This document shows, one piece after another, positions 1 through 64,000 of a stretch of 64,000 nt of DNA. The notes beneath the pieces were generated by a model. It had not been told where the DNA came from, did not search any database, and saw only the letters and a list, made by a program, of their open reading frames with translations. The translations under genes were made by a program, and so were the position numbers. How positions within the stretch are numbered: the stretch's first letter is position 1; the number at the start of each line of letters is the position of its first letter. The DNA is from Gammaproteobacteria bacterium (GTDB taxonomy: Bacteria > Pseudomonadota > Gammaproteobacteria > Steroidobacterales > Steroidobacteraceae): the NCBI GenBank assembly GCA_025359565.1, contig JANYFY010000014.1, positions 1-64,000 on the forward strand, read 5' to 3'.

Positions 1-2
1 CG

Positions 3-656
3 CATATGGTCCATGCGGGCCGGATCGGCGGCGTGGTGGTGGTCATTATGCTGATCTTAGCCCTGGTGCTCTCGCTGATGACTTCGATGGCTGGATCCTC
101 CCGCACGCTCTACCAAGCGTCGTTGGACGGATGGCTGCCAAAATACCTGGCCAAGGTCAACAACTACGGCGCGCCAACAAATGCCATGCTTACCAATCTG
201 GCATTCAACCTTGTGCTCTTATTGCTGTCTGACTCGGTATTTGTTATCGGTGCCGCCAATGTGGGATACCTGATATTTAATTTTCTCAATTTAAACTCAG
301 GTTGGATGCACCGCTGTGACCGACCGAATCAAGATCGTCCTTGGCGTGCCGCTAACTGGATATTAGCCGCAGGTGCGGTACTGTCTTTTGTAAATCTAGC
401 TTTTATGGGGTTTGGTGCGGATGTTTATGGTGCAGGAACTTTAATGACCGGTTTGGTGTTCGCCGCGCTAATCGTGCCCGTGTTTATCTATCGCCACTAT
501 ATTCAAGATAAAGGAGTTTTTCCGGCCACGATGGCGGATGATTTGACTTTTGTCGGTGGCGAGAAAATTGTCAACCGTGCCGGGATTTGGCCCTATGTCG
601 TGCTTATTTTAGGTATTGCGGTAGTGGCCGTCACCCATAAGCTGGCGGTTTACTAA
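3..656 (+). CDS. APC-superfamily amino acid permease, C-terminal part (5' end outside window)
   Basis: This is the last roughly 217 residues of a multi-pass inner-membrane transporter; the reading frame is open to the window edge, so the true start lies upstream. Hydrophobic stretches resembling at least five membrane segments alternate with short loops, and the segment with SSRTLYQASLDGWLPKYLA is typical of the APC/AAT amino acid permeases around TM8-9. It ends at a TAA directly abutting the ATG of the next gene (TAAATG), so it is almost certainly the upstream gene of the DmmA/reductase/demethylase operon and probably imports that operon's amine or amino-acid substrate. Family is fairly sure; substrate is not determined. 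Confidence 0.8.
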   Translation, partial: HMVHAGRIGGVVVVIMLILALVLSLMTSMAGSSRTLYQASLDGWLPKYLAKVNNYGAPTNAMLTNLAFNLVLLLLSDSVFVIGAANVGYLIFNFLNLNSGWMHRCDRPNQDRPWRAANWILAAGAVLSFVNLAFMGFGADVYGAGTLMTGLVFAALIVPVFIYRHYIQDKGVFPATMADDLTFVGGEKIVNRAGIWPYVVLILGIAVVAVTHKLAVY

Positions 657-1286
657 ATGTTAATCACCGGCATCAAAAGCAAGCCGATCTATACGCCGCT
701 AAGTTTTGATGCGAGTGGGCGCTATCACATCTTACTGGGAGCGGGGGTTGGCGCAAATCCGTTGTTGCGTGTGCTTGCCGAGATGAAAAAAACGGTGCCT
801 CAGTCCATGATTCATGCGCGCGTTCTTTTTAAGAATGCCAGTGCGATTGAGGCTACCGCCGGGAACGTTTCCGAATCGGAACTTGCGTTTCGCGCGGTCG
901 AAACAGTGGAATTACGGGTATTTAATAACGTTGCTTCTTTGCTTGCAGATTTTCACATTTTAGCAACCGGGTCATTGATGGGTACTCGACTGTATGTAGC
1001 AGGTCCCGAGAGCTTCATCGGACTTGCAATGCAAATTGCATTGCAATTCAATCTTAATCAGGACGAGATCCGCGCTGAGGAATGCGGCTCCCTAGCTCGC
1101 CGCGTTTTTTGTATTCACTGCCGCGCCATCACTGATGAAGTGGTGACGAATATAGTAAAATGTGCCTGTCAACGCTGGTTGTTGGTTCGAGATCATTACT
1201 CACGACGTCTTGCGGCCTATATGGGCGTCATGGCAGATGCCGAAGCGCCGGGTGAATTGCCGGAAATGAGGGAAGTCTTTCGATGA
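657..1286 (+). CDS. DmmA-like subunit of dimethylamine monooxygenase / heme-dependent N-demethylase system
   Basis: A 209-residue protein resembling the DmmA family, a small partner subunit found beside heme-dependent oxidative N-demethylases. The N-terminal half has a GAGVGANPLLR turn and the C-terminal part has a cysteine-rich patch (EECGSLARRVFCIHCRA followed by VKCACQRW) that could bind a metal or iron-sulfur centre and pass electrons. It starts immediately after the permease stop and overlaps the reductase gene by ATGA (1283-1286), so the subunits are translationally coupled. In characterised dimethylamine monooxygenases three such subunits act together. Here the real substrate may be another secondary or tertiary amine. 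Assigned from remembered family features plus context. Confidence 0.72.
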   Translation: MLITGIKSKPIYTPLSFDASGRYHILLGAGVGANPLLRVLAEMKKTVPQSMIHARVLFKNASAIEATAGNVSESELAFRAVETVELRVFNNVASLLADFHILATGSLMGTRLYVAGPESFIGLAMQIALQFNLNQDEIRAEECGSLARRVFCIHCRAITDEVVTNIVKCACQRWLLVRDHYSRRLAAYMGVMADAEAPGELPEMREVFR

Positions 1287-2242
1287 GCGCTCAAACCATC
1301 ACGGTCGAAATCACCTCCATTGCGCAGGTGACGCCACTCATCAAACATTTCAGGCTTAAAGCCACTACGGGAGGGTATCTTCCTGCCTTCTCCGGCGGAT
1401 CACATATAATTGTAGTGATGCGGGGTCAAAAACGTATTCATCGCAACCCTTATTCTTTATTGAGCTCACCCAACCGACTCGAGCACTATGAGATCGCTGT
1501 TCGCCGTATGGACGAGTCGCGGGGTGGCTCGCATTTTCTGCATGATGTGGTAAAAATAGGTGATCAATTAGAAATTGCTCATCCAGTGAATTTGTTCGGC
1601 CTGGAGAAACAAGCGCGCAAACATATACTCATTGCTGGCGGTATCGGTATTACACCATTCCTTGCTCAGCTTGAGGATCTCCGCTGCGGCGAGGTACCGT
1701 ACGAACTTCATTACTCGGTCCGTTCACATGAACATGCTGCCTTCTTGCAACATTTAGGTACGCGCGAGGCGACCCGCGTTAGCATGTACTATGACAATGA
1801 AGGTGCGACCCTTAATTTCGAGGAATTACTCGCTAAACAGCCGCTCGGAACGCACGTTTATGTGTGTGGCCCAGCCGGCATGATTACACGCGTTATTGAT
1901 ACCGCGAGATCTTATGGTTGGCCTAACTCTCATGTGCATTGGGAACAATTCAACGCGCCCCCCGTAGGGGATGCGTTTGATGTATTCCTTGCTCGCTCCA
2001 AGATTAGCGTGCATGTAGTTCCTGATCAAAGCCTTTTGGAATGTATCGAGGCAGCAGGCGTCGAGGTGCCGTACCTATGTCGTGGGGGTGTATGCGGTTT
2101 CTGTCACACGCGCGTGCTCGAACTTGATGGTGAGCTATTGCACCATGACCACTACTTATCAGCGAACGAAAGAACTACCGGCAAGAGCATTATGCCCTGC
2201 GTGTCTCGCGCTAAGGCTAAACGTCTAGTACTCGATTTATGA
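1283..2242 (+). CDS. PDR/VanB-type oxidoreductase (flavin, NAD(P)H and 2Fe-2S domains), electron donor to N-demethylase
   Basis: A 319-residue phthalate-dioxygenase-reductase-like protein. Residues about 1-100 form the flavin-binding beta barrel with HRNPYSLLSS as the flavin motif; residues about 105-225 are the NAD(P)H domain with HILIAGGIGITPF and YVCGPAGM; the C-terminal 85 residues are a plant-type 2Fe-2S ferredoxin with CRGGVCGFC and a final MPC cysteine. It transfers electrons from NAD(P)H to a terminal oxygenase, most likely the heme protein encoded next. It overlaps both neighbours by ATGA (1283-1286 and 2239-2242), giving a tightly coupled three-gene unit. The family is clear; pairing with the demethylase is from context. 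Confidence 0.88.
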   Translation: MSAQTITVEITSIAQVTPLIKHFRLKATTGGYLPAFSGGSHIIVVMRGQKRIHRNPYSLLSSPNRLEHYEIAVRRMDESRGGSHFLHDVVKIGDQLEIAHPVNLFGLEKQARKHILIAGGIGITPFLAQLEDLRCGEVPYELHYSVRSHEHAAFLQHLGTREATRVSMYYDNEGATLNFEELLAKQPLGTHVYVCGPAGMITRVIDTARSYGWPNSHVHWEQFNAPPVGDAFDVFLARSKISVHVVPDQSLLECIEAAGVEVPYLCRGGVCGFCHTRVLELDGELLHHDHYLSANERTTGKSIMPCVSRAKAKRLVLDL

Positions 2243-3282
2243 ACGCAATTTTCAAAGTGAATGAAACCTTTCGTAACGACTTTACGTTCTGCAACAGTCC
2301 CGCAGCGATTCGGCGCTTTCCGCTGCCGTTTGCCGAAGATGAATACATGTATTCGGTCAATATTGAGCCTCACCTGCCGGGCCCGCAAGGTTCGGTATCG
2401 GAGTTTGCCTTTGATGTAGACGAGCACTATGTAGCGGAGTGTCATGAGCGCGAGATTGTACTAGCGAATGAGCCGCTAAGATTTCAGGCATTGCCGCATA
2501 TGATGAGTGCGCAATGGGATTGCCTAGAGTTAATTATGGAATCATTGGCGCGCGATTACCCGAAGCATTTTTCCTTATCGAAACGGAACAATCACTGGCA
2601 GTGGAGCAACGGCCCACTCAATATGGAGCAACGTTTCACTTTTGGCGATGCCGCAACCCTGCCGCGCCCGCCTCTCGACTATATAACGCGCCAGGCTCAG
2701 GGTGATTTTGTGGTGATGGACCAGCGCGAGGGCAATTTGTGGTGCGAAGCAGGTATGGTTACGACCCAGGCCGATTGGTCATTGGACTTTGACATGGGCA
2801 TGACGTTTAAAGAATGGCACGGTCCTGTGCCGCTTGCTCACGAGATGGGCGTATTTGATCGCGCCATAAAATTTCTGCTTAATTTGCGATTAGGCCAACC
2901 CGTTCGTAGGCTCAACTGGACCATGACCGTTAATCCACGACTCGATACGTCGCCGGAGAACTATCCGCACTGGGGCCCCGATCGCGCGTCGGTGAACGCC
3001 GCGAATGCCGGTGATCTTGTTCACTTGCGCGTGGAGCTTCAAGGTCTGTGGCGGTTGCCTCGCAGCAACGCCGTAGTTTTTGGTATTCGTTGTTATTTGA
3101 TTAGCCTGCGCGAATTGGCGACCATCCCTAAGTGGGCGCGACGCGTGCATCGCGTACTCAAAAAATTGCATCCAGCGCTCGTGGACTATAAAGGTCTAAC
3201 GCGCTACCGCGAGCCCGCGATTGCGTGGCTGGCCCCATTTGATGATGGTTCGCCGACCACACCGGGCACGTCGCCCGAGTAG
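2239..3282 (+). CDS. Heme-dependent oxidative N-demethylase alpha-subunit family protein
   Basis: A 347-residue protein of the HODM alpha-subunit-like family (formerly DUF3445). Supporting features are the RRFPLPFAEDEYMYSVNIEP opening, the WDCLELIMESLARDYP segment, the GPVPL segment near the middle and the WTMTVNPRLDTSPENYPHWG stretch, all of which I recognise as family-typical. Members use heme and O2 to oxidise an N-methyl group, releasing formaldehyde and the demethylated amine. The gene overlaps the reductase gene by ATGA and is followed after 56 nt by a GcvT-like gene, so the formaldehyde or methylene unit could be captured on folate. The substrate is not known; dimethylamine is only one option given the downstream PatD-like dehydrogenase. 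Confidence 0.82.
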   Translation: MNAIFKVNETFRNDFTFCNSPAAIRRFPLPFAEDEYMYSVNIEPHLPGPQGSVSEFAFDVDEHYVAECHEREIVLANEPLRFQALPHMMSAQWDCLELIMESLARDYPKHFSLSKRNNHWQWSNGPLNMEQRFTFGDAATLPRPPLDYITRQAQGDFVVMDQREGNLWCEAGMVTTQADWSLDFDMGMTFKEWHGPVPLAHEMGVFDRAIKFLLNLRLGQPVRRLNWTMTVNPRLDTSPENYPHWGPDRASVNAANAGDLVHLRVELQGLWRLPRSNAVVFGIRCYLISLRELATIPKWARRVHRVLKKLHPALVDYKGLTRYREPAIAWLAPFDDGSPTTPGTSPE

Positions 3283-3338
3283 CTGCAGAGCGCACAAACC
3301 GTTAATTTTAGATACTTTGATTATCATGGGAGACATCT

Positions 3339-4472
3339 ATGGCACTTAGCTGGCGTACCTCAAGTCTAGCCGATCGGCATCGCGCCTTAGGGTCCAAGCT
3401 CGAAGACTGGAATGGCATGGGGACAGCTTGGACCTATGCAAAAGACATGGTGCAAGACCATGTGGCCATCCGCACTAAAGCGGGCCTTATGGATGTATCG
3501 GGTCTTAAGAAGCTCCATTTAGTGGGACCGCATTCCTCAGCTATCTTGAACATGGTGACTACTCGCGATGTCACGAAGATTTATCCGGGTAAGTCCGCTT
3601 ATGCCTCTTTTTTGAATGACGCTGGGCATTTCATTGATGACGGCATTTTATATCGGACCGGACCTAACGCTTGGATGGTAGTCCACGGCAGCGGCGCAGG
3701 ACATGAAACTTTGACTAGTTACGTGGTCGGGCGAAATGCCTCGCTCATCGTCGATGACGATATGCACGATTTATCGCTGCAAGGTCCACTAGCCGTTGAT
3801 TTTCTAGCTAAGCACGTACCGGGTATTCGCAATTTAAAATATTTTCATCACATGCCGACGACGCTTTTCGGTCGGGCAGTATTGATTTCCCGAACCGGTT
3901 ACACCGGCGAGCGGGGCTATGAAATCTTTTGCCGTGCTGAAGACGCGGGAATTATTTGGGATACCATTTTAAGTGAAGGCAAGTCGTTAGGAATTATTCC
4001 CGCCTGCTTCACGACACTTGATATGTTAAGGGTCGAAAGTAGCCTACTGTTCTATCCTTACGATATGTCTCAAATGTATCCGTTCGAACACGACCCACCG
4101 GGCGACAGTTTATGGGAACTCGGGTTAGATTTTACCGTAAGTCCAGGCAAAACAGATTTTCGAGGCGCCGAAGCGCATTACCGACAAAAAGGCCGGGAAC
4201 GGTTTAAGATTTTTGGCATTCTAATGGACGGCAACGTGGCGGTCGATATGGGCGATGCGGTTTATGCAGGTGAGAAAAAAGTGGGTGTTATTACTTGCGC
4301 CATGGTCTCATCCCTGACCGGCCAGTCGATGGCGATTGCACGACTCGAATGTGCCGCAGCGGTTGGTGGCACTAAACTTGAGATTCGCGGCAAGACACAC
4401 CAGGAAGCCGCGACCGCGCACACGCTCCCCTTTGACGATGTGCAGAAGAAAAAACGTACGGCAGAAGGATAA
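3339..4472 (+). CDS. GcvT-like aminomethyltransferase / folate-dependent C1-transfer protein
   Basis: A 377-residue protein of the GcvT/DmdA fold. Residues about 40-60 carry the family segment AIRTKAGLMDVSGLKKL with the conserved aspartate of the folate site, followed by the MVTTRDVTKIYPG, LQGP and TGYTGERGYEI motifs, and a C-terminal domain from about residue 270. These proteins move methyl, methylene or aminomethyl units to tetrahydrofolate. Its place between the oxidative N-demethylase and an aldehyde dehydrogenase suggests it catches the one-carbon unit removed from an N-methyl group, comparable to the GcvT half of demethylating amine oxidases. It lies 3 nt before the next gene. No glycine cleavage partners are nearby, arguing against a true GcvT. 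Confidence 0.82.
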   Translation: MALSWRTSSLADRHRALGSKLEDWNGMGTAWTYAKDMVQDHVAIRTKAGLMDVSGLKKLHLVGPHSSAILNMVTTRDVTKIYPGKSAYASFLNDAGHFIDDGILYRTGPNAWMVVHGSGAGHETLTSYVVGRNASLIVDDDMHDLSLQGPLAVDFLAKHVPGIRNLKYFHHMPTTLFGRAVLISRTGYTGERGYEIFCRAEDAGIIWDTILSEGKSLGIIPACFTTLDMLRVESSLLFYPYDMSQMYPFEHDPPGDSLWELGLDFTVSPGKTDFRGAEAHYRQKGRERFKIFGILMDGNVAVDMGDAVYAGEKKVGVITCAMVSSLTGQSMAIARLECAAAVGGTKLEIRGKTHQEAATAHTLPFDDVQKKKRTAEG

Positions 4473-4475
4473 ATC

Positions 4476-5900
4476 ATGCAAAACAAATTATTGATCAACG
4501 GTATCTTAGTGGCGGGTGAGGGTGTTACCGAGCACGTCCTGGACCCTGCGACCGGCAAAAAAATTGCTGACGTTCCTGAGGCCAGTAAAGCACAAGTCGA
4601 TGCCGCAGTGGCGGCAGCCGAAGCGGCAGCTCCTGGCTGGGCCGCAACTCCTCCTAAAGATCGGGCCACGCTGCTCCTTAAACTCGCGGATCGAATTGAA
4701 AACGAAGCCTCCGCATACGCCAAATTGGAATCTGACAATACAGGCAAACCTTTAACGGCAATGCTTAACGATGAGATCCCGGCGATTGCCGACGTGTTTC
4801 GTTTCTTTGCGGGTGCTGCGCGTACGCAACATGGCGCCTTGGCCGGTGAGTATCTCGCCGGGCACACGAGCATGGTTCGTCGTGATCCCGTGGGCGTAGT
4901 AGCTTCCATTGCTCCATGGAACTATCCCCTGATGATGGCAGCATGGAAATTAGCCCCGGCACTCGCGGCGGGCAATACTATTGTGTTAAAGCCTTCTGAA
5001 CAAACACCGCTGACAGCCTTAAAACTTGCCGAAGTTTTAAAAGAATTATTTCCGAAAGGTGTTGTGAATATTATTTGCGGTCGCGGCGAGAGCGTCGGTG
5101 CACCCCTGGTATCGCACCCACGCGTGCGTATGGTATCGCTGACCGGTGACATCTCGACGGGTCAAAAAATACTTGCAGCGGCAGCCAGTAACGTGAAACG
5201 CACGCATCTTGAGCTCGGCGGGAAGGCGCCAGTGATTGTATTTGATGATGCAGATTTGGCCGCGGTAGTGGCAGGCGTGCGTACCTTTGGCTTTTACAAT
5301 GCTGGTCAAGATTGTACGGCGGCCTGCCGAATTTATGCAGGTGCAAAAATTTACGACAAGCTGGTGGCCGATTTAAGCTCAGCGGTGCGCTCGCTTAAGG
5401 TGGGGCTACAAACCGATGACGGCGTAGAGATGGGCCCTTTGATTTCCGCCGAGCAACGCACTCGCGTGGCGGGATTTGTTGAGCGTGCGGCAGCCCTTAA
5501 GCATGTAGAAATTACCGCGGGTGGAAAAACACGTGCAGGCTCCGGATTTTTTTACGAGCCCACTCTCATCGCCGGTACCCGCCAATCGGATGAAATTGTG
5601 CAACGCGAAGTGTTCGGTCCGGTGGTCTCGGTCACACGCTTTACGGATGCCGATGACGCGGTGAGTTGGGCCAACGATTCCGAATACGGATTGGCCTCTT
5701 CAGTGTGGACTCAAGATATAGCCAAAGGCATGAGCGTGGCGGCACGATTGCAATACGGTTGTACTTGGATCAACACCCATTTCATGATCGTGAGCGAAAT
5801 GCCGCATGGCGGCTTTAAACGCTCAGGGTACGGCAAAGATTTGTCGGTGTATGCCCTCGAAGATTACACGGTGGCGAGACATGTGATGGTGAAACTATAG
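4476..5900 (+). CDS. patD: Gamma-aminobutyraldehyde dehydrogenase (PatD-like NAD-dependent aldehyde dehydrogenase)
   Basis: A 474-residue aldehyde dehydrogenase matching PatD/YdcW of E. coli along its length, including the start MQNKLLING, the [19 protein letters not shown] segment, the catalytic glutamate in ELGGKAPV, the nucleophilic cysteine in [10 protein letters not shown] and the ending [12 protein letters not shown]. PatD oxidises 4-aminobutyraldehyde to GABA in putrescine breakdown. Here it is the last gene of the N-demethylase operon (3 nt after the GcvT-like gene), so the natural substrate may be an N-methylated aminoaldehyde or 4-aminobutyraldehyde formed after demethylation. No putrescine transaminase lies beside it in the window. 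Confidence 0.88.
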
Positions 5901-5916
5901 CGCTTTTAAGCTGGAC

Positions 5917-5961
5917 ACTTTCACCACCGACGCTTTCGCCACCGACGCCTTCGCCCCCGCC
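5917..5961. repeat. Three tandem 15-bp units between patD and the MFS gene
   Basis: Three consecutive 15-bp units at 5917-5931, 5932-5946 and 5947-5961 share the pattern RCTTTCRCCACCGAC, with the third diverged. They lie in the short space between two convergent genes and read like low-complexity coding sequence, but no start codon or ribosome site accompanies them. No terminator-like hairpin with a T-tract was seen here. Confidence 0.7.
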
Positions 5962-5980
5962 GCTTTTAACTGTGAGGCGT

Positions 5981-7135
5981 TTACTGCCGCAATGCCATGG
6001 GTTGAGAGGCTGTTTTAATGGCTAGCAACAGCAACAACGCGGCAGCGCTGAGTATCACCGGCAACCCCATGCGCGGCGATAGGTCCATCGCCACACCTCC
6101 GGCGCTAGGTCCTATAATGCCGCCGAAACAATACACCATCACAAATAACGTGTTGGCGCTGGGTAATTGGTCATTGCTATATTCATCGCCCATCAAAGCC
6201 ACACCTTGGCTATAGAAGGCATACAGCGTGCCTCCCCAGATAAATAATAGTGGCCACAGAAATAGCGGTTGGCCCAGGAAACCCGGTAGCAGCAAGGGAC
6301 CTATCGCGCTGATCGCGGCACAAAATGCGAGGACGGTACGGCGACCGTAGCGATCGGCGAGTAGGCCTATGGGTAATTGAAGGATGACATTGCCCGCCAT
6401 GAATACGGTCACCAGCAATAGGGCCGCGCCTTCACTGTAGCCTGCATGCACGCCATAAAGCGGTAAGAGAGTCAAATCGGCAGACTCGACTAGGCCTGCG
6501 ACCAGAGCCGCCACCATGACCACGGGAGCGACGCCGAGCATTACTTTCAATCCACTGAGTGATGTGAACCCTTGGGATTTACTAATCACGCTACGCATCA
6601 AGGCGAGAGGCATCAACGTAAGCGCAAGCACGAGCCCGCCAATGATGAAGGGTTGCCAACCTTGCGTGCCGGTAAATTCAAGCAGGATGGGACCGCCGAT
6701 AGTGCCAATGGAAAACACGGTCCCGTATATGCCCATGACCTTGCCGCGTGACTCTGCACTGCTGACATTGTTCATCCAAATTTCACTGGCGATCCAAGTA
6801 AGGCCCAAAGCACCACCCGTTAAAAATCGCAGTATCAGCCAGACGGGGATACTACTTATCAGGGGCATTAGCGGCAAAATGATACTGGCGAAGGCGATAC
6901 CGAAGACGATGCTACGTTTGCAGCCGAGCCTCGCGATCACTCTAGGATAGAACGGGCCTGCCATAATCACTGCAATGAGGCTTGCGGCGGTTACTGCGCC
7001 AATCACAAAGTTCGACGCGCCCAGCCGTGCCAATGTCAGCGCAATGAGCGGTGGTTGAAAGCCAAATATTAATCCGACTCCCAGAGTGCCGGAGAAAACG
7101 GCGATCAGCACGCGACGGTTAGACGGTTGAGTCAT
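5981..7135 (-). CDS. Major facilitator superfamily transporter
   Basis: About 384 residues with twelve likely membrane helices. The loop between TM2 and TM3 has PRVIARLGCKRS, and the equivalent second-half loop has GLLADRYGRRTV, the MFS signature. It resembles drug/sugar-efflux type DHA1 or YcaD-like carriers; the substrate cannot be read from the sequence. The frame is open to a GTG at 7168, but ATG at 7135 (MTQPSNRR) gives a normal N-terminus just before TM1 and is preferred. It is convergent with the N-demethylase operon and divergent from the TonB receptor gene, separated by about 240 bp. Confidence 0.85.
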   Translation of the reverse strand: MTQPSNRRVLIAVFSGTLGVGLIFGFQPPLIALTLARLGASNFVIGAVTAASLIAVIMAGPFYPRVIARLGCKRSIVFGIAFASIILPLMPLISSIPVWLILRFLTGGALGLTWIASEIWMNNVSSAESRGKVMGIYGTVFSIGTIGGPILLEFTGTQGWQPFIIGGLVLALTLMPLALMRSVISKSQGFTSLSGLKVMLGVAPVVMVAALVAGLVESADLTLLPLYGVHAGYSEGAALLLVTVFMAGNVILQLPIGLLADRYGRRTVLAFCAAISAIGPLLLPGFLGQPLFLWPLLFIWGGTLYAFYSQGVALMGDEYSNDQLPSANTLFVMVYCFGGIIGPSAGGVAMDLSPRMGLPVILSAAALLLLLAIKTASQPMALRQ

Positions 7136-7372
7136 GCACTCATCATGCGACGCACCGCAACCGACCACCGTTGTTGTGTCGTAGGATTACCTAGCCATTT
7201 TAGATTTAAAGCGTGCATACTCGTGATACTCAGTGTGCACGCGATTGAGGCATATTCGCAACAAGGGGAGCTTGAGCGAATGTGTCTACCATGCAATAAA
7301 CTTGCATGACAGTAAACACTGTGATACGAATTAGCGCACGTTTTGGGATATATAATACCGGGAGATTCGTTC

Positions 7373-9874
7373 ATGAAAAAAGTGTTGTATGGAACTGACG
7401 CAGGCTCAGCATGCGGGAAAGTGATTTTAGCGGCACTGTTCTGCGTCGGCGTAATTTATGCCCCATTAGGTAACGCGGCTGAAAAAGCGGCGGGTACCAG
7501 CGATACTAGCCTAGCGGAAATAGTGGTGACGGCAGAGAAACGCGAATCTACGGTGCAAGCGACTCCGATTAGTATCACGGCAGTAACAGGCGATCAACTC
7601 CTGACGCAGGGCACACAAACTGTCGAGCAACTGGTTGGCGCAACTCCAGGCGTATCAATGCGAACAGCGGGACCTGGTCAAACTGAATATGAAATGCGTG
7701 GCCTTACATCGGCGGGCGGCTCTGCTGCGACAGTAGGTTTTTATATCGATGAGGTACCGTTATCAGCATCAGCGGTTGCGCTGAATGGCCGAACTGTAAT
7801 CGATCCCGAGTTATTTGACCTAAGTCATGCCGAGGTATTGCGTGGCCCCCAAGGAACACTCTACGGTTCAGGCTCGATGGGCGGTACTATTAAGCTTGTC
7901 ACCAATCCGCCGAAACTAGGTGTTTTTGAGGGCGCTGCCGATTTTAGCTTAAGCAATACCGCGCGTGGCAGTGCGAACGGCGGCGGCAGCGCAATGGTGA
8001 ACTTACCCCTTGGAGACATCGTCGCTTTGCGTTTGGTAGGCACTGAAAAGTATGTCAGTGGTTGGATTGATCGCATTGTTGTTGGCAATGGCTCGAGCCC
8101 ATTTCCATTCCCCACTAATCTTAGCCCAGCGACAGTTCCGCAGGGTATTTGTCTAGGCTACTACTGTTCTCGCGGCGATGTGCAGAACGCACCGGTTACC
8201 AAAGTGATCAAAGGCTCAAACCTTGAAAAGTTTGCCTCGGGCAGAGCGACGTTGCTGATAAAACCGTCGGATGCGCTGTCGGTTACTACCACACTGATGT
8301 ATCAACGAATTGATGCGCAAGGCTACAATAACTATCAAGACCCGGGTACCAATCAGGCAATTTACCAACCCTACGACACGAAGGAGCCCTACTACGACTC
8401 TTTTAAAATGGCCAGTCTGGTGGTGAACTACGACTTCGGACCTGCGACACTTACTTCGTCGACGGCATATTGGAAACGCGACGTGTTTCAGTCGACGGAC
8501 TCTACTGAGGCCCTGCAGAACATTTTCAATACTTCAACCTTCATTCAAAATCTTTATGTGGAAGAAGATCCCACGACCCAAGTGAGCCAAGAACTGCGTT
8601 TAGTGTCTAACGGCAACAGCGATTTTCAGTGGGTAACCGGATTATATGCGTCTGACCTGCATTCCGGATACATCACAACTAATGCGGCCGCCGGTTTCGC
8701 GACGGCGAACTATTGTGCCTTCAGCGGAAATACCGGCGGATCTGCTGGATGTGCCCCTCTGACCGGTTATCCTGGAGCGAATCCATTGGGCGTAGTCTTT
8801 AATGACAACAATCCCAACATCATGAAACAATCCGCTATATTTGGCGAAATGTCATATAAGTTAACCTCTGACCTAAAGCTCACGGCCGGCCTTCGTTACT
8901 TCAAGTTCGATGTGAGCAATATTTCTCACCAGTGTGGCCTCGGAACGGGTACGGGCGATCAGACCTGCCAGGATGCAACTGCAGCGGGTAAAGGAACGAA
9001 CGTTCTCCCCAAACTCAATTTGTCGTACACGCCAACCCCTGACTTGACCCTATATAGCACTTTAGCGAAAGGTTCACGGCCGGGCGGCGTAAACCTTCCG
9101 ATACCGCTACCGACCATACAGCAACTAGTCGCGAACAACGGCGCGTACAACTGTGGACTTCCGCTAGCCAACCAGCAGGACCCCAATTTACCGATTCCTA
9201 CCGGACTTACTTACGTCACTAAGCAACCGTCGTATTTTGGCCCTGACGCAGTATGGAGTTTCGAGATCGGTGAGAAATCACGGTTCGATGATCGACGATT
9301 TACTTTGAATGCCGACATCTACTACATCAAGTGGCAAGATATCCAACAGGTCCTGTCACTATCTTGCGGTTATCCTTATACGTCGAATGTCGGTGAAGCT
9401 CGCGCTTACGGCCCCGAAGTTGAATTTGCTGCGGAAATAGCCTCCGGACTCACACTCAATTTGTCAGGCACCTATACCACCGCCCAAATTACCAAGCCAA
9501 CAATAGCCTCTGGAATCGTATCTGGACGGCAGATAATCAACGTACCAAAATACACCGTAATTGCTACGGTCGACTATGTAACCGACCTTGGCAATGATTA
9601 TAAAGGTAGGTTCCGAATCGCGAGTTCGCTGACGGGACCTATAGTTGACCAGGCCTATTATGTCGAAAATTTACCGTCACACAATTTCATCGACGGTCGC
9701 GTCGGCGTCGAAAAAGGTTCATGGGCAGCGTACTTAGTGGGCACCAATCTCACCAACAAAATAGCGGCGTTGACTATCGACAATACTACCTTCGCGTGGC
9801 AGCAACCAACGATCACGCGCGTTTCAACCAATCAACCACGCACTATCGGGCTTGATTTCCAGTACAAATTTTAA
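7373..9874 (+). CDS. TonB-dependent outer-membrane receptor
   Basis: About 833 residues. The ATG at 7373 (MKKVLYG) has GGGAGA about 8 nt upstream and starts a signal peptide, so it is preferred over an upstream in-frame ATG at 7343. The mature N-terminus carries a TonB box in EIVVTAEKRES, then the plug domain with VLRGPQGTLYGSGSMGG, then the 22-strand barrel ending in the aromatic QYKF. This subfamily, common in sphingomonads and steroid- or aromatic-degrading gammaproteobacteria, brings bulky organic substrates rather than only siderophores across the outer membrane. It is followed after 15 nt by an APC permease, so the pair forms an outer-plus-inner-membrane uptake unit. TATAAT at 7351-7356 may be a -10 box, but no good -35 was found. 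Confidence 0.93.
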   Translation: MKKVLYGTDAGSACGKVILAALFCVGVIYAPLGNAAEKAAGTSDTSLAEIVVTAEKRESTVQATPISITAVTGDQLLTQGTQTVEQLVGATPGVSMRTAGPGQTEYEMRGLTSAGGSAATVGFYIDEVPLSASAVALNGRTVIDPELFDLSHAEVLRGPQGTLYGSGSMGGTIKLVTNPPKLGVFEGAADFSLSNTARGSANGGGSAMVNLPLGDIVALRLVGTEKYVSGWIDRIVVGNGSSPFPFPTNLSPATVPQGICLGYYCSRGDVQNAPVTKVIKGSNLEKFASGRATLLIKPSDALSVTTTLMYQRIDAQGYNNYQDPGTNQAIYQPYDTKEPYYDSFKMASLVVNYDFGPATLTSSTAYWKRDVFQSTDSTEALQNIFNTSTFIQNLYVEEDPTTQVSQELRLVSNGNSDFQWVTGLYASDLHSGYITTNAAAGFATANYCAFSGNTGGSAGCAPLTGYPGANPLGVVFNDNNPNIMKQSAIFGEMSYKLTSDLKLTAGLRYFKFDVSNISHQCGLGTGTGDQTCQDATAAGKGTNVLPKLNLSYTPTPDLTLYSTLAKGSRPGGVNLPIPLPTIQQLVANNGAYNCGLPLANQQDPNLPIPTGLTYVTKQPSYFGPDAVWSFEIGEKSRFDDRRFTLNADIYYIKWQDIQQVLSLSCGYPYTSNVGEARAYGPEVEFAAEIASGLTLNLSGTYTTAQITKPTIASGIVSGRQIINVPKYTVIATVDYVTDLGNDYKGRFRIASSLTGPIVDQAYYVENLPSHNFIDGRVGVEKGSWAAYLVGTNLTNKIAALTIDNTTFAWQQPTITRVSTNQPRTIGLDFQYKF

Positions 9875-9889
9875 AATAAGGGCAAAGGT

Positions 9890-11368
9890 GTGACGATAAA
9901 TTCCGACGAAGCGGTCGATCAAGACGCTGCACAATTAAAAGCCCTGGGTTATACCTCCCACTTCGAACGCACAATGTCGAAGTGGGAGAATTTTTCGCTA
10001 GGATTTACCTATCTTTCGCCGGTAGTCGGCGTTTACACCATTTTCGCGAGCGCGTTTGTCGCGGGAGGACCACCCATGTGGTGGACCTATCTAGGTGTGG
10101 GCTTAGGCCAGCTCATGGTGTGTCTGATATTCGGTGAGATCGTATCTCAGTTTCCCATCTCCGGCGGTCTGTACCCTTGGGCACGACGGCTCACCGGCAA
10201 ACGTTGGGCTTGGATGGCCGGATGGGTCTATGCCTGGGCTTTGTGTTGCACGATGGCGGGCGTTGCGACAGGGGTCGCGCCATTTCTGGCGCAATTATTT
10301 GGAGCTGAAAGCACGCCAATTCTCACTACTGTAATTGCGTTCGTGTTAATCGCCATCACGACTATACTGAATTTGAGTGGCACGCGATTATTGGCGAGGG
10401 TAGCGATGTTTGGCTTTATTTGCGAATTGGTGGGCGCCATTGTGGTGGGCGGCTATTTATTACTGTTCGCGCGTCATCAGCCCTTAAGTGTCTTATTGGA
10501 TACTAGCTATATACAGCATGGCAGCGGTAATTACTTACCTGCCTTTCTCGCCTCGGCACTCGCTGCCATGTTTTGCTACTACGGCTTTGAAGCCTGTGGT
10601 GACGTGGCGGAAGAGACGCCGGATGCGAGCCGCATGATCCCCAAGGCGATGCGTATGACGATTTATATCGGCGGCGCGGCGGCCTCGTGGGTGTGCTTAA
10701 GTTTCGTATTGTCGATATCCGATATCGGTGCGGTTATTTCCGGCAAAGACAAAGATCCGATTGTCACGCTCCTGCGAGCTGCGATGGGTGAAGTAGGTTT
10801 TCGGGCCGTCATTGTGGTGGTGCTAGTGTCTTTCATGTCTTGCTTATTGAGCTTACAAGCGGCGGCAAGCCGTTTGTTGTTTGCTTATGCTCGCGATCAA
10901 ATGATTTTTGGCAGCCAGTACTTAAGTCGTATGTCGCCGAAAACCAAGGTACCCGTCGTGGCGCTAGTGGTGATGGGCGCAATCCCTGCGCTCATCGCCC
11001 TCTCGGCGCTGTGGCTCCAAGATGCGATTAATACCATCATCAGCTTTGCCGCGATCGGTATTTATATTTCCTTCCAGATGATCGTGTTGGGGGCGCTCAT
11101 CGCGCGTGCCAAAGGGTGGCGTCCTGCGGGGCCTTTTACCCTAGGGGCTTGGGGCTGGACAGTCAATGTCATCGCACTGGCCTATGGAATTTTTGCCATC
11201 ATCAACATGGCGTGGCCGCGTAGTCCCAACGATCCCTGGTACAGCAATTACGGGATGATTGTGACTACCATTGGGGTGGTGGTATTGGGTGCGCTCTACA
11301 TGACAACTGCCCGGCCGTACGAACATGGCAACGCACCTGCGGGCGACGCGCATCGATTGCACGCGTAA
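9890..11368 (+). CDS. APC-family amino acid/amine permease
   Basis: A 492-residue inner-membrane transporter with about twelve hydrophobic segments. It starts at GTG 9890 behind AGGGCAAAGG, 15 nt after the TonB receptor stop. The N-terminal NFSLGFTYLSPVVGVYTIFA segment and the FEACGDVAEETPDASRMIPKAM stretch are typical of the APC group that includes GABA, choline-like and eukaryotic-type amine permeases (UGA4/BAT1-like). Most likely it takes up an amino acid or amine delivered to the periplasm by the adjacent receptor. It is convergent with the HisC-like gene 122 bp away; that spacer holds no recognised feature. Confidence 0.88.
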   Translation: MTINSDEAVDQDAAQLKALGYTSHFERTMSKWENFSLGFTYLSPVVGVYTIFASAFVAGGPPMWWTYLGVGLGQLMVCLIFGEIVSQFPISGGLYPWARRLTGKRWAWMAGWVYAWALCCTMAGVATGVAPFLAQLFGAESTPILTTVIAFVLIAITTILNLSGTRLLARVAMFGFICELVGAIVVGGYLLLFARHQPLSVLLDTSYIQHGSGNYLPAFLASALAAMFCYYGFEACGDVAEETPDASRMIPKAMRMTIYIGGAAASWVCLSFVLSISDIGAVISGKDKDPIVTLLRAAMGEVGFRAVIVVVLVSFMSCLLSLQAAASRLLFAYARDQMIFGSQYLSRMSPKTKVPVVALVVMGAIPALIALSALWLQDAINTIISFAAIGIYISFQMIVLGALIARAKGWRPAGPFTLGAWGWTVNVIALAYGIFAIINMAWPRSPNDPWYSNYGMIVTTIGVVVLGALYMTTARPYEHGNAPAGDAHRLHA

Positions 11369-11490
11369 GATAATAATTGTGGCGCGTCGTATCGCCGCTC
11401 TTGATGGCCTTTCTCGAGCGCATTCGTGCGCGGGACGCGTACCAGCGCGCGCTGGCGCGTGGCGGCCCCTATAGCTATTAAAGACACGGC

Positions 11491-12633
11491 TTACTGCCCG
11501 CCATGCATAACTTTCGCCAATGCCTCCAGAAAATGTTGGTTGTCCTCTCGCCGTCCGACCGTCACCCGTATGAATGTCTGAAATCCCGCCTCTAGCCACG
11601 GCTTCACTATGACGCCGTTTTGCATCAAAGCAGTGGCTACATTACTACTGGGCCGCCGGACATCAATAAACAGGAAATTACCCAGCGATGGCGCAATTCG
11701 CATTCCATACCCATGCATGGCCTCAAGCGCCACTAGTTGCCGCATCAGATCCGCTCTCTCGTACACGGTGGCGGATACGACCGCTTTTAAATGTTTCAAG
11801 TCGCGCAGCGCTGCGACAGCTGCGACTTGGGCGAAGGTATTAACGTTAAAGGGAGTTCGCACTCTATCTAAGAGTGAGGCGAAATCCGCATCCGATGCCA
11901 GGCCATACCCTATTCGCAATCCGGCGAGGCCATAGGCTTTGGACAGAGTTCGCAGCACAATCCAGGGTCGGGGCTGGCTTGATAACACTTTGAGACTGTC
12001 GGCATAATCGCCCCCTTCTGCATACTCGAAGTACGCCTCATCGATCACCAGCACCGCGTCGAGCGGACTCGCATCCACCAAAACTTGTAGCCCCACGTCA
12101 TTGAGTGCGCACCCGACCGGATTTGAAGGAGTGCTGAACATGACGAGTTTTACGGGTCGGGACAGCGCAGCACACCAGGCTGGTAAGTCATAGGCGAAAG
12201 CCGCGTTAACCGGAATTTTTTCGACGGTGGCGCCCATCATTAAAGGAAAAATTTCATGCAATCCGAACGAGGGTGCAAGCGTTAACACCCGATCACCCGG
12301 AACTAGTAGCGCCTTGCACAGCATCTCAATGATGTCTTCGGACCCATTGCCCAACACGATCCGCGATCTAGCTACTCCAGTGTTGCGTTCAATCTGCTCG
12401 CGCAGTGCCGTGCAGTTGGGGTCGGGATAGCGGTAAATGTCGCCCAGCGACTTAGCGAGTTCTACGGAAACAGCCGCGCTGGTACCAAACGGATTTTCAT
12501 TACTCGCAAGCTTGGTTACGCGCGTAAGTTGGTATCGGGCACGCGCTACCTCTTCGGAAATTCCTGCGTTGTATATCGGCAGCGAGCGCACTTCGGATCG
12601 GCATAGATCAAGTGCGCTCTTTTTTATCGCCAC
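11491..12633 (-). CDS. HisC-like PLP-dependent aminotransferase (histidinol-phosphate aminotransferase family)
   Basis: A 380-residue fold-type I aminotransferase: TRVTKLASNENPFGTS near residue 40, the VLGNGSEDII cofactor-phosphate region, FSTPSNPVGC, the VIDEAYFEY aspartate/tyrosine and the PLP lysine in RTLSKAYGLAGLRIGYGLA, with the C-terminal arginine region in FIRVTVGR. Sequence alone would name it hisC, but no other his gene is near. It is the last gene of a NCS1 permease-TonB receptor-aminotransferase set, starting 1 nt after the receptor stop, so a catabolic role on an imported imidazole or aromatic amino acid is more likely than histidine synthesis. The exact substrate is not determined. 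Confidence 0.85.
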   Translation of the reverse strand: MAIKKSALDLCRSEVRSLPIYNAGISEEVARARYQLTRVTKLASNENPFGTSAAVSVELAKSLGDIYRYPDPNCTALREQIERNTGVARSRIVLGNGSEDIIEMLCKALLVPGDRVLTLAPSFGLHEIFPLMMGATVEKIPVNAAFAYDLPAWCAALSRPVKLVMFSTPSNPVGCALNDVGLQVLVDASPLDAVLVIDEAYFEYAEGGDYADSLKVLSSQPRPWIVLRTLSKAYGLAGLRIGYGLASDADFASLLDRVRTPFNVNTFAQVAAVAALRDLKHLKAVVSATVYERADLMRQLVALEAMHGYGMRIAPSLGNFLFIDVRRPSSNVATALMQNGVIVKPWLEAGFQTFIRVTVGRREDNQHFLEALAKVMHGGQ

Positions 12634-12634
12634 C

Positions 12635-14950
12635 CTAAAACCGCATCATCGCAGACAAACCAATCGTGCGCGGCGTCAGTGTATAGCCGCGGTTGACGGT
12701 TTGTAAATTAGGCCTCTGAATGATGGCCTGTTCATTCAATAAGTTTTTGGCAAATAAGGATAATTCAATATCCCGAAATTGGGCACCCGCCGTGAGTGCT
12801 ACGACAGCATAAGACGGTCGATTGTAATCAGGATCGGCAATTCCGACTGTTCCGTGACTGCTGCCCGTATAGTTCCAGTCGGCCGTCGTGAACCCGGTAA
12901 CGCCTTCAGCAATCGGTGCGCTATAACGAGCAGAGACATCCGCGCTCACTCGGGGAACACCGGGGACGGCCTGGCCTTTAGTAATGCTGAGCAGCGGCAC
13001 ATCCGAGGTGAGCGCGGCATGCGTATAACCGCCCGACAGTCCGAGGGTCAGACTGCGAAGGGGCCGGTAGTGAATCTCGATTTCACTGCCATAACTCGCC
13101 GCCGTGCCGGCGTTCGTATTGTAGTCAAAGGTGCACGGCAGATTAATGTCAACCTGGATACCCTTCCAATCGATGTAAAAAACGTCACCATTAATCGAGA
13201 GCTTGCCATCCAGCAGTAGCGCCTTTGCGCCGGCCTCGTAATTCCACAATGAATCAGGGCCGTAAGCGGCAGGCTCGTTCGGGCAGAACGAGGGCAGAGG
13301 ACGATTCGGACCACCGAGACGGAACCCTTTGCTGGCGACCAAGTAAACGGAAGTGTCGTCTGTGACATCGTAGGTCAGGGCGAACTTAGGCGTTATGGGT
13401 TTGCCTCGGCTCTCGATCGCGATCGCCGGGGGAGAACCGATTGCAAAGAAGAAACCCCCGAGTCGCACCAAGGAAGTCTTCGCGTCCAAATAGCGCAGAC
13501 CGGCGGTAAGTCGCAGTGCCGGTGTCAGGTGATAAGTGGCTTCGCCGAACAACGCTGCTTGAGTCTCCGTGAATAGCTTGTTGTTAAGATATATGCTGTC
13601 GTTGGGGAAGACCGGTATAGGCGGAGGCGGGTTAGGCGGGTTGGACAACGCTTGGAGGAAAGCCGACGAGGTCAAAAATCCTGGGCCGTAAAGCGCTGTA
13701 AAGGCGTCATTAAGACCAGGAGCGATCTCAAAATCACGTGAGTCGAGCTTCTGATGCGAATAGAAAACTCCGGCGATCCATGTCATCGGCGCTCCCCCGG
13801 CCACGTAGGACTTTGATGCTAATCGCAGTTCCTGTGTGAACTGCTGGGTTCTTATCCGGTAGTGAACCGGAGAGGCGACTTGACCGATCAGCGCGCCATC
13901 CAAATTACCATCAAGGCCCGGGATAACTGCCGCATCAATCAGTGAACCGATAAAGCCCGAATTATAGGCGGTGCCATCGACCTGGCGATCAAAATCACGA
14001 TAGAAATAACTGGTCGACGAAGTCAGATCGGCCCACTTCAAATCATAGTCGATGCCTAAACTGGGAACGAATAGCGTATCAGCGCCCCACTCTCTAACTC
14101 TTTTCTGCTGCGATAATAAATCGGGAGCCCCGAGGTCCACAACATTGAGATCATCGCTTTTCTGGTACTGATACAAGATTGCAGGCTTGAAGATCAGTCC
14201 CTCCGCAGGCCGCCAGTCAAGCGCCACCCGAGCGGTGGTGGTCTGATCTCCATTGCTGCGTTTAGCGAGTAAACGCGTAGCGTCATCCGGCGAATAGTGG
14301 TCAATGTAGCCGCTGTTCTGCGTTACCGAGACCCCGGCTCGAAACCCAAGCTTATCGGTGATGATTGGCGCGTTAAAGATACCGCGTGCCGTGTAATTAA
14401 CACCTCCATGTTTGGTGGATGAGACATCCGTGTAAACCTCACCACTGTACTGAGCGAGGTTAATGGGATTGGTAATGTAGCGGATCGTACCGCCCTCTGA
14501 ACTCGCCCCATATAGAGTCCCTTGCGGCCCGCGCAATACCTCGACTCGCTGAATGTCAAAAAACCCGGGTTCCACTTGGCCCTGGGTATCGAGATTGCGC
14601 ACCGTCAGCGGTATATCGTCAAGGTACACCGATACCGTCGAGGAGCCTGCTGTTGAACTAATCCCGCGCAATTCAATATTTTGGTTACCTGCCCCACCCT
14701 GTGTGGAGAAAGACAGATTGGGTACTGAGCGTGTCAAATCTGCAATCTCGACGATGTGTTGATCAGCGATATCCTGGGCCGACATCACTGTGATGCTGGC
14801 CGCCACCTTGCGAGCATCTTCCGTATGCTTTTCGGCTGTCACGATGATCTCGTCAAGCTTATAGTCTGGCGCAGTTTGTGCGATCGTAGCGCTGCAAAAT
14901 CCAAACACTAATGGCATGAAAATACCCAACAGCAGCAGTTTTTTAAGCAT
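12635..14950 (-). CDS. TonB-dependent outer-membrane receptor
   Basis: A 771-residue receptor with a signal peptide (MLKKLLLLGIFMPLVFGF...), a TonB box in EIIVTAEKHTE, a plug domain with VEVLRGPQGTLYGASSEGG and a barrel ending in MMRF. It resembles the receptor at 7373-9874 in subfamily but is clearly a different paralogue. It lies 12 nt downstream of the NCS1 permease gene and 1 nt upstream of the HisC-like gene, which makes an outer-membrane/inner-membrane uptake pair with a dedicated aminotransferase. Regulation is probably by the HutC-type protein through sites upstream of the permease gene. Confidence 0.93.
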   Translation of the reverse strand: MLKKLLLLGIFMPLVFGFCSATIAQTAPDYKLDEIIVTAEKHTEDARKVAASITVMSAQDIADQHIVEIADLTRSVPNLSFSTQGGAGNQNIELRGISSTAGSSTVSVYLDDIPLTVRNLDTQGQVEPGFFDIQRVEVLRGPQGTLYGASSEGGTIRYITNPINLAQYSGEVYTDVSSTKHGGVNYTARGIFNAPIITDKLGFRAGVSVTQNSGYIDHYSPDDATRLLAKRSNGDQTTTARVALDWRPAEGLIFKPAILYQYQKSDDLNVVDLGAPDLLSQQKRVREWGADTLFVPSLGIDYDLKWADLTSSTSYFYRDFDRQVDGTAYNSGFIGSLIDAAVIPGLDGNLDGALIGQVASPVHYRIRTQQFTQELRLASKSYVAGGAPMTWIAGVFYSHQKLDSRDFEIAPGLNDAFTALYGPGFLTSSAFLQALSNPPNPPPPIPVFPNDSIYLNNKLFTETQAALFGEATYHLTPALRLTAGLRYLDAKTSLVRLGGFFFAIGSPPAIAIESRGKPITPKFALTYDVTDDTSVYLVASKGFRLGGPNRPLPSFCPNEPAAYGPDSLWNYEAGAKALLLDGKLSINGDVFYIDWKGIQVDINLPCTFDYNTNAGTAASYGSEIEIHYRPLRSLTLGLSGGYTHAALTSDVPLLSITKGQAVPGVPRVSADVSARYSAPIAEGVTGFTTADWNYTGSSHGTVGIADPDYNRPSYAVVALTAGAQFRDIELSLFAKNLLNEQAIIQRPNLQTVNRGYTLTPRTIGLSAMMRF

Positions 14951-14962
14951 TATTACACTCCA

Positions 14963-16345
14963 TCAAGCTAAATTTTGACGCGCGATTAAGCGCTTTTCGA
15001 ACTCGTAATATAGAACCGCCGGAACGATGAGCCCCGGTATCCAGGCCAGATCCGCACCGATGATTCGCTCAATCGAGCCTGAGTAAAACGAGAAACTCAT
15101 AAAGGGAATCTGAATCACAATACTCGTCAAGTAGGCTGCGATACCAGTCCACTTATACCGCCCGTAAATACCTGTCACAGTGAACATATCATTTACCGCG
15201 TAGCGGCCTTTACGCACCAGATAATAGTCGCAAAGATTGATGGCGCTCCAAGGCACCACCATATAGATCATTGCACTGAGCATATCGGCAAAGTATTCGT
15301 CGAATCGTTCCTGCGCGAGCAGCGCAATGAGCGTAGCAATCGCTATGAGTACCAGCATCAACAAAAATTTTAGCCAAAGATTACTGCGACTGGGTCGATG
15401 CAATCCTGTAAACATCGTCATTGTTGACATGTAGGCGCTATATAAATTCATCACATTGCCTTCAAGAATTCCGATAATAATTAGTAGTCGAATGAACGGG
15501 GCGCCACTGCCGAACAGATTAGCAAGTCCCGTACCTGGATCTTTTGAAATCGCGGGGTATGACACGGCGAGATATGCGCCGAAAATCATGATCGACGTAG
15601 CGCCAATGAAGTTGCCGAGTCCCGTAAACCAGAAAGTCTTCCAGGTTGAAGTATTCGCCGGGAGGTAACGCGAATAATCGGCTACGTAAGGAGCAAAACT
15701 TAAGGACCACGCCGCCGCCTGCGTAAGTGTCAACAAAAATGCCGCGCTTTTAAAAGAAGCGCTAGGAGCGAGCACCATGGTCGCATGCGTCGAAGGACTC
15801 ATAAGCAACAGTGCAGTCGCGGCAACAAAAAGGGCTGCCGATAGCACCGAGAGCAGTACGCCCATTCGGTGAATCAATTCATAGCCCATGAACGCGATGA
15901 CGAGGGTCACTAGTCCAAACACAACAAGCACACCGGCATTGCCAAAGGGCAAAAACGCCTTGAGAGGCTCGCGCAGCACAATGGCATTCGCGGTCGTAAA
16001 TAACGTAAAGGTGGCGACCACCGCAATCAGGGGGAGCGCGGCGCCTAGCACTCCGAACTGGGCGCGAGTTTGCACCATTTGAGGAATTCCAAGGTGTGGG
16101 CCTTGAGTGGAATGGGCTGCCATAAATATAGTGCCAATCACATTCCCAACTATGACCGCCAACGCAGTCCAGCCGAAACTTAAGCCCGCAGCGACTCCCA
16201 GTTTACCGATGGTCAAGCACAATATGGACAGGTTGATGCTGAGCCAAATCGTAAAAAGCCGCAGTGGTGTACCGTAGCGCTGGGAGTCTGGCACTCGATC
16301 TATGCCGTGCTGCTCGACGGTCAATGGAGCGTGATCGATACTCAC
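14963..16345 (-). CDS. NCS1-family permease (purine/cytosine/hydantoin-type)
   Basis: A 460-residue transporter with about twelve membrane segments of the nucleobase-cation-symport-1 family. The N-terminal PLRLFTIWLSINLSI segment, the GPHLGIPQMVQTRAQFG stretch in TM3 and the AINLCDYYLVRKGRY loop near residue 380 are characteristic. Known members import cytosine, purines, allantoin, hydantoins or related small N-heterocycles with Na+ or H+. As the first gene of a three-gene set with a TonB receptor and a HisC-like transaminase, and just downstream of HutC-type operator-like repeats, it probably imports an imidazole- or other N-containing ring compound. That substrate class is an inference. Confidence 0.9.
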   Translation of the reverse strand: MSIDHAPLTVEQHGIDRVPDSQRYGTPLRLFTIWLSINLSILCLTIGKLGVAAGLSFGWTALAVIVGNVIGTIFMAAHSTQGPHLGIPQMVQTRAQFGVLGAALPLIAVVATFTLFTTANAIVLREPLKAFLPFGNAGVLVVFGLVTLVIAFMGYELIHRMGVLLSVLSAALFVAATALLLMSPSTHATMVLAPSASFKSAAFLLTLTQAAAWSLSFAPYVADYSRYLPANTSTWKTFWFTGLGNFIGATSIMIFGAYLAVSYPAISKDPGTGLANLFGSGAPFIRLLIIIGILEGNVMNLYSAYMSTMTMFTGLHRPSRSNLWLKFLLMLVLIAIATLIALLAQERFDEYFADMLSAMIYMVVPWSAINLCDYYLVRKGRYAVNDMFTVTGIYGRYKWTGIAAYLTSIVIQIPFMSFSFYSGSIERIIGADLAWIPGLIVPAVLYYEFEKRLIARQNLA

Positions 16346-16417
16346 GCGCCTGCCCCAACCCAGCTATTCTCTAGCGTATTTGCTGATGCAGATCCCATAG
16401 TTGTTAGCGATTCCCTA

Positions 16418-16437
16418 TTGTATGTACTTGTATATAC
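16418..16437. promoter_or_regulatory. Tandem HutC-like operator half-palindromes
   Basis: Two back-to-back 10-bp units, TTGTATGTAC (16418-16427) and TTGTATATAC (16428-16437), occupy the spacer between the HutC-like regulator gene and the NCS1 permease gene. Each contains TGTA-N2-TAC, which is the core of the TGTA-N2-TACA site bound by HutC in pseudomonads and enterics. The second contains the perfect palindrome GTATATAC (16430-16437). The neighbouring regulator belongs to that same family. Binding is inferred and has not been shown. Confidence 0.6.
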
Positions 16438-16502
16438 CACTAAGTTGATCCCTAAGCAACTTGATGGCCGTGCCTGATCTTAAGGTCTCCCCTTAACATT
16501 TA

Positions 16503-17243
16503 CTATCGAATGGGTGGCTCCGATAACTTGTAACGGTTGTCTAAACTATAACGAGACCCTGGATAGATAAAAATACTCTTCGTCGCAGGCACCGAATTTA
16601 CCCAGGTCAATCGGGTCATGCGCAAACATGCTTCGGCGTGGTTAATACCTAGCAGCTTACACATACGTACGTCTGGCCGAATGGCGTACACAGCGTGGGC
16701 GACCTCAGTGGCGGACGCGATATTTTGCAGGTACCGAGTTGTCGTGAGTGACGAGAAATCTTGGCTCAGATAGCGCGGGGCAAATACCGGTGTCACAAAT
16801 CGCTCCTCGAGCTGAACGGCAACGCTGTCTTCAAAGCGCACAATCACTGAGTGAAATAATTTTGCCCCCTTCCTTACGTCAAAGATGGCTGCCAGCTCCG
16901 GATCCGCGTGTACAACTTCCAACTTAACGATCTGCGCGGAGTGCGCATGACCGCGAGCTTCGATGTCTTCAGCAATATCCCTTATTTCAATGAGAGGCGA
17001 CCGTGGCCGTGGGGTCGCCACAAAGGTGCCGACGCCCTGTACCCGTGTCACTAGCCCTTTGGAGAACAATTCGCGCAACGCGCGATGTACCGTCATTCGC
17101 GACACACCGAGCATCAACACAAAATCCTGCTCAGACGGGAGGCGAGCTCCGTCCACCCACTCACCGCTCTTCACCCGCGCAAGGATGTGTTGTTTTACAC
17201 GTTCGTAAAGCGGCACAGGCTCTTTGCCACGGTTCTGAAGCAT
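16503..17243 (-). CDS. HutC-type GntR-family transcriptional regulator
   Basis: A 246-residue repressor. Residues 10-80 form the GntR winged helix (PLYERVKQHILARVKSGEW, LPSEQDFVLMLGVSRMTVHRALREL, TRVQGVGTFVA). Residues about 95-246 form the UTRA ligand domain with EIRDIAEDIEARGH, LFHSVIVRFEDSVAVQLEERFV and a C-terminal PGSRYSLDNRYK that closely match HutC. HutC responds to urocanate in histidine-using bacteria, but no hutH, hutU or hutI gene is in the window. The gene follows the tautomerase gene by 9 nt and precedes the permease-receptor-aminotransferase set, with operator-like repeats in between. The inducer may be an imidazole-acrylate-like or aryl-acrylate-like pathway intermediate. Confidence 0.9.
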   Translation of the reverse strand: MLQNRGKEPVPLYERVKQHILARVKSGEWVDGARLPSEQDFVLMLGVSRMTVHRALRELFSKGLVTRVQGVGTFVATPRPRSPLIEIRDIAEDIEARGHAHSAQIVKLEVVHADPELAAIFDVRKGAKLFHSVIVRFEDSVAVQLEERFVTPVFAPRYLSQDFSSLTTTRYLQNIASATEVAHAVYAIRPDVRMCKLLGINHAEACLRMTRLTWVNSVPATKSIFIYPGSRYSLDNRYKLSEPPIR

Positions 17244-17252
17244 AGCGCGACT

Positions 17253-17447
17253 CTAAGCCGTAAGACGCTTAGTCCACAACGTACCGCCCGTGGACCAACG
17301 GGCACGAGGCACGTCGCGCACTATAATGTTGACATCTTCAGGCACGCAACCTAATAGCCGACAGGTGGCGTCTGTCAACGCCTGGACGTATGCCTGCACT
17401 TGATCGTCGGTACGGCCCGCAAACATGTCGACTTGAATTAAAGGCAT
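17253..17447 (-). CDS. 4-oxalocrotonate tautomerase-family protein
   Basis: A 64-residue small tautomerase. Proline 2 directly after the start methionine (MPLIQVDMFAGRTDDQ) is the catalytic base of the family, and the conserved arginine in the middle (IIVRDVPRARW) is present. Length is normal. Such enzymes isomerise 2-hydroxymuconate-type enols to alpha,beta-unsaturated ketoacids after ring cleavage. Here it sits between an SDR/extradiol dioxygenase pair and the HutC-like regulator, which fits a meta-cleavage-like branch. The exact substrate is unknown. Confidence 0.87.
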   Translation of the reverse strand: MPLIQVDMFAGRTDDQVQAYVQALTDATCRLLGCVPEDVNIIVRDVPRARWSTGGTLWTKRLTA

Positions 17448-17491
17448 AAATTTTTAAATCCACTCTAGAAAAAATTTGTCTGATATTTTGC

Positions 17492-18283
17492 TTACGGGTA
17501 CGGACCCGCAGTCGCATTATTGCCGCCATCCACCGGCAAATTCGCACCCGTCACGTAACTGGCGTGCTCGGAGGCGAGAAATAACACACAGCGCGCTACC
17601 TCCGCAGGCTGCGCCAGGCGGCGCATGGGAATGCCAGAAGCAAGTTCTCGCAAATTACTCTTAAGGTCCCCACCACGCTCCGCCAATATAGCATCCACCA
17701 TTTGCGTATGAATCTCGCCGGGACAAACGGAGTTCACTCGTACGCCATCGCGTGCATGATCTAAAGCCATGCAACGCGTAATTTGAATGACGGCACCCTT
17801 GCTCGCGCAATAGGCCACATGATTAGGCTCACCATTTAAACCCCATTCCGATGCGACATTTACGATAGCGCCGCCCCCGACGCCTTTCATGTGCTTAACC
17901 GCCGCACGGCTCAAATAGAATAAAGCATTCACATTCACCGCCATAGTGTCTAGCCATTGCGCATCGCTAGTTGCAAGCGCATCAGCGGTGTACAGAATAC
18001 CCGCATTGTTGATTAATACATCGAGTCCACCCAGTCGTTGAATGGTTTCCCGTATTAACGACTCACAAGCACCGGGCGCGCGCAAATCCGCAGCAATAAA
18101 ATCAGCCTGACCCCCCGCAGCGCGAATTGCGCCCGCCACAGCCTGCCCCCGTGCTTGGTCACGACCAGACACCATGACACCGGCGCCCGCCTCTGAGAAT
18201 ACGTGCGCACAAGCCTCACCGATACCACTGGTTGATCCTGTGACTAGTACCCGCTTGCCGTCGAATTTTATATTGTGACCCAT
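17492..18283 (-). CDS. Short-chain dehydrogenase/reductase
   Basis: A 263-residue classical SDR: the nucleotide-binding TGSTSGIG near residue 17, the NNAG motif, the active-site serine in VNVASEWG and YxxxK in YCASKGAV, and a C-terminal substrate loop. It reads as an NAD(P)-dependent alcohol/ketone or dihydrodiol dehydrogenase. Its ATG overlaps the stop of the dioxygenase gene by one base (TAATG around 18281-18285), so the two are translationally coupled. In this setting it could form the catechol-like substrate of the dioxygenase or oxidise a side-chain alcohol. Confidence 0.88.
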   Translation of the reverse strand: MGHNIKFDGKRVLVTGSTSGIGEACAHVFSEAGAGVMVSGRDQARGQAVAGAIRAAGGQADFIAADLRAPGACESLIRETIQRLGGLDVLINNAGILYTADALATSDAQWLDTMAVNVNALFYLSRAAVKHMKGVGGGAIVNVASEWGLNGEPNHVAYCASKGAVIQITRCMALDHARDGVRVNSVCPGEIHTQMVDAILAERGGDLKSNLRELASGIPMRRLAQPAEVARCVLFLASEHASYVTGANLPVDGGNNATAGPYP

Positions 18284-19083
18284 TAACCCACACCGAATCT
18301 AAAACTCGAGACCGTCATACCGCCCATCACATTATTCTCATGATAATAACAAGTCCCCACTTCATCTTCCGCAGCGCCCACCGCTACCATCAGCGGAATA
18401 AAATGATCTTCTTGCGGATGACATAAGCGCGCCGCCGGAGCTAGAGTCCAATGCGCCAGCCGCTGCAACCGTTCCGCAGGATTAGAACTCACCAAGGTTT
18501 GCTGCAACCATGCATCAAATGCCATCGAAGGTGCTTGAGCCGCCGCGCCCATTGCACGCAAATTGTGATAGCTCAACCCGCTACCGACAATCAGCACTCC
18601 TTCATCGCGCAATGGAGCCAACGCACGACCGAGCGCCATATGAGCCAGCGGATCGTAGCCGCGTTGCAAAGATACTTGCACCACAGGAACATTCGCCTGA
18701 GGGTACATCACCACCAAGGGAGTAAAAGTTCCATGGTCAAACCCACGCTTAGGGTCTAGCTTGCTAGGAAGACCCGCCGCTTGAATAAGAGAAAAGACTT
18801 CGCGAGCCAGTGTGGGCGAACCCGGTGCATCATAAGTAATGTGGTAAGTGTGCTCCGGAAAACCGTAATAATCGTAAATCATGCCGGGCCTATCATTCGA
18901 CGAGACACTAAAACCCGCTTCCTCCCAATGACCCGAGATCATCAACACCGATTTGATCGGCGCGGCGATCTGCCGAGGAATATCCTGCAAAGACTTCTCC
19001 AATCCTTGTAAGTTGCGACGCGCTTCGGGCATGTACGGCCACGGACCACCGCCATGCGATATGAAATAGGTTGGTAGTTTCAT
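18283..19083 (-). CDS. Class III extradiol ring-cleavage dioxygenase (DODA/LigB family)
   Basis: A 266-residue protein of the 4,5-DOPA-extradiol-dioxygenase-like branch. Metal-binding and catalytic histidines are visible in ISHGGGPW (near residue 10), MISGHWEE (near 50), FDHGTFTPL (near 115) and HPQEDHFIPL (near 225), as in the family. Members use Fe(II) or Zn(II) and O2 to open catechol rings at the meta position; YgiD of E. coli opens L-DOPA. It begins a minus-strand unit with an SDR and a tautomerase and is divergent from the trimethylamine-dehydrogenase-like gene across 94 bp. An aromatic substrate is therefore likely. Confidence 0.88.
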   Translation of the reverse strand: MKLPTYFISHGGGPWPYMPEARRNLQGLEKSLQDIPRQIAAPIKSVLMISGHWEEAGFSVSSNDRPGMIYDYYGFPEHTYHITYDAPGSPTLAREVFSLIQAAGLPSKLDPKRGFDHGTFTPLVVMYPQANVPVVQVSLQRGYDPLAHMALGRALAPLRDEGVLIVGSGLSYHNLRAMGAAAQAPSMAFDAWLQQTLVSSNPAERLQRLAHWTLAPAARLCHPQEDHFIPLMVAVGAAEDEVGTCYYHENNVMGGMTVSSFRFGVG

Positions 19084-19177
19084 CGACTTGAGCTTACCCT
19101 ATATACTGCCCCATAGAGCGACGCATAGAATGCCAGCCACCTAGCCGATCGACGGCACTTACAGCGGAGTTGGTATC

Positions 19178-21382
19178 ATGCCTCGCAATCCAAAACATGA
19201 CGTGTTATTTGAGCCCCTACAAATAGGCCCTAAAAAAACCCGCAATCGGTTCTGGCAAACTTCCCACTGCGCGGGTCCGGGCTCAGAGCGCCCCGGCGCA
19301 CAAGCTCATCTTCGCGGCATGAAAGCGGAAGGAGGCTGGGGCGTAGTATTCACCGAATTCTGTTCAATCCATCCGGAGGCCGACGAATATCCCTACACGT
19401 CAGCTCGCATTTGGGACGAGGGCGATATCATCAACTTAGGCTACATGTGCGATGTCGCGCATAGCCACGGAAGTCTAGCGGGTATTCAATTGTGGTATAG
19501 CGGCGGCAACGCGCCCTCCCTAGAATCTCGAGAAGTCGGCCGATCACCCAGCCAATGGCTATCCCCCCTGTTCGCCACCCGTTCAGTGTACGGCTATGAA
19601 ATGGATGACTTAGACATCCGCACCGTCATTCGCATGTATATCGAGGCCGGCAAACGCGCCGAGCAAGCGGGATTTGATCTTTTAGAAGTTTCCGCCGGCG
19701 ACGACACGCTCCCCATTCAATTTCTCGAACCGCGCTTTAATCGACGCACCGATCAATATGGCGGCGACTTCCAAAATCGAGCGCGATTTTTTCTTGAATT
19801 AATGCAATCACTCAAGCGTGAATTAGGCAATCGCTGCGGCATCACTATTCGCTTCGAGATGGATACCTTACACGGCCCCGAAGGTGTTGAGGCCCACGAA
19901 GATGGTGTCCGCTTGCTGGAATTATTTCGTAACGAAGGCGTCGTCGATGCAGTGGCCTTGAAAATCGGCGATTATGCTGAATGGGGCGAAGATGCAGGCG
20001 TGTCAAGATTTCGCAAATCCGGCTGGATGACTCCCTTCATCAAACAAGGTAAATCCATACTAGGTCCGGGTATTCCCGTGGTCGGCAATGGGCGCCTGAC
20101 GAACCCCGACGATATGGTGGATCTCATTCACAAGGGGGTGCTCGATATTATCGGCGCCGCACGGCCTTCGATTGCAGATCCTTTTCTCCCCACCAAAATA
20201 TCTGAAGGTCGCCTCAGTGACATCCGCGAATGCATCGGCTGCAATATCTGCGTCTCCAAGTTTCAGCAAGGGGGCCAGATCATGTGCACACAGAACGCGA
20301 CTGTTAACGAAGAATATCGCCGTGGGTGGCATCCTGAAAAATTTACGAAAACCACACAACCCTGCTCGGTACTCGTTGTCGGTGGCGGTCCCTCAGGCAT
20401 GGAGTGCGCACGCATCTTAGGCGAGCGAGGGTATACCGTGCATTTGCGTGAAGCAACCTCAGAACTTGGCGGTCATTGGAAGATGGTGGCAACACTACCG
20501 CGACTTGCCGAATGGGGCCGCGTCATTACTTATCGACAAGCGCAACTCGCCAAACTTAAAAAGAGCGTTGAAGTTCACTTAAGTGTCGGCAAGATGAGCG
20601 CCGATGAGGTACTCAACTACGGCGCCGATAAAGTGGTCATTGCTACCGGTGCACATTGGAGCGCCGACGGTCGCGGCCCGAATTTCGGCCCCATTCCCGG
20701 CGCAGATGCTGCACATCCCCACGTACTCACACCGTTCCAGATCGTGCAGGGCAAGCCGGTGCCCGGTCAGCGTGTGCTCATACTCGACGGCGATGGTCAT
20801 TTCATGGGGATCACCTTAGCGGAAATGATGGCCAATCTAGGCAAGCAAGTCACCTATGTGTGCGACGCTGCGGATATTGCCGAGTACGGTAATTTCACGA
20901 TGGAGTCAGGCAACAACAAGCGTCTGATGTTCGAGAAGGGCATCAAGACCTACTGCAATCACTGGGTTGATAAAATCGAACCCGGTAAAGTACGCTTAAG
21001 TTATCTCTATAAATATGGTCCTGACCTCTTGGCTCCCACTTCCGGGGCGATACCCCGCAAGGACAACGGTGGTGAGTTTGATCTAAATATTGATGCCGTC
21101 ATTCTCGTCACCTCGCGCTACTCTGATGACATGCTGTGGCGCGAACTCAAAACACATAAGGACGAGTGGGCCTCGCACGGAGTCTACGATGTGTTTCGCA
21201 TCGGCGATTGCAAGGCCCCCGCGCAATTGAACCAAGTCATTTGGGATGGACATCGTTTAGCCCGAGAATTTGATAGCCCCCACCCCGCACATCCACTGCC
21301 CTGGATTCGCGAACGCCAGCTTTGGGGTGGAAAAACCGTGCCGAAACTGGGTGATTCGCGCCCGAACGTCGAGGCAGGTTAA
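19178..21382 (+). CDS. Trimethylamine/dimethylamine dehydrogenase-like iron-sulfur flavoprotein, altered active site
   Basis: A 734-residue enzyme matching trimethylamine dehydrogenase over its full length, from the KHDVLFEPLQIGPK opening through an FMN TIM barrel, a 4Fe-4S motif (CIGCNICVSKF... MCTQNA) and the ADP- and FAD-like domains (VLVVGGGPSGMECARIL). Cys31 corresponds to the cysteine that binds 6-S-cysteinyl FMN. Against my memory of the Methylophilus enzyme, the aromatic substrate cage keeps one tryptophan (AEWGEDAG) but has Phe61 for Tyr60 and Phe for Trp355, and the catalytic Tyr169/His172 positions are Ser172/Asp175. It is probably an N-demethylase or amine oxidase for a different amine. 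GGAG lies about 9 nt before the ATG. It is divergent from the dioxygenase operon and followed by a GABA-type permease. Confidence 0.88.
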   Translation: MPRNPKHDVLFEPLQIGPKKTRNRFWQTSHCAGPGSERPGAQAHLRGMKAEGGWGVVFTEFCSIHPEADEYPYTSARIWDEGDIINLGYMCDVAHSHGSLAGIQLWYSGGNAPSLESREVGRSPSQWLSPLFATRSVYGYEMDDLDIRTVIRMYIEAGKRAEQAGFDLLEVSAGDDTLPIQFLEPRFNRRTDQYGGDFQNRARFFLELMQSLKRELGNRCGITIRFEMDTLHGPEGVEAHEDGVRLLELFRNEGVVDAVALKIGDYAEWGEDAGVSRFRKSGWMTPFIKQGKSILGPGIPVVGNGRLTNPDDMVDLIHKGVLDIIGAARPSIADPFLPTKISEGRLSDIRECIGCNICVSKFQQGGQIMCTQNATVNEEYRRGWHPEKFTKTTQPCSVLVVGGGPSGMECARILGERGYTVHLREATSELGGHWKMVATLPRLAEWGRVITYRQAQLAKLKKSVEVHLSVGKMSADEVLNYGADKVVIATGAHWSADGRGPNFGPIPGADAAHPHVLTPFQIVQGKPVPGQRVLILDGDGHFMGITLAEMMANLGKQVTYVCDAADIAEYGNFTMESGNNKRLMFEKGIKTYCNHWVDKIEPGKVRLSYLYKYGPDLLAPTSGAIPRKDNGGEFDLNIDAVILVTSRYSDDMLWRELKTHKDEWASHGVYDVFRIGDCKAPAQLNQVIWDGHRLAREFDSPHPAHPLPWIRERQLWGGKTVPKLGDSRPNVEAG

Positions 21383-21412
21383 CATGGCGCATTGCTCACA
21401 AAGGTACTCTTC

Positions 21413-22831
21413 ATGACCCCATTAAACCCCACGGCCGACGCACCAGCGATTAACGAACTCAGCAAGTCGCTGCAGAAACGCCACTTAACCATGATATCGA
21501 TTGGCGGTATTATCGGCGCTGGTCTGTTTGTAGGTAGTAGTACATCCATCATCGCGGGCGGCCCCGCAGCCTTCATCAGCTACGGCATCACTGGCCTGTT
21601 GATACTCCTCATCATGCGTATGTTGGGAGAGATGGCCACCGCCCTGCCCTCAGTGCGCTCATTTACCGAGTTTGCACGGGCAGGCTTAGGCGATGGCGCG
21701 GGCTTTGTGATCGGCTGGCTGTATTGGTATTTCTGGGTCTTAGTGGTGCCGGTGGAGGCCATTGCAGGCGCGAAGATTATTCAAGGTTGGCTCCCCGGCT
21801 TGTCATTGATGGAAATTGGATTGGTTTTAATGAGCGTCATGACTGCGGTTAATCTCATGTCAACGCGCTCATACGCCGAATTTGAATTCTGGTTTGCGTC
21901 CATCAAGGTCGCCGCCATTCTCGCCTTTATTGTTATCTCAGCATCTTACGCTTTCGGCTGGACCTCGCCACAGGGCGCGACCTTCGGCAATTTGGTGAAC
22001 CATGGCGGATTTACGCCTCACGGTTGGATTGCCGTCCTCGCCGCAGTACCTACGGTATTTTTTGCCATGACGGGCGCGGAAATTACCACGATTGCAGCAG
22101 CTGAGTCGGAATTTCCGGGTCGCGCAATCGCCAAAATGAGCAGTGCAGTCATCTTACGAATTTTAATTTTTTATGTAGTGTCTATTTTCCTTATAGCCTC
22201 GGTAGTTCCTTGGGATGCGGTCCGCTCCGGTGAATCTCCGTTCACACTGGCATTAAATACCATGCACATCCGCGCTGCCGGTACGATCATGAGTTTCATT
22301 ATCCTTACTGCGGTATTGTCCTGTCTCAATTCGGCCTTCTATGTCAGTTCACGCGTTTTATTTGTATTGGCGGCCCGCGGCGACGCACCAAAAGCTTTGG
22401 TCAAGCTCAACGCTCGACGCGTTCCGGTAGCCTCAGTGATGATGGGTGCAATCGCTGGATTTTTGGGTATTTTTGCAGCGACCCAAGCGCCGCAAAAGGT
22501 CTTCGACTTCCTAGTCAGTTCTTCGGGCGCACTCATTGTCTATATCTATATGGCCATTGCCATGGCACAAATAAAATTGCGCCGGCGTCGCGAGCAAAAT
22601 GCTGATCCACAACCTGCGGTGATGATGTGGGGATTTCCGTATTTAAGCTATGCAGCCATCGCCGCGATGGTGGCGGTACTCATTGCCATGGCCGTAACAC
22701 CTAACATGCAGCAAGATTTCTGGTTTACCTGCATTACATTGGCGGTCGCAGTCGTCGCCTATTTCGTGGTGAACAGCCAACGATCCCGGTCACCAACCCT
22801 TAGCGCACCGCAAGGCCGCCCCAATTCGTAA
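21413..22831 (+). CDS. GABA/aromatic amino acid-type permease (AAT family)
   Basis: About 472 residues with twelve likely membrane helices. The segment HLTMISIGGIIGAGLFVGSS at the first helix and MRMLGEMATALPSVRSFTEFA are hallmarks of the AAT group including GabP and AroP; the closest feel is GabP. The ATG at 21413, with AAGG about 8 nt upstream, is preferred to an in-frame TTG at 21392. It lies 30 nt after the dehydrogenase-like gene and probably imports its amine or amino-acid substrate. The 3' end overlaps an open frame that encodes the missing N-terminus of the following potassium channel. Confidence 0.9.
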   Translation: MTPLNPTADAPAINELSKSLQKRHLTMISIGGIIGAGLFVGSSTSIIAGGPAAFISYGITGLLILLIMRMLGEMATALPSVRSFTEFARAGLGDGAGFVIGWLYWYFWVLVVPVEAIAGAKIIQGWLPGLSLMEIGLVLMSVMTAVNLMSTRSYAEFEFWFASIKVAAILAFIVISASYAFGWTSPQGATFGNLVNHGGFTPHGWIAVLAAVPTVFFAMTGAEITTIAAAESEFPGRAIAKMSSAVILRILIFYVVSIFLIASVVPWDAVRSGESPFTLALNTMHIRAAGTIMSFIILTAVLSCLNSAFYVSSRVLFVLAARGDAPKALVKLNARRVPVASVMMGAIAGFLGIFAATQAPQKVFDFLVSSSGALIVYIYMAIAMAQIKLRRRREQNADPQPAVMMWGFPYLSYAAIAAMVAVLIAMAVTPNMQQDFWFTCITLAVAVVAYFVVNSQRSRSPTLSAPQGRPNS

Positions 22832-22925
22832 GCCCGTCGGACTGCGACGATTTCAATTAGGCGATCGAGATGTCGTCACCCAAGGCATTGCACGGCACGT
22901 CTTTCAGGATCTGTACCACTATTTT
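22773..22925 (+). other. In-frame N-terminal coding extension of the Kir channel without an ATG/GTG/TTG start
   Basis: The channel frame stays open upstream of ATG 22926 to a TGA at 22770-22772. The translation across this stretch has the look of the KirBac cytoplasmic N-terminus and slide helix, ending in QDLYHYF directly before MTVSWP. I find no ATG, GTG or TTG in this frame here. Possible unusual starts are ATT at 22824, with AAGG at 22812-22815, and CTG at 22842. The stretch overlaps the end of the permease gene in another frame. Confidence 0.6.
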
Positions 22926-23699
22926 ATGACCGTGAGTTGGCCGCAGCTGTTTAGCACTATTGCGGCTTTTTTCTTAGTTTTCGATGTGATTTTCGGGTTG
23001 TTGTACTACTTCGTTCCGGGTTGCATCGCAAACGTCAATCCAGCAGGTTTCGTCGGGAATTTTTTCTTCAGTGTGGAAACCTTTGCGACTGTAGGCTACG
23101 GCGATATGCATCCGCAAACGCTCTACGGACACCTAGTCGCCATGATCGAAATATTCATGGGGCTCATGTCGCTCGCATTGATTACCGGCATTATGTTCGC
23201 GCGCTTTTCGCGGCCTAAAGCCCGTTTTTTGTTTGCGAAACACGCCGTGGTTCGACCCATCGAAGGTAAGCGGACCCTTATGTTTCGGGCGGCCAACGCC
23301 CGTCAGAATATTGTGCAAGAAGCGACGGCACAACTACGCATGATGCGCAATGAAGTCACTAGCGAAGGATTTCGGATTCGGCGAATTATCGATCTTCCCC
23401 TGATTCGTTCCCAGCATCCTATTTTTATTTTAGGTTGGAATATCATGCATATTGTTGATGACGCTAGCCCCTTAAAAAACGCAACTGCCGAGACTTTGCA
23501 TCAATCCAGAACTACTTTTATCTTAAGCCTAGCTGGAACAGACGAGACCACCGGTCAAATGCTAATGGCGAGAAGCGAATATACCAGCGACGCGATTCGC
23601 TGGAATGAGACTTTTCGCGATCTCCTGGAAGTTGCTGAGGATGGGACCTTGCATCTGGACTACGGCAAGTTTCACGATGTAGAGCCTCTAGCCCCCTAA
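22926..23699 (+). CDS. Inward-rectifier potassium channel, KirBac type (true start probably upstream)
   Basis: 257 residues from the only ATG. It has TM1 (LFSTIAAFFLVFDVIFGLLYY), a pore helix and selectivity filter FATVGYGD, TM2 (LVAMIEIFMGLMSLALITGIMFARFS) and a C-terminal immunoglobulin-like cytoplasmic domain, as in KirBac1.1/3.1. Full-length relatives have about 35-45 extra N-terminal residues including the slide helix. Here that sequence is encoded in frame upstream (see 22773-22925) but lacks a standard start codon. The channel would pass K+ across the inner membrane; its link to the amine cluster is not obvious. Confidence 0.85.
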   Translation: MTVSWPQLFSTIAAFFLVFDVIFGLLYYFVPGCIANVNPAGFVGNFFFSVETFATVGYGDMHPQTLYGHLVAMIEIFMGLMSLALITGIMFARFSRPKARFLFAKHAVVRPIEGKRTLMFRAANARQNIVQEATAQLRMMRNEVTSEGFRIRRIIDLPLIRSQHPIFILGWNIMHIVDDASPLKNATAETLHQSRTTFILSLAGTDETTGQMLMARSEYTSDAIRWNETFRDLLEVAEDGTLHLDYGKFHDVEPLAP

Positions 23700-23710
23700 A
23701 TACCCCCGAG

Positions 23711-23737
23711 TATTACTTGGTATTACTTGGTATTACA
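23711..23737. repeat. Short tandem repeat TATTACTTGG
   Basis: Two perfect copies of TATTACTTGG (23711-23720, 23721-23730) followed by a partial TATTACA copy lie in the 92-bp spacer between the convergent Kir and amidohydrolase genes. No hairpin or function is evident. Confidence 0.8.
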
Positions 23738-23791
23738 CATCGATGCCCAAGCGTAAAAATGGGGTATAAAGCAGGCTTACTAAGCGAAGCG

Positions 23792-25114
23792 TTATTGCCC
23801 CTCCTGTGCTGCCGGGTAGACGATACCTTCTTTCATTACGAAGCCGATGTGTTCGAGGCGCGACACGTCCTCTAGCGGATTGCCCAACACAGCCACGATG
23901 TCGGCGAGCTTGCCAGGCTCTAGCGTCCCAAGCCGATCGCTCCATCCGAGCAACTCCGCTGCCACGACGGTAGCCGACCGTAGCGCCTGTTCCGGTGTCA
24001 TACCAAATTTCACCATCCAGCCAAATTCCCGCGCCGGATTGATGTGCCAGTCGAATCCGCCGATGTCTGTGCCGAAGGCGATTTTTACACCCGCTTTTAA
24101 GGCACGGCGGAAAGTTTTCTCATGGATGGCCCGCATCTGTACCCATACCGTCGCTCCCTCCTTGGCTCGGCCTTCCGCCACATACTCACCCACATATATT
24201 GTCGGCACGTAGTAAATCCCTTTTTGTACCATCGTTCGCAAATCTTCATCGGCAATGTAATTTCCGTGCTCGATTGAATCGACCCCCGCTTCCACCGAAT
24301 TGTGCACCCCGTGAAGCGCCATCGCATGGGACGCCACTTTGTGACGCTGACGATGGGCTTCATCCACAATGGCCCGCAGCTCCTCGAGCGTAAAGGTTGG
24401 AATATCATCGAGCGTACCGTTGGGCTGCACCTGGTAGCTTCGATCCGAATAGACCTTGATCCAATCGGCGCCATGATAAATCTGTTCGCGCACTGCGCGG
24501 CGTCCGCCCTCGGCGCCATCGACTTCCTGCACGCCCTTCGGCACCACAACACCGGGGGCGTAACCAAGCAACGGATAGGCACCGGTCACATCCATAGCTC
24601 GTGTGGCCACCTGCATTCGCGGACCCGGGATGATGCCGCGTTCGATCGCGTGTTTAATATCCACATCCGCGTATCCCGCTCCTTCGGTTTCTACGTCACG
24701 AATAGTGGTGAAACCCCAAGAAAGCACACGTCGGACGTTCGTGGTCGCGATGATCGTGCGATATTCGGGCGACTGTTTTAGGAGCTGGTCATCGTAGTCC
24801 GCAGCGGTGATATCGCCCTGTAGCAACACGTGGGTGTGCGTGTCGATCATTCCGGGTATGCACGTCAGGCCGCTTAAATCGACGACCCTGCCCTGCGGCA
24901 TTACATTCCCCGCAGGTACAATCGACACGATTTTTTCGGCTCGCACCTCGATAAGCGTGGGACCTACTATCTTTCCACCGCGCCCGTCCCATAGCGTGCC
25001 GCATCGGAGCCACGTGGCTTCGGTGACGATGGTGGAACCCGAGGCCGCAGACCACGCCGGTGCGGCAAGCATGAATAGGCAGAGTTGAACGATCGCGAAT
25101 AGTGAGTAATTCAT
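23792..25114 (-). CDS. Secreted metal-dependent amidohydrolase (Xaa-Pro/Xaa-Arg dipeptidase-like)
   Basis: 440 residues. An N-terminal signal peptide (hydrophobic core FAIVQLCLFMLAAPAW, likely cleaved near AWSA) sends it to the periplasm. The amidohydrolase metal site is complete: HTH in PGMIDTHTHV, lysine in DWIKVYSD, histidine in VASHAMA, histidine in SIEHGNY and aspartate in FGTDIGG. This branch includes imidazolonepropionase-like enzymes and dipeptidases that act on Xaa-Pro or Xaa-Arg/Lys. It follows the cyanophycin gene set on the same strand after 77 nt, so it might process a dipeptide. The periplasmic location argues against direct use on cytoplasmic cyanophycin fragments. Confidence 0.85.
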   Translation of the reverse strand: MNYSLFAIVQLCLFMLAAPAWSAASGSTIVTEATWLRCGTLWDGRGGKIVGPTLIEVRAEKIVSIVPAGNVMPQGRVVDLSGLTCIPGMIDTHTHVLLQGDITAADYDDQLLKQSPEYRTIIATTNVRRVLSWGFTTIRDVETEGAGYADVDIKHAIERGIIPGPRMQVATRAMDVTGAYPLLGYAPGVVVPKGVQEVDGAEGGRRAVREQIYHGADWIKVYSDRSYQVQPNGTLDDIPTFTLEELRAIVDEAHRQRHKVASHAMALHGVHNSVEAGVDSIEHGNYIADEDLRTMVQKGIYYVPTIYVGEYVAEGRAKEGATVWVQMRAIHEKTFRRALKAGVKIAFGTDIGGFDWHINPAREFGWMVKFGMTPEQALRSATVVAAELLGWSDRLGTLEPGKLADIVAVLGNPLEDVSRLEHIGFVMKEGIVYPAAQEGQ

Positions 25115-25191
25115 TGCCTATGCCTCGTTAATATTAGGGACCGCAAGCTTCTCATCCAACGCTCGCTGATGACATACAAAGAATTAACATG

Positions 25192-27018
25192 TTACTCTTT
25201 TCCTTCAGCGCCACTAGTGAGCAGTTCCACAATCGTCGCGCGAGCGCCAACTCCGTGTATCGGCAAAATGAGCACATCCCCCGCGCGCGCCCAATCTAGC
25301 GCCATGCGAGCGGCCTCTACTTCGCTGTTGGCTGACGCCAGAGCCGCATCCGGCACACCGAATCGCCGCAACGCCTCATGAAGGATGAGCGGTATTTCCC
25401 CAGGGGTACGTCCCCGCAGCTGAGTTTCATTTTCCTTCACCACAACAAGATGTGGTTCGAATTCAGCGGCCACTTTTGCCAATGCCGCAAGGTCAGCGTC
25501 CTGACGATTACCCGCATGGCCCAGAATTAATCCCAGCCGACCCCCGACACGCAGTCCTTGAGCGACCGCTAGCAAGCCGCGCAGACCAGCAGGATTGTGT
25601 GCATAATCGACAATAACGTGCACCCCACGCACCTCGAAACGCATCATGCGACCTAAATTGTCTTGCACATCGGCGCCAAAATAGGCGAAAACCGTGGCAA
25701 TAGTCGTAGGTGCAATACCAAGCTCGGCAGCCGCCAACGCGGCAGCCGCAAGGTTAGCGATGTTGTAGCTCGCAACCCCTGCAACACTAAGAGGCATTGC
25801 AGCAACGACCCCTAAATCATGCTCTATTCCGCGAGAGCCAGGCACAGTGCCTAAACTTAAGCGCAGCCGTCCACTACGTACTCCACAAGTCGCGCCACCA
25901 CCCATCGCTCCACCGCGATCCCGATGCGCTTGTAAAGTCGGGTGATCCGCGTCAAGCGCAAACCAGGCGAGGCGTCCCTTAGCACCAAATCGTTGCGTAA
26001 GTTCAGTGGCTTTCACGCTCAGAAGCGCATCATCAGCATTGAGTACCAACAAACCGGTGATGCCGAGTAGCGCCGCAACCGATAACTTCACATCCGCAAG
26101 CGCACTGAGATCATCGATTCCATACTCGCCGAAGTGATCCGCGGTTACATTAGTTACAATCGCAACTTGCGCGCGTGAGGCGGCGATGCCACGCCGCAGA
26201 ATGCCGCCGCGTGCTACCTCGAGAATAGCGATCGCGGTGTGCACATCTCGAAGTACCATGCGCGTACCCACGGGACCCGCATAATCGCCGTAGACAATGA
26301 CCTGATCACCCACCCAAACGCCTTCCGTAGAATTATACCCAGCACGCCAACCCTGGCCTTTTGCACAAGCTGCTAGCAAACGCACGGTGGTTGTTTTGCC
26401 ATTCGAGCCCGTCACCAACGCAATCGGTATATCAAACAACTCAGCCCACGCAATTTCAGCACTGTAGGGCAAGTCATTTAATGAGTAACTACGCCCGCCC
26501 ACTCCGGCACCCAGCGTCAAGGTGGTCTCATCTAGAACGTAAGATAGTTGATGCGTAACAGCCGCCTCAACTAGCTCAAGTAATCGAGGATTGGCTTCAC
26601 TCTTAGATAAGCGCGCGAACCGCGCCATCGCAGCAAACTCTGCCAACACGGGAAGATCATCCGAAACTCTTTCCGGAGACTCTTCGAGCGCCGCACGGCG
26701 CCATGCTATTTCCAAACCGCTCCAATGTTTTGCGTCGCTCTCTATCAAAGTCGCGCATACCGCCCACTCATTGATTTCGGTCGCCGTAAAAAGTTGGTCA
26801 AGCGGGGCCGCTAGTGCGAACGAAGCGCCGCCCGCATGTAACCGAACAGCCATCGGCAGGTCCGGCCAACCAAGTTCTAGTCGCACCCGTTGAACACGCG
26901 CGCGCCAACCGTCACTAAGCGAGTCTTTCGCAGCTAATTCCGCTAACTCCAATACAGCGCCCGGATGGTCGAAAAATAAGTTGCTGCCCGTGAGGCGCCG
27001 CGAGTCCTCGAAGGGCAC
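25192..27018 (-). CDS. Mur-ligase-like protein of the cyanophycin locus
   Basis: 608 residues. Residues about 1-190 have no motif I recognise. From about residue 200 there is a Mur-ligase ATP site (VTGSNGKTTTVRLLA), then GGILRRG, VTNVTADH and VLNADD motifs, and a C-terminal glutamate-ligase domain with VIVDYAHNP, LGHAGNRQD and VVVKENETQLRGRTPGEIP. It is related to the C-terminal half of CphA but lacks the ATP-grasp domain. It sits 11 nt downstream of cphA, an arrangement I recall from other proteobacterial cyanophycin loci. It may be an accessory ligase adding an amino acid during cyanophycin synthesis; the activity is unproven. Confidence 0.85.
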   Translation of the reverse strand: MPFEDSRRLTGSNLFFDHPGAVLELAELAAKDSLSDGWRARVQRVRLELGWPDLPMAVRLHAGGASFALAAPLDQLFTATEINEWAVCATLIESDAKHWSGLEIAWRRAALEESPERVSDDLPVLAEFAAMARFARLSKSEANPRLLELVEAAVTHQLSYVLDETTLTLGAGVGGRSYSLNDLPYSAEIAWAELFDIPIALVTGSNGKTTTVRLLAACAKGQGWRAGYNSTEGVWVGDQVIVYGDYAGPVGTRMVLRDVHTAIAILEVARGGILRRGIAASRAQVAIVTNVTADHFGEYGIDDLSALADVKLSVAALLGITGLLVLNADDALLSVKATELTQRFGAKGRLAWFALDADHPTLQAHRDRGGAMGGGATCGVRSGRLRLSLGTVPGSRGIEHDLGVVAAMPLSVAGVASYNIANLAAAALAAAELGIAPTTIATVFAYFGADVQDNLGRMMRFEVRGVHVIVDYAHNPAGLRGLLAVAQGLRVGGRLGLILGHAGNRQDADLAALAKVAAEFEPHLVVVKENETQLRGRTPGEIPLILHEALRRFGVPDAALASANSEVEAARMALDWARAGDVLILPIHGVGARATIVELLTSGAEGKE

Positions 27019-27029
27019 CGTTATGGCGT

Positions 27030-29849
27030 TCAGTCTTCAACCTCAGGTGCCAGGCGCACTCCACGCTCGTCGCGAATCAATACTTCGGAATTAAACGCTG
27101 CAACACTCCTTTCGATAGCCACTTGTGAATTTTCATGCGAAAACCCAGAGCTAGCTGCCCCCTCCGATGGGCTTGCAAATACCGGTGGAGAGGAGGGTGC
27201 GCCAGCCGGCCTGAATTTAGTAATCTGCTTCCAGGAACGAGCCAGCGCATCCGCGAAGATCAGTACTAAATCGCCCGTCCGCCCCATCTCCAATGCGGCA
27301 GTATTCGCCTCTTGCTCGTCGGGAATAATGGAAATAGCCGACTCAAGTACGCCTGCAGCACGCAGCGCGTCGTACAGGATACGCGGCACTTCGTCGGGCG
27401 CACGCCCCCTCAAGGTGTCGTCGCGCCGACAAATATAGTGGTCGAATCGTCCGGCAACCGCCTGCGCAATCGCCACCAAATCTTCGTCACGCCGATCGCC
27501 GGGTGCGGCGAGTACTACGATGCGTCGACCTACCACATCCAAGCGCTGGGCAAGATCAGCCATGGCAGCCACCGCGTGTGCATTGTGCCCATAGTCCAGC
27601 AATACTTTAAACGGGTGTTCATTAAATACATTTAAGCGCCCTGGTGCCTGGAAAAACGTGGAGTCGAAGGTACGCAGACCCTGACGAATCGCATCCAGCT
27701 TGATCCCAAGTGAATAGGCCATGGCGGCGGCGAACATCGCATTTTGCACATTGTGCATCGCGCGACCTTCGAGCGTTGCGGGTATTAAGTGGGTCCACAC
27801 CAATGGGATATGACTACCGCGATCATATAAGGCAATCATCTGGCCGTTGACGCCATCTTCAAGCGCGCAAGCTCGGCCACCGGCACGGATATGTTCGCGG
27901 ACTAGCGTGTGATGAGGGTTGACCGTCACATAACAGATATTTTTAGCTTCCGTGTAGCCCGCCATCTTGAGCACCAAAGGATCGTCGGCATTGAGCACCG
28001 CACAATCGGTCGCTACTTCAACTACCACACGCTTAATTTCAGCGAGCTGCTCAAGGGTGTTGATTCCCTTTAAACCTAGGTGGTCGGATTGAACATTCAG
28101 CACACCACCGACATTAACTTGGCGAACGCCCATACCGGCGCGCAGTAACCCACCCCGCGCCGTCTCGAGAATCGCGATATCAATCTGGGGATCAGAAAGC
28201 ACCATGCGCGCCGATACGGGCCCAGTCATATCCCCCTGCACCGTGCGCTGACCGTCAATATACACTCCATCAGTAGTGGTCAATCCCGGAGTGAATCCCG
28301 CCATTTTGGTGATGTGCGCAAGCATACGCGCCGTGGTTGTTTTACCATTAGTACCTGTAATGGAGGCAATGGGTACTCGTGAAGCAACCCCTTTCGGAAA
28401 CAGCATATCGATAACGGGACCGGCCACGTCACGGGCAGTGCCTTCGCTGGGGGACACATGCATACGAAAACCAGGCGCGGCATTAATCTCGCAAATCCCT
28501 CCGCCTATGGTTCGGTAACTTTCAGCAATATTTTTAGATAAAAAATCTACGCCGCCCACGTCCAAGCCAATAGCGCGTACCGCCCGTTGCGCCATCTCGC
28601 GATTATCGGGGTGAATAATATCCGTCACGTCGGTCGCGGTTCCTCCCGTCGATAAATTAGCCGTCGAGCGCAGATAAACCACCTGACCGATCGGAGGTAC
28701 GGAGTTCGCGGTAAGATTCGCTTTCGCCAACATCTTCTCCGCCTGTAAATCGAATTCCACGCGGGTCAGTACTTTCTCATGACCGACGCCACGACGCGGG
28801 TCTTGGTTGAGGATATCGACGAGTTGCGTGATGCTATGCACCCCGTCGCCCACCACATTTCCCGGCGTGCGACGCGTGGCAGCAACGAGTTCGCCGTTCA
28901 CCACCAATAAACGGTGATCATCCCCTTCAAGAAAAGACTCAACCACCACGGAACGCGAATGCTCACGCGCCACGATGAACCCTTGAGCCACTTCAGCATC
29001 GCTCGTCAGCCGTATTGAAATACCGCGACCGTGATTGCCATCATAAGGTTTTGTGACGACAGGAAAACCGATGCGCTGTGCAGCGCGGATTGCGTGAGCT
29101 TCACTTTGCACCAGCTCTTGCTTAGGTACCGGCAACCCGAGAGAAGCTAGGATTTTGTTAGTTTCTTCCTTATCGCTTGCAAGCTCTACAGCAATATGCG
29201 TCGTATGTCCCGTCACCGTAGCTTGAATTCGCTGTTGGTACTTGCCGTGCCCGAGTTGCACTAAGCTTTGATCATTAAGTCGCAACCACGGGATATCTCG
29301 TTGCTCGGCGGCACGCACCAAGGACGCCGTAGAAGGACCCAACGCGCGACGCTGTGCAAAGCGAATAAACTCATCGCGCGCCTCGGACCAACTCCAATTA
29401 GCAGGCACGCTGTCCGCGGGACAAAGCCCAGCGGGTAGCAGCGAACACAGCAAGTGTAACCCGAGTTCGCCAGCGGCGATGCCTTCGTCGCGCTGCTCAT
29501 ATTCATAGACAACGGAATAGACACCGGGCCTATCCAAACTGCGCGTCTTACCAAAAGTGACCGCTTCGCCCGCGATGTTTTGCAACTCAAGCGCAACATG
29601 CTCAAGCACATGCCCAAGCCAAGTACCTTCCTTTTCGCGCATGCGGCGGTAGAACCCGCCAGGCTCACGATAGGAGCAACCATGTTCGGCCAGTCCCGGT
29701 AGAGCGGCGGCCAGCGCGTCTACGAAAGTGTCTCCAAGGCGCCCGGTGGGCCATGCCTCCAGCACCCCAAGGTCCAATTCCAAACGAATAACCGGAAAAT
29801 GCGCGTACAACGAAGGACCAACGAATACCGAACGATCAAGGATACGCAT
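27030..29849 (-). CDS. cphA: Cyanophycin synthetase
   Basis: 939 residues with the CphA layout: an N-terminal domain to about residue 160; an ATP-grasp domain (about 215-480) with ASDKEETNKILASLGLPVP and PYDGNHGRGI, which adds aspartate to the backbone; and a Mur-ligase domain with ITGTNGKTTTARML near residue 500, ETARGGLLRAGMG, QSDHLG and LLDYGHNAHA, which adds arginine to side chains. The product is multi-L-arginyl-poly-L-aspartate, a cytoplasmic nitrogen store. It is slightly longer than usual, with a C-terminal tail of about 60 residues rich in Ser/Pro/Ala. It lies 12 nt after cphB in the order cphB-cphA-Mur ligase. Confidence 0.96.
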   Translation of the reverse strand: MRILDRSVFVGPSLYAHFPVIRLELDLGVLEAWPTGRLGDTFVDALAAALPGLAEHGCSYREPGGFYRRMREKEGTWLGHVLEHVALELQNIAGEAVTFGKTRSLDRPGVYSVVYEYEQRDEGIAAGELGLHLLCSLLPAGLCPADSVPANWSWSEARDEFIRFAQRRALGPSTASLVRAAEQRDIPWLRLNDQSLVQLGHGKYQQRIQATVTGHTTHIAVELASDKEETNKILASLGLPVPKQELVQSEAHAIRAAQRIGFPVVTKPYDGNHGRGISIRLTSDAEVAQGFIVAREHSRSVVVESFLEGDDHRLLVVNGELVAATRRTPGNVVGDGVHSITQLVDILNQDPRRGVGHEKVLTRVEFDLQAEKMLAKANLTANSVPPIGQVVYLRSTANLSTGGTATDVTDIIHPDNREMAQRAVRAIGLDVGGVDFLSKNIAESYRTIGGGICEINAAPGFRMHVSPSEGTARDVAGPVIDMLFPKGVASRVPIASITGTNGKTTTARMLAHITKMAGFTPGLTTTDGVYIDGQRTVQGDMTGPVSARMVLSDPQIDIAILETARGGLLRAGMGVRQVNVGGVLNVQSDHLGLKGINTLEQLAEIKRVVVEVATDCAVLNADDPLVLKMAGYTEAKNICYVTVNPHHTLVREHIRAGGRACALEDGVNGQMIALYDRGSHIPLVWTHLIPATLEGRAMHNVQNAMFAAAMAYSLGIKLDAIRQGLRTFDSTFFQAPGRLNVFNEHPFKVLLDYGHNAHAVAAMADLAQRLDVVGRRIVVLAAPGDRRDEDLVAIAQAVAGRFDHYICRRDDTLRGRAPDEVPRILYDALRAAGVLESAISIIPDEQEANTAALEMGRTGDLVLIFADALARSWKQITKFRPAGAPSSPPVFASPSEGAASSGFSHENSQVAIERSVAAFNSEVLIRDERGVRLAPEVED

Positions 29850-29861
29850 ATTTCTCCCGTC

Positions 29862-30725
29862 TCAGTCTTTGGCGCGCACCAGGCTACCGGGTGCAGCAAT
29901 CCGCGTATGCAAATTGAAAGTGGCGCCCGCCACCAGCACGTGCAGCCGCAATCCCAGCATGCACACCGGCTGGCCTTCGCTGATCTCTCCCATGGACGAA
30001 TAGCTCACATCCACACCATCCACGATGGTCACGCCGCCACTCCCTTCCACTTCGATAGTCTCGTCGGGTCTAATGAAGGCAGCAGTATCCTCATCAAGAC
30101 CAATACCAACAGCAAAAGGGTTGTAGGCCAGCGCAGTCAGCAGTCGACCGAGGCGGTCACGTTGCCGAAAGTGCTGATCAATAATAAAACGATTGGTAAG
30201 TCCTAAACCAGGAGCGAGGCGCACGCTGCCCGAAATCACCGCAGAACCCTCATCGCCAAAGGCGATCATATGTTCACTTAATATGCTGGCGCCGGCGCTG
30301 GTTCCTCCCACAGTAACGCCTTGAGCGTTACGCTCACGAATTAACTTGGCCACCGGCGTACCGCCCAAAAGTGTGGTGAGGCGCAATTGATTGCCGCCGG
30401 TGAAGAATATCCCGCTCGCCGCTTCGATCCGGCGCAAGCGACCGCCTTCCTGGCAGTCGCGGCGAGTATCAAAATCCATGACAGTCACTTGAGCCGCGCC
30501 TAATTCTTGAAAAATTTGCTCGTAGCGTGGCCCTGTCTCGTACATACGACTCGCCGTCGGAATCACCACGATATTGGCCTTATCTCCACCTGAGACGCGC
30601 ACGAAACGCTCAAGAATATGACGATCATTTTCCTTATTCTCCGCGCCGCCAATCGGCACGATCCAGCCACGGGCTGCTCCCTCTGGAACTTTACTGGGCA
30701 TACTTTGCTCCTTCACCAAGACCAT
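29862..30725 (-). CDS. cphB: Cyanophycinase
   Basis: A 287-residue serine peptidase of family S51. The nucleophile serine is in VGGTSAGASILSEHM near residue 140, and the partner histidine is in the IDQHFRQRDRLGRL stretch; GGAENKENDR at the start and GIGLDEDTAAF near residue 220 are also typical. It cuts cyanophycin to beta-Asp-Arg dipeptides. It is first in the operon with cphA, so synthesis and mobilisation genes are expressed together. The gene is divergent from the esterase-like gene across 85 bp in which no clear promoter was recognised. Confidence 0.95.
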   Translation of the reverse strand: MVLVKEQSMPSKVPEGAARGWIVPIGGAENKENDRHILERFVRVSGGDKANIVVIPTASRMYETGPRYEQIFQELGAAQVTVMDFDTRRDCQEGGRLRRIEAASGIFFTGGNQLRLTTLLGGTPVAKLIRERNAQGVTVGGTSAGASILSEHMIAFGDEGSAVISGSVRLAPGLGLTNRFIIDQHFRQRDRLGRLLTALAYNPFAVGIGLDEDTAAFIRPDETIEVEGSGGVTIVDGVDVSYSSMGEISEGQPVCMLGLRLHVLVAGATFNLHTRIAAPGSLVRAKD

Positions 30726-30810
30726 CGTTGCAGTCTAGCCCCTAGCGAGCTAGCAGGCAAAGCGGCTGAACGTTGACTAGTTCCTGTCGGCTAACTACTA
30801 TCGGGCCGCA

Positions 30811-31887
30811 GTGAGCTCAACCCATAAATGGTATCGTCCCATTGCCATTGGCAGTGGACTCTGCGCAATCGCCGTCAGCGCAGTCGCAATTTTTAATTCA
30901 CTGCGTGTTTCGTCGGCCCCCAGCGGGCCCTTCGCGATCAAAGTTTCTCCACTAAACTTGCCAACCAACCCTGGCGCACAACCTCAGGCTTTGGTTCGAC
31001 TGTGGTATCCGAGTCCTGCGAAATCCAACCGCTCTTATCCCCTGCTTATTTATTTTTCTAGTTGGCCGGGCACGGGTATTGATAATTATCATTTGATCCG
31101 CGAATTGGTCAGTCATGGTTACTACGTTGCCAGCGTCGAATATCCCGCTCAACTTCAAAGTATGTCCGCTTTGGATTACGAGCGACAACTAGCGCAGCTA
31201 CAGCAGCCGATGGATTTCTCATCGGAAACGGCCTATCTGCGTACTATACAAATGGCCAACGAGCGTGTGCGTCAGCGCGCCCGCGATGCAGTTCGAGTTC
31301 TTGACTACTTAACTTTACATCATCAGCCGAATATCCCGCCGACTGTACTTCCTGATTTAGACCGCGTAGGAATATTCGGCTTCTCGCTGGGCGGCGCGGT
31401 GGCTAGCCAAGCGTGTTGGCTGGATCAACGTTTTAAGGCGGCCCTCAATCTCGACGGCTGGGACTGGGCGGATGCAGTTGAACACGGTATCGCACAACCC
31501 TATTTATTTATTAGCGGCACTTTCACACCTTCCGCCGCAGATTTAAAATCTACAGATCCCGACCGGCATTTCAACGCGGTCTTAGATCAAGCTGCCGACG
31601 AGTATTGGCGCAACAATATCTTGCGCGGCGCTATACATGTCACAGTCACTAATGCGGATCACAGCGATTTCACGGATGCGCCAAAGCACGGCTGGCGCCG
31701 CTGGCTCACCGGCAAGACTGTTAGCCCTTCGCATATGCGCGCCATATTGAACAGCTACTCAAAAGCGTTTTTTGACTACCACCTTAAAGCGCAAGACTCG
31801 CCATTACTTAAAACGGATACGCCCAACCAAGCGGTAAAGTCTCCGTTCGCGGGTGCGACGTTAGAGATAGGCCCGCGACCCCAGTAG
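30811..31887 (+). CDS. Alpha/beta hydrolase, membrane-anchored or secreted (PAF-acetylhydrolase-like)
   Basis: 358 residues starting at GTG 30811. A hydrophobic segment near residues 10-32 (IAIGSGLCAIAVSAVAIFNSL) is a signal peptide or anchor. The nucleophile elbow GFSLGGA is near residue 190, an aspartate candidate lies in LNLDGWD, and a histidine candidate in TNADHSDF. The layout resembles platelet-activating-factor acetylhydrolase/dienelactone-type esterases; the substrate is unknown. It is not in a clear operon. Start choice is uncertain because of the GTG. Confidence 0.75.
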   Translation: MSSTHKWYRPIAIGSGLCAIAVSAVAIFNSLRVSSAPSGPFAIKVSPLNLPTNPGAQPQALVRLWYPSPAKSNRSYPLLIYFSSWPGTGIDNYHLIRELVSHGYYVASVEYPAQLQSMSALDYERQLAQLQQPMDFSSETAYLRTIQMANERVRQRARDAVRVLDYLTLHHQPNIPPTVLPDLDRVGIFGFSLGGAVASQACWLDQRFKAALNLDGWDWADAVEHGIAQPYLFISGTFTPSAADLKSTDPDRHFNAVLDQAADEYWRNNILRGAIHVTVTNADHSDFTDAPKHGWRRWLTGKTVSPSHMRAILNSYSKAFFDYHLKAQDSPLLKTDTPNQAVKSPFAGATLEIGPRPQ

Positions 31888-31986
31888 CGAGACGACCTTC
31901 CCCAGAAACCATAACGCGAAATTTCTAGGATAGCGCTTGCCTCCCTAAGCCTAGTCATAATGCTCTGCATCCGTTAGTCTCGCAAC

Positions 31987-32991
31987 ATGCACAAACGAAA
32001 ATTAGGCACACAAGGACTAGAGGTATCCGCTTTAGGTTTAGGCACCATGGGGATGAGTGCATCGGACAGCGCTCCTGCCATCTACGGCGACGTAGACCCT
32101 GATGAAGCGCGCCGCACCTTGCACCGAGCAATCGAACTCGGCGTCAACTTCTTCGATACGGCAGAAGTCTATGGACCATTTACTAACGAAGAATTACTGG
32201 GACGTGCTTTCGCCGGGAAGCGCGACCAGATAATTCTTGCTACCAAGTTTGGCTTCCAAATCACAGCGGATGGCGCCATCGCAGGGGTCAATGGAAAACC
32301 AGAGCATGCCCTTGAAGTCCTCGACGCGTCGCTTGCGCGCCTGAGAACCAGTTACATTGACCTTTGGTACCTCCATCGCCTGGATAAAAACATACCTATT
32401 GAGGATACGGTTGGCGCGATGGCTCGCGCAGTCACAATGGGGAAAGTTAGGTATTTGGGCTTAAGCGAAGTCGGCGCCAAAACACTAGAACGGGCTGCTG
32501 CGGTACACCCAATATCGGCGCTGCAAAGCGAATACTCGGTCTGGGAACGCAATATCGAAGGCAACGTGCTCGATACCGCACGTCGATTAAAAATCGGCAT
32601 TGTGCCTTTCTGCCCTCTAGGACGCGGCTTTTTGAGCGGCACCGCGAAACCTGCTGAGGAATATCCTAGCGGCGATTACCGGCGCGAAGATTTTCGTTAT
32701 CAGCCTGCAAACTTCCTGGCGAATCAGCATATTTTGGCGACCTTACGCAGCGTCGCGGCTCGTCACGCAGCCACGACCGCCCAGATCGCACTCGCTTGGT
32801 TGCTGCACCAAGGGACTGATGTCGTGCCTATTCCAGGCACGAAACGCCAGCGATACTTGGAAGAAAATTCCATTGCCACCGAGATAAAACTGAGCGCCGG
32901 CGATCTTGGCGAATTGGCTTTGAAAATTCCCAGTGGATCAACCGCCGGAGCGCGCTATGGCGAAGAAATGATGGCAAGCGTAGATAGATGA
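31987..32991 (+). CDS. Aldo/keto reductase
   Basis: A 334-residue AKR of the YajO/AKR13-like group. The opening ALGLGTMGMS, the catalytic tyrosine in DTAEVYGPFTNEELLG, the lysine in ATKFGF, the histidine in DLWYLHRLD and the cofactor motif PIPGTKRQRYLEEN are all present, so it should be active as an NADPH-dependent carbonyl reductase. It is intact, unlike the related remnant at 55860-56279. It stands alone between the esterase gene and the convergent btuB-like gene. Confidence 0.93.
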   Translation: MHKRKLGTQGLEVSALGLGTMGMSASDSAPAIYGDVDPDEARRTLHRAIELGVNFFDTAEVYGPFTNEELLGRAFAGKRDQIILATKFGFQITADGAIAGVNGKPEHALEVLDASLARLRTSYIDLWYLHRLDKNIPIEDTVGAMARAVTMGKVRYLGLSEVGAKTLERAAAVHPISALQSEYSVWERNIEGNVLDTARRLKIGIVPFCPLGRGFLSGTAKPAEEYPSGDYRREDFRYQPANFLANQHILATLRSVAARHAATTAQIALAWLLHQGTDVVPIPGTKRQRYLEENSIATEIKLSAGDLGELALKIPSGSTAGARYGEEMMASVDR

Positions 32992-33050
32992 TCACTACGC
33001 GCGATAACTGAACTTCGGAAGCGACCCGCGACTCATAGCGCGCTTACCCG

Positions 33051-34916
33051 CTACCGATAACTAAATCGCGTCCCAATCATGATCGAGCGCCTGGCGGTAT
33101 TATAACCATTCGCTAATTCGTAGTGTCGATCCAACGCATTGTCTAGGCGCGCCGATACTGACCACTCGCGCGATATATTGATCTTTCCGTACAGTGCTGC
33201 GAGCAGGTACCCTCCATCTTGAGTTCCACCCACATCGACGCGCGGCCCCGCAACTAAAAGATCTATTCCCAACTCGCCCTGCCCTATAACCCTCGTGCCG
33301 TTCAGCGTTACACTATGCTTACTACGGCGCAATAATTGGCTGCTGTTATCAGACAGATTTAAATTTTGGTAACTTAAATTTCGCGGATCTTGAAGATTCG
33401 CCTCTGCACGTAACGACCCATTATCGTTCTTAATTTCCCAACTCGCCTCCACACCTCGAATACGCGCACGACTCACGTTAACAATATTTCCATACGTAAG
33501 CGTATTGTTATAGTCGTTTAGGAAAACAATAAGGTCATTAATCGTATTCTGGTACGCCGCCAGCGTGATCTGTGCTCCGGCACCTGTGCGTGATTTGAGA
33601 CCCACTTCAATATTGCGTGAACTCTCCGGCTTTAGCCCAGGCGTGCCGGCAAACCCGAACCGATCCGTCGCCGTCGGCGCCCGAAATGCAGTACCAAACG
33701 ATACTGTCAACAGTGTATCGGATGAAATACTGCGGCCATATTCAGCATTCCAAGTGGTGTGGCTGCCAAACGCAGGATGATGAAACCCACCAACCGATAC
33801 CAATAACCTATCCGCACCTTCTACCACCTGATCCTGGAGGTAGTAGTTTTGGGTATGAGTGTCGATTAAATACCCTGCGCCCGAACTTAACGAATTCGTT
33901 TTCTCTTTCGCAACCATGGCGCCGAAGGTCAACACCTGAGTAAATTCGTCGCTAGTAATTTTTAGGTCATTCTGAAGATCTAAGGCATCACGCACGGAAG
34001 TATCGTAGTCCTTAGCCGGCAAAGCGGGCGGCAAAATGGACGCATCGAACTGATGCTGGCGAAGATCATTGGTAAAGCGACTTAAGTTCAGCCGAGCGTG
34101 CCAAATATCCGTGATATCCCCGCTCGCATGCGCACTCATCAAACTGTTGGTAAAACTCTCATCGAGTGGTGCATTGCCCAAAAACGCATTCGTGTAATCC
34201 GTAGTTCCCGCCGCCCGCCAATAGCGAGCGCCCAATTCCACTTTATCGATACGCGTAGTGACGGCCGCCGTACCACTTAAGTTCTTATATCCACGATCCA
34301 AGGTATCGCCCGCAATGGCCGGAAAGCCACGCGATTTTTGACCAGAAATCACGGCCTGCAGATTGGTATCGCCTGAAGTATAGTTGCCATCGATCGCAAA
34401 CTCACCGGTCCCATAACGTCCATAGCTCAACATTAAATCCGCACGCGAGGGTCCGCCCGCACGAGTAATTAAATTTACCACGCCGCCAATCGCGTCGGTT
34501 CCATAGATAGCCGACCGAGGACCTTTCACCACCTCAATACGCTCGATGAGCTCAGGCGAGATATTCATCAAGGGCGCCAAAGATTGCGTACCGGAATTAA
34601 TCCTCACCCCATCCATCATCACAATCGATTGGTTACTGTTCGCGCCCCGGATAAATAGCGACACCGGTTGCCCAGGTCCGCCCGACCGCCCGATATCCAG
34701 CCCCGCGTGAAACCTGATTACATCGGCAACATCGACCGCTAACGAGTTTTGCAATGCCGCTCGATCAATCACCAGCACCGACTCTAAGGCCTGATTCGCC
34801 GGCTCTGGAATGCGAGTCGCAGTCACCACCACATCACCGAATTCCGCGGCATCCGCAACCCAAGCCCACAGCAATGCTAACAACACGCACGCACGCACAC
34901 ACACATTAATATTCAT
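33051..34916 (-). CDS. btuB: BtuB-like TonB-dependent cobalamin receptor
   Basis: 621 residues from ATG 34916 (MNINVCVRACVLL), which has GGAG about 8 nt upstream and begins a signal peptide; the frame stays open to 35033 but that part lies in the riboswitch leader. It has a TonB box in DVVVTATRIPEP, a plug with VEVVKGPRSAIYGTDAIGGVVN and a barrel ending in RFSYR, at the normal length for BtuB. It should import vitamin B12 across the outer membrane. A cobalamin riboswitch directly upstream supports the substrate. No btuCDF or B12 synthesis genes are adjacent. Confidence 0.93.
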   Translation of the reverse strand: MNINVCVRACVLLALLWAWVADAAEFGDVVVTATRIPEPANQALESVLVIDRAALQNSLAVDVADVIRFHAGLDIGRSGGPGQPVSLFIRGANSNQSIVMMDGVRINSGTQSLAPLMNISPELIERIEVVKGPRSAIYGTDAIGGVVNLITRAGGPSRADLMLSYGRYGTGEFAIDGNYTSGDTNLQAVISGQKSRGFPAIAGDTLDRGYKNLSGTAAVTTRIDKVELGARYWRAAGTTDYTNAFLGNAPLDESFTNSLMSAHASGDITDIWHARLNLSRFTNDLRQHQFDASILPPALPAKDYDTSVRDALDLQNDLKITSDEFTQVLTFGAMVAKEKTNSLSSGAGYLIDTHTQNYYLQDQVVEGADRLLVSVGGFHHPAFGSHTTWNAEYGRSISSDTLLTVSFGTAFRAPTATDRFGFAGTPGLKPESSRNIEVGLKSRTGAGAQITLAAYQNTINDLIVFLNDYNNTLTYGNIVNVSRARIRGVEASWEIKNDNGSLRAEANLQDPRNLSYQNLNLSDNSSQLLRRSKHSVTLNGTRVIGQGELGIDLLVAGPRVDVGGTQDGGYLLAALYGKINISREWSVSARLDNALDRHYELANGYNTARRSIMIGTRFSYR

Positions 34917-35039
34917 CGGAAACTCCACGCCATACACGCCCGTATGACTCGAAAGCCATAAATTTCCGCAAGGCAAAAGGTGGGCGTAACTCCGTGTGTA
35001 GAGCACACGGATTCCGCCCGATGCCCTCCGCATCGCGGT

Positions 35040-35262
35040 TCATTGTCAGGCCGGTCTCCGGGCTTACGAGCGGCTATGTCAAGCACATAGCGGTACCGTC
35101 ACCTTCCCAAGCCTCGCAGGCTCAGTGGTAGCCACTTCATAGCAGTAGCTGACGATACTTTAAACTCGATCACCGTTGCGGGGGCAGCATGGGATTTGCG
35201 CGAACGCCTTCCCATTTCCCGTTTAACTGAATTGATTAGCAATCCAACACCTAACGCCGCGC
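35040..35262 (-). ncRNA. Cobalamin riboswitch
   Basis: Read on the minus strand, the leader contains the conserved core GCGCAAATCCC followed by GCTGCCCCCGCAACGGTGA (within 35170-35215), and further downstream the B12 box GCCCGGAGACCGGCCTGAC near 35045-35065. These are the diagnostic elements of the AdoCbl riboswitch class. It lies just before the btuB-like gene and should lower its expression when cobalamin is plentiful. Both ends are approximate. Confidence 0.93.
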
Positions 35263-35428
35263 ATAGTGCGAGGCACAGCGACCCACTGTCAAGCGTTAAC
35301 GTTCAAACAAACAACGCACGGCCAGCCGGTTGACCTGATTCAGGGTGACCCGTTACGATAGCCGCTAAGACATGATTTAGAGATGTACTGCTCGTCGCAT
35401 AGAATTAATCACAACAAGGATCAACGCA

Positions 35429-35782
35429 ATGAAGGTTAGAAATCTATTGATCGCCGGTTTGATGGTAGTGGGGACCATCGGTGCAATGAGCGCGGCGCAG
35501 GCCGAAGATGTCCGCCTGTTTGCTCGTCACGAAGTGGCGGACTACGGCCTTTGGAGAAAGGCATTCGACGCCTTTGCATCAACGGCCAGGAAGGCGGGGG
35601 CCATCAATGGCGCCGTGTACCGATCGGCGGACAACGCCAATGATGTGACCGTCACTCACGACTTCCATAGTGTGGCAAAGGCCAAAGCCTTTGCGGCGTC
35701 CCCCGAGCTGAAAGCAGCAATGGAGAAAGCGGGTGTGAAGGGACCGCCGCAGATTTGGATTGCGACGAAAAGCATGAAGTAG
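35429..35782 (+). CDS. Small secreted protein with a possible antibiotic-biosynthesis-monooxygenase-like fold
   Basis: 117 residues with a clear signal peptide (MKVRNLLIAGLMVVGTIGAMSAAQA, cleavage at AQA). The mature part, about 92 residues, has VRLFARHEVADYGLWRKAFDAF and a later DVTVTHDFHSVAKAKAFAAS, a pattern like the dimeric alpha/beta-barrel (ABM/DUF1330-type) proteins. AAGGA stands before the ATG. It lies 67 bp before the nitrile hydratase genes on the same strand but no functional link is evident. Function unknown. Confidence 0.75.
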   Translation: MKVRNLLIAGLMVVGTIGAMSAAQAEDVRLFARHEVADYGLWRKAFDAFASTARKAGAINGAVYRSADNANDVTVTHDFHSVAKAKAFAASPELKAAMEKAGVKGPPQIWIATKSMK

Positions 35783-35849
35783 TTGGGCTCGGCGGCACTC
35801 TATTCCGCACCCCCAGTAGGTTGCCTGATTGACAACCAAGCGGAGACTT

Positions 35850-36373
35850 ATGACTACCAGCCGCCGTGATCTATTGACCGCTGCCCTCGCAGCGGGGGCG
35901 ACCGTGACCACAGAGCTTGCGCGCGGGCTTGGTCTGATTCTGCGTACAAACAGCGCCTATTGACCGATGCCGATTCTGCAATTGCCGAATTAGGATACGG
36001 AGGACTGCAGGGCGAGCAGATGATTGTCGTTGAGAACACTACCGACGTGCATAACCTCGTCGTATGCACGCTGTGCTCTTGCTATCCGTGGCCGGTACTT
36101 GGCCTGCCCCCCACCTGGTATAAGTCCAACGCCTATCGCTCACGATCAGTGATCGATCCGCGGGGTGTCCTCCGCGAATTTGGGCTCGAGATCGGCGAGA
36201 GTGTTGAGGTACGGGTTTGGGACAGTACAGCGGAACTACGCTATCTGGTGCTCCCTGAGCAGCCGAAAGAGAGCGTCGGTTGGAGCGAGGAGAGACTGGC
36301 GGCGCTGGTGACGCACGACGCAATGATCGGCGTTTCGAAGGTTGCTTCACCGATCGCCGGGAAAGCCATATGA
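35850..36373 (+). pseudogene. nthA: Nitrile hydratase alpha subunit with a broken 5' end
   Basis: From about 35921 to 36373 one frame encodes a good alpha-subunit body: [14 protein letters not shown], then the metal claw [18 protein letters not shown] (the CTLCSC form indicates a cobalt enzyme), then [13 protein letters not shown] and [17 protein letters not shown]. That frame has a stop at 35867 and no ATG before the motif; TTG 35960 would drop part of the conserved helix. A ribosome site GCGGAGA and ATG 35850 in another frame give [17 protein letters not shown], a Tat-like leader that stops at 35961. A one-base loss between 35870 and 35925 would join them. The usual N-terminal arm of about 70 residues is missing in either case. 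The stop overlaps the beta-subunit ATG. Confidence 0.72.
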
Positions 36374-37029
36374 ACGGCGTGCATGATCTTGGCGGTATGC
36401 AAGATATGGGCGCCATCACACCCGAAACAGGCGAGCCGGTTTTTCACGCCGCCTGGGAAGGACGCGCTTACGGACTAACCCGCGCCATGGGCGGTTGGCG
36501 CCTGTGGAATCTTGACGCCGTTCGCTACCAGCGTGAATTGATTGCACCTGCTTCCTATTTCCGGATGAGCTATTACGAGCGCTGGATTGAGGGTTTATTG
36601 GAGCTGATGCTGAAGAACAAGCTGGTCACTCGCAGTGAAATCGACAGCGGTCGGCCCGATGCGCATGCCGCCAACCGAGCGCCAACGTTCACGGCCGAAA
36701 AAATTCCCGCCTTTGTCGCCAAGGGTGTGCCGGCAAGGCGTAATGTCGACGTTGCAACGAATTTCCGGGTTGGGCAACGAGTGCGCGGGCTCAATTTGAA
36801 CCCAATAGGACATACGCGCCTACCGCGTTACGCGCGCGGAAAGGTGGGCACGGTCGATCGGGATCATGGTGTCTTCGTGTTCCCGGATACGAACGCCTTA
36901 TTTCTCGGTGAAAAACCGCAACACGTATATTCAGTGCGCTTTGCCGCACGCGAACTATGGGGCGAGCAGGCGAGTCCACGCGATGTTGTATACATTGATA
37001 TGTGGGAAGATTATCTTGCACCCGCCTGA
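36370..37029 (+). CDS. nthB: Nitrile hydratase beta subunit
   Basis: 219 residues from ATG 36370, which overlaps the alpha-subunit stop (ATGA). The start [14 protein letters not shown], the [17 protein letters not shown] helix and the C-terminal SH3-like domain with [27 protein letters not shown] and [11 protein letters not shown] are typical of the family. With the alpha subunit it would hydrate nitriles to amides in the cytoplasm. Its intactness, and that of the activator gene, suggests the locus is or recently was functional despite the break in the alpha gene. Confidence 0.93.
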
Positions 37030-37402
37030 TTTAGATCCGATGGTTGAGAATCTAGCGGTTTTACCGCGTATTCCGCGTGATGGTGACGGCCCTATATTCG
37101 CCGAACCTTGGCAAGCGAAGGCTTTCGCGCTAGCCGTGCGATTGTCGGCGCGAGGCTACTTTACATGGAAGGAGTGGGCAGCCACGTTGGCTGATGAACT
37201 GCAGACCGCGGTGACCCGTGGCGAGCCGGATGATGGCGCGCATTATTATTACTATTGGCTTGCGGCTCTTGAGCGGCTGGTGGTGGCGAAAGGTTTATTC
37301 GACGCCGCGACTTTGCTTGAGCGCAAAGAAGCGTGGGCCGAGGCATATCACCGAACACCGCACGGCAAGCCGGTTAAATTGCAGGTCGAACTTGACGGTT
37401 AA
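37016..37402 (+). CDS. Nitrile hydratase activator / accessory protein
   Basis: About 128 residues, matching the small activator encoded after cobalt-type nitrile hydratases: PRDGDGPIFAEPWQAKAFALAVRLSARGYFTWKEWA, then YYYYWLAALERLV and a charged tail. It inserts or helps insert cobalt into the alpha subunit. The start is uncertain: TTG 37016 has GGGA 8 nt upstream and overlaps the beta-subunit gene end, while ATG 37040 lacks a visible ribosome site. The longer frame back to 36866 overlaps conserved beta-subunit sequence and is not used. Confidence 0.88.
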   Translation: MHPPDLDPMVENLAVLPRIPRDGDGPIFAEPWQAKAFALAVRLSARGYFTWKEWAATLADELQTAVTRGEPDDGAHYYYYWLAALERLVVAKGLFDAATLLERKEAWAEAYHRTPHGKPVKLQVELDG

Positions 37403-37449
37403 AATTCGGACTCTTGACACACTGCCATCTTTGGGTCGATTCTCTAACT

Positions 37450-38568
37450 ATGAACACAACCCTGTGGATTGGTACTCGCAAAGGTGCCTTCGCGCTGAAA
37501 TCTACCCGGCGGCGCGTCTTCCGTGCGGTGGGTCCGCAATTCTTGGGTCACATTGTGCATCACATCGTCCAAGATCCGCGTGAGCCGAGTCGACTAGTGA
37601 TGGGGGCCAAAACGGGGCATTTGGGTCCCACGGTCTACACATCGAGTGACCGCGGTAGACATTGGCAAGAAGCCAAAGCGCCGCCGGCCTTTCGCAAGGT
37701 ACGCGATGGCGAACCCGCACGCGCGGTAGAACGTGTCTTTTGGTTAAGTGCCGGACACCCAAGCGAACCTGGGGTTTGGTACGCGGGCACTTCTCCCGCG
37801 GGATTGTTTCGGTCCGAGGATCATGGTGCGCACTGGCAACCGGTGGTAGGATTTAATGATCACCCGCAATTTTCTAAATGGGCCAGCGGCGCACGCACAC
37901 CGGATGGGGAGTTACTGCATTCCATTCGTATAGATCCCCGCGATGCCAAGCATATGTATTTGGCGATTTCAATCGGTGGAATATTCGAGACGCATGATGG
38001 CGGTAAGGAATGGTCTCCTATCAATGAAGGCGTTGCGGCTGAATTTCTTCCCGATCCTAAGGCCGCGTACGGCCACGATCCGCATTGCTTTATTCTGCAT
38101 CCGCAGCAACCCGATCGCCTCTATCACCAGAATCATTGCGGCATTTACAGACTCGATCGGCCAGCAACGCGTTGGATTCGAATCGGCAACAATATGCCAA
38201 AAAAGATTGGCGATATAGGGTTTCCGATTGTGGCGGATCCACATGACAGCGATTCGGTATATGTGATACCCATGGACGGCTCTAGTGTCTGGCCTCGAGT
38301 TTCCATAGACGGTAAACCCGCCGTCTATCGTTCCCGCAATGCGGGTAAGAGTTGGCAGCGACTAGATCGCGGGTTGCCTCGCCAACAAGCCTGGTTCACG
38401 GTACTACGTCAGGCCATGTGCACCGATAATGGCGCCAAGCAAGGCTCTTTAGGTCTGTATTTCGGAACGACTCAAGGTGAAGTGTGGGCTAGCCACAACT
38501 CCGGCGATGCCTGGTATCGTATTGCCCAGTATCTACCTGAGATTTACTCGGTCAGCTTCGCAGTCTAG
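37450..38568 (+). CDS. Asp-box (BNR) beta-propeller protein, sialidase/sortilin-like fold
   Basis: 372 residues from ATG 37450 (MNTTLWIGTRKGAF). At least five Asp-box loops are visible: TSSDRGRHWQ, RSEDHGAHWQ, ETHDGGKEWS, RSRNAGKSWQ and ASHNSGDAWY, the pattern S-x-D-x-G-x-x-W of BNR/VPS10-type propellers. No signal peptide is seen, so it is probably cytoplasmic. Catalytic sialidase residues were not recognised, so enzyme activity should not be assumed. It is followed at 15 nt by a ThiS/MoaD-like carrier and a MoeB-like gene, a grouping I recall from other proteobacteria but with no known job. Confidence 0.82.
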   Translation: MNTTLWIGTRKGAFALKSTRRRVFRAVGPQFLGHIVHHIVQDPREPSRLVMGAKTGHLGPTVYTSSDRGRHWQEAKAPPAFRKVRDGEPARAVERVFWLSAGHPSEPGVWYAGTSPAGLFRSEDHGAHWQPVVGFNDHPQFSKWASGARTPDGELLHSIRIDPRDAKHMYLAISIGGIFETHDGGKEWSPINEGVAAEFLPDPKAAYGHDPHCFILHPQQPDRLYHQNHCGIYRLDRPATRWIRIGNNMPKKIGDIGFPIVADPHDSDSVYVIPMDGSSVWPRVSIDGKPAVYRSRNAGKSWQRLDRGLPRQQAWFTVLRQAMCTDNGAKQGSLGLYFGTTQGEVWASHNSGDAWYRIAQYLPEIYSVSFAV

Positions 38569-38583
38569 ATTGCGCCGGGTCTT

Positions 38584-38850
38584 ATGCAACACAAGGTCAA
38601 AATCCCTAGCCCGTTACAGTCTTACACGCAAGGTGCCAGCGAAGTAAGCGTCGCGGGCAATACGCTGCGCGAGGTACTCGCCGAACTCGATCATCGCTAT
38701 AACGGTATCCGCTTCCGGATGATTGACGAGCAAGAACGGGTTCGCCCGCATATACGCATCTTTGTCAATAATCAGGAAATTCCTGCAATCGATACCACAC
38801 TCCTGGCGGGTGATGAAGTGCACTTAATTTGTGCGCTGAGTGGGGGTTAA
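38584..38850 (+). CDS. MoaD/ThiS-family sulfur-carrier protein
   Basis: 88 residues with a ubiquitin-like pattern and the ending LICALSGG: the C-terminal Gly-Gly that is adenylated and thiocarboxylated in this family. The stop TAA overlaps the next gene's ATG (38850-38852), coupling it to the adenylyltransferase. The carrier would deliver sulfur for a cofactor or small molecule. No MoaE, ThiG or cysteine synthase partner is adjacent, so the acceptor is unknown. Confidence 0.87.
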   Translation: MQHKVKIPSPLQSYTQGASEVSVAGNTLREVLAELDHRYNGIRFRMIDEQERVRPHIRIFVNNQEIPAIDTTLLAGDEVHLICALSGG

Positions 38851-39992
38851 TGCTGACCGCAGACGAATGCGCTCGCTACAGCCGCCATTTGTCATTGCCT
38901 GAAATCGGCGTGGTCGGCCAAGAAAAGATAAAAACGGCACGCATATTAATCGTCGGTGCGGGTGGTCTAGGATCACCGGCGAGCTTGTATCTTGCGGCGG
39001 CGGGCGTCGGTACGCTTGGCATCATTGATCACGATCGGATTGATCTGTCGAATTTACAGCGCCAAATATTATTCGAATCAACTCAACTGGGTGCTAGCAA
39101 AGCGGACACCGCCCGGGCGCGATTACTGGCACTCAATCCGGAAATTTCAGTTCAAGCCTATAATCAGAAATTGACCGCAGACAACGCGGTGCAGTTGATT
39201 CAACCCTATGATTTGGTAATCGATGGCAGCGATCGATTAGCGACTCGCTACCTGATAAACGATGTCTGTGTAATTCTACGTAAACCATTAGTATCGGCGG
39301 CCATCTACCGCTTCGAAGGTCAGGCGATGACTTACGTTCCGGAGCGAGGACCTTGCTATCGGTGCTTGTTCCCTCAATCGATTGATGGAATGGTCCCCAA
39401 TTGTGCTGAAGCGGGCGTGCTCGGTGTGTTGCCGGGGGTGTTTGGCGCCTTACAAGCCGCCGAAGCCTTAAAAATTGTGCTAGACATTGGCACGCCGCTG
39501 CTAGGTCGATTGCTGACCTTTGATGCACTGGATATGCGTTGGCAGGAGTTTAAATTCACACGACGGCTGGACTGCGCGGTGTGCGGAGAAAGTGCCTCTA
39601 TTCGCACGCCACAGGATAGCGCCGCTGCCGGTCAATCGCGTGTCGCTCTATTGATCGAGCGATTGCAACCCCGCGCGCTCCACGCCCGATTGCAGCTGAT
39701 CGGCGATCCCCCAATTTTAATTGATGTCCGCGAAAATCATGAATATTCGGTGAGTCATCTACCCGAAGCAATCAACATCCCGCTTAGAGAACTGTCGCAA
39801 CGCCTAGGAGAAATCCGCGCTGCCGCAACCTCGATTTTTATCTGCCGCAGTGGTGCGCGAAGCCTCGCGGCTGCGAGCCTCGCAATTGAAGCGGGCCATC
39901 CATCGGTCGCGCATCTTGAGGGCGGGATGCTCGCGTGGGCGCAAGACATAGAACCTGCTATGGTGGTGGCGGACGCGCTAAAGTTTAATTGA
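38850..39992 (+). CDS. moeB: MoeB/ThiF-type adenylyltransferase fused to rhodanese domain
   Basis: About 380 residues. The E1-like domain (about 1-250) has YSRHLSLPEIGVVGQEKI, the nucleotide loop GAGGLGSPASLYLAAAGVG, the DLSNLQRQILF arginine finger, zinc cysteines in CYRCLFP and CAVCGES and the active-site region MVPNCAEAGVLGVLPG. The C-terminal rhodanese domain (about 275-375) has DVRENHEYSVSHLPEAINIP and the sulfur-bearing cysteine in IFICRSGARSLAA. It should adenylate the adjacent carrier and pass persulfide sulfur to it. ATG 38850 is used; an upstream in-frame start at 38829 overlaps the carrier's C-terminus. Confidence 0.93.
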   Translation: MLTADECARYSRHLSLPEIGVVGQEKIKTARILIVGAGGLGSPASLYLAAAGVGTLGIIDHDRIDLSNLQRQILFESTQLGASKADTARARLLALNPEISVQAYNQKLTADNAVQLIQPYDLVIDGSDRLATRYLINDVCVILRKPLVSAAIYRFEGQAMTYVPERGPCYRCLFPQSIDGMVPNCAEAGVLGVLPGVFGALQAAEALKIVLDIGTPLLGRLLTFDALDMRWQEFKFTRRLDCAVCGESASIRTPQDSAAAGQSRVALLIERLQPRALHARLQLIGDPPILIDVRENHEYSVSHLPEAINIPLRELSQRLGEIRAAATSIFICRSGARSLAAASLAIEAGHPSVAHLEGGMLAWAQDIEPAMVVADALKFN

Positions 39993-40081
39993 AGTCGCTG
40001 GAATGATCATTCGCCACGAATTGTAAGCCCACCGAATCGATTGGCGCTCGAAAGTTGTTCAGTCACGCCTATAATTGTTTA

Positions 40082-41020
40082 ATGACAACTTTCGCTCATC
40101 TCTGGTGGATGTCCGCGCCGCTATTTCTCATTATTGCCACGGGTTATCTGATCGCAAAAATATTTCACATGCCCGAAATATGGGTGAGTCGAATGATCAG
40201 TGTTTGTTATTTTGTTCTGTTGCCGATGCTACTATTTCGCTTGATGACCACCGTAGGTGCGATGCCCAAAGTAGACAGTCGATTATTACTAGCTTTTTTC
40301 GGCGGCTGTCTCATCGTGTTCTTCCTGGGTCGAATAGTGGGATTTAAGTTATTTAGGCTAGACGCTGTGAGTCAATCTGTCTTTGCTTTGGGCGGGGTAT
40401 TTTCAAACAATGTATTACTCGGTCTCCCACTCGCTAAATTATTACTGGGGGATGAGGCGCTGCCGTCGGTGGCTTTGGTTTTAGTTTTCAATGCGCTAAT
40501 TTTATGGACTCTGGTGACGGCATCGGTCGAGTGGGCTAAAAATGGCGCAATATCACTGCTTGGATTCAAGCGCACAGCGGCGAGCGTAGCTCGAAATCCG
40601 ATTGTAATAGCCATTGGTTCGGGGGCAGCTTATGGATTAGTAGTCGGAACGTTGCCAAAATTTATTGGTCAGCCGTTGACGTTGATCAGTGAAGCGACCG
40701 TACCCCTAGTACTATTCGCCTTGGGCGCAAGTCTGGCGAACTATGTCGTCAGCGATGCGTGGCGCGAAAGTTTGGCTATTTGTGCACTCAAGCTCCTCGT
40801 GCAACCTCTCGTCGTCTATATTTTGGCTAGGCTGCTGAATCTTGCGCCAATGGAAACACGAGTGGTCGTATTGCTTGCATCAATTGCGGTCGGCGTAAAT
40901 GTTTACATGATGGCGCGACAATTCAACACTCTTCAAGTAGCGGTCGCCTCAAGCCTGGTTTTGAGTACTGTACTCGCCACCTTCACCGTCCCATTGCTTC
41001 TCGCGATGATCGGCATTTAA
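40082..41020 (+). CDS. AEC-family (auxin efflux carrier-like) transporter
   Basis: About 312 residues with ten likely membrane helices in two halves. The segment GGVFSNNVLLGLPLAKLLLGD near residue 105 (with the GN/SN-like break) and the C-terminal SIAVGVNVYMMARQF are typical of bacterial AEC proteins that export or import organic anions such as malate. The ATG at 40082 starts the first helix properly; TATAAT at 40070-40075 is so close that a leaderless transcript is possible, though no -35 is apparent. Substrate unknown. Confidence 0.88.
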   Translation: MTTFAHLWWMSAPLFLIIATGYLIAKIFHMPEIWVSRMISVCYFVLLPMLLFRLMTTVGAMPKVDSRLLLAFFGGCLIVFFLGRIVGFKLFRLDAVSQSVFALGGVFSNNVLLGLPLAKLLLGDEALPSVALVLVFNALILWTLVTASVEWAKNGAISLLGFKRTAASVARNPIVIAIGSGAAYGLVVGTLPKFIGQPLTLISEATVPLVLFALGASLANYVVSDAWRESLAICALKLLVQPLVVYILARLLNLAPMETRVVVLLASIAVGVNVYMMARQFNTLQVAVASSLVLSTVLATFTVPLLLAMIGI

Positions 41021-41021
41021 G

Positions 41022-41447
41022 TTAGCGTTCAAACTTAGTCGACAAGATGATCGACGAAGTCGTGCGCTCCACTCCATCCAAAGCGCCAATACGATCTATC
41101 ACCTCGTCCATCTCCGCCACCGACGCCGACGCTGCCACCGCAATCAAATCCACTTCACCACTCACCGAATGCAATACCCGGACCTGGGCGATTCCGCGTA
41201 ATGCCGCGGTGACCGCCCGCGTTTCCTTAGGCCCCACCTTAATCATCACATGAGCACGAACTGCACCCAATCCATGTTCAGGCGCCAAACGCACTCCAAA
41301 TCCTACAATCACCCCCTCGCGCTCCAGCCGCTCTATCCGACTCTGCACGCTCGTTCGGGATCGACCCACCAGACGGGCCAGTTGCGCGGTCGACGCACGG
41401 CCGTCCTCCCGCAACGCGTTAATTAGCCTTGTATCAATGGCGTCCAC
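41022..41447 (-). CDS. Lrp/AsnC-family transcriptional regulator
   Basis: 141 residues: an N-terminal helix-turn-helix (DAIDTRLINALREDGRASTAQLARLVGRSRTSVQSRIERLEREG) and a C-terminal RAM ligand domain. It stands divergent from a saccharopine-dehydrogenase-like gene across about 135 bp, so it most likely responds to an amino acid such as lysine and controls that gene. Stop codons of this gene and of the AEC transporter almost touch (convergent, 1 nt apart). The divergent spacer holds the promoters, which I cannot delimit with confidence. Confidence 0.93.
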   Translation of the reverse strand: MDAIDTRLINALREDGRASTAQLARLVGRSRTSVQSRIERLEREGVIVGFGVRLAPEHGLGAVRAHVMIKVGPKETRAVTAALRGIAQVRVLHSVSGEVDLIAVAASASVAEMDEVIDRIGALDGVERTTSSIILSTKFER

Positions 41448-41582
41448 GTCATTTTGCCTATTTAACCCTACTTAACACCTATTATACCCCTTATAAACGG
41501 CGGAAATTGCCCTACCTTTCGCAATGCATCCCATAGAAAATACTAAGTGAAGCACAGGTTAACTACACGGTCGGAGCATTAC

Positions 41583-42671
41583 ATGAAAAATATCGTCATC
41601 GTCGGCGCGGGCAAAATCGGTTCCATGATTGCAGAACTGACCGCAGGCTCCGGGGACTACGCTGTGACCGTCATCGACCGCTCGCAGCAGCAACTGGATC
41701 GCCTTGAAACCGCCATGGCCATTAATAAGGTCGCGATGGATATAACCGATAGCGATAATCTCACCAAAATGCTGACGGGCAAATTCGCGGTACTGAGCGC
41801 GGCTCCTTATCACGCCACACGGCTTATTGCCGAGTCTGCCAAAGCCGCAGGCTCCCACTACTTGGACCTCACGGAAGACGTCGCCAGCACCCGTGTGGTG
41901 AAACAACTCAGCTCAAACGCTCGCACTGCCTTTATTCCCCAATGCGGTCTAGCACCCGGCTTCATCACCATCGTTGCGAGCGACTTAGCGTCGCGTTTTG
42001 ATGAACTGCACGATGTGCGGATGCGAGTCGGCGCATTGCCAAAATTTCCCAGCAATTCATTAAACTATAATTTGACGTGGAGCACGGACGGCGTCATTAA
42101 TGAATACTGCGAACCCTGTGAAGCCATCGTCAATGGCCAACTTCGAGAGACACAGCCACTTGAGGAATGCGAGGAGTTCTCACTCGATGGCTGTAAATAC
42201 GAGGCTTTCAATACTTCCGGTGGCCTAGGCACTCTCTGCGAAACCCTCGCCGGTAAAGTTCGTAATCTCAATTACCGTACCATCCGCTATCCGGGCCACG
42301 CGGCCATCATGAAAACACTGTTGCATGATCTACGACTGCGTGACCGTCGTGATGTATTGAAAGATATTTTAGAAAACTCGATCCCAGTGACCTCGCAAGA
42401 CGTGGTCATTGTATTTGTCACGGTCAGCGGCAAGCGTGGTGGTCAGCTCGTCCAAGAGACTTACGCCAATAAAATCTACTCAGCCTTGATTGGTGGTCGC
42501 GTCCGTAGCGCCATCCAAATCACCACCGCCGGCGGTATCTGCGCCGTTCTCGACATGCTGGCGCTGGGCAACCTTCCGCAATCGGGCCTTATCAAACAAG
42601 AAGACATTAAATTACCTGCGTTCTTGGCCAATCGGTTCGGCCGTTGTTACGCGAGTGTCTCCGCCGGGTAA
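41583..42671 (+). CDS. Saccharopine dehydrogenase-family oxidoreductase (lysine dehydrogenase-like)
   Basis: 362 residues from ATG 41583, with GGAG about 8 nt upstream. The N-terminal Rossmann motif is IVIVGAGKIGSMIAELTAG; LSAAPYHATRLIAESAKAAGSHYLDLTEDV and CGLAPGFITIVASDL are typical of the lysine 6-dehydrogenase/saccharopine dehydrogenase-like family. Members oxidise the epsilon-amino carbon of lysine or related substrates with NAD(P)+. The divergent Lrp-family gene fits amino-acid control. Confidence 0.9.
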   Translation: MKNIVIVGAGKIGSMIAELTAGSGDYAVTVIDRSQQQLDRLETAMAINKVAMDITDSDNLTKMLTGKFAVLSAAPYHATRLIAESAKAAGSHYLDLTEDVASTRVVKQLSSNARTAFIPQCGLAPGFITIVASDLASRFDELHDVRMRVGALPKFPSNSLNYNLTWSTDGVINEYCEPCEAIVNGQLRETQPLEECEEFSLDGCKYEAFNTSGGLGTLCETLAGKVRNLNYRTIRYPGHAAIMKTLLHDLRLRDRRDVLKDILENSIPVTSQDVVIVFVTVSGKRGGQLVQETYANKIYSALIGGRVRSAIQITTAGGICAVLDMLALGNLPQSGLIKQEDIKLPAFLANRFGRCYASVSAG

Positions 42672-42810
42672 TCTCTCCACCAGGCGGCCGCAAGCTTGCG
42701 ATTGATTTCGATCTCGACAACGTCCAAAGAGATACCGTAAGAGTTAAATGCGGAGTCGGGTATATTACATATTCTTATCGTAAGCTGTTGCCACCAGTGT
42801 TGGGTGATCT

Positions 42811-43587
42811 ATGAGTATTGCTTCAACTGACAATGCCAGTGACGGTTTTTTTGTCATTACCTTGTGCGTTGCCAACGCTCCTATTCCGCTTCGCGTACCA
42901 TTCGTGCACGAACTCGTATGTTTTTCAGTGTTTCGCTCGCGCACAATTCAAGACGGCAATGAGATTTTTCACTTGCATGTGGGCTATTTTGATTCAGACG
43001 CCGGAGCTCGAGAGGCGCTGAAAGTTGTTCAGCCTTATTTCCCCGAGGCTACGGTGTCACCCGCACCCAATAGCGCACTTAGCTCACTTGATGACACGCT
43101 GAACACATCGTTCCAAATTATTAACAGCGCGCGTGCTCGAGTGGTTTCAGCAGAGGAACGGCGCCTCGTCGCCTCTCCTCTCTCACCAACGGTTGAGGTA
43201 CAGCAGCGCTATGTCGTCCAATTGAGCGACTCAGCGACACCGATCAGCTCAGGGTCCATACGACGCTTGGCGCTATTTCGCCCCTATATGCTGTACACCG
43301 TCCACCTAATCCGCGAAGCGAGCCAGCAGCATGGGTTACGACTAGGTTTTTTTGGAAATTTAGTTGCGGCACAAAGACTCGCCGAGCTAGTGCGCAGGGA
43401 ATATCCACAGGCGATAGCGCTACCCATCAGCCAACGTGAATATACTCGAGCGGATCAAATGATGCGCCAACGTGCCCTGAAAACACTCGCGACTATTGAC
43501 TCCCTTGCCGCAAGCACACCTTTGGCAAATAACGAACCCATCATGCCCTTGTCATTTCCATTCGATGAAATTCATCGGCAGTTGTAG
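42811..43587 (+). CDS. Protein with SPOR-like repeats, no membrane anchor
   Basis: 258 residues with two segments that look like SPOR or SPOR-like folds: FHLHVGYFDSDAGAREALKVVQPYFPEATV (about 50-80) and LRLGFFGNLVAAQRLAELVRREYPQAI (about 175-205). Each ends with a possible third beta strand. There is no signal peptide or transmembrane helix, so it is not a standard periplasmic SPOR protein. Function unknown. Its last 16 bp overlap the 3' end of the convergent HExxH gene. Confidence 0.7.
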   Translation: MSIASTDNASDGFFVITLCVANAPIPLRVPFVHELVCFSVFRSRTIQDGNEIFHLHVGYFDSDAGAREALKVVQPYFPEATVSPAPNSALSSLDDTLNTSFQIINSARARVVSAEERRLVASPLSPTVEVQQRYVVQLSDSATPISSGSIRRLALFRPYMLYTVHLIREASQQHGLRLGFFGNLVAAQRLAELVRREYPQAIALPISQREYTRADQMMRQRALKTLATIDSLAASTPLANNEPIMPLSFPFDEIHRQL

Positions 43588-44051
43588 GTCAACGCGCCGT
43601 TTGGATCAATGAGCCGGTTCCCAACGAGCCACTCGTATGCATCAGCAGCGTCACCGGCAAACCACCGAGCGGTACTCCCGAGCCTGAAACTGTAACCCCA
43701 ATCATCCATATCACGAAACATTCGCTCGCGGCCGACATTAGCCAATGCGTCTGACAATACGATTTGCATATAGCACACCGCACTTTCTTCCGCGTCATCG
43801 CCTCCGGCATCGCGATCAAGACCCACCCGACGCTCGGTTGTCATACATATAAAGTGTGCCGCCTCGTGCAGCACTGAATGGACAGGCGTATCCAACCGTG
43901 CAAATAACTTTGTACCGAGTAGCCCCGCTTCACGTGCACCCCAGTAAGACCCCGGAATCTCCGCATCAGGCGCAACTAGCGACAACTCTAAGCCATATCG
44001 ATCCACCAACGTGGCAATCGCAACCCGATCAATGGAATTAACTAATAGCAA
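43572..44051 (-). CDS. Small putative zinc metallopeptidase-like protein (HExxH)
   Basis: 159 residues beginning at TTG 44051. The motif HSVLHEAAHFICM near residue 60 is an HExxH zinc site, with DDAEESAVCYMQIVLSD downstream where the glutamates could provide the third ligand. I recognise no named family. There is no signal peptide. It could be an inactive or regulatory relative of gluzincins. The 3' end overlaps the SPOR-like gene convergently. Confidence 0.68.
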   Translation of the reverse strand: MLLVNSIDRVAIATLVDRYGLELSLVAPDAEIPGSYWGAREAGLLGTKLFARLDTPVHSVLHEAAHFICMTTERRVGLDRDAGGDDAEESAVCYMQIVLSDALANVGRERMFRDMDDWGYSFRLGSTARWFAGDAADAYEWLVGNRLIDPNGALTYNCR

Positions 44052-44122
44052 CGAAATCTCACACCGCGTGGAGAAACCAACTCCACCATAACATTGTTAA
44101 ATCGGCCAACTACCGCTAACAG

Positions 44123-44701
44123 TTATTTTAAGCTAGTTAACTGACGCATTACGATACTTACCAAATCAAGCGCCATCTGGCCCCGCAGAATATCCGCCTC
44201 ATGCTCTTTGGCGAGCAACGCATTCTCAGCAAAGCTAAAGTCGCGGGACAACTGGATTTTTTTCGGCGCCAAGATTTCTTGAGTACCTTCCTTGACGTCA
44301 AAAGTGACGGTATAAGTGAGTTGGTACTCCGTTGGAATATTAGCGGCAGACACCGACAACACCCGCTGCACAACCTGGTCCTGCGTAACTTCGATAGTCG
44401 CGCTAGCACCCTCCATATTAGGCATCAGATGAGCATCGTTGCTTTTAAGTCGACGTTCAAACTCCCGCGCAAAATCCGTGTACGGATCCTTAAGTGAGAG
44501 ATAAGGATGCACCAGCATCACGGGTAGTGGTTCATTACCGGCAAGGCGAAAACCACACCCCCCTAGCGAGAAAGCGACGCCGAATATACAAGCGAAGCCC
44601 AATACGCAAGCGAAGCCCAGGATAGGAGCGGCGCCTACCGACATTGACCTCGGCGCCGGTTGCCGCAACACTAAACTTAGTTTTTGATTATCAGGCGCCA
44701 T
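44123..44701 (-). CDS. lptE: LPS-assembly lipoprotein LptE
   Basis: 192 residues. A lipobox (SLGGC) ends an unusually long leader of about 50 residues. The mature part has GFRLAG, FEREF-like EFERRLKS and YTVTFDVKE stretches that match LptE, the plug protein of the LptD outer-membrane complex. It starts 6 nt after the leuS stop on the same strand, the normal leuS-lptE arrangement. The leader holds an 18-bp tandem duplication (44590-44625) and starts at 44701; Met20 at 44644 would give a shorter, more usual signal peptide. The usual next gene, holA, is not present here. Confidence 0.9.
   Translation of the reverse strand: MAPDNQKLSLVLRQPAPRSMSVGAAPILGFACVLGFACIFGVAFSLGGCGFRLAGNEPLPVMLVHPYLSLKDPYTDFAREFERRLKSNDAHLMPNMEGASATIEVTQDQVVQRVLSVSAANIPTEYQLTYTVTFDVKEGTQEILAPKKIQLSRDFSFAENALLAKEHEADILRGQMALDLVSIVMRQLTSLK
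44590..44625. repeat. 18-bp tandem duplication in the lptE leader
   Basis: AAGCGAAGCCC occurs twice with a period of 18 bp (44590-44600 and 44608-44618) and encodes a repeated GFAC-like hydrophobic segment in the LptE signal peptide. It keeps the frame. Confidence 0.7.
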
Positions 44702-44707
44702 AAATAT

Positions 44708-47356
44708 CTACAAAACGATGTTAACGAGCTTACCGGGCACTACGATTACTTTACGAATAATCGCCTCGCCCACAAATTTCAGAACATTCGCATCGTTAAT
44801 CGCGGCCTGGCGAACTTCAGCCTCGAGGGCACCGACCGCCACCGAAATACGTCCGCGCAACTTGCCATTCACCTGAACCACCCACTCGATAGTGGATTGC
44901 TCCAAGGCCAACGAATCGACGCTGCGCCATGGCTCATCAATCAACACCGTGTCGTGCCCCAGGGATTTCCACAGACCATGGGCGACATGCGGAATAATCG
45001 GCGACAAAGACATCACCGCAATCTCCAAGCCTTCCTGCATGACCGCACGATTTGCTGCCAGCGACAGCTGATTTACTGCACGCGACCCTTCAGAGAATTT
45101 ACCCAAAGCGTTCAAGAGTTCCATAACGGCCGCAATCGCAGTATTAAAAATCTTTCGGCGCCCGATATCATCGGTTACCTTTGCCAGAGTCATATGCGTC
45201 TGACGTCGAATGGCACGCTGCTCATCCGTTAATGCACCCACATCAAACATACCCAACCCAAGCGTTGCCACGTTAAGCGCCGCCGACGGTCCCGCTGCCA
45301 CGTGATCGTACACTGCCTTCCATAAACGCTTGATGAACCTATACGCGCCTTGCACGCCTTCATCCGACCACTCTAAGGTTTGCTCTGGAGGTGCCGCGAA
45401 CATTGTAAAAAGTCGTGCGGTATCGGCACCGAACTTATCTACCAAAGCTTGGGGATCAACGCCGTTGTTCTTTGATTTCGACATCGTCACCACGCCGCCT
45501 GATTCGACCGCCGCGCCATCGCTCTTCAGTACCGCCGTGCGTGCACCGGATTGCGCGTCGACACTTACAGCGACATCAGCAGGATTGAAATACTCGACAC
45601 GACCCGTCGCAGGTTTGCGGAAAAAGGCTTCGTTTAACACCATGCCTTGGGTGAATAGATGCGCAAACGGCTCTTTAAACGGTACCGCACCCAATTCGTT
45701 TAACACACGCGTCCAAAAACGGGAATACAAAAGATGCAAAATCGCGTGCTCAATTCCACCGATATACTGATCCACGGGTAACCAATAGCGAACCCTCGAA
45801 TCGAGCATCGCGTGCTCATTATCTTGACAGGCAAACCGCAAGTAGTACCAAGAAGAATCCACAAAAGTATCCATGGTGTCCGTTTCACGCCGCGAAGCTG
45901 CACCGCACCGAGGGCACTTACACGCTAAAAACGCCTCATTTTTTAGCAATGGGTTGCCACTGCCATCGGGCACCAAATCAACGGGCAATATCACAGGCAA
46001 ATCGGCATCCGGTACCGGCACTGTCCCACAGTGGGTGCAGTGGATCACCGGAATAGGACAACCCCAATATCGCTGCCGTGAAATACCCCAGTCGCGTAGT
46101 CGCCAAGTCGTTTGCTTATCGCCCAGCGACTTGGCGGTCAAATCGGCCGTAATGGCCACCACTGATTCTTGATAGGTCAACCCATCATAAATACCCGAAT
46201 TAATGCAACGCCCCGGTTCCGCATACCACGGCGCCCACACCTCCACCGAGTAGGTCTGGCCCCCCACATCAATCACAGGCGTAATTGGCAACGCATATTT
46301 CTTGGCGAACGAAAAATCGCGTTCATCATGTGCAGGAACGCCCATGACCGCCCCTTCGCCGTAACTCATGAGTACATAATTGCCGACCCAAACAGGCACC
46401 GCCTCGCCACTCAATGGATGTTGTACAAACAATCCCGTGGGTGCCCCTTTCTTTTCTTGAGTGGCCATATCGGCTTCAAGGGACGAGCCATGACGGCACT
46501 CCTCAATAAACGCCGCGAGTCCCGGGTTAAACTGAGCGGCATGCGTCGCTAATGGATGCTCGGCAGCCACCGCGCAGAAGGTCACTCCCATGAGCGTATC
46601 AACTCGCGTAGTGAAAACTTGCAGCTGATGAATTTTCCCTTCGAGTTCGTAAGGAAACGCAACTCTCACTCCCTCGCTGCGCCCTATCCAATTGGTCTGC
46701 ATGGCGCGCACCCGCTCAGGCCAGCCTTGCATACCGTCGAGTGCTGACAACAAATCCTCAGCATAAGCCGTGATCTTCAAGTAATACATGGGAATTTCGC
46801 GCTTCTCAACCAACGCACCGGTGCGCCACCCTCGACCGTCGATCACCTGCTCATTAGCCAGCACCGTCTTGTCGACCGGATCCCAATTCACCATGCCGGT
46901 TTTTTGATAAGCGATCCCTTTTTCCAACATACGCAGAAACAACCACTGATTCCAGCGATAGTATTCCGGCCGGCAGGTCGCAAGCTCACGACTCCAGTCG
47001 AGCGCAAAACCCAGAGACTTCAGCTGCTGCTTCATATAAGCGATGTTCTCGAATGTCCATTTCGCCGGCGGCACGCCATTGGCGATCGCAGCGTTCTCAG
47101 CCGGTAAGCCAAAAGCATCCCAGCCCATCGGCTGCAAGACGTTTTTCCCGTTCATTCGCATGAATCGGCTCAACACATCGCCAATGGTGTAGTTGCGAAC
47201 ATGCCCCATATGTAAGCGACCGCTGGGGTAGGGGAACATCGACAAGCAATAGTATTTGTCTCGACCCTGGTCTTCATGGGCCTCAAAACAACGCTGCTCG
47301 TTCCAGTATTTTTGCGCCTCGGCCTCGACGACGGCGGGTACGTATTTTTCGTGCAT
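44708..47356 (-). CDS. leuS: Leucyl-tRNA synthetase
   Basis: 882 residues. The HIGH-type motif is in [19 protein letters not shown] near residue 50; the editing domain (about 225-420) and zinc-like cysteines ([10 protein letters not shown] and CKCPRCG) follow, and the C-terminal anticodon and tail domains are intact. The KMSKS motif reads TMSKSKNNG, so its first lysine is threonine while the more important second lysine is kept. It charges tRNA-Leu in the cytoplasm. The 5' gene boundary is followed by a 103-bp upstream space with no recognised feature. Confidence 0.97.
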
Positions 47357-47459
47357 TTAACAGCAAGAATACCCGAGATAGGGCGTTGCCGCGCGCCGAA
47401 ATGCTAGCATTTTAGCTATCAGACATCATGGCCGCTTATATCGCCCAGGAGTCGTTCAA

Positions 47460-47588
47460 ATGAACACTCAGCCAAGTCCTGCCACGGGATTACCTAACTT
47501 CAGCGCCGAGAAGCGGGCATTCGCCGCGTCTAGTAGGCTAGCGTTGCTCTTCTTTTCATTTCAAAACAATGGCGATGATCATGACTAG
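47460..47588 (+). CDS. Possible 42-residue open reading frame with strong ribosome site
   Basis: ATG 47460 follows AGGAG (47447-47451) at a spacing of 8 nt and opens a frame of 42 codons beginning MNTQPSPATGLPNF and ending in TAG 47586. I recognise no relative. It overlaps the start of the cupin remnant in another frame and lies beside a deletion junction, so it may be the front end of a decayed gene rather than a real small protein. Confidence 0.35.
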   Translation: MNTQPSPATGLPNFSAEKRAFAASSRLALLFFSFQNNGDDHD

Positions 47589-47925
47589 TTTCCGGGACAT
47601 AGTGCTGGGCGCGTGCCTTGGTTCAATCGTAACGGCAGCGGCGGCGTCATTGGGTGATGTTTCCACGCTGGATCCTCTCAAGCTGTCGCCGCAGTACTAC
47701 AAATTACGTTTCGAAAATTCCCAGGTACGTGTGCTGGAATATCACTTAAAACCAGGTGTGAAGGAAGTTATGCACAGTCACCCGGCTCGGGTTCTTTTCG
47801 CTCTGGCAGACGCAACGGTAAGGTCAACACTCGCGCTAAAACTGCGCCGAAAATTCCTTCGCAGCCACGATTCCCTGTTTGCGCCAAACGACCTTACCGT
47901 TTTTATACACCAAGTAAGTAGGTAA
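47569..47925 (+). pseudogene. Cupin-domain gene cut off at its 3' end
   Basis: The frame starts with a signal-peptide-like segment and then encodes the first half of a cupin: SPQYYKLRFENSQVRVLEYHLKPGVKEVMHSHPARVLFALADATVR, with the HSHP metal motif. After about 47825 the cupin pattern ends abruptly, and the remaining 30 or so residues are encoded by the reverse complement of the thioredoxin-gene 3' end. The second cupin half, with its later histidine, is missing. I read this as a truncated pseudogene produced by a deletion or recombination at about 47822-47836. Confidence 0.72.
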
Positions 47926-48528
47926 ACCCGCAACACCCAACTCCTTAGCAATAGTGGTCTGTTCACCGCCATCAATCTTTACCAACACAAAACGCGAGCC
48001 ATCAGTGCTCTGCAGCGAATCGATAACGGCAGCCATCTTCTTACACGGCGGACACCAATCCGCACTAAAATCGACCAACACCGTTTTATTGGCGGGAATT
48101 CGTGCGAGGTACTCCTGCAGGGTAATTTGCTTGACCTGCGCTTCCTGCTCAAGCGGTTTGCCCGCTTGTTTCCAGGCATTTACACCGCCCGACAAGTTAT
48201 AAGCCGTATAGCCATTTTTATTTAGCCATTCGGTTGCCGCACCACTTCTCCCGCCCGACAAACAATAGGTGTACACAGGCTTACTTTTATCAAGAGCGGC
48301 GGCTCGCTCCTGGAACTCCGCCTCATGCGTCCAATCCGCCAGCATCGCACTCTTGAGGTGCCCTGACTGAAACTCCCCCGGCGTGCGCACGTCAAGCACT
48401 TGTGTATTAGGCTGATCCACCGCTATTTGAAATGCATCGACCGCTAAATTAGTCGATTGACCCGCAGCTACGCCATTCAGACCAGCGCCCATAAATGCGG
48501 CTAGAATCATCGAGGTGAATCGCGTCAT
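47836..48528 (-). CDS. Secreted rhodanese-thioredoxin fusion protein
   Basis: About 230 residues from ATG 48528, which has GGAGG 9 nt upstream; the earlier in-frame ATG at 48546 overlaps that ribosome site. A signal peptide (MTRFTSMILAAFMGAGLNGVAAG) is followed by a rhodanese domain (about 25-125) with DVRTPGEFQSGHL and the sulfur-carrying cysteine in YTYCLSGGRSG, and a thioredoxin domain (about 130-230) with the redox pair WCPPCKK and cis-proline GLPTYLVY. It probably links persulfide and disulfide chemistry in the periplasm. The 3' end is overlapped by the truncated cupin remnant. Confidence 0.9.
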   Translation of the reverse strand: MTRFTSMILAAFMGAGLNGVAAGQSTNLAVDAFQIAVDQPNTQVLDVRTPGEFQSGHLKSAMLADWTHEAEFQERAAALDKSKPVYTYCLSGGRSGAATEWLNKNGYTAYNLSGGVNAWKQAGKPLEQEAQVKQITLQEYLARIPANKTVLVDFSADWCPPCKKMAAVIDSLQSTDGSRFVLVKIDGGEQTTIAKELGVAGLPTYLVYKNGKVVWRKQGIVAAKEFSAQF

Positions 48529-48550
48529 AAAACTACCCTCCGACATTAAT

Positions 48551-48925
48551 TTAGCCTATCAAACGTGAACGCCTCTCGCGTATGCTTGCGGCTTTAGCAT
48601 ACGCCTCGCGCTCATAGGGACTATTAACATATCCGCGTAAACACGACCACAAATATTTGAAATAGGTCATACCATTCGCAAATTGCACCACATGAGTTAT
48701 TTCGTGCGCCAGTAGCTCAAGCCCCTCGGGCGTCTCGGCGCGATAAACACGCGCTCGCATGTATATGTGATGTTTCAATGTCACCGCGGCATAGCGCCGC
48801 AACAACCACCACGGCACATGGTTTTCGTGCAATACGACTGACGCCAAAATTTCAGCCGAAAAATGCTCCAGCAGCGCGGTAGTTTCCGAAAAACTCAGCG
48901 AACGACCCCGTTTACGCACGGCCAC
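48551..48925 (-). CDS. DUF4157-like protein with HExxH motif
   Basis: 124 residues starting at GTG 48925, 5 nt after the lnt stop. The segment AVTLKHHIYMRARVYRAETPEGLELLAHEITHVVQF is typical of DUF4157 proteins and contains HEITH, a zinc-metallopeptidase-type motif. There is no signal peptide. The family occurs free-standing and in larger toxin or eCIS-related proteins; this is the short free-standing form. Function unknown. Confidence 0.78.
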   Translation of the reverse strand: MAVRKRGRSLSFSETTALLEHFSAEILASVVLHENHVPWWLLRRYAAVTLKHHIYMRARVYRAETPEGLELLAHEITHVVQFANGMTYFKYLWSCLRGYVNSPYEREAYAKAASIRERRSRLIG

Positions 48926-48930
48926 TTACA

Positions 48931-50436
48931 TTACGCACGGGCGCGTCGTCGCACCACGCTGCATTTCCACACCGCAACAAACAACATCAGCAAAGCGCCT
49001 ATAACCACCGGATAGTTACCGACGCGTGCATAAGGCGTCAGACCCGTCATCGGTTGCACGTCCGCACGCAATACCGCCTGTTGAAATTGCGGCAAGCGCG
49101 CCACAATCTCACCGCGCGGCCCGATAACCGCCGTGATGCCGTCATTGGCCGCCCGCACTAAATACCGTCCAGCCTCTAGCGCCCTCATACGCGCTATTTG
49201 TAAATGCTGATGGGGTGCGGTCGAATCACCATACCAAGCGTTATTGGTGATATTGATTAGCAACGTCGCTTCACGCAACACTTTTAATTGCGCAGCGCCA
49301 TAAGCATCTTCATAACAAATGGTCAGCCCCAATTTTTGCCCGGCCGCGCGCAGCACCGGCTGATTCTCCTCGCCGGGTGTCATATCGCTGTAAGGTAAAT
49401 TCCGCAAACGCATCCAGGTACGAACAAAAGGCGGCACCGGAAAAAACTCGCCGAACGGCACTAAACGACGTTTGTAATACCAACCATTACCCGAATCGCT
49501 CAACACCAATAATCCGTTACGATATTCTTCAGTATCCGGTTGGTACCGTAACAATCCAATCGCGAATTCCGCCCCATGGCGACGTCCCGCCGCCTGCAAA
49601 GCCTGGAGGTAATCTTGAATATCACTCGCCAACACCGGCAGCGCAGCCTCAGGCCAAACGATTAGCTGCGCACCCCACGCTGAAGTGGTGAGATGGGAGT
49701 AACGGATCAGCGTCGCTTCGCGATTATTTTCCTGCCACTTTTCGTCCTGAGAAACGGCACCTTGCACGGCGGCGACGCTAATTTTGTGACCCACCGCGTG
49801 CGTCCATTCGCGCGCCCCCAGTATTGCAACGACGAATAGCGCAGCCAGCACACCCAAGGGTAGCCAGCGCTGACGCGTACCGGTACGCGACCACAAAACA
49901 CTCAACGCCACCGCCGCAAGGGCTGCCGCAAAAGTCACTCCGTACACGCCGAACACCGGCGCAATGGCGGCAAGCGGCGAGTCGATGAACGCATAACCGA
50001 TACTCAACCACGGAAAACCGCTGAGCAGCCAACCCCTCAGCCATTCCAACAACACCCATAACGCCGGCAATACTAGCCAATCACGGATCGCAGCGGATTC
50101 AAGCCAAAACCGGTTGGCGATGTAGCACAGCGCGGCGATGTAAAAAGCCATTAAGGAGACTAATCCCGCTTGCAGAATAAAGGTGAGCCAAATAGGCACT
50201 AATCCGAATATATGAATGCAGGTGTAGAGCCAGTAGGTACCGAAGGCAAAAAACCCGACGCCGAAGGCCGCACCCATCCAAGCCGCTCGGCGCCTCGGCA
50301 CGCCGCGAATCAAAACAAACAGTACCGCTGGCGCAAACACTGCAACCGGCCACCAGCCAAACGGCGCAAAACTTAGGTTGAGCGTCGAGCCCGTCACAAA
50401 GGCAGCGACACAGCGGCCGCGCCAGTCAATGCTCAA
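48931..50436 (-). CDS. lnt: Apolipoprotein N-acyltransferase
   Basis: 501 residues: about seven membrane helices in the first 200 residues, then a nitrilase-like periplasmic domain with the catalytic Glu (VWPEAALPV), Lys (YKRRLVPFGEFFP) and Cys (LTICYEDAYG). It adds the third acyl chain to lipoproteins in the inner membrane. The start overlaps the corC stop by 4 nt (50433-50436), the common corC-lnt coupling. Confidence 0.96.
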   Translation of the reverse strand: MSIDWRGRCVAAFVTGSTLNLSFAPFGWWPVAVFAPAVLFVLIRGVPRRRAAWMGAAFGVGFFAFGTYWLYTCIHIFGLVPIWLTFILQAGLVSLMAFYIAALCYIANRFWLESAAIRDWLVLPALWVLLEWLRGWLLSGFPWLSIGYAFIDSPLAAIAPVFGVYGVTFAAALAAVALSVLWSRTGTRQRWLPLGVLAALFVVAILGAREWTHAVGHKISVAAVQGAVSQDEKWQENNREATLIRYSHLTTSAWGAQLIVWPEAALPVLASDIQDYLQALQAAGRRHGAEFAIGLLRYQPDTEEYRNGLLVLSDSGNGWYYKRRLVPFGEFFPVPPFVRTWMRLRNLPYSDMTPGEENQPVLRAAGQKLGLTICYEDAYGAAQLKVLREATLLINITNNAWYGDSTAPHQHLQIARMRALEAGRYLVRAANDGITAVIGPRGEIVARLPQFQQAVLRADVQPMTGLTPYARVGNYPVVIGALLMLFVAVWKCSVVRRRARA

Positions 50437-51296
50437 GTCACAGACTCTTGCGTCGGCGGTTCAATATCGACCGGCGTAATCACCCGCAACAAATCAATTC
50501 GTCGGCGGTCCGCGCGTAACACCCGAAACTCTAATTTTTTTACCTGAATGGTTTCGCCACGGCGCGGTAATCGCTTAAACGCCTGCATGATCAGTCCACC
50601 AATCGTGTCGTATTCCTCGTCGGAAAATTCGGTCGCGAAATACTGATTAAAATCCGCGATCGGTGTCAATGCACGGACCGTGAATTCACGCGGCGCCTCT
50701 TTACGAATCGCCTGATCATCTTCAACGTCATGCTCATCATCAATCTCACCGACAATCTGTTCGATTACATCTTCAATAGTCACTAAACCACAAACTCCAC
50801 CATACTCATCCACCACCATCGCAATATGGTTGTGGCTGCGTCGGAACTCTTTAAGCAACACGTTTAGCCGCTTGCTCTCCGGTACAAAGACCACGGGGCG
50901 CATGTACTCGCGAATCTCAAATGGCCCTTCGCCCGCGGCATGCAACCGTAATAAATCTTTCGCAAGCAGTATTCCTAAAATCTCATCGCGATCCTCACCG
51001 ATCACCGGGAAACGCGAATGGCCCGACTCAACCACTAACTCCACTAATTTATCGGGTGACTCATCCCGTTCAACAAACACCATCTGAGAGCGCGGCACCA
51101 TAATATCGCGCACCTGCATGTCGGCCACCGCCAACACGCCTTCCAGCATCACCAGGGCGTCGCCATCAAACAAGCCCCGCTCGCTGGCCTCGCGTAAACC
51201 CTCGATCAGCTCCGCCAAGTCACGCGGCTCACCCGACATGGATTGCGTGATGCGTTTTAACCAACGGCTCGTGCCGCCTTGTGACTGATCTGACAT
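50433..51296 (-). CDS. corC: CorC/HlyC-family CBS-domain protein
   Basis: About 287 residues starting at MSDQSQGG (51296). Two CBS domains span about 65-185 (QVRDIMVPRSQMVFVERDES and MRPVVFVPESKRLNVLLKEFR), followed by the CorC_HlyC C-terminal domain with YDTIGGLIM. It lacks the membrane DUF21 part, as is normal for CorC. It is implicated in Mg2+/Co2+ handling. Longer in-frame starts up to 51350 overlap the ybeY stop region and are not preferred. Confidence 0.93.
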   Translation of the reverse strand: MSDQSQGGTSRWLKRITQSMSGEPRDLAELIEGLREASERGLFDGDALVMLEGVLAVADMQVRDIMVPRSQMVFVERDESPDKLVELVVESGHSRFPVIGEDRDEILGILLAKDLLRLHAAGEGPFEIREYMRPVVFVPESKRLNVLLKEFRRSHNHIAMVVDEYGGVCGLVTIEDVIEQIVGEIDDEHDVEDDQAIRKEAPREFTVRALTPIADFNQYFATEFSDEEYDTIGGLIMQAFKRLPRRGETIQVKKLEFRVLRADRRRIDLLRVITPVDIEPPTQESVT

Positions 51297-51315
51297 GGGT
51301 GAGTAGGATACTCGA

Positions 51316-51882
51316 TCAGCCATACGGGTCGGAAAATTCAAGCTGATCAAGGATTTGAACCTCCATTTGCGTCATTTTTCGCGCCTCAAGTGCCTTTTCG
51401 TGATCAAATCCGCGCAGATGCAGTACCCCGTGAACGATCATGTGAGCCCAGTGTGCGCGCGCTGCTAGGCCCGCGGCTTTTGCCTCTTTATCCACCACGG
51501 GAGCGCATATAACCAGTTCACCTAAGGAACAACGCCCATTAGGAAGGACTCCGATCCCCGCAAAAGACAAAATATTGGTCGGCCGATCTTTATTCCGATA
51601 GTGCAAATTTAAACGACGACTGCGCCGCGCTCCCACCACTCGAATCGATAAATCCACGCACTGATTTTCACCCAACATTTTTCGCTTTCTACCCACTGGC
51701 GCCAACCCCGCCACCGGCGCAGATCCCGCCAATGCCATTATCGCCCACTGACGAAAAGCGTGTGGACTAGGCACCCACGGCCGTCGCGCGGCGTAGCTCA
51801 CCGTTAAGTCCAAGGCTACCCCTGCCAACGCCACTCCTGCCAACGCCGCTTTAACCTTGATCGTCAGGGGTGCTCGCCTCAT
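51316..51882 (-). CDS. ybeY: Endoribonuclease YbeY
   Basis: About 188 residues from ATG 51882, overlapping the phoH 3' end by 32 nt. The zinc-binding motif HGVLHLRGFDH is present near the C-terminus, as is NILSFAG upstream of the GELVICAP segment. YbeY matures 16S rRNA and takes part in ribosome quality control. The N-terminus is about 20-25 residues longer than usual and contains the duplicated segment ALAGVALAGVAL, encoded by a 15-bp tandem repeat at 51821-51850. Confidence 0.93.
   Translation of the reverse strand: MRRAPLTIKVKAALAGVALAGVALDLTVSYAARRPWVPSPHAFRQWAIMALAGSAPVAGLAPVGRKRKMLGENQCVDLSIRVVGARRSRRLNLHYRNKDRPTNILSFAGIGVLPNGRCSLGELVICAPVVDKEAKAAGLAARAHWAHMIVHGVLHLRGFDHEKALEARKMTQMEVQILDQLEFSDPYG
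51821..51850. repeat. 15-bp tandem duplication in ybeY
   Basis: CCTGCCAACGCCACT (51821-51835) is followed by CCTGCCAACGCCGCT (51836-51850), one base different. It adds a second copy of a five-residue LAGVA unit near the YbeY N-terminus and preserves the frame. Confidence 0.85.
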
Positions 51883-52849
51883 AGGCCTGCACGATTCGTT
51901 GCACCAGGGGATGGCGCACGACATCACGCGAGCTAAACATGGTGAACGCGATACCCTGTACGCCGCGTAAAATATCAATTACGGTGCGTAATCCCGATTG
52001 CTTTGAACTCGGCAAATCGATTTGCGTAATATCGCCGGTTACCACTGCTTTGGAACCGAAACCGATACGCGTCAAGAACATCTTCATTTGTTCGTTAGTA
52101 CTATTTTGTGCCTCATCCAAAATGACAAACGAATCATTGAGTGACCGACCACGCATGAAAGCCAGGGGCGCCACTTCGATGACATTGCGCTCGATTAATT
52201 TCGCCACTCGCTCAAACCCTAACATTTCATACAAAGCGTCATACATGGGCCTTAAGTACGGATCCACTTTTTGAGACAGATCACCCGGTAAAAATCCCAA
52301 ACGCTCGCCGGCTTCGACCGCCGGGCGCACCAACACGATTCGCCGTACCTTTTCGGCTTGTAATGCTTCCACCGCACACGCGACCGCCAAATACGTTTTA
52401 CCGGTTCCCGCGGGACCAATGCCAAAGGTTAAGTCGTGGGTGCGCACGTTGGTGAGGTACTCGGTTTGATTGGAACCGCGCGCTCGAATTGCACCGCGCG
52501 CCGTCCGCACTTTCATTTCATCTTTTGCGTCGGTGTCAGTACTCACCTGCGTCGATTCGTCCTGCATTTGTAATTCTTGTAAAGCCATATGTACCGCCTC
52601 CGCATCCACTGGTTCGCGCTGCGCGCGCGCGTGTAAATTCAACAAAACAGCTTCCGCACGCTTAATCACGATCGACGATCCGACCAAATGAAAAGAATTA
52701 CCTCGACGCTTAATCTCTAAACCAAGCCGCGTCTCGATCAGTTTCAGGTGCGCGTCCAACGGCCCGCAAAGCTCTATTAATCGACTATTATCTGCTGGTA
52801 TAAGCAGTACTTCGTGCACGGACGCACCCCTCAAGCTTGCGCTGCTCAC
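51851..52849 (-). CDS. phoH: PhoH-like ATPase/ribonuclease-associated protein
   Basis: 332 residues starting at GTG 52849, which overlaps the miaB stop. It has a Walker A motif in [22 protein letters not shown] near residue 145 and a Walker B-like [10 protein letters not shown] near 245, with [12 protein letters not shown] after it. This is the PhoH (YbeZ) protein that works with YbeY. It is the second gene of the miaB-phoH-ybeY-corC-lnt operon. Confidence 0.95.
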
Positions 52850-54234
52850 AAGGTCGAATCTAGCACTAGGCGGCCGCGCAAGGAATTAGGCATGGCTTCA
52901 GTAATCACGACATGCGCAAAGTTATTTAAGAGAGTCTCACGCTCGGCATCGGACACATCAAAATTCACCCAGCGATTGTTATCGGTACGCCCTGCGAGCT
53001 GCAAGGGATTACGTTTGGCCGGCCGCTCCACTAAGACACGTTGGCGACTCCCCACCATCGTGGCGGAAATAGCCCTCGCCTGACTATTTAAGCGCTGCTG
53101 CAAGAGTTCGAGGCGTTGTTGCTTAAGCGTATGCGGCACTTCATCCGGCAAGAATGCCGCAGGCGTACCGGGACGACGGCTATAAAGAAAACTATAAGAC
53201 TGGTCGAAGCCAATGTCAGCAATTAAGTTCATAGTTGCCACAAAATCTTCGTCGGTCTCGCCCGGAAATCCAACGATAATATCCGTGGAGATACAGATAT
53301 CGGGCCGCACCGCGCGTAGTTTTCGAATTTTTTGTTTGTATTCAAGCACGGTATGACCGCGCTTCATCGCACTCAGTATACGATCCGAGCCACTTTGTAC
53401 CGGCAGGTGTAAAAAATTATTGAGTTTCGGCACGTTCGCATAGGCTTCAATCAAGCTATCATTGAAGTCGAGCGGATGCGAAGTCGTAAACCGAATGCGC
53501 TCAACCCCTTTTATGCCGGCTACGTAGTGAATCAAAGTCGCCAGGTCTGCCTGCGCCGCATCCCGATCTGCCTGTGCCGCGTCCCCGCCGGCCTGAATCT
53601 CCGCCATAGGCCCTGCATAGGCATTGACGTTCTGGCCAAGCAAGGTGATCTCACGTACGCCCTGAGCCGCCAAACCTTCTACTTCGCGTAACACTTGTTC
53701 AAAGGGTCTACTAATTTCTTCACCGCGAGTAAAGGGCACTACGCAGAAGGTGCAGTACTTACTGCATCCTTCCATGATTGACACAAAAGCAGTAGCTCCC
53801 TCGGCACGTGCGGCGGGAAGATGATCGAATTTCTCGATCTCCGGAAAACTAATATCTATTTGCGGACGACCGCTGGCTTTAAGTCCCTCCATCATGTCCG
53901 GAAGGCGGTGCAAAGTCTGGGGTCCGAAAACGAGGTCCACGAAAGGCGCGCGTTTGGCAATGCCCTCGCCTTCCTGCGAGGCCACGCATCCCCCCACGCC
54001 AATCACCAGGTGCGGCCGCTGCTGCTTGAGGAGTCGCCACTCCCCTAACAAAGAAAAAACTTTCTCCTGAGCTTTCTCGCGCACCGAGCAGGTATTGACC
54101 AATAAAACATCGGCCTTAACCGGATCATCAGTTAAAGTCATGCCGTGCGAGCCTTGAAGTACATCCCGCATTTTGTCGGAATCGTACTCATTCATCTGAC
54201 AACCAAACGTTTTTATGTATAAAAGACCAGGCAT
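52846..54234 (-). CDS. miaB: tRNA-2-methylthio-N6-dimethylallyladenosine synthase MiaB
   Basis: 462 residues: N-terminal MTTase domain with three cluster cysteines ([24 protein letters not shown]), the radical-SAM motif CSKYCTFC near residue 155, and a C-terminal TRAM domain. It adds methylthio to A37 in some tRNAs. Between about residues 215 and 235 there is an insertion with the repeated heptad DAAQADR, encoded by two 21-bp units (53546-53587), in a place where relatives usually have a short loop. It is first in a five-gene operon. Confidence 0.96.
53546..53587. repeat. 21-bp tandem duplication in miaB
   Basis: Two 21-bp units (53546-53566 and 53567-53587) differ at only a few bases and encode consecutive DAAQADR-type heptads in a MiaB loop. 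The repeat keeps the frame. Confidence 0.85.
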
Positions 54235-54281
54235 AAATTCTCAAAAAACGCTATTTAGAAAAGCCTAAGATACTAGGAACC

Positions 54282-54815
54282 ATGGCAATACGCGAAGTTC
54301 TCAAAATGGGCGATCCCAGGCTGCTACGAATCGCCGTACCGGCACCCATGTTAGGCAACCCGGAACTGGCTTCGGTGCTGCAGGACATGCGAGATACCAT
54401 GCGCGATCTCAATGGGGCGGGCCTCGCTGCTCCGCAAATCGGGATTAATTGGCGGGTAGTTATTTTTGGCGTCGATTCTAACCCGCGCTACCCGGATGCC
54501 GAAATAGTGCCCTATACGGAGCTCATCAACCCTACTTTGACACCCATAGGCTCGGAACTTGAGGACGGCTGGGAAGGCTGCCTGTCGGTGCCTGGCATGC
54601 GCGGTTTAGTCCCTCGCTACCTGAAGCTTCGCTATCAGGGTTTTGATGCCCAGGGGCAGCCCATCGACCGCACCGTGCACAATTTCCACGCGCGCGTGGT
54701 GCAGCATGAAGTTGACCACTTGGATGGCATCCTATATCCGCGCCGTATCCGCGATTTGACTCAATTTGGATTTACCGACGTTCTGTTTCCAGGCCAAGAG
54801 CTTGATGACGATTGA
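54282..54815 (+). CDS. def: Peptide deformylase
   Basis: 177 residues with all three family motifs: [18 protein letters not shown] (metal cysteine) and QHEVDHLDG (metal histidines and catalytic glutamate). It removes N-formyl groups from new proteins. It stands divergent from miaB across 47 bp, away from the fmt gene with which it is often paired. Confidence 0.96.
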
Positions 54816-54959
54816 GTGCCTGTTACATTCGAATGACTACCCGGCGTTTCAGGACTGGAGGGGCTAGGGCGGAATATGACAAATTTTCTTTAAGTTTTAC
54901 GCCAAGCCATGGCAAACTTAAAAAATTACTCACGTGAGGGTATACCAACAGAGATTCGC

Positions 54960-55274
54960 ATGATCACAATCTTAAAAAATAACGGGATTCACATGATTGT
55001 TGCCTCGATTATCGGAGTGAGCGCATTGGCAGGCGTCGCGCACAGCGATGGGGCGCGGAGCACTTGTTCCCTCGCGTCCCTAAAGGGCACCTACGCGTGG
55101 AGCACATCGACCCTCAATTCTTCTAGCCCGGAATCGAGTAGTGGCATGGAGTCTTATGATGGGGCAGGCCATATGAAATACTACGAGTATTCGAGCAACG
55201 GAACCACCCAATATACCGCTGCGGGTACCGCCACCTACTCGATCACAGCGAATTGCATCGCAACTGTTACCTAG
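54960..55274 (+). CDS. Secreted protein of unknown function, possibly shortened at the C-terminus
   Basis: About 104 residues from ATG 54960; an upstream ATG at 54909 and a later one at 54993 are alternatives. A signal peptide (IVASIIGVSALAGVAHS) precedes a segment with CSLASLKGTYAWS, GMESYDGAGHMKYYE, and TATYSITANCIATVT. That last part resembles small secreted proteins that I recall continuing for another 30-50 residues. The frame stops at TAG 55272, just before the next gene, so the end may have been lost. Function unknown. Confidence 0.6.
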   Translation: MITILKNNGIHMIVASIIGVSALAGVAHSDGARSTCSLASLKGTYAWSTSTLNSSSPESSSGMESYDGAGHMKYYEYSSNGTTQYTAAGTATYSITANCIATVT

Positions 55275-55285
55275 AATATAGCGGT

Positions 55286-55846
55286 ATGGCTAATACACAG
55301 CATTACTTGTTAAAGCCGCATCCAGGAACGGTACCTCCACCGCCATTTCAGGTGGAGGTGACCGTGACGATACTGGAGCGGAATTTGCGACTGGTCTACA
55401 AACTCCAGGGTGATCTGCGTGCCGTGCGTATTCCCGCACAGGCAACACCGCAACGCGTCGATGATCTGTGGAAACATACCTGTTTTGAATTATTTGTGGC
55501 CGACGATCTGACCTCCGCTTACGATGAGTTTAATTTCTCGCCCTCGGGATGTTGGGCGGCCTACCAATTTGTGGACTATCGGCAAGGCGCGCAGAACATG
55601 CAAACAACTGCGCCAGCGCTGGCGTGGCGGTCCCAAGCGCAACCCGCCGAACTGGAAGTCCACTGGCCGCAGCCGATCGGAGGACTACTTGCGTCGGGCG
55701 ATAGCCGTCCTATCGGTCTTTCAGCCGTATTAGAAGGCGATCAAGGTGAGCTGACTTATTGGAGTCTCGCGCATCCCACGATAAAACCAGATTTTCACCA
55801 GCGGGCGGGATTTATTGGCCGGATCAGGTCGCAATCCGAAAAATGA
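55286..55846 (+). CDS. DOMON-like domain protein
   Basis: 186 residues starting MANTQHYLLKPHPG at ATG 55286. The sandwich-type pattern with VDDLWKHTCFELFVAD, YDEFNFSPSGCWAAYQF and LSAVLEGDQGELTYWSL is typical of bacterial DOMON-like proteins, which may bind heme or sugars. No signal peptide is visible. Ligand unknown. The earlier in-frame start at 55253 is not favoured because it overlaps the end of the preceding gene. Confidence 0.78.
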   Translation: MANTQHYLLKPHPGTVPPPPFQVEVTVTILERNLRLVYKLQGDLRAVRIPAQATPQRVDDLWKHTCFELFVADDLTSAYDEFNFSPSGCWAAYQFVDYRQGAQNMQTTAPALAWRSQAQPAELEVHWPQPIGGLLASGDSRPIGLSAVLEGDQGELTYWSLAHPTIKPDFHQRAGFIGRIRSQSEK

Positions 55847-55859
55847 TCGAGGTTCGTAA

Positions 55860-56279
55860 TTGCCATCTACTACCGTATCAAGCGTGGGTCTCGGCTGCAT
55901 GGGAATGTCCGGGATGTACGGCCCCTCTGATCGAGCAGAAAGCCTCGCAACTATTCATGCTGCGGTAGATGCCGGCATTACGCTGTTGGATACCGGCGAT
56001 TTTTACGGGATCCGAACGGTGGTTGGTCAGGTGTGGATACTACACCGAAGGCAATGAAGAATTTTCTCGCCTATTCTTTACAACGACTGGGCGTTGACTA
56101 CATTGACCTTTATCGCCCTGCTCGACTTGATACATCGCTACCCATAGAGGAAACCATCGGCGGCATTGCCGATATCCCCGGCAGATCTGGCAGCAATCGA
56201 AGCGGCGCTGCCACACCATGCAGTCTCCGGTACACGCTACCCGGCCATCGCGATGACAAGTCTCGATAGCGAAAAATAA
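55860..56279 (+). pseudogene. Aldo/keto reductase remnant with internal deletions
   Basis: Three pieces of an AKR gene lie in order but in different frames: an N-terminal piece (SVGLGCMGMSGMYGPSDRAES and LLDTGDFYG), a middle piece from about 56045 (KNFLAYSLQRLGVDYIDLYRPARLD) and a C-terminal piece from about 56175 (DLAAIEAALP, then TRYPAIAMTSLDSEK and TAA 56277). About half the expected gene is missing. It has lost the substrate and cofactor regions between them. This is a decayed gene, not a sequencing error. Confidence 0.85.
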
Positions 56280-56295
56280 TACTAACCTCATCGCG

Positions 56296-56665
56296 TTGTC
56301 GGGCATGGGTTTATCAGTGATTCGTCGCACTCTAAAATGGGTAGGCGCAGCCTTAATTATTCTCACTGTAACAATTACCCTATTCGCCGCCGCTTTACAG
56401 GCGGGTTATTTCCCTCGACCTCGTGGTTCAAGGTCGTCAAAAAGGGTTGCAGCTTTTACGATTGCGGTCACCCCTCTTGGTGCGCGGCACACTGAGTCGG
56501 CCTGTGATCACTATCCAGGGACGCAATTCCATCGTCCAAGCGGCAGAGGCAGTTGGACTAGGCGTCGTATTGACGCCCCTTGCGGCGGTGCTAGCCTTCG
56601 TCGATCCCGGCCTTGCGAAAGATGCAGACTGTGCCGCTTTAATTAACGCCGCCCCAGCCCACTAA
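56296..56665 (+). pseudogene. AsmA-family remnant: N- and C-terminal ends joined by a large internal deletion
   Basis: An N-terminal piece in one frame (about 56302-56410, MGLSVIRRTLKWVGAALIIL and a membrane segment) is followed after about 20 bp by a C-terminal piece in another frame (about 56423-56665) with LLVRGTLSRP, GVVLTPLAAVLAFVDPGLAKDADCAALI. Both ends look like those of AsmA-like outer-membrane maintenance proteins of several hundred residues. Nearly all of the middle is gone. The family assignment comes from the C-terminal motif. Confidence 0.7.
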
Positions 56666-56707
56666 TAAGCGAGTGTATTTTTGGTATTGCGATGCCTGCT
56701 AGCGACT

Positions 56708-56732
56708 GCCCTCCGGTATTTTTCCGAAGGGC
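56708..56732. repeat. Inverted repeat between a remnant and a convergent gene
   Basis: GCCCTCCGG (56708-56716) pairs with CCGAAGGGC (56724-56732) around a seven-base TATTTTT loop, with one mismatch. It lies between the convergent AsmA remnant and the propeller gene, where a terminator could be expected, but no T-tract follows on either strand. Confidence 0.45.
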
Positions 56733-56759
56733 CGTCGCCTAAGCTATTGACACCCAGTA

Positions 56760-57878
56760 TTACTCTTCCTCGGCTCTCAACGGCGGCGTCAGGCCGGTGA
56801 AATCACCGATCACTTTTGCGTCGTACGGACCATTCAATTGGTTCGTGCCTAATCCGCCAATGTTTAGCATACCCTGCTGAAAAACTATGCGCCCGTCGCG
56901 GCTCACTTCGATGACTCGATTATTGAACTGATCGCTGATAAGCGTGTTGCCACTACGCAAGCGCACCGCACGCGTCGGGAGCGGGTTAGGGTTGCTGCCG
57001 GTCAAGGTGTTGGTGACGTATTGCCAGATAATTTGGTCGTAGCGATCGACCTCGACGATACGGTTATTATTGGAATCCGTGATCAGCGTATGACCACTTT
57101 CTAAACGGCTCGCGAATGCAGCACCGCTGATTGTTCCTCCGGCAGTGAACTGATGCACGATCACACCATTTCGTTTTACCTCAAGGACCCGATTATTATT
57201 CTCGTCGGCAATCAAAATATGTCCGTTGTCCAGCACTTCGGCGCTGTTTGGATTGCTAAGTTCATTCGGACCCGAGCCTGCGATGCCCGTCGTGCCATAC
57301 TGCCAGAATATTTTTTTAGTGAACAAGTCGACGGCAATAATACGCTGGTTCCCTTGATCCGCAATCAGCACGACAAAGCCCGCGTGACCGGGAAAACTCG
57401 ACACGAAAGCCGCCTGTACCGGAGTATTTAGCTGATTGGGGCCAGCTCCGCCAACGCCACCCTCTTGCCCGTACTGCCAGACAATGGTCCCCTGAGGATC
57501 GACCAAAAAAACACGATTGTCAGGGCAGCCGTTAACTGAATCGGCACAACCCGGCAGCGGCGGTTTGCTGGGCGGTGTGCCGGTTCCCGAGATCAACGTG
57601 TAAGGTCCTACCCGTTCAGCATCATTCGTGCCGACCACACTGTGCGGGCCTGGATGATCGCTGCCGTCACCAAACTGCCACAGAATTTTGTGAGTATTGC
57701 GGTCCACCTCGATGACGCGGTTGTTGAATTGATCCGCGATCAGTAGGTGGCGGTGTGCAGAGTCGCCGTCAGAATCGGCGCGTGCGCTGGGCAGCATAGT
57801 CAAAAACAGGCCGGCAGTAACCGTGGCGATAAGCACCGCGCGGCGCGCGCGCAATTGAGCAGGAAATGAACGTAGCAT
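56760..57878 (-). CDS. Secreted NHL/PQQ-type beta-propeller protein
   Basis: About 372 residues from ATG 57878, with GGGGAG about 8 nt upstream. A signal peptide (ending near LPSARA) is followed by repeats of about 45-50 residues with the pattern LLIADQFNNRVIEVDRNTHKILWQ, LIADQGNQRIIAVD, LIADENNNRVLEV, LITDSNNNRIVEVD and LISDQFNNRVIEVS: at least five propeller blades. It probably forms a binding or scaffolding protein in the periplasm or outside. It lies downstream of the cupredoxin gene in the same direction, 100 bp away, and may or may not be in that transcript. Confidence 0.85.
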   Translation of the reverse strand: MLRSFPAQLRARRAVLIATVTAGLFLTMLPSARADSDGDSAHRHLLIADQFNNRVIEVDRNTHKILWQFGDGSDHPGPHSVVGTNDAERVGPYTLISGTGTPPSKPPLPGCADSVNGCPDNRVFLVDPQGTIVWQYGQEGGVGGAGPNQLNTPVQAAFVSSFPGHAGFVVLIADQGNQRIIAVDLFTKKIFWQYGTTGIAGSGPNELSNPNSAEVLDNGHILIADENNNRVLEVKRNGVIVHQFTAGGTISGAAFASRLESGHTLITDSNNNRIVEVDRYDQIIWQYVTNTLTGSNPNPLPTRAVRLRSGNTLISDQFNNRVIEVSRDGRIVFQQGMLNIGGLGTNQLNGPYDAKVIGDFTGLTPPLRAEEE

Positions 57879-57978
57879 GACTTTACTCCCCGAATTTTGG
57901 TTGAACGACTCAATGTAGGTAAGCCAATACCTATTGATGAGTACCGTCAATCAGCAAAAAGGTTGCAGGTACGCGCGG

Positions 57979-58350
57979 CTATTGAACTACGACCGTTCCT
58001 GCCATCCGATGATGCATCGAACAACGAATATGATATTCGCCCGGCTTGTTAAATTTGAAAGTATATTTCTCGTCCGTGTCGATAGCACCAGAGCGCCCCA
58101 TTCCATCACTAATAATGACGTTGTGCGCTTCGTCATCGTGATTCACCCAGGTCACTTGCGTACCCGCTTTGATCGATAAGCTCGCCGGTATGAACTTAAA
58201 ATCCTTAATGAGAATCTGACTCGTTCCCGAAGGACCCGCCAACGCCGGACTAGCAGGCGGGGGACTGTTCGGTGAAGGGCCACAGGACGCCAGCCACACA
58301 GACAGCGCCACGCTAAGCCATGATAGCCGTCTCGAGCGTTGCGAAATCAT
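57979..58350 (-). CDS. Cupredoxin-domain lipoprotein
   Basis: 123 residues. A lipoprotein signal (LASC at about residue 23) is followed by a Pro-rich linker and a plastocyanin-like domain with IKAGTQVTWVNHDDEAHNV (first copper histidine) and YHIRCSMHHRMAG (Cys, His and Met ligands), the type 1 copper pattern. It probably carries electrons or copper in the periplasm. It starts 6 nt after the metallophosphoesterase gene, so both are likely controlled by the ECF promoter at 59317-59346. Confidence 0.88.
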   Translation of the reverse strand: MISQRSRRLSWLSVALSVWLASCGPSPNSPPPASPALAGPSGTSQILIKDFKFIPASLSIKAGTQVTWVNHDDEAHNVIISDGMGRSGAIDTDEKYTFKFNKPGEYHIRCSMHHRMAGTVVVQ

Positions 58351-58356
58351 ATAGGC

Positions 58357-59295
58357 TTAGCCTAAGGTTGAGTCGCGAATTGTCAGCGAATGCGGGTGGT
58401 TAACAACCGATACGGAACTAACGCCTAACATTTTAGTGAGTTGATCGGCAGGCACTTTAAGGGGTCCCGGACCCTTACCTTGACCCGCAATCGGTTGCGG
58501 ATAGGCGGTCGATCGCGCCGTGTGAAAAGTAATGTTGCCTTCCATTTTTTGCACGATCTGATGAATATGACCATTTAGCACAGTGACCGAGCCGAAACGC
58601 CGCAGTTGCTCCGTTAGTTGATCAGCATCCCCAGTGCCCCAACCCCAGGGTTCATAAATTGTCCACAGCGGCATGTGAGCAAACACAACGATGGGCGTGC
58701 TGGCCGAACGCCCCTTCAAATCGCTCGCAACCCATGCGAGTTGCTCCGCTCCCAAAATACCTAAGCCACCAGGCTTAAACTCAAGCACGTTAATCAGCGC
58801 GATAAAATGCACGCCCGAATGATCGAAGCTGTAATAACCCTTGCGATTCGACGCCTTCCCGAAGCGATCGAAATATTCAGTCACAGTCGCATCGGAGGTA
58901 TCATGCTCCCCCGGAACCGTGTGTAATTCAGTCGTGCGCAACTGCGATAACATTTGTTGAGCCAGATCAAATTCCGCAGCCTTCGACAAATGGGTAATGT
59001 CGCCCGTATGAATAATGAGCGCCGGTTGCTGAACCATGCCATTTACCAGAGCAATAGTTTGCTTAAGCGTTACGTTAACATCGGGATTAGCTTCTTTAGA
59101 AAAACCAATGTGAGTATCGCTAATCTGCACGAAGAGCGGTTTACCCAAGCGCTCCTTAGGCGTACCCGCAGCCAGCGCAAGATCGATAGGAGCAAGCACC
59201 CCGCCAACTAAGGTAAAAAGCGTACCCGCGCCATAAGCCATGCATTTAAGGGCATCACGACGCGACTGCAGCGTTCGATCGTCCGACATAGTCAT
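58357..59295 (-). CDS. Tat-exported metallophosphoesterase
   Basis: 312 residues. The N-terminus has a twin-arginine motif (QSRRDALKCMA) and a hydrophobic stretch. The calcineurin-like domain follows: QISDTHIG, HTGDITHL, VPGEHDT (with E in place of the usual N), FAHMPLW and NGHIHQ. It is likely a periplasmic phosphohydrolase; the exact substrate is unknown. AAGGAG precedes the start. An ECF-type promoter matching that of the sigma gene lies about 25-50 bp upstream. Confidence 0.9.
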   Translation of the reverse strand: MTMSDDRTLQSRRDALKCMAYGAGTLFTLVGGVLAPIDLALAAGTPKERLGKPLFVQISDTHIGFSKEANPDVNVTLKQTIALVNGMVQQPALIIHTGDITHLSKAAEFDLAQQMLSQLRTTELHTVPGEHDTSDATVTEYFDRFGKASNRKGYYSFDHSGVHFIALINVLEFKPGGLGILGAEQLAWVASDLKGRSASTPIVVFAHMPLWTIYEPWGWGTGDADQLTEQLRRFGSVTVLNGHIHQIVQKMEGNITFHTARSTAYPQPIAGQGKGPGPLKVPADQLTKMLGVSSVSVVNHPHSLTIRDSTLG

Positions 59296-59316
59296 CTCCT
59301 TGAATAGTTACAAGGA

Positions 59317-59346
59317 GAAGACTTAGCGGGACACAACTTTATTCCC
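59317..59346 (-). promoter_or_regulatory. ECF-type promoter for the metallophosphoesterase gene
   Basis: On the minus strand GGGAATAAA (59346-59338) is followed, after exactly 15 nt, by GTCTTC (59322-59317). The same two boxes at the same spacing occur before the ECF sigma gene. The GGAAT-type -35 and GTC-type -10 are typical of ECF sigma factors. The start of the phosphoesterase gene is 22 nt further on. Confidence 0.7.
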
Positions 59347-59366
59347 AACGCGGACAAAATGCGCGA

Positions 59367-60113
59367 CTAGGACGCAATACTTCGAATTAAGCGAGTCAAC
59401 GCCGCCATTTCATTCCTGCCCGCATCCGACACCGCACAATACTGCAAATCACCTACTCGCCAAGACACCATGTGATAGCCGCGGCGCGACAGCTCAGCCG
59501 GCATAGGCCGCCAATCGGCGCGCCAACTGAAAACATTGATCACATGCGCGCCATGACGGTACACCACGACCGCTGCTCGTTGATGATCCAAATTATCAAC
59601 ACGCCCGCCGACCAAGGTATAGCCCTGGCTCGTAAAATCGGCGACTACGGGCGATACATCGGCATGCCCCGCAAACCAAGGCTTCACCGTGTGCCGATCC
59701 GCAGAGACCACCTCAATTAAGCGCGCCGATTGTATCGATCGCATATGCGCTGCAACCAAATCATCGGCTATAGGTTGATTCGATGCGAGTAAAGGAACAA
59801 AAAATACGACAAAAATGGCTGCAACAGCGGCTCCTAAGCCACTAACCGCACCCCACCAAAAAGACCGTACTCGCCAAGCGGCCTTTGCGGGAATTTCCCG
59901 ATCAATGGCTCGCAATATTCGACTCCGCAACGCACTCGGAGCGCGCATATTTCCGTACCCCAGTCGCAAGGCGCCGCGGCTTCGCGTAAGGTTCTCAAAT
60001 AACCCCAGGCATTCCGTACAACTCTCTAAATGCCGCTCCATGTTGGGCACCGCAGTCGTATCCACCTCGCCATCAAAATAAGACTGCGATTGTAAAGACT
60101 CAGGGCACGACAA
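59367..60113 (-). CDS. Membrane anti-sigma factor with zinc-finger-like motif
   Basis: 248 residues. The N-terminal cytoplasmic part has HLESCTEC (H-x3-C-x2-C) of zinc-containing anti-sigma factors; one membrane helix (VSGLGAAVAAIFVVFFVPLLA) is near residue 100; and the C-terminal 140 residues are periplasmic. It should bind and silence the ECF sigma factor encoded just upstream, with which it overlaps by 14 nt, and release it on a redox, metal or envelope signal. The signal cannot be read from the sequence. Confidence 0.9.
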   Translation of the reverse strand: MSCPESLQSQSYFDGEVDTTAVPNMERHLESCTECLGLFENLTRSRGALRLGYGNMRAPSALRSRILRAIDREIPAKAAWRVRSFWWGAVSGLGAAVAAIFVVFFVPLLASNQPIADDLVAAHMRSIQSARLIEVVSADRHTVKPWFAGHADVSPVVADFTSQGYTLVGGRVDNLDHQRAAVVVYRHGAHVINVFSWRADWRPMPAELSRRGYHMVSWRVGDLQYCAVSDAGRNEMAALTRLIRSIAS

Positions 60114-60645
60114 GTTGCTCTCCTACGCACCTTACGGACCAATGAACCTTGAGCGCAGCCCGAGCACGCGCCAACCGCGACATCACCGTTCCAATCGGAA
60201 CCTCGGTCATATTGGCAATTTCGCGATAATCCATGTCCTCAATTTCCCTCAGGTGCAAAACTTCTCGTTGATCCAGCGGTAGCGCAGCGATGAGCTCATC
60301 GAGCGTACGCTCGGCATCGCGCTGGATTGCGGCGCCCTCCGGTCCCGCCGCTGTTGAAATCATGGCGTAGCCGTCCGCGGCGCAATGCTCGTCTGGAAGC
60401 GGCACAAAGCCGCGGCGTTGCATTTGCTTTAATGCGGTCCAATGACAATTTCTTACGATCGTCAGCAGCCAAGCTTTCACATTCGAGCCGTGTAATGCAT
60501 TCAGCCCGCGAAATGCTCGCAGCATTGCCTCTTGCACCACATCATCGGCGTCGCTCGGCGAACGCGACAACCAACGTGCATAGCGATACGCAGCGTCCAG
60601 ATGCGGCAACACCTCCGCGTCAAAGCGACTACGCATATCATCCAT
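60100..60645 (-). CDS. ECF-family RNA polymerase sigma factor
   Basis: 181 residues: region 2 with ARWLSRSPSDADDVVQEAMLRAFRG, KAWLLTIVRN, and region 4 with ALPLDQREVLHLREIEDMDYREIANMTEVPIGTVMSRLARARAAL. It overlaps the anti-sigma gene by 14 nt, and a matching promoter upstream indicates autoregulation. Its likely targets include the phosphoesterase-cupredoxin genes. Confidence 0.95.
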   Translation of the reverse strand: MDDMRSRFDAEVLPHLDAAYRYARWLSRSPSDADDVVQEAMLRAFRGLNALHGSNVKAWLLTIVRNCHWTALKQMQRRGFVPLPDEHCAADGYAMISTAAGPEGAAIQRDAERTLDELIAALPLDQREVLHLREIEDMDYREIANMTEVPIGTVMSRLARARAALKVHWSVRCVGEQLVVP

Positions 60646-60654
60646 ATACAGGGG

Positions 60655-60684
60655 TAAGACTCATGGAGCCTTGAGTTTATTCCC
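60655..60684 (-). promoter_or_regulatory. ECF-type autoregulatory promoter of the sigma gene
   Basis: On the minus strand GGGAATAAA (60684-60676) is followed by 15 nt and then GTCTTA (60660-60655). Boxes and spacing match those before the metallophosphoesterase gene (59317-59346). This supports a promoter recognised by the neighbouring ECF sigma factor. The sigma gene starts 9 nt beyond the -10 box, so the leader would be very short. Confidence 0.7.
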
Positions 60685-60686
60685 GC

Positions 60687-62684
60687 TTAAGCGGATGTTA
60701 CGGGTCCACTTAAGCGATTAAGCCAAGAATAAAGCGCGTAAATAGCCGCGACAAATACCGCGCCAGCCATCCAAATCGACGCGTCAGCGAACCCATCGCC
60801 GACCAACGCCAGCGGCGTAGCTTTACCTGAAAATACCACGATGGATGCGAGGAGCACGCCGATCAGACTTTCTCCTACAATCAAACCGGAGGCCAGCAAA
60901 ACACCCACTTGCCGAGCACCCTCAGGATTGGCGGTGCGCGCCGCGCGGCGATCATAGGCCCAGCCGACAATCGCCCCGACCACAATCATTAACGTAGTTT
61001 CAGTAGGCAGATAAATCCCTAAGCCCACCGCCAACGGCGGCAAGCTTATCGAGCTTATGCGTACCAACAAGGCATCTAGTCCAACAATGGCAACCCCAAT
61101 CATCGTCCCGCTGCCGATAAGACTCCAATCCAGATCGCCTTGGATTACGCCTCGGGCAAGCGCCGAAATTAAAGTGGCTTGAGGCGCCGCTAAAGCATGT
61201 GCAGGATTTACGCCCGCTACTCCAGCAAACCCATAGGCATGATTGAGTAGATCCAATATAGGGGGAATGATGACTGCGCCCGCCGCCACTCCGACAACAA
61301 GGGCTACTTGTTGTCGCCAGGGGGTCGCGTCAACCAATTGACCTGTTTTCAAATCTTGGAGATTGTCGTTGGAGATGGTCGCTGCACAGAACACCACTGA
61401 GGTCACAAATAGCGCAAATGCAACCAGTGCGGGGGCCGCCGAGACCGGCAACAGAGGTTTTACCCCTAGCACTAATAACAGCGCCGCGCCCAGCACTACC
61501 AAGATCCCGACTCCCGATAAGGGACTATTAGAAGCCCCAATGAGACCGGCCATGTAGCCGCAAACCGACGCGACAAAAAAACTCATGAGCGCAATATAAA
61601 CAATACCACCGATCACGAGTATCACCGACACGCGACCTAAACCGCTTGCAGCCCCGAAACTCATAAGCAACCATGCAATCGGCAGCATACACACGGCCGT
61701 CACCAGGGCGACAATGCCGATCGGGATATCGCGTTCAGTGCGAGGCAGATCAACACTCCTCAACGTCTTACGCAATCGTGACGCCGCCATCGCAGCACGC
61801 AAACCTATGGCCAAAGGCCCAATCAGTTTAAGCAAAGTCCAAATGGCAGCAACGCCGATGGCCCCCGCACCAATGAAGCGAACCTGATGACTCCAAACGG
61901 TATGTCCGACCACGGCTGCCGCGCCTGCCACCGGATGTAGGCTCGTCAAGATAGGAACAGCCCCCGCCCACGCTATCAGCGCGCCGACCAACATGGCAAT
62001 ACCGACCCACAGGCCCACTAAATGTCCCACTGCAAACAAGGCGAAGGACAAACTGAAATCGTAACCGGTAATCGCATTTTGATTGCCAATCCGAAAATAT
62101 TTCGCCACGTCGCTTGCGAATATTTGCGTGGCAACGACTACCGCAAAGGTGGCTGAGACTAGGCTACCGATGACAATGGCGCGCATTCCCTCGCGATTCC
62201 CGTGCGCAGCACTATCCATCGCGCCTATTTTTAAGACTTCAGCGCACGCGACGCCTTCGGGGTAAGGCAGATCTGAATTAGTCACTAATGCGCGGCGTAG
62301 CGGAATGGAATACATAACCCCCAATATCCCGCCCAGCAAACAAATGGCCGACGAGTAGACGTACGGAAATCCACTCCACCACCCAATCATCACCAGACCG
62401 GGCAACACGAAAATAATCGCGGATAAGGTGCCCGCCGCCGAAGCGACCGTTTGCACAATATTATTTTCCCGAATCGTCACTCCCTTGAAGCCACGCAATA
62501 CCGCCATCGATATCACGGCAGCCGGGATCGACGTCGCAAAGGTAAGTCCAGCCTTTAGCCCAAAATAAACATTAGCCGCGGTAAATACCACTGTAATTAA
62601 AACGCCTAACACAATCGCACGTAGCGACAGCTCTGCACCGGAATCCGGATTTAAAGGAGCGGTATTCACACGGTCAATAGGCAA
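60687..62684 (-). CDS. OPT-family oligopeptide transporter
   Basis: 665 residues with about fourteen to sixteen membrane helices. The early LRAIVLGVLITVVFTAANVYFGLKAGLTFATSIPAAVISMAVLRG segment and PYPEGVACAEVLKIG near residue 140 are strong OPT signatures. It imports oligopeptides or metal chelates. It lies 3 nt downstream of yghU on the same strand, so they may be co-transcribed. Its substrate is unknown; a glutathione or thiol-peptide link with yghU is possible but speculative. Confidence 0.94.
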   Translation of the reverse strand: MPIDRVNTAPLNPDSGAELSLRAIVLGVLITVVFTAANVYFGLKAGLTFATSIPAAVISMAVLRGFKGVTIRENNIVQTVASAAGTLSAIIFVLPGLVMIGWWSGFPYVYSSAICLLGGILGVMYSIPLRRALVTNSDLPYPEGVACAEVLKIGAMDSAAHGNREGMRAIVIGSLVSATFAVVVATQIFASDVAKYFRIGNQNAITGYDFSLSFALFAVGHLVGLWVGIAMLVGALIAWAGAVPILTSLHPVAGAAAVVGHTVWSHQVRFIGAGAIGVAAIWTLLKLIGPLAIGLRAAMAASRLRKTLRSVDLPRTERDIPIGIVALVTAVCMLPIAWLLMSFGAASGLGRVSVILVIGGIVYIALMSFFVASVCGYMAGLIGASNSPLSGVGILVVLGAALLLVLGVKPLLPVSAAPALVAFALFVTSVVFCAATISNDNLQDLKTGQLVDATPWRQQVALVVGVAAGAVIIPPILDLLNHAYGFAGVAGVNPAHALAAPQATLISALARGVIQGDLDWSLIGSGTMIGVAIVGLDALLVRISSISLPPLAVGLGIYLPTETTLMIVVGAIVGWAYDRRAARTANPEGARQVGVLLASGLIVGESLIGVLLASIVVFSGKATPLALVGDGFADASIWMAGAVFVAAIYALYSWLNRLSGPVTSA

Positions 62685-62687
62685 CGC

Positions 62688-63551
62688 CTAAACCTTATCT
62701 TGTGTTTTGGTCGCAAAATCACTGACCTCATGACGTTCGTGTAGTTGATCCGAGAGCTCGCCAGAAATTCGATTCACTTTGCGCCCTCGCTGCACCGCAG
62801 GACGTTGGGCGATTTTTTCGGTCCAGCGCTTAAGATTGACGTATTCTTGCACTTGCAGAAATTCAGCCGCATCGTATAGTCGGCCCTGCATCAAGGCCCC
62901 GTACCAAGGCCAGACCGCGATATCAGCGATGGTGTAGTCAGAGCCCGCCAGATATTCCGACTGCGCTAAGCGCCGGTCGAGTACATCCAGCTCGCGCTTG
63001 ACCTCCATCGCAAAGCGATCGATTCCGTACTCAAACTTCATCGGCGCATAGGCATAAAAATGACCAAACCCGCCCCCCAGATAAGGCGCGCTACCCATCT
63101 GCCAAAACAACCACGACAAGCACTCAGCTCGAGTCGCCGTATCAACTGGCAGTAAGGCGCGGAATTTTTCGGCCAAATACAGCAAAATAGATCCTGACTC
63201 AAACACTCGGAGCGGTATCGGTGCACTGCAGTCAAGAAGCGCAGGGATTTTCGAGTTCGGATTGACCGCTACGAATCCACTTCCAAACTGATCGCCCTCG
63301 GAAATCCGGATGAGCCACGCGTCGTACTCTGCGCCGCTAAACCCTAGTTCTAATAATTCTTCTAACATGATCGTGACTTTCACGCCGTTAGGCGTCGCAA
63401 GCGAATAAAGCTGCAAGGGATGGCGTCCTACCGGCAGCTCTTTTTCATGAGTCGCTCCCGCCACGGGGCGATTAATACTCGCCCAGCTGCCACCGTTCTC
63501 CTTGTTCCACTGCCAAATCTTCGGCGGCACGTAAATCGGTGAGTCGCTCAT
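62688..63551 (-). CDS. yghU: Glutathione-dependent disulfide-bond oxidoreductase YghU
   Basis: 287 residues matching E. coli YghU throughout, with INRPVAGATHEKELPVGRHPLQLYSLATPNGVKV, MLEELLELG, NPNSKIPALLD, FESGSILLYLAEKF and YTIADIAVWPW. It is a glutathione transferase-like enzyme that reduces disulfides and peroxides using two glutathione molecules. It is followed directly by the OPT transporter gene and lies 21 bp after the ssb stop. Confidence 0.95.
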   Translation of the reverse strand: MSDSPIYVPPKIWQWNKENGGSWASINRPVAGATHEKELPVGRHPLQLYSLATPNGVKVTIMLEELLELGFSGAEYDAWLIRISEGDQFGSGFVAVNPNSKIPALLDCSAPIPLRVFESGSILLYLAEKFRALLPVDTATRAECLSWLFWQMGSAPYLGGGFGHFYAYAPMKFEYGIDRFAMEVKRELDVLDRRLAQSEYLAGSDYTIADIAVWPWYGALMQGRLYDAAEFLQVQEYVNLKRWTEKIAQRPAVQRGRKVNRISGELSDQLHERHEVSDFATKTQDKV

Positions 63552-63572
63552 GCAAACATGTCCCAGGCAGAA

Positions 63573-64000
63573 CTAGAACGGGATGTCGTCATCAAAATCC
63601 TCCTTGCCACCACCACCACCGCTTCCCTGAGGTGGTGACTGATCGTACTCCTCACGGCTCGGCCCGCCCGACATGCCACCTCCACCTGCACCACCACTAC
63701 TGCCACTCGATCCGCCTGGTCCGCCGGATCCGCCCGATCCGCCCGATCCGCCGCCTGCAGCACCGCCGCGGGCTCCCAGCATCTGCATATTATCGCCAAT
63801 AATTTCTGTCGTATAACGATCGTTACCCTGTTTGTCCTGCCATTTACGAGTACGCAGTTTCCCTTCAACGAATACCTGCGACCCTTTGCGTAAATACTCC
63901 GCAGCGATTTCACCCAACCGACCAAACAAAGCAATACTGTGCCATTCGGTACGCTCTTGTTGCGCACCGGTCGCCTTATCCTTCCACGACTCACTGGTCG
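63573..64000 (-). CDS. ssb: Single-stranded DNA-binding protein, C-terminal part (5' end outside window)
   Basis: The frame enters from beyond the window edge ([36 protein letters not shown]) and ends with the conserved acidic tip DFDDDIPF that recruits other DNA-maintenance proteins. The OB-fold piece includes [20 protein letters not shown]. The linker is a long Gly/Ser/Pro low-complexity stretch ([11 protein letters not shown]), encoded by repeats of GGCGGATCG-like units at 63710-63770. The apparent start at 63929 is an internal TTG and is not the true start. Confidence 0.93.

Follow-up and report, generated by a model that had tools for sequence, protein, structure and literature searches.

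What does a HutC-type repressor regulate when it lies next to uptake, transaminase and ring-cleavage genes and has no hut genes beside it? The question arises because annotation names such proteins 'histidine utilization repressor' by score alone, and one curated equivalog model spans the hut-linked HutCs together with at least one non-hut clade. The stretch of DNA analyzed here, 64 kb in length and referred to as the window, contains a regulator of this kind within a block of seven minus-strand genes at 11491-19083, and we ask which genes it controls, whether it still responds to urocanate, and how far the surrounding genes belong with it.

Organization of the locus

ORF calls together with Pfam/NCBIfam matches, which are good at the family level, confirm all of the genes, their order and their strands as given for 11491-19083 in a first-pass annotation made from the letters alone. 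In the order of transcription, with a 157-bp gap between hutC and ncs1, they are as follows.

18283-19083 (-), ligB: LigB / 4,5-DOPA extradiol dioxygenase-type enzyme (PF02900)
17492-18283 (-), sdr: SDR dehydrogenase (PF13561/PF00106)
17253-17447 (-), tautomerase: 4-oxalocrotonate tautomerase-type protein (PF01361, 39.6 bits; PRK00745, 77.7 bits, just below the cut-off of 80)
16503-17243 (-), hutC: hutC-like GntR/UTRA repressor (TIGR02018, 261.3 bits, cut-off 220)
14963-16345 (-), ncs1: NCS1-family permease that heads the operator-bearing operon (PF02133)
12635-14950 (-), tbdt: TonB-dependent receptor (PF00593 and PF07715)
11491-12633 (-), hisC: HisC-like (PRK05166-type) aminotransferase (PF00155; TIGR01141, 288 bits, cut-off 276.6)

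Within ligB-sdr-tautomerase-hutC and within ncs1-tbdt-hisC the genes touch or are separated by at most 44 bp, and these short gaps, set against the 157 bp that separate one set from the other, make two transcription units likely. The G+C content of the block is similar to that of the rest of the window, and its composition gives no sign of recent import. The first-pass annotation had suggested conserved synteny as a check on its reading, and this did not materialize: a scan of the genome contigs with NCS1 and phylum-wide searches with NCS1, HutC, the TMADH-like protein and LigB returned pieces of the block and no relative carrying the whole of it. It should be noted that base 1 of the window is the start of contig C12, a contig end.

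Several other features of the window were recorded. A cobalamin riboswitch (35032-35269, minus strand; Rfam RF00174, 86 bits) lies upstream of an ORF for a BtuB-like TonB receptor (33051-35033, minus strand). ORF reading points to two cyanophycin-synthetase-like genes with a cyanophycinase-like gene at 25192-30725 (minus strand) and to apparent nitrile hydratase alpha (with a CTLCSC motif), beta and accessory genes at 35960-37402 (plus strand), and Pfam matches (IRK_C, Ion_trans_2) mark an inward-rectifier-type potassium channel at 22926-23699 (plus strand).

The regulator is a second HutC

Searches of the genome and its relatives revealed a second HutC in the same genome (C6:38875-39567), 44% identical to the window HutC. 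It lies in a complete hut locus on contig C6 (hutI/F/C/U/H/G), whose gene names were taken from ORFs, gene order and the MIO motif of hutH and are backed by close matches in other hut loci. Since this canonical locus has its own HutC, the window regulator is a paralogue. No hut catabolic gene is linked to it anywhere in the 64 kb; hence the earlier description of a system 'without hut genes' is right for the window and wrong for the genome. In addition, although the window HutC exceeds the TIGR02018 cut-off, it reaches 224 bits against PRK14999, below the cut-off of 424.

In the tree the window HutC falls together with non-hut HutCs from Sinorhizobium meliloti pSymA and five genomes of family f67; support for this grouping is 98/82, or 100/98 once long branches are removed. 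Genes linked to the regulator in this sister clade are hisD-like, Zn-dehydrogenase and SDR genes, and three of the four loci that were read also have a PRK05166-type hisC nearby. A dihydroxypropanesulfonate reading of the Sinorhizobium-type hisD cluster, which gives a HisD model match, was considered and not adopted. Relatives whose regulator controls a linked hut operon, which had been named as evidence that would speak against the first-pass reading, do exist, but they are paralogues outside the closest clade of the window HutC. Further HutC paralogues with no hut genes nearby occur in the order, so that hut-free copies are not rare; at L036, L037, L038, L040, L042 and L043 there are no hut genes within ~10 kb, and some of these paralogue loci keep good HutC-type sites, for example at L043:12664, ahead of a TonB receptor.

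A tandem operator in the ncs1 promoter

Published HutC sites are centred on TGTA-N2-TACA (PMC12977541), and the HutC subfamily is known to have additional, weaker boxes at a distance of 7-12 nt (PMC4494728). Operators were scored with the 14-mer CTTGTATATACAAG, written from sites seen in hut loci, and two features resulted.

16417-16440 (no strand assigned): tandem HutC-type operator ATTGTATGTACTTGTATATACCAC, two 14-mers in 10-bp register, with the best 14-mer score in the window
19099-19106 (no strand assigned): weak HutC-like core CTATATAC in the divergent ligB/TMADH promoter, one mismatch to GTATATAC, not counted as an operator

The best 14-mer in all 64 kb (12/14, at 16427) lies inside the 157-bp ncs1 promoter (16346-16502), and exactly 10 bp from it is a second one (10/14), giving a pair sum of 22, a window score that is not fully independent as the 14-mer consensus and the 10-bp register were picked after the ncs1 site had been seen. 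The exact TGTA-N2-TACA is absent from the tandem site, the matches being to the extended consensus. The comparison across other loci is independent in this respect. Eleven canonical hut loci gave pair scores of 18-23; among non-hut HutCs, the sister clade gave 19-21 and seven loci with other paralogues gave 17-19, and the range for 16 unrelated loci was 15-18. A similar double operator is found at locus L124, between an SDR gene and hisC. Across the 3.14-Mb genome, the ncs1 operator is one of three places with no more than two mismatches, a total no greater than chance since the reversed-pattern control gives four, while the chance expectation for one to fall within the 157-bp promoter is ~2e-4. 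A tandem operator in this position that scores like real hut operators makes direct HutC-type control of ncs1-tbdt-hisC a well-supported prediction.

No comparable operator was found in the ligB/TMADH promoter (19084-19177), where the best 14-mer is 7/14; hence the data do not support control of the ring-cleavage half, and the candidate operator there was dropped as a weak core only. Scoring likewise returned no operator ahead of the TMADH-like gene, nor any in the promoters of the plus strand that were covered (5.9-11.5 kb). For co-regulation of the two halves, as first envisaged, there is thus support on the side of ncs1-tbdt-hisC, with its double operator, and none on the side of ligB.

A changed position in the effector pocket

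In NagR, Arg133 and Arg135 are ligands of the effector phosphate (PMC4333415). In our alignment the position equivalent to Arg135 is His in all 42 hut-linked HutCs and also in nine other non-hut HutC paralogues, is Asn in five of the six members of the sister non-hut clade, and is Arg136 in the window HutC, so that a single pocket position sets the hut-linked HutCs apart from it. The window protein also has Asp at the position equivalent to NagR Ser88, where the usual residue is Asn, and Thr in place of the usual Pro at its own position 168. Because the His is invariant in the hut-linked proteins, we propose that the effector of the window HutC is probably something other than urocanate, although Arg at a single pocket position is on its own no proof of a changed effector. 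The earlier suggestion of urocanate or an imidazole as the effector therefore appears unlikely.

The uptake-transaminase operon

The window NCS1 permease clades with Burkholderia-type and Pantoea proteins and with two proteins of family f21, and the hut-linked NCS1 proteins form a separate clade (100/100) at ~35% identity. The NCS1 protein of Pseudomonas hut operons carries urocanate. A role of the window NCS1 as a hut-type urocanate transporter is not supported by the tree.

The window HisC scores 514 bits against PRK05166, below the cut-off of 540, and its relatives (~44%) occur in HutC clusters of the Sinorhizobium type and also in clusters which, by ORF reading, resemble Rieske demethylase systems. 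A common origin of the HisC-HutC pairing was considered and set aside: in the HisC tree the window protein does not fall specifically with HutC-linked HisCs. HisG and HisB were not found in the genome, an absence to be read against an assembly that is 98.35% complete and in which one missing operon would account for both; HisG is present in a same-genus genome. If the absence is real the window HisC is not biosynthetic, and a catabolic role is probable. Histidine auxotrophy of the organism is possible.

These data bear on the reading that ncs1-tbdt-hisC is an extra histidine/urocanate uptake operon, induced by urocanate and controlled by the genome's own HutC, by the paralogue or by both. Indeed, the retained HutC-type DNA recognition means that the own HutC, and thus urocanate, could act on the same operator, and the double operator is as strong as that of the genome's own, complete hut locus. 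Hut-linked NCS1 permeases are known in other genomes, and uptake of histidine would pay in a genome lacking HisG and HisB. However, the window NCS1 belongs to a different clade, the His-to-Arg change in the pocket speaks against a plain urocanate sensor, and the regulator's operon includes ring-cleavage genes. We regard this reading as unlikely, while still giving it real weight.

Ring-cleavage genes and the amine module

The solved structures nearest to the window LigB are DOPA dioxygenases (172 bits). Its relatives at 58-67% identity have unrelated surroundings, with no SDR, tautomerase or paralogous HutC linked to them; one of these relatives lies 12 kb from a hut locus. None of eight LigB neighbourhoods holds a conserved LigB-SDR-tautomerase unit.

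Divergent from ligB, on the plus strand, are a TMADH-like gene and then a GABA-type permease; with the plus-strand genes on the other side of the block, the amine-related features are the following.

657-4472 (+): dimethylamine-monooxygenase-type demethylation genes (DmmA, reductase, HODM alpha, GcvT-like; PF22289/PF22290, PF11927, PF01571; NF041259)
4476-5900 (+): aminobutyraldehyde-dehydrogenase-type ALDH (PRK13473, 803 bits, above 615), with a 63% relative in a Shinella module
9890-11368 (+): APC permease of the amine module, with a 57% relative beside ALDH and a TMADH-like gene in Shinella
19178-21382 (+): TMADH-like amine dehydrogenase with an altered active site (750 bits to TMADH 1djn)
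21392-22831 (+): GABA-type APC permease (PF00324; GABAperm, 462 bits, below the cut-off of 678)

In TMADH numbering the active site of the TMADH-like protein has F60, S169, D172 and F355, so that the Y60/W264/W355 bowl and the Y169/H172/D267 triad of TMADH become F/W/F and S/D/D. A 63% relative in Shinella has a near-identical pattern (F60, T169, D172, F355) and is accompanied by the ALDH (63%) and APC (57%) relatives, by Fe-S/ETF genes and by a sigma54 activator; neither HutC nor ligB was found in the 30 kb read around that module. A TMADH paralogue with canonical active-site residues is present in the same genome, beside ETF-like genes (G000:C9, locus L173, 4881-7073, minus strand). The Shinella module without HutC or ligB, together with this paralogue, indicates that the amine module is separable from the HutC block. 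Assignment of the TMADH-like gene as a histamine dehydrogenase was rejected (497 bits as against 750 for TMADH, with differing residues).

That the TMADH-like gene belongs to an amine pathway, as first suggested, is plausible and draws support from its residues and from the Shinella amine module. The particular compounds put forward with it, N-methylated tyramine or hordenine, methylhistidine and hercynine, are guesses: the genes fix no aromatic- or imidazole-specific enzyme, and conserved synteny for one pathway is lacking. A literature search for hordenine breakdown or for clusters that combine TMADH with HODM gave nothing usable. A broader reading is that everything here forms a single pathway acting on an N-methylated amine or amino acid of aromatic or imidazole type, with uptake, HODM/TMADH-type demethylation or deamination, ALDH, transaminase and ring cleavage all under the window HutC. 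DmmA, reductase, HODM, GcvT, ALDH, APC and TMADH-like genes do lie with the HutC block within 22.8 kb, and the flavin Cys, the 4Fe-4S Cys and an aromatic bowl are retained in the TMADH-like protein, a combination that one would expect if its substrate were a methylated amine. Nevertheless, the Shinella module does without the HutC block in the stretch read, the promoters on the amine side carry no operator, and with a canonical-residue TMADH on C9 dimethylamine alone could be the Dmm substrate, all of which leaves a single pathway improbable. That two unrelated operons merely adjoin a HutC paralogue whose control extends to just one of the two, or to a gene elsewhere, agrees with the scattered contexts of the LigB relatives and with the lack of conserved synteny but sits poorly with the operon-like gene spacing and with a tandem operator exactly in the promoter adjoining the regulator gene, and it appears equally improbable.

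A hypothetical mechanism for the locus

We somewhat favour, at slightly better than even confidence, a catabolic locus in which a second, neofunctionalised HutC-family repressor controls ncs1-tbdt-hisC, with ring cleavage adjoining and the amine module separable. Specifically, we propose that the window HutC is made from the ligB-sdr-tautomerase-hutC operon and that its effector-free form binds the tandem operator and would shut off ncs1-tbdt-hisC. The proteins of the latter operon would carry an amino acid or related compound across the outer and inner membranes and then transaminate it, and an anionic catabolite other than urocanate would release the repressor. The extradiol dioxygenase, SDR and tautomerase would probably cleave a catechol ring that arises from the imported compound and process it further, and the surrounding TMADH-like, ALDH and permease genes would make up a separable amine-oxidation module. 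Substrate assignments in this scheme follow family names only. The sequence itself establishes the gene order, the paralogy and clade of the regulator, the operator, the pocket change and the lack of HisG and HisB in the assembly; repression, a changed effector, transport, the direction of the pathway and any catechol or amine substrate are deductions from these.

What we consider real, and somewhat unusual, is the regulatory locus itself, in which a second HutC-type repressor, its effector probably changed, stands over an uptake-transaminase operon and beside an extradiol operon. The stronger proposal, that HutC lost urocanate sensing through the His-to-Arg change and was recruited to an undescribed catechol-type amine or amino acid catabolism, next to a new TMADH-like subfamily with a remodelled active site, is doubtful. 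If confirmed, the favoured mechanism would offer a direct means of reassigning HutC paralogues and a test case for a repressor that changes its effector with the operator retained, and the inducer would be a handle on the substrate of the catabolic locus.

Comparison with known systems

The window regulator is like HutC (TIGR02018; Pseudomonas HutC) in its GntR and UTRA architecture, its equivalog score and its HutC-type tandem operator. It differs from Pseudomonas HutC in having no linked hut genes and an Arg instead of His in the effector pocket, and from the usual HutC at position 53, in the recognition helix, where His replaces Asn. Pseudomonas-type hut operons with NCS1 likewise have HutC and an NCS1 permease within a few kb of one another, but in contrast to the window locus they contain the hut enzymes and their NCS1 is of the other clade. 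The Sinorhizobium pSymA (CP140933)/family f67 clade has in common with the window locus the lack of hut genes, the nearby PRK05166-type hisC (in those three of four loci) and the tandem operators, and differs from it in having no ligB, tautomerase, NCS1 or TonB receptor. By sequence, the window LigB shares with 4,5-DOPA extradiol dioxygenase/YgiD (8in2, 2pw6) membership of the LigB-type class III extradiol family, but at 149.4 bits it does not reach the cut-off of 233 of the curated 4,5-DOPA dioxygenase model. Finally, compared with trimethylamine dehydrogenase (PDB 1djn), the TMADH-like protein keeps the flavinylated Cys30, the 4Fe-4S cysteines, W264, D267, W105 and S74, and departs from it by Y60F, W355F, Y169S and H172D.
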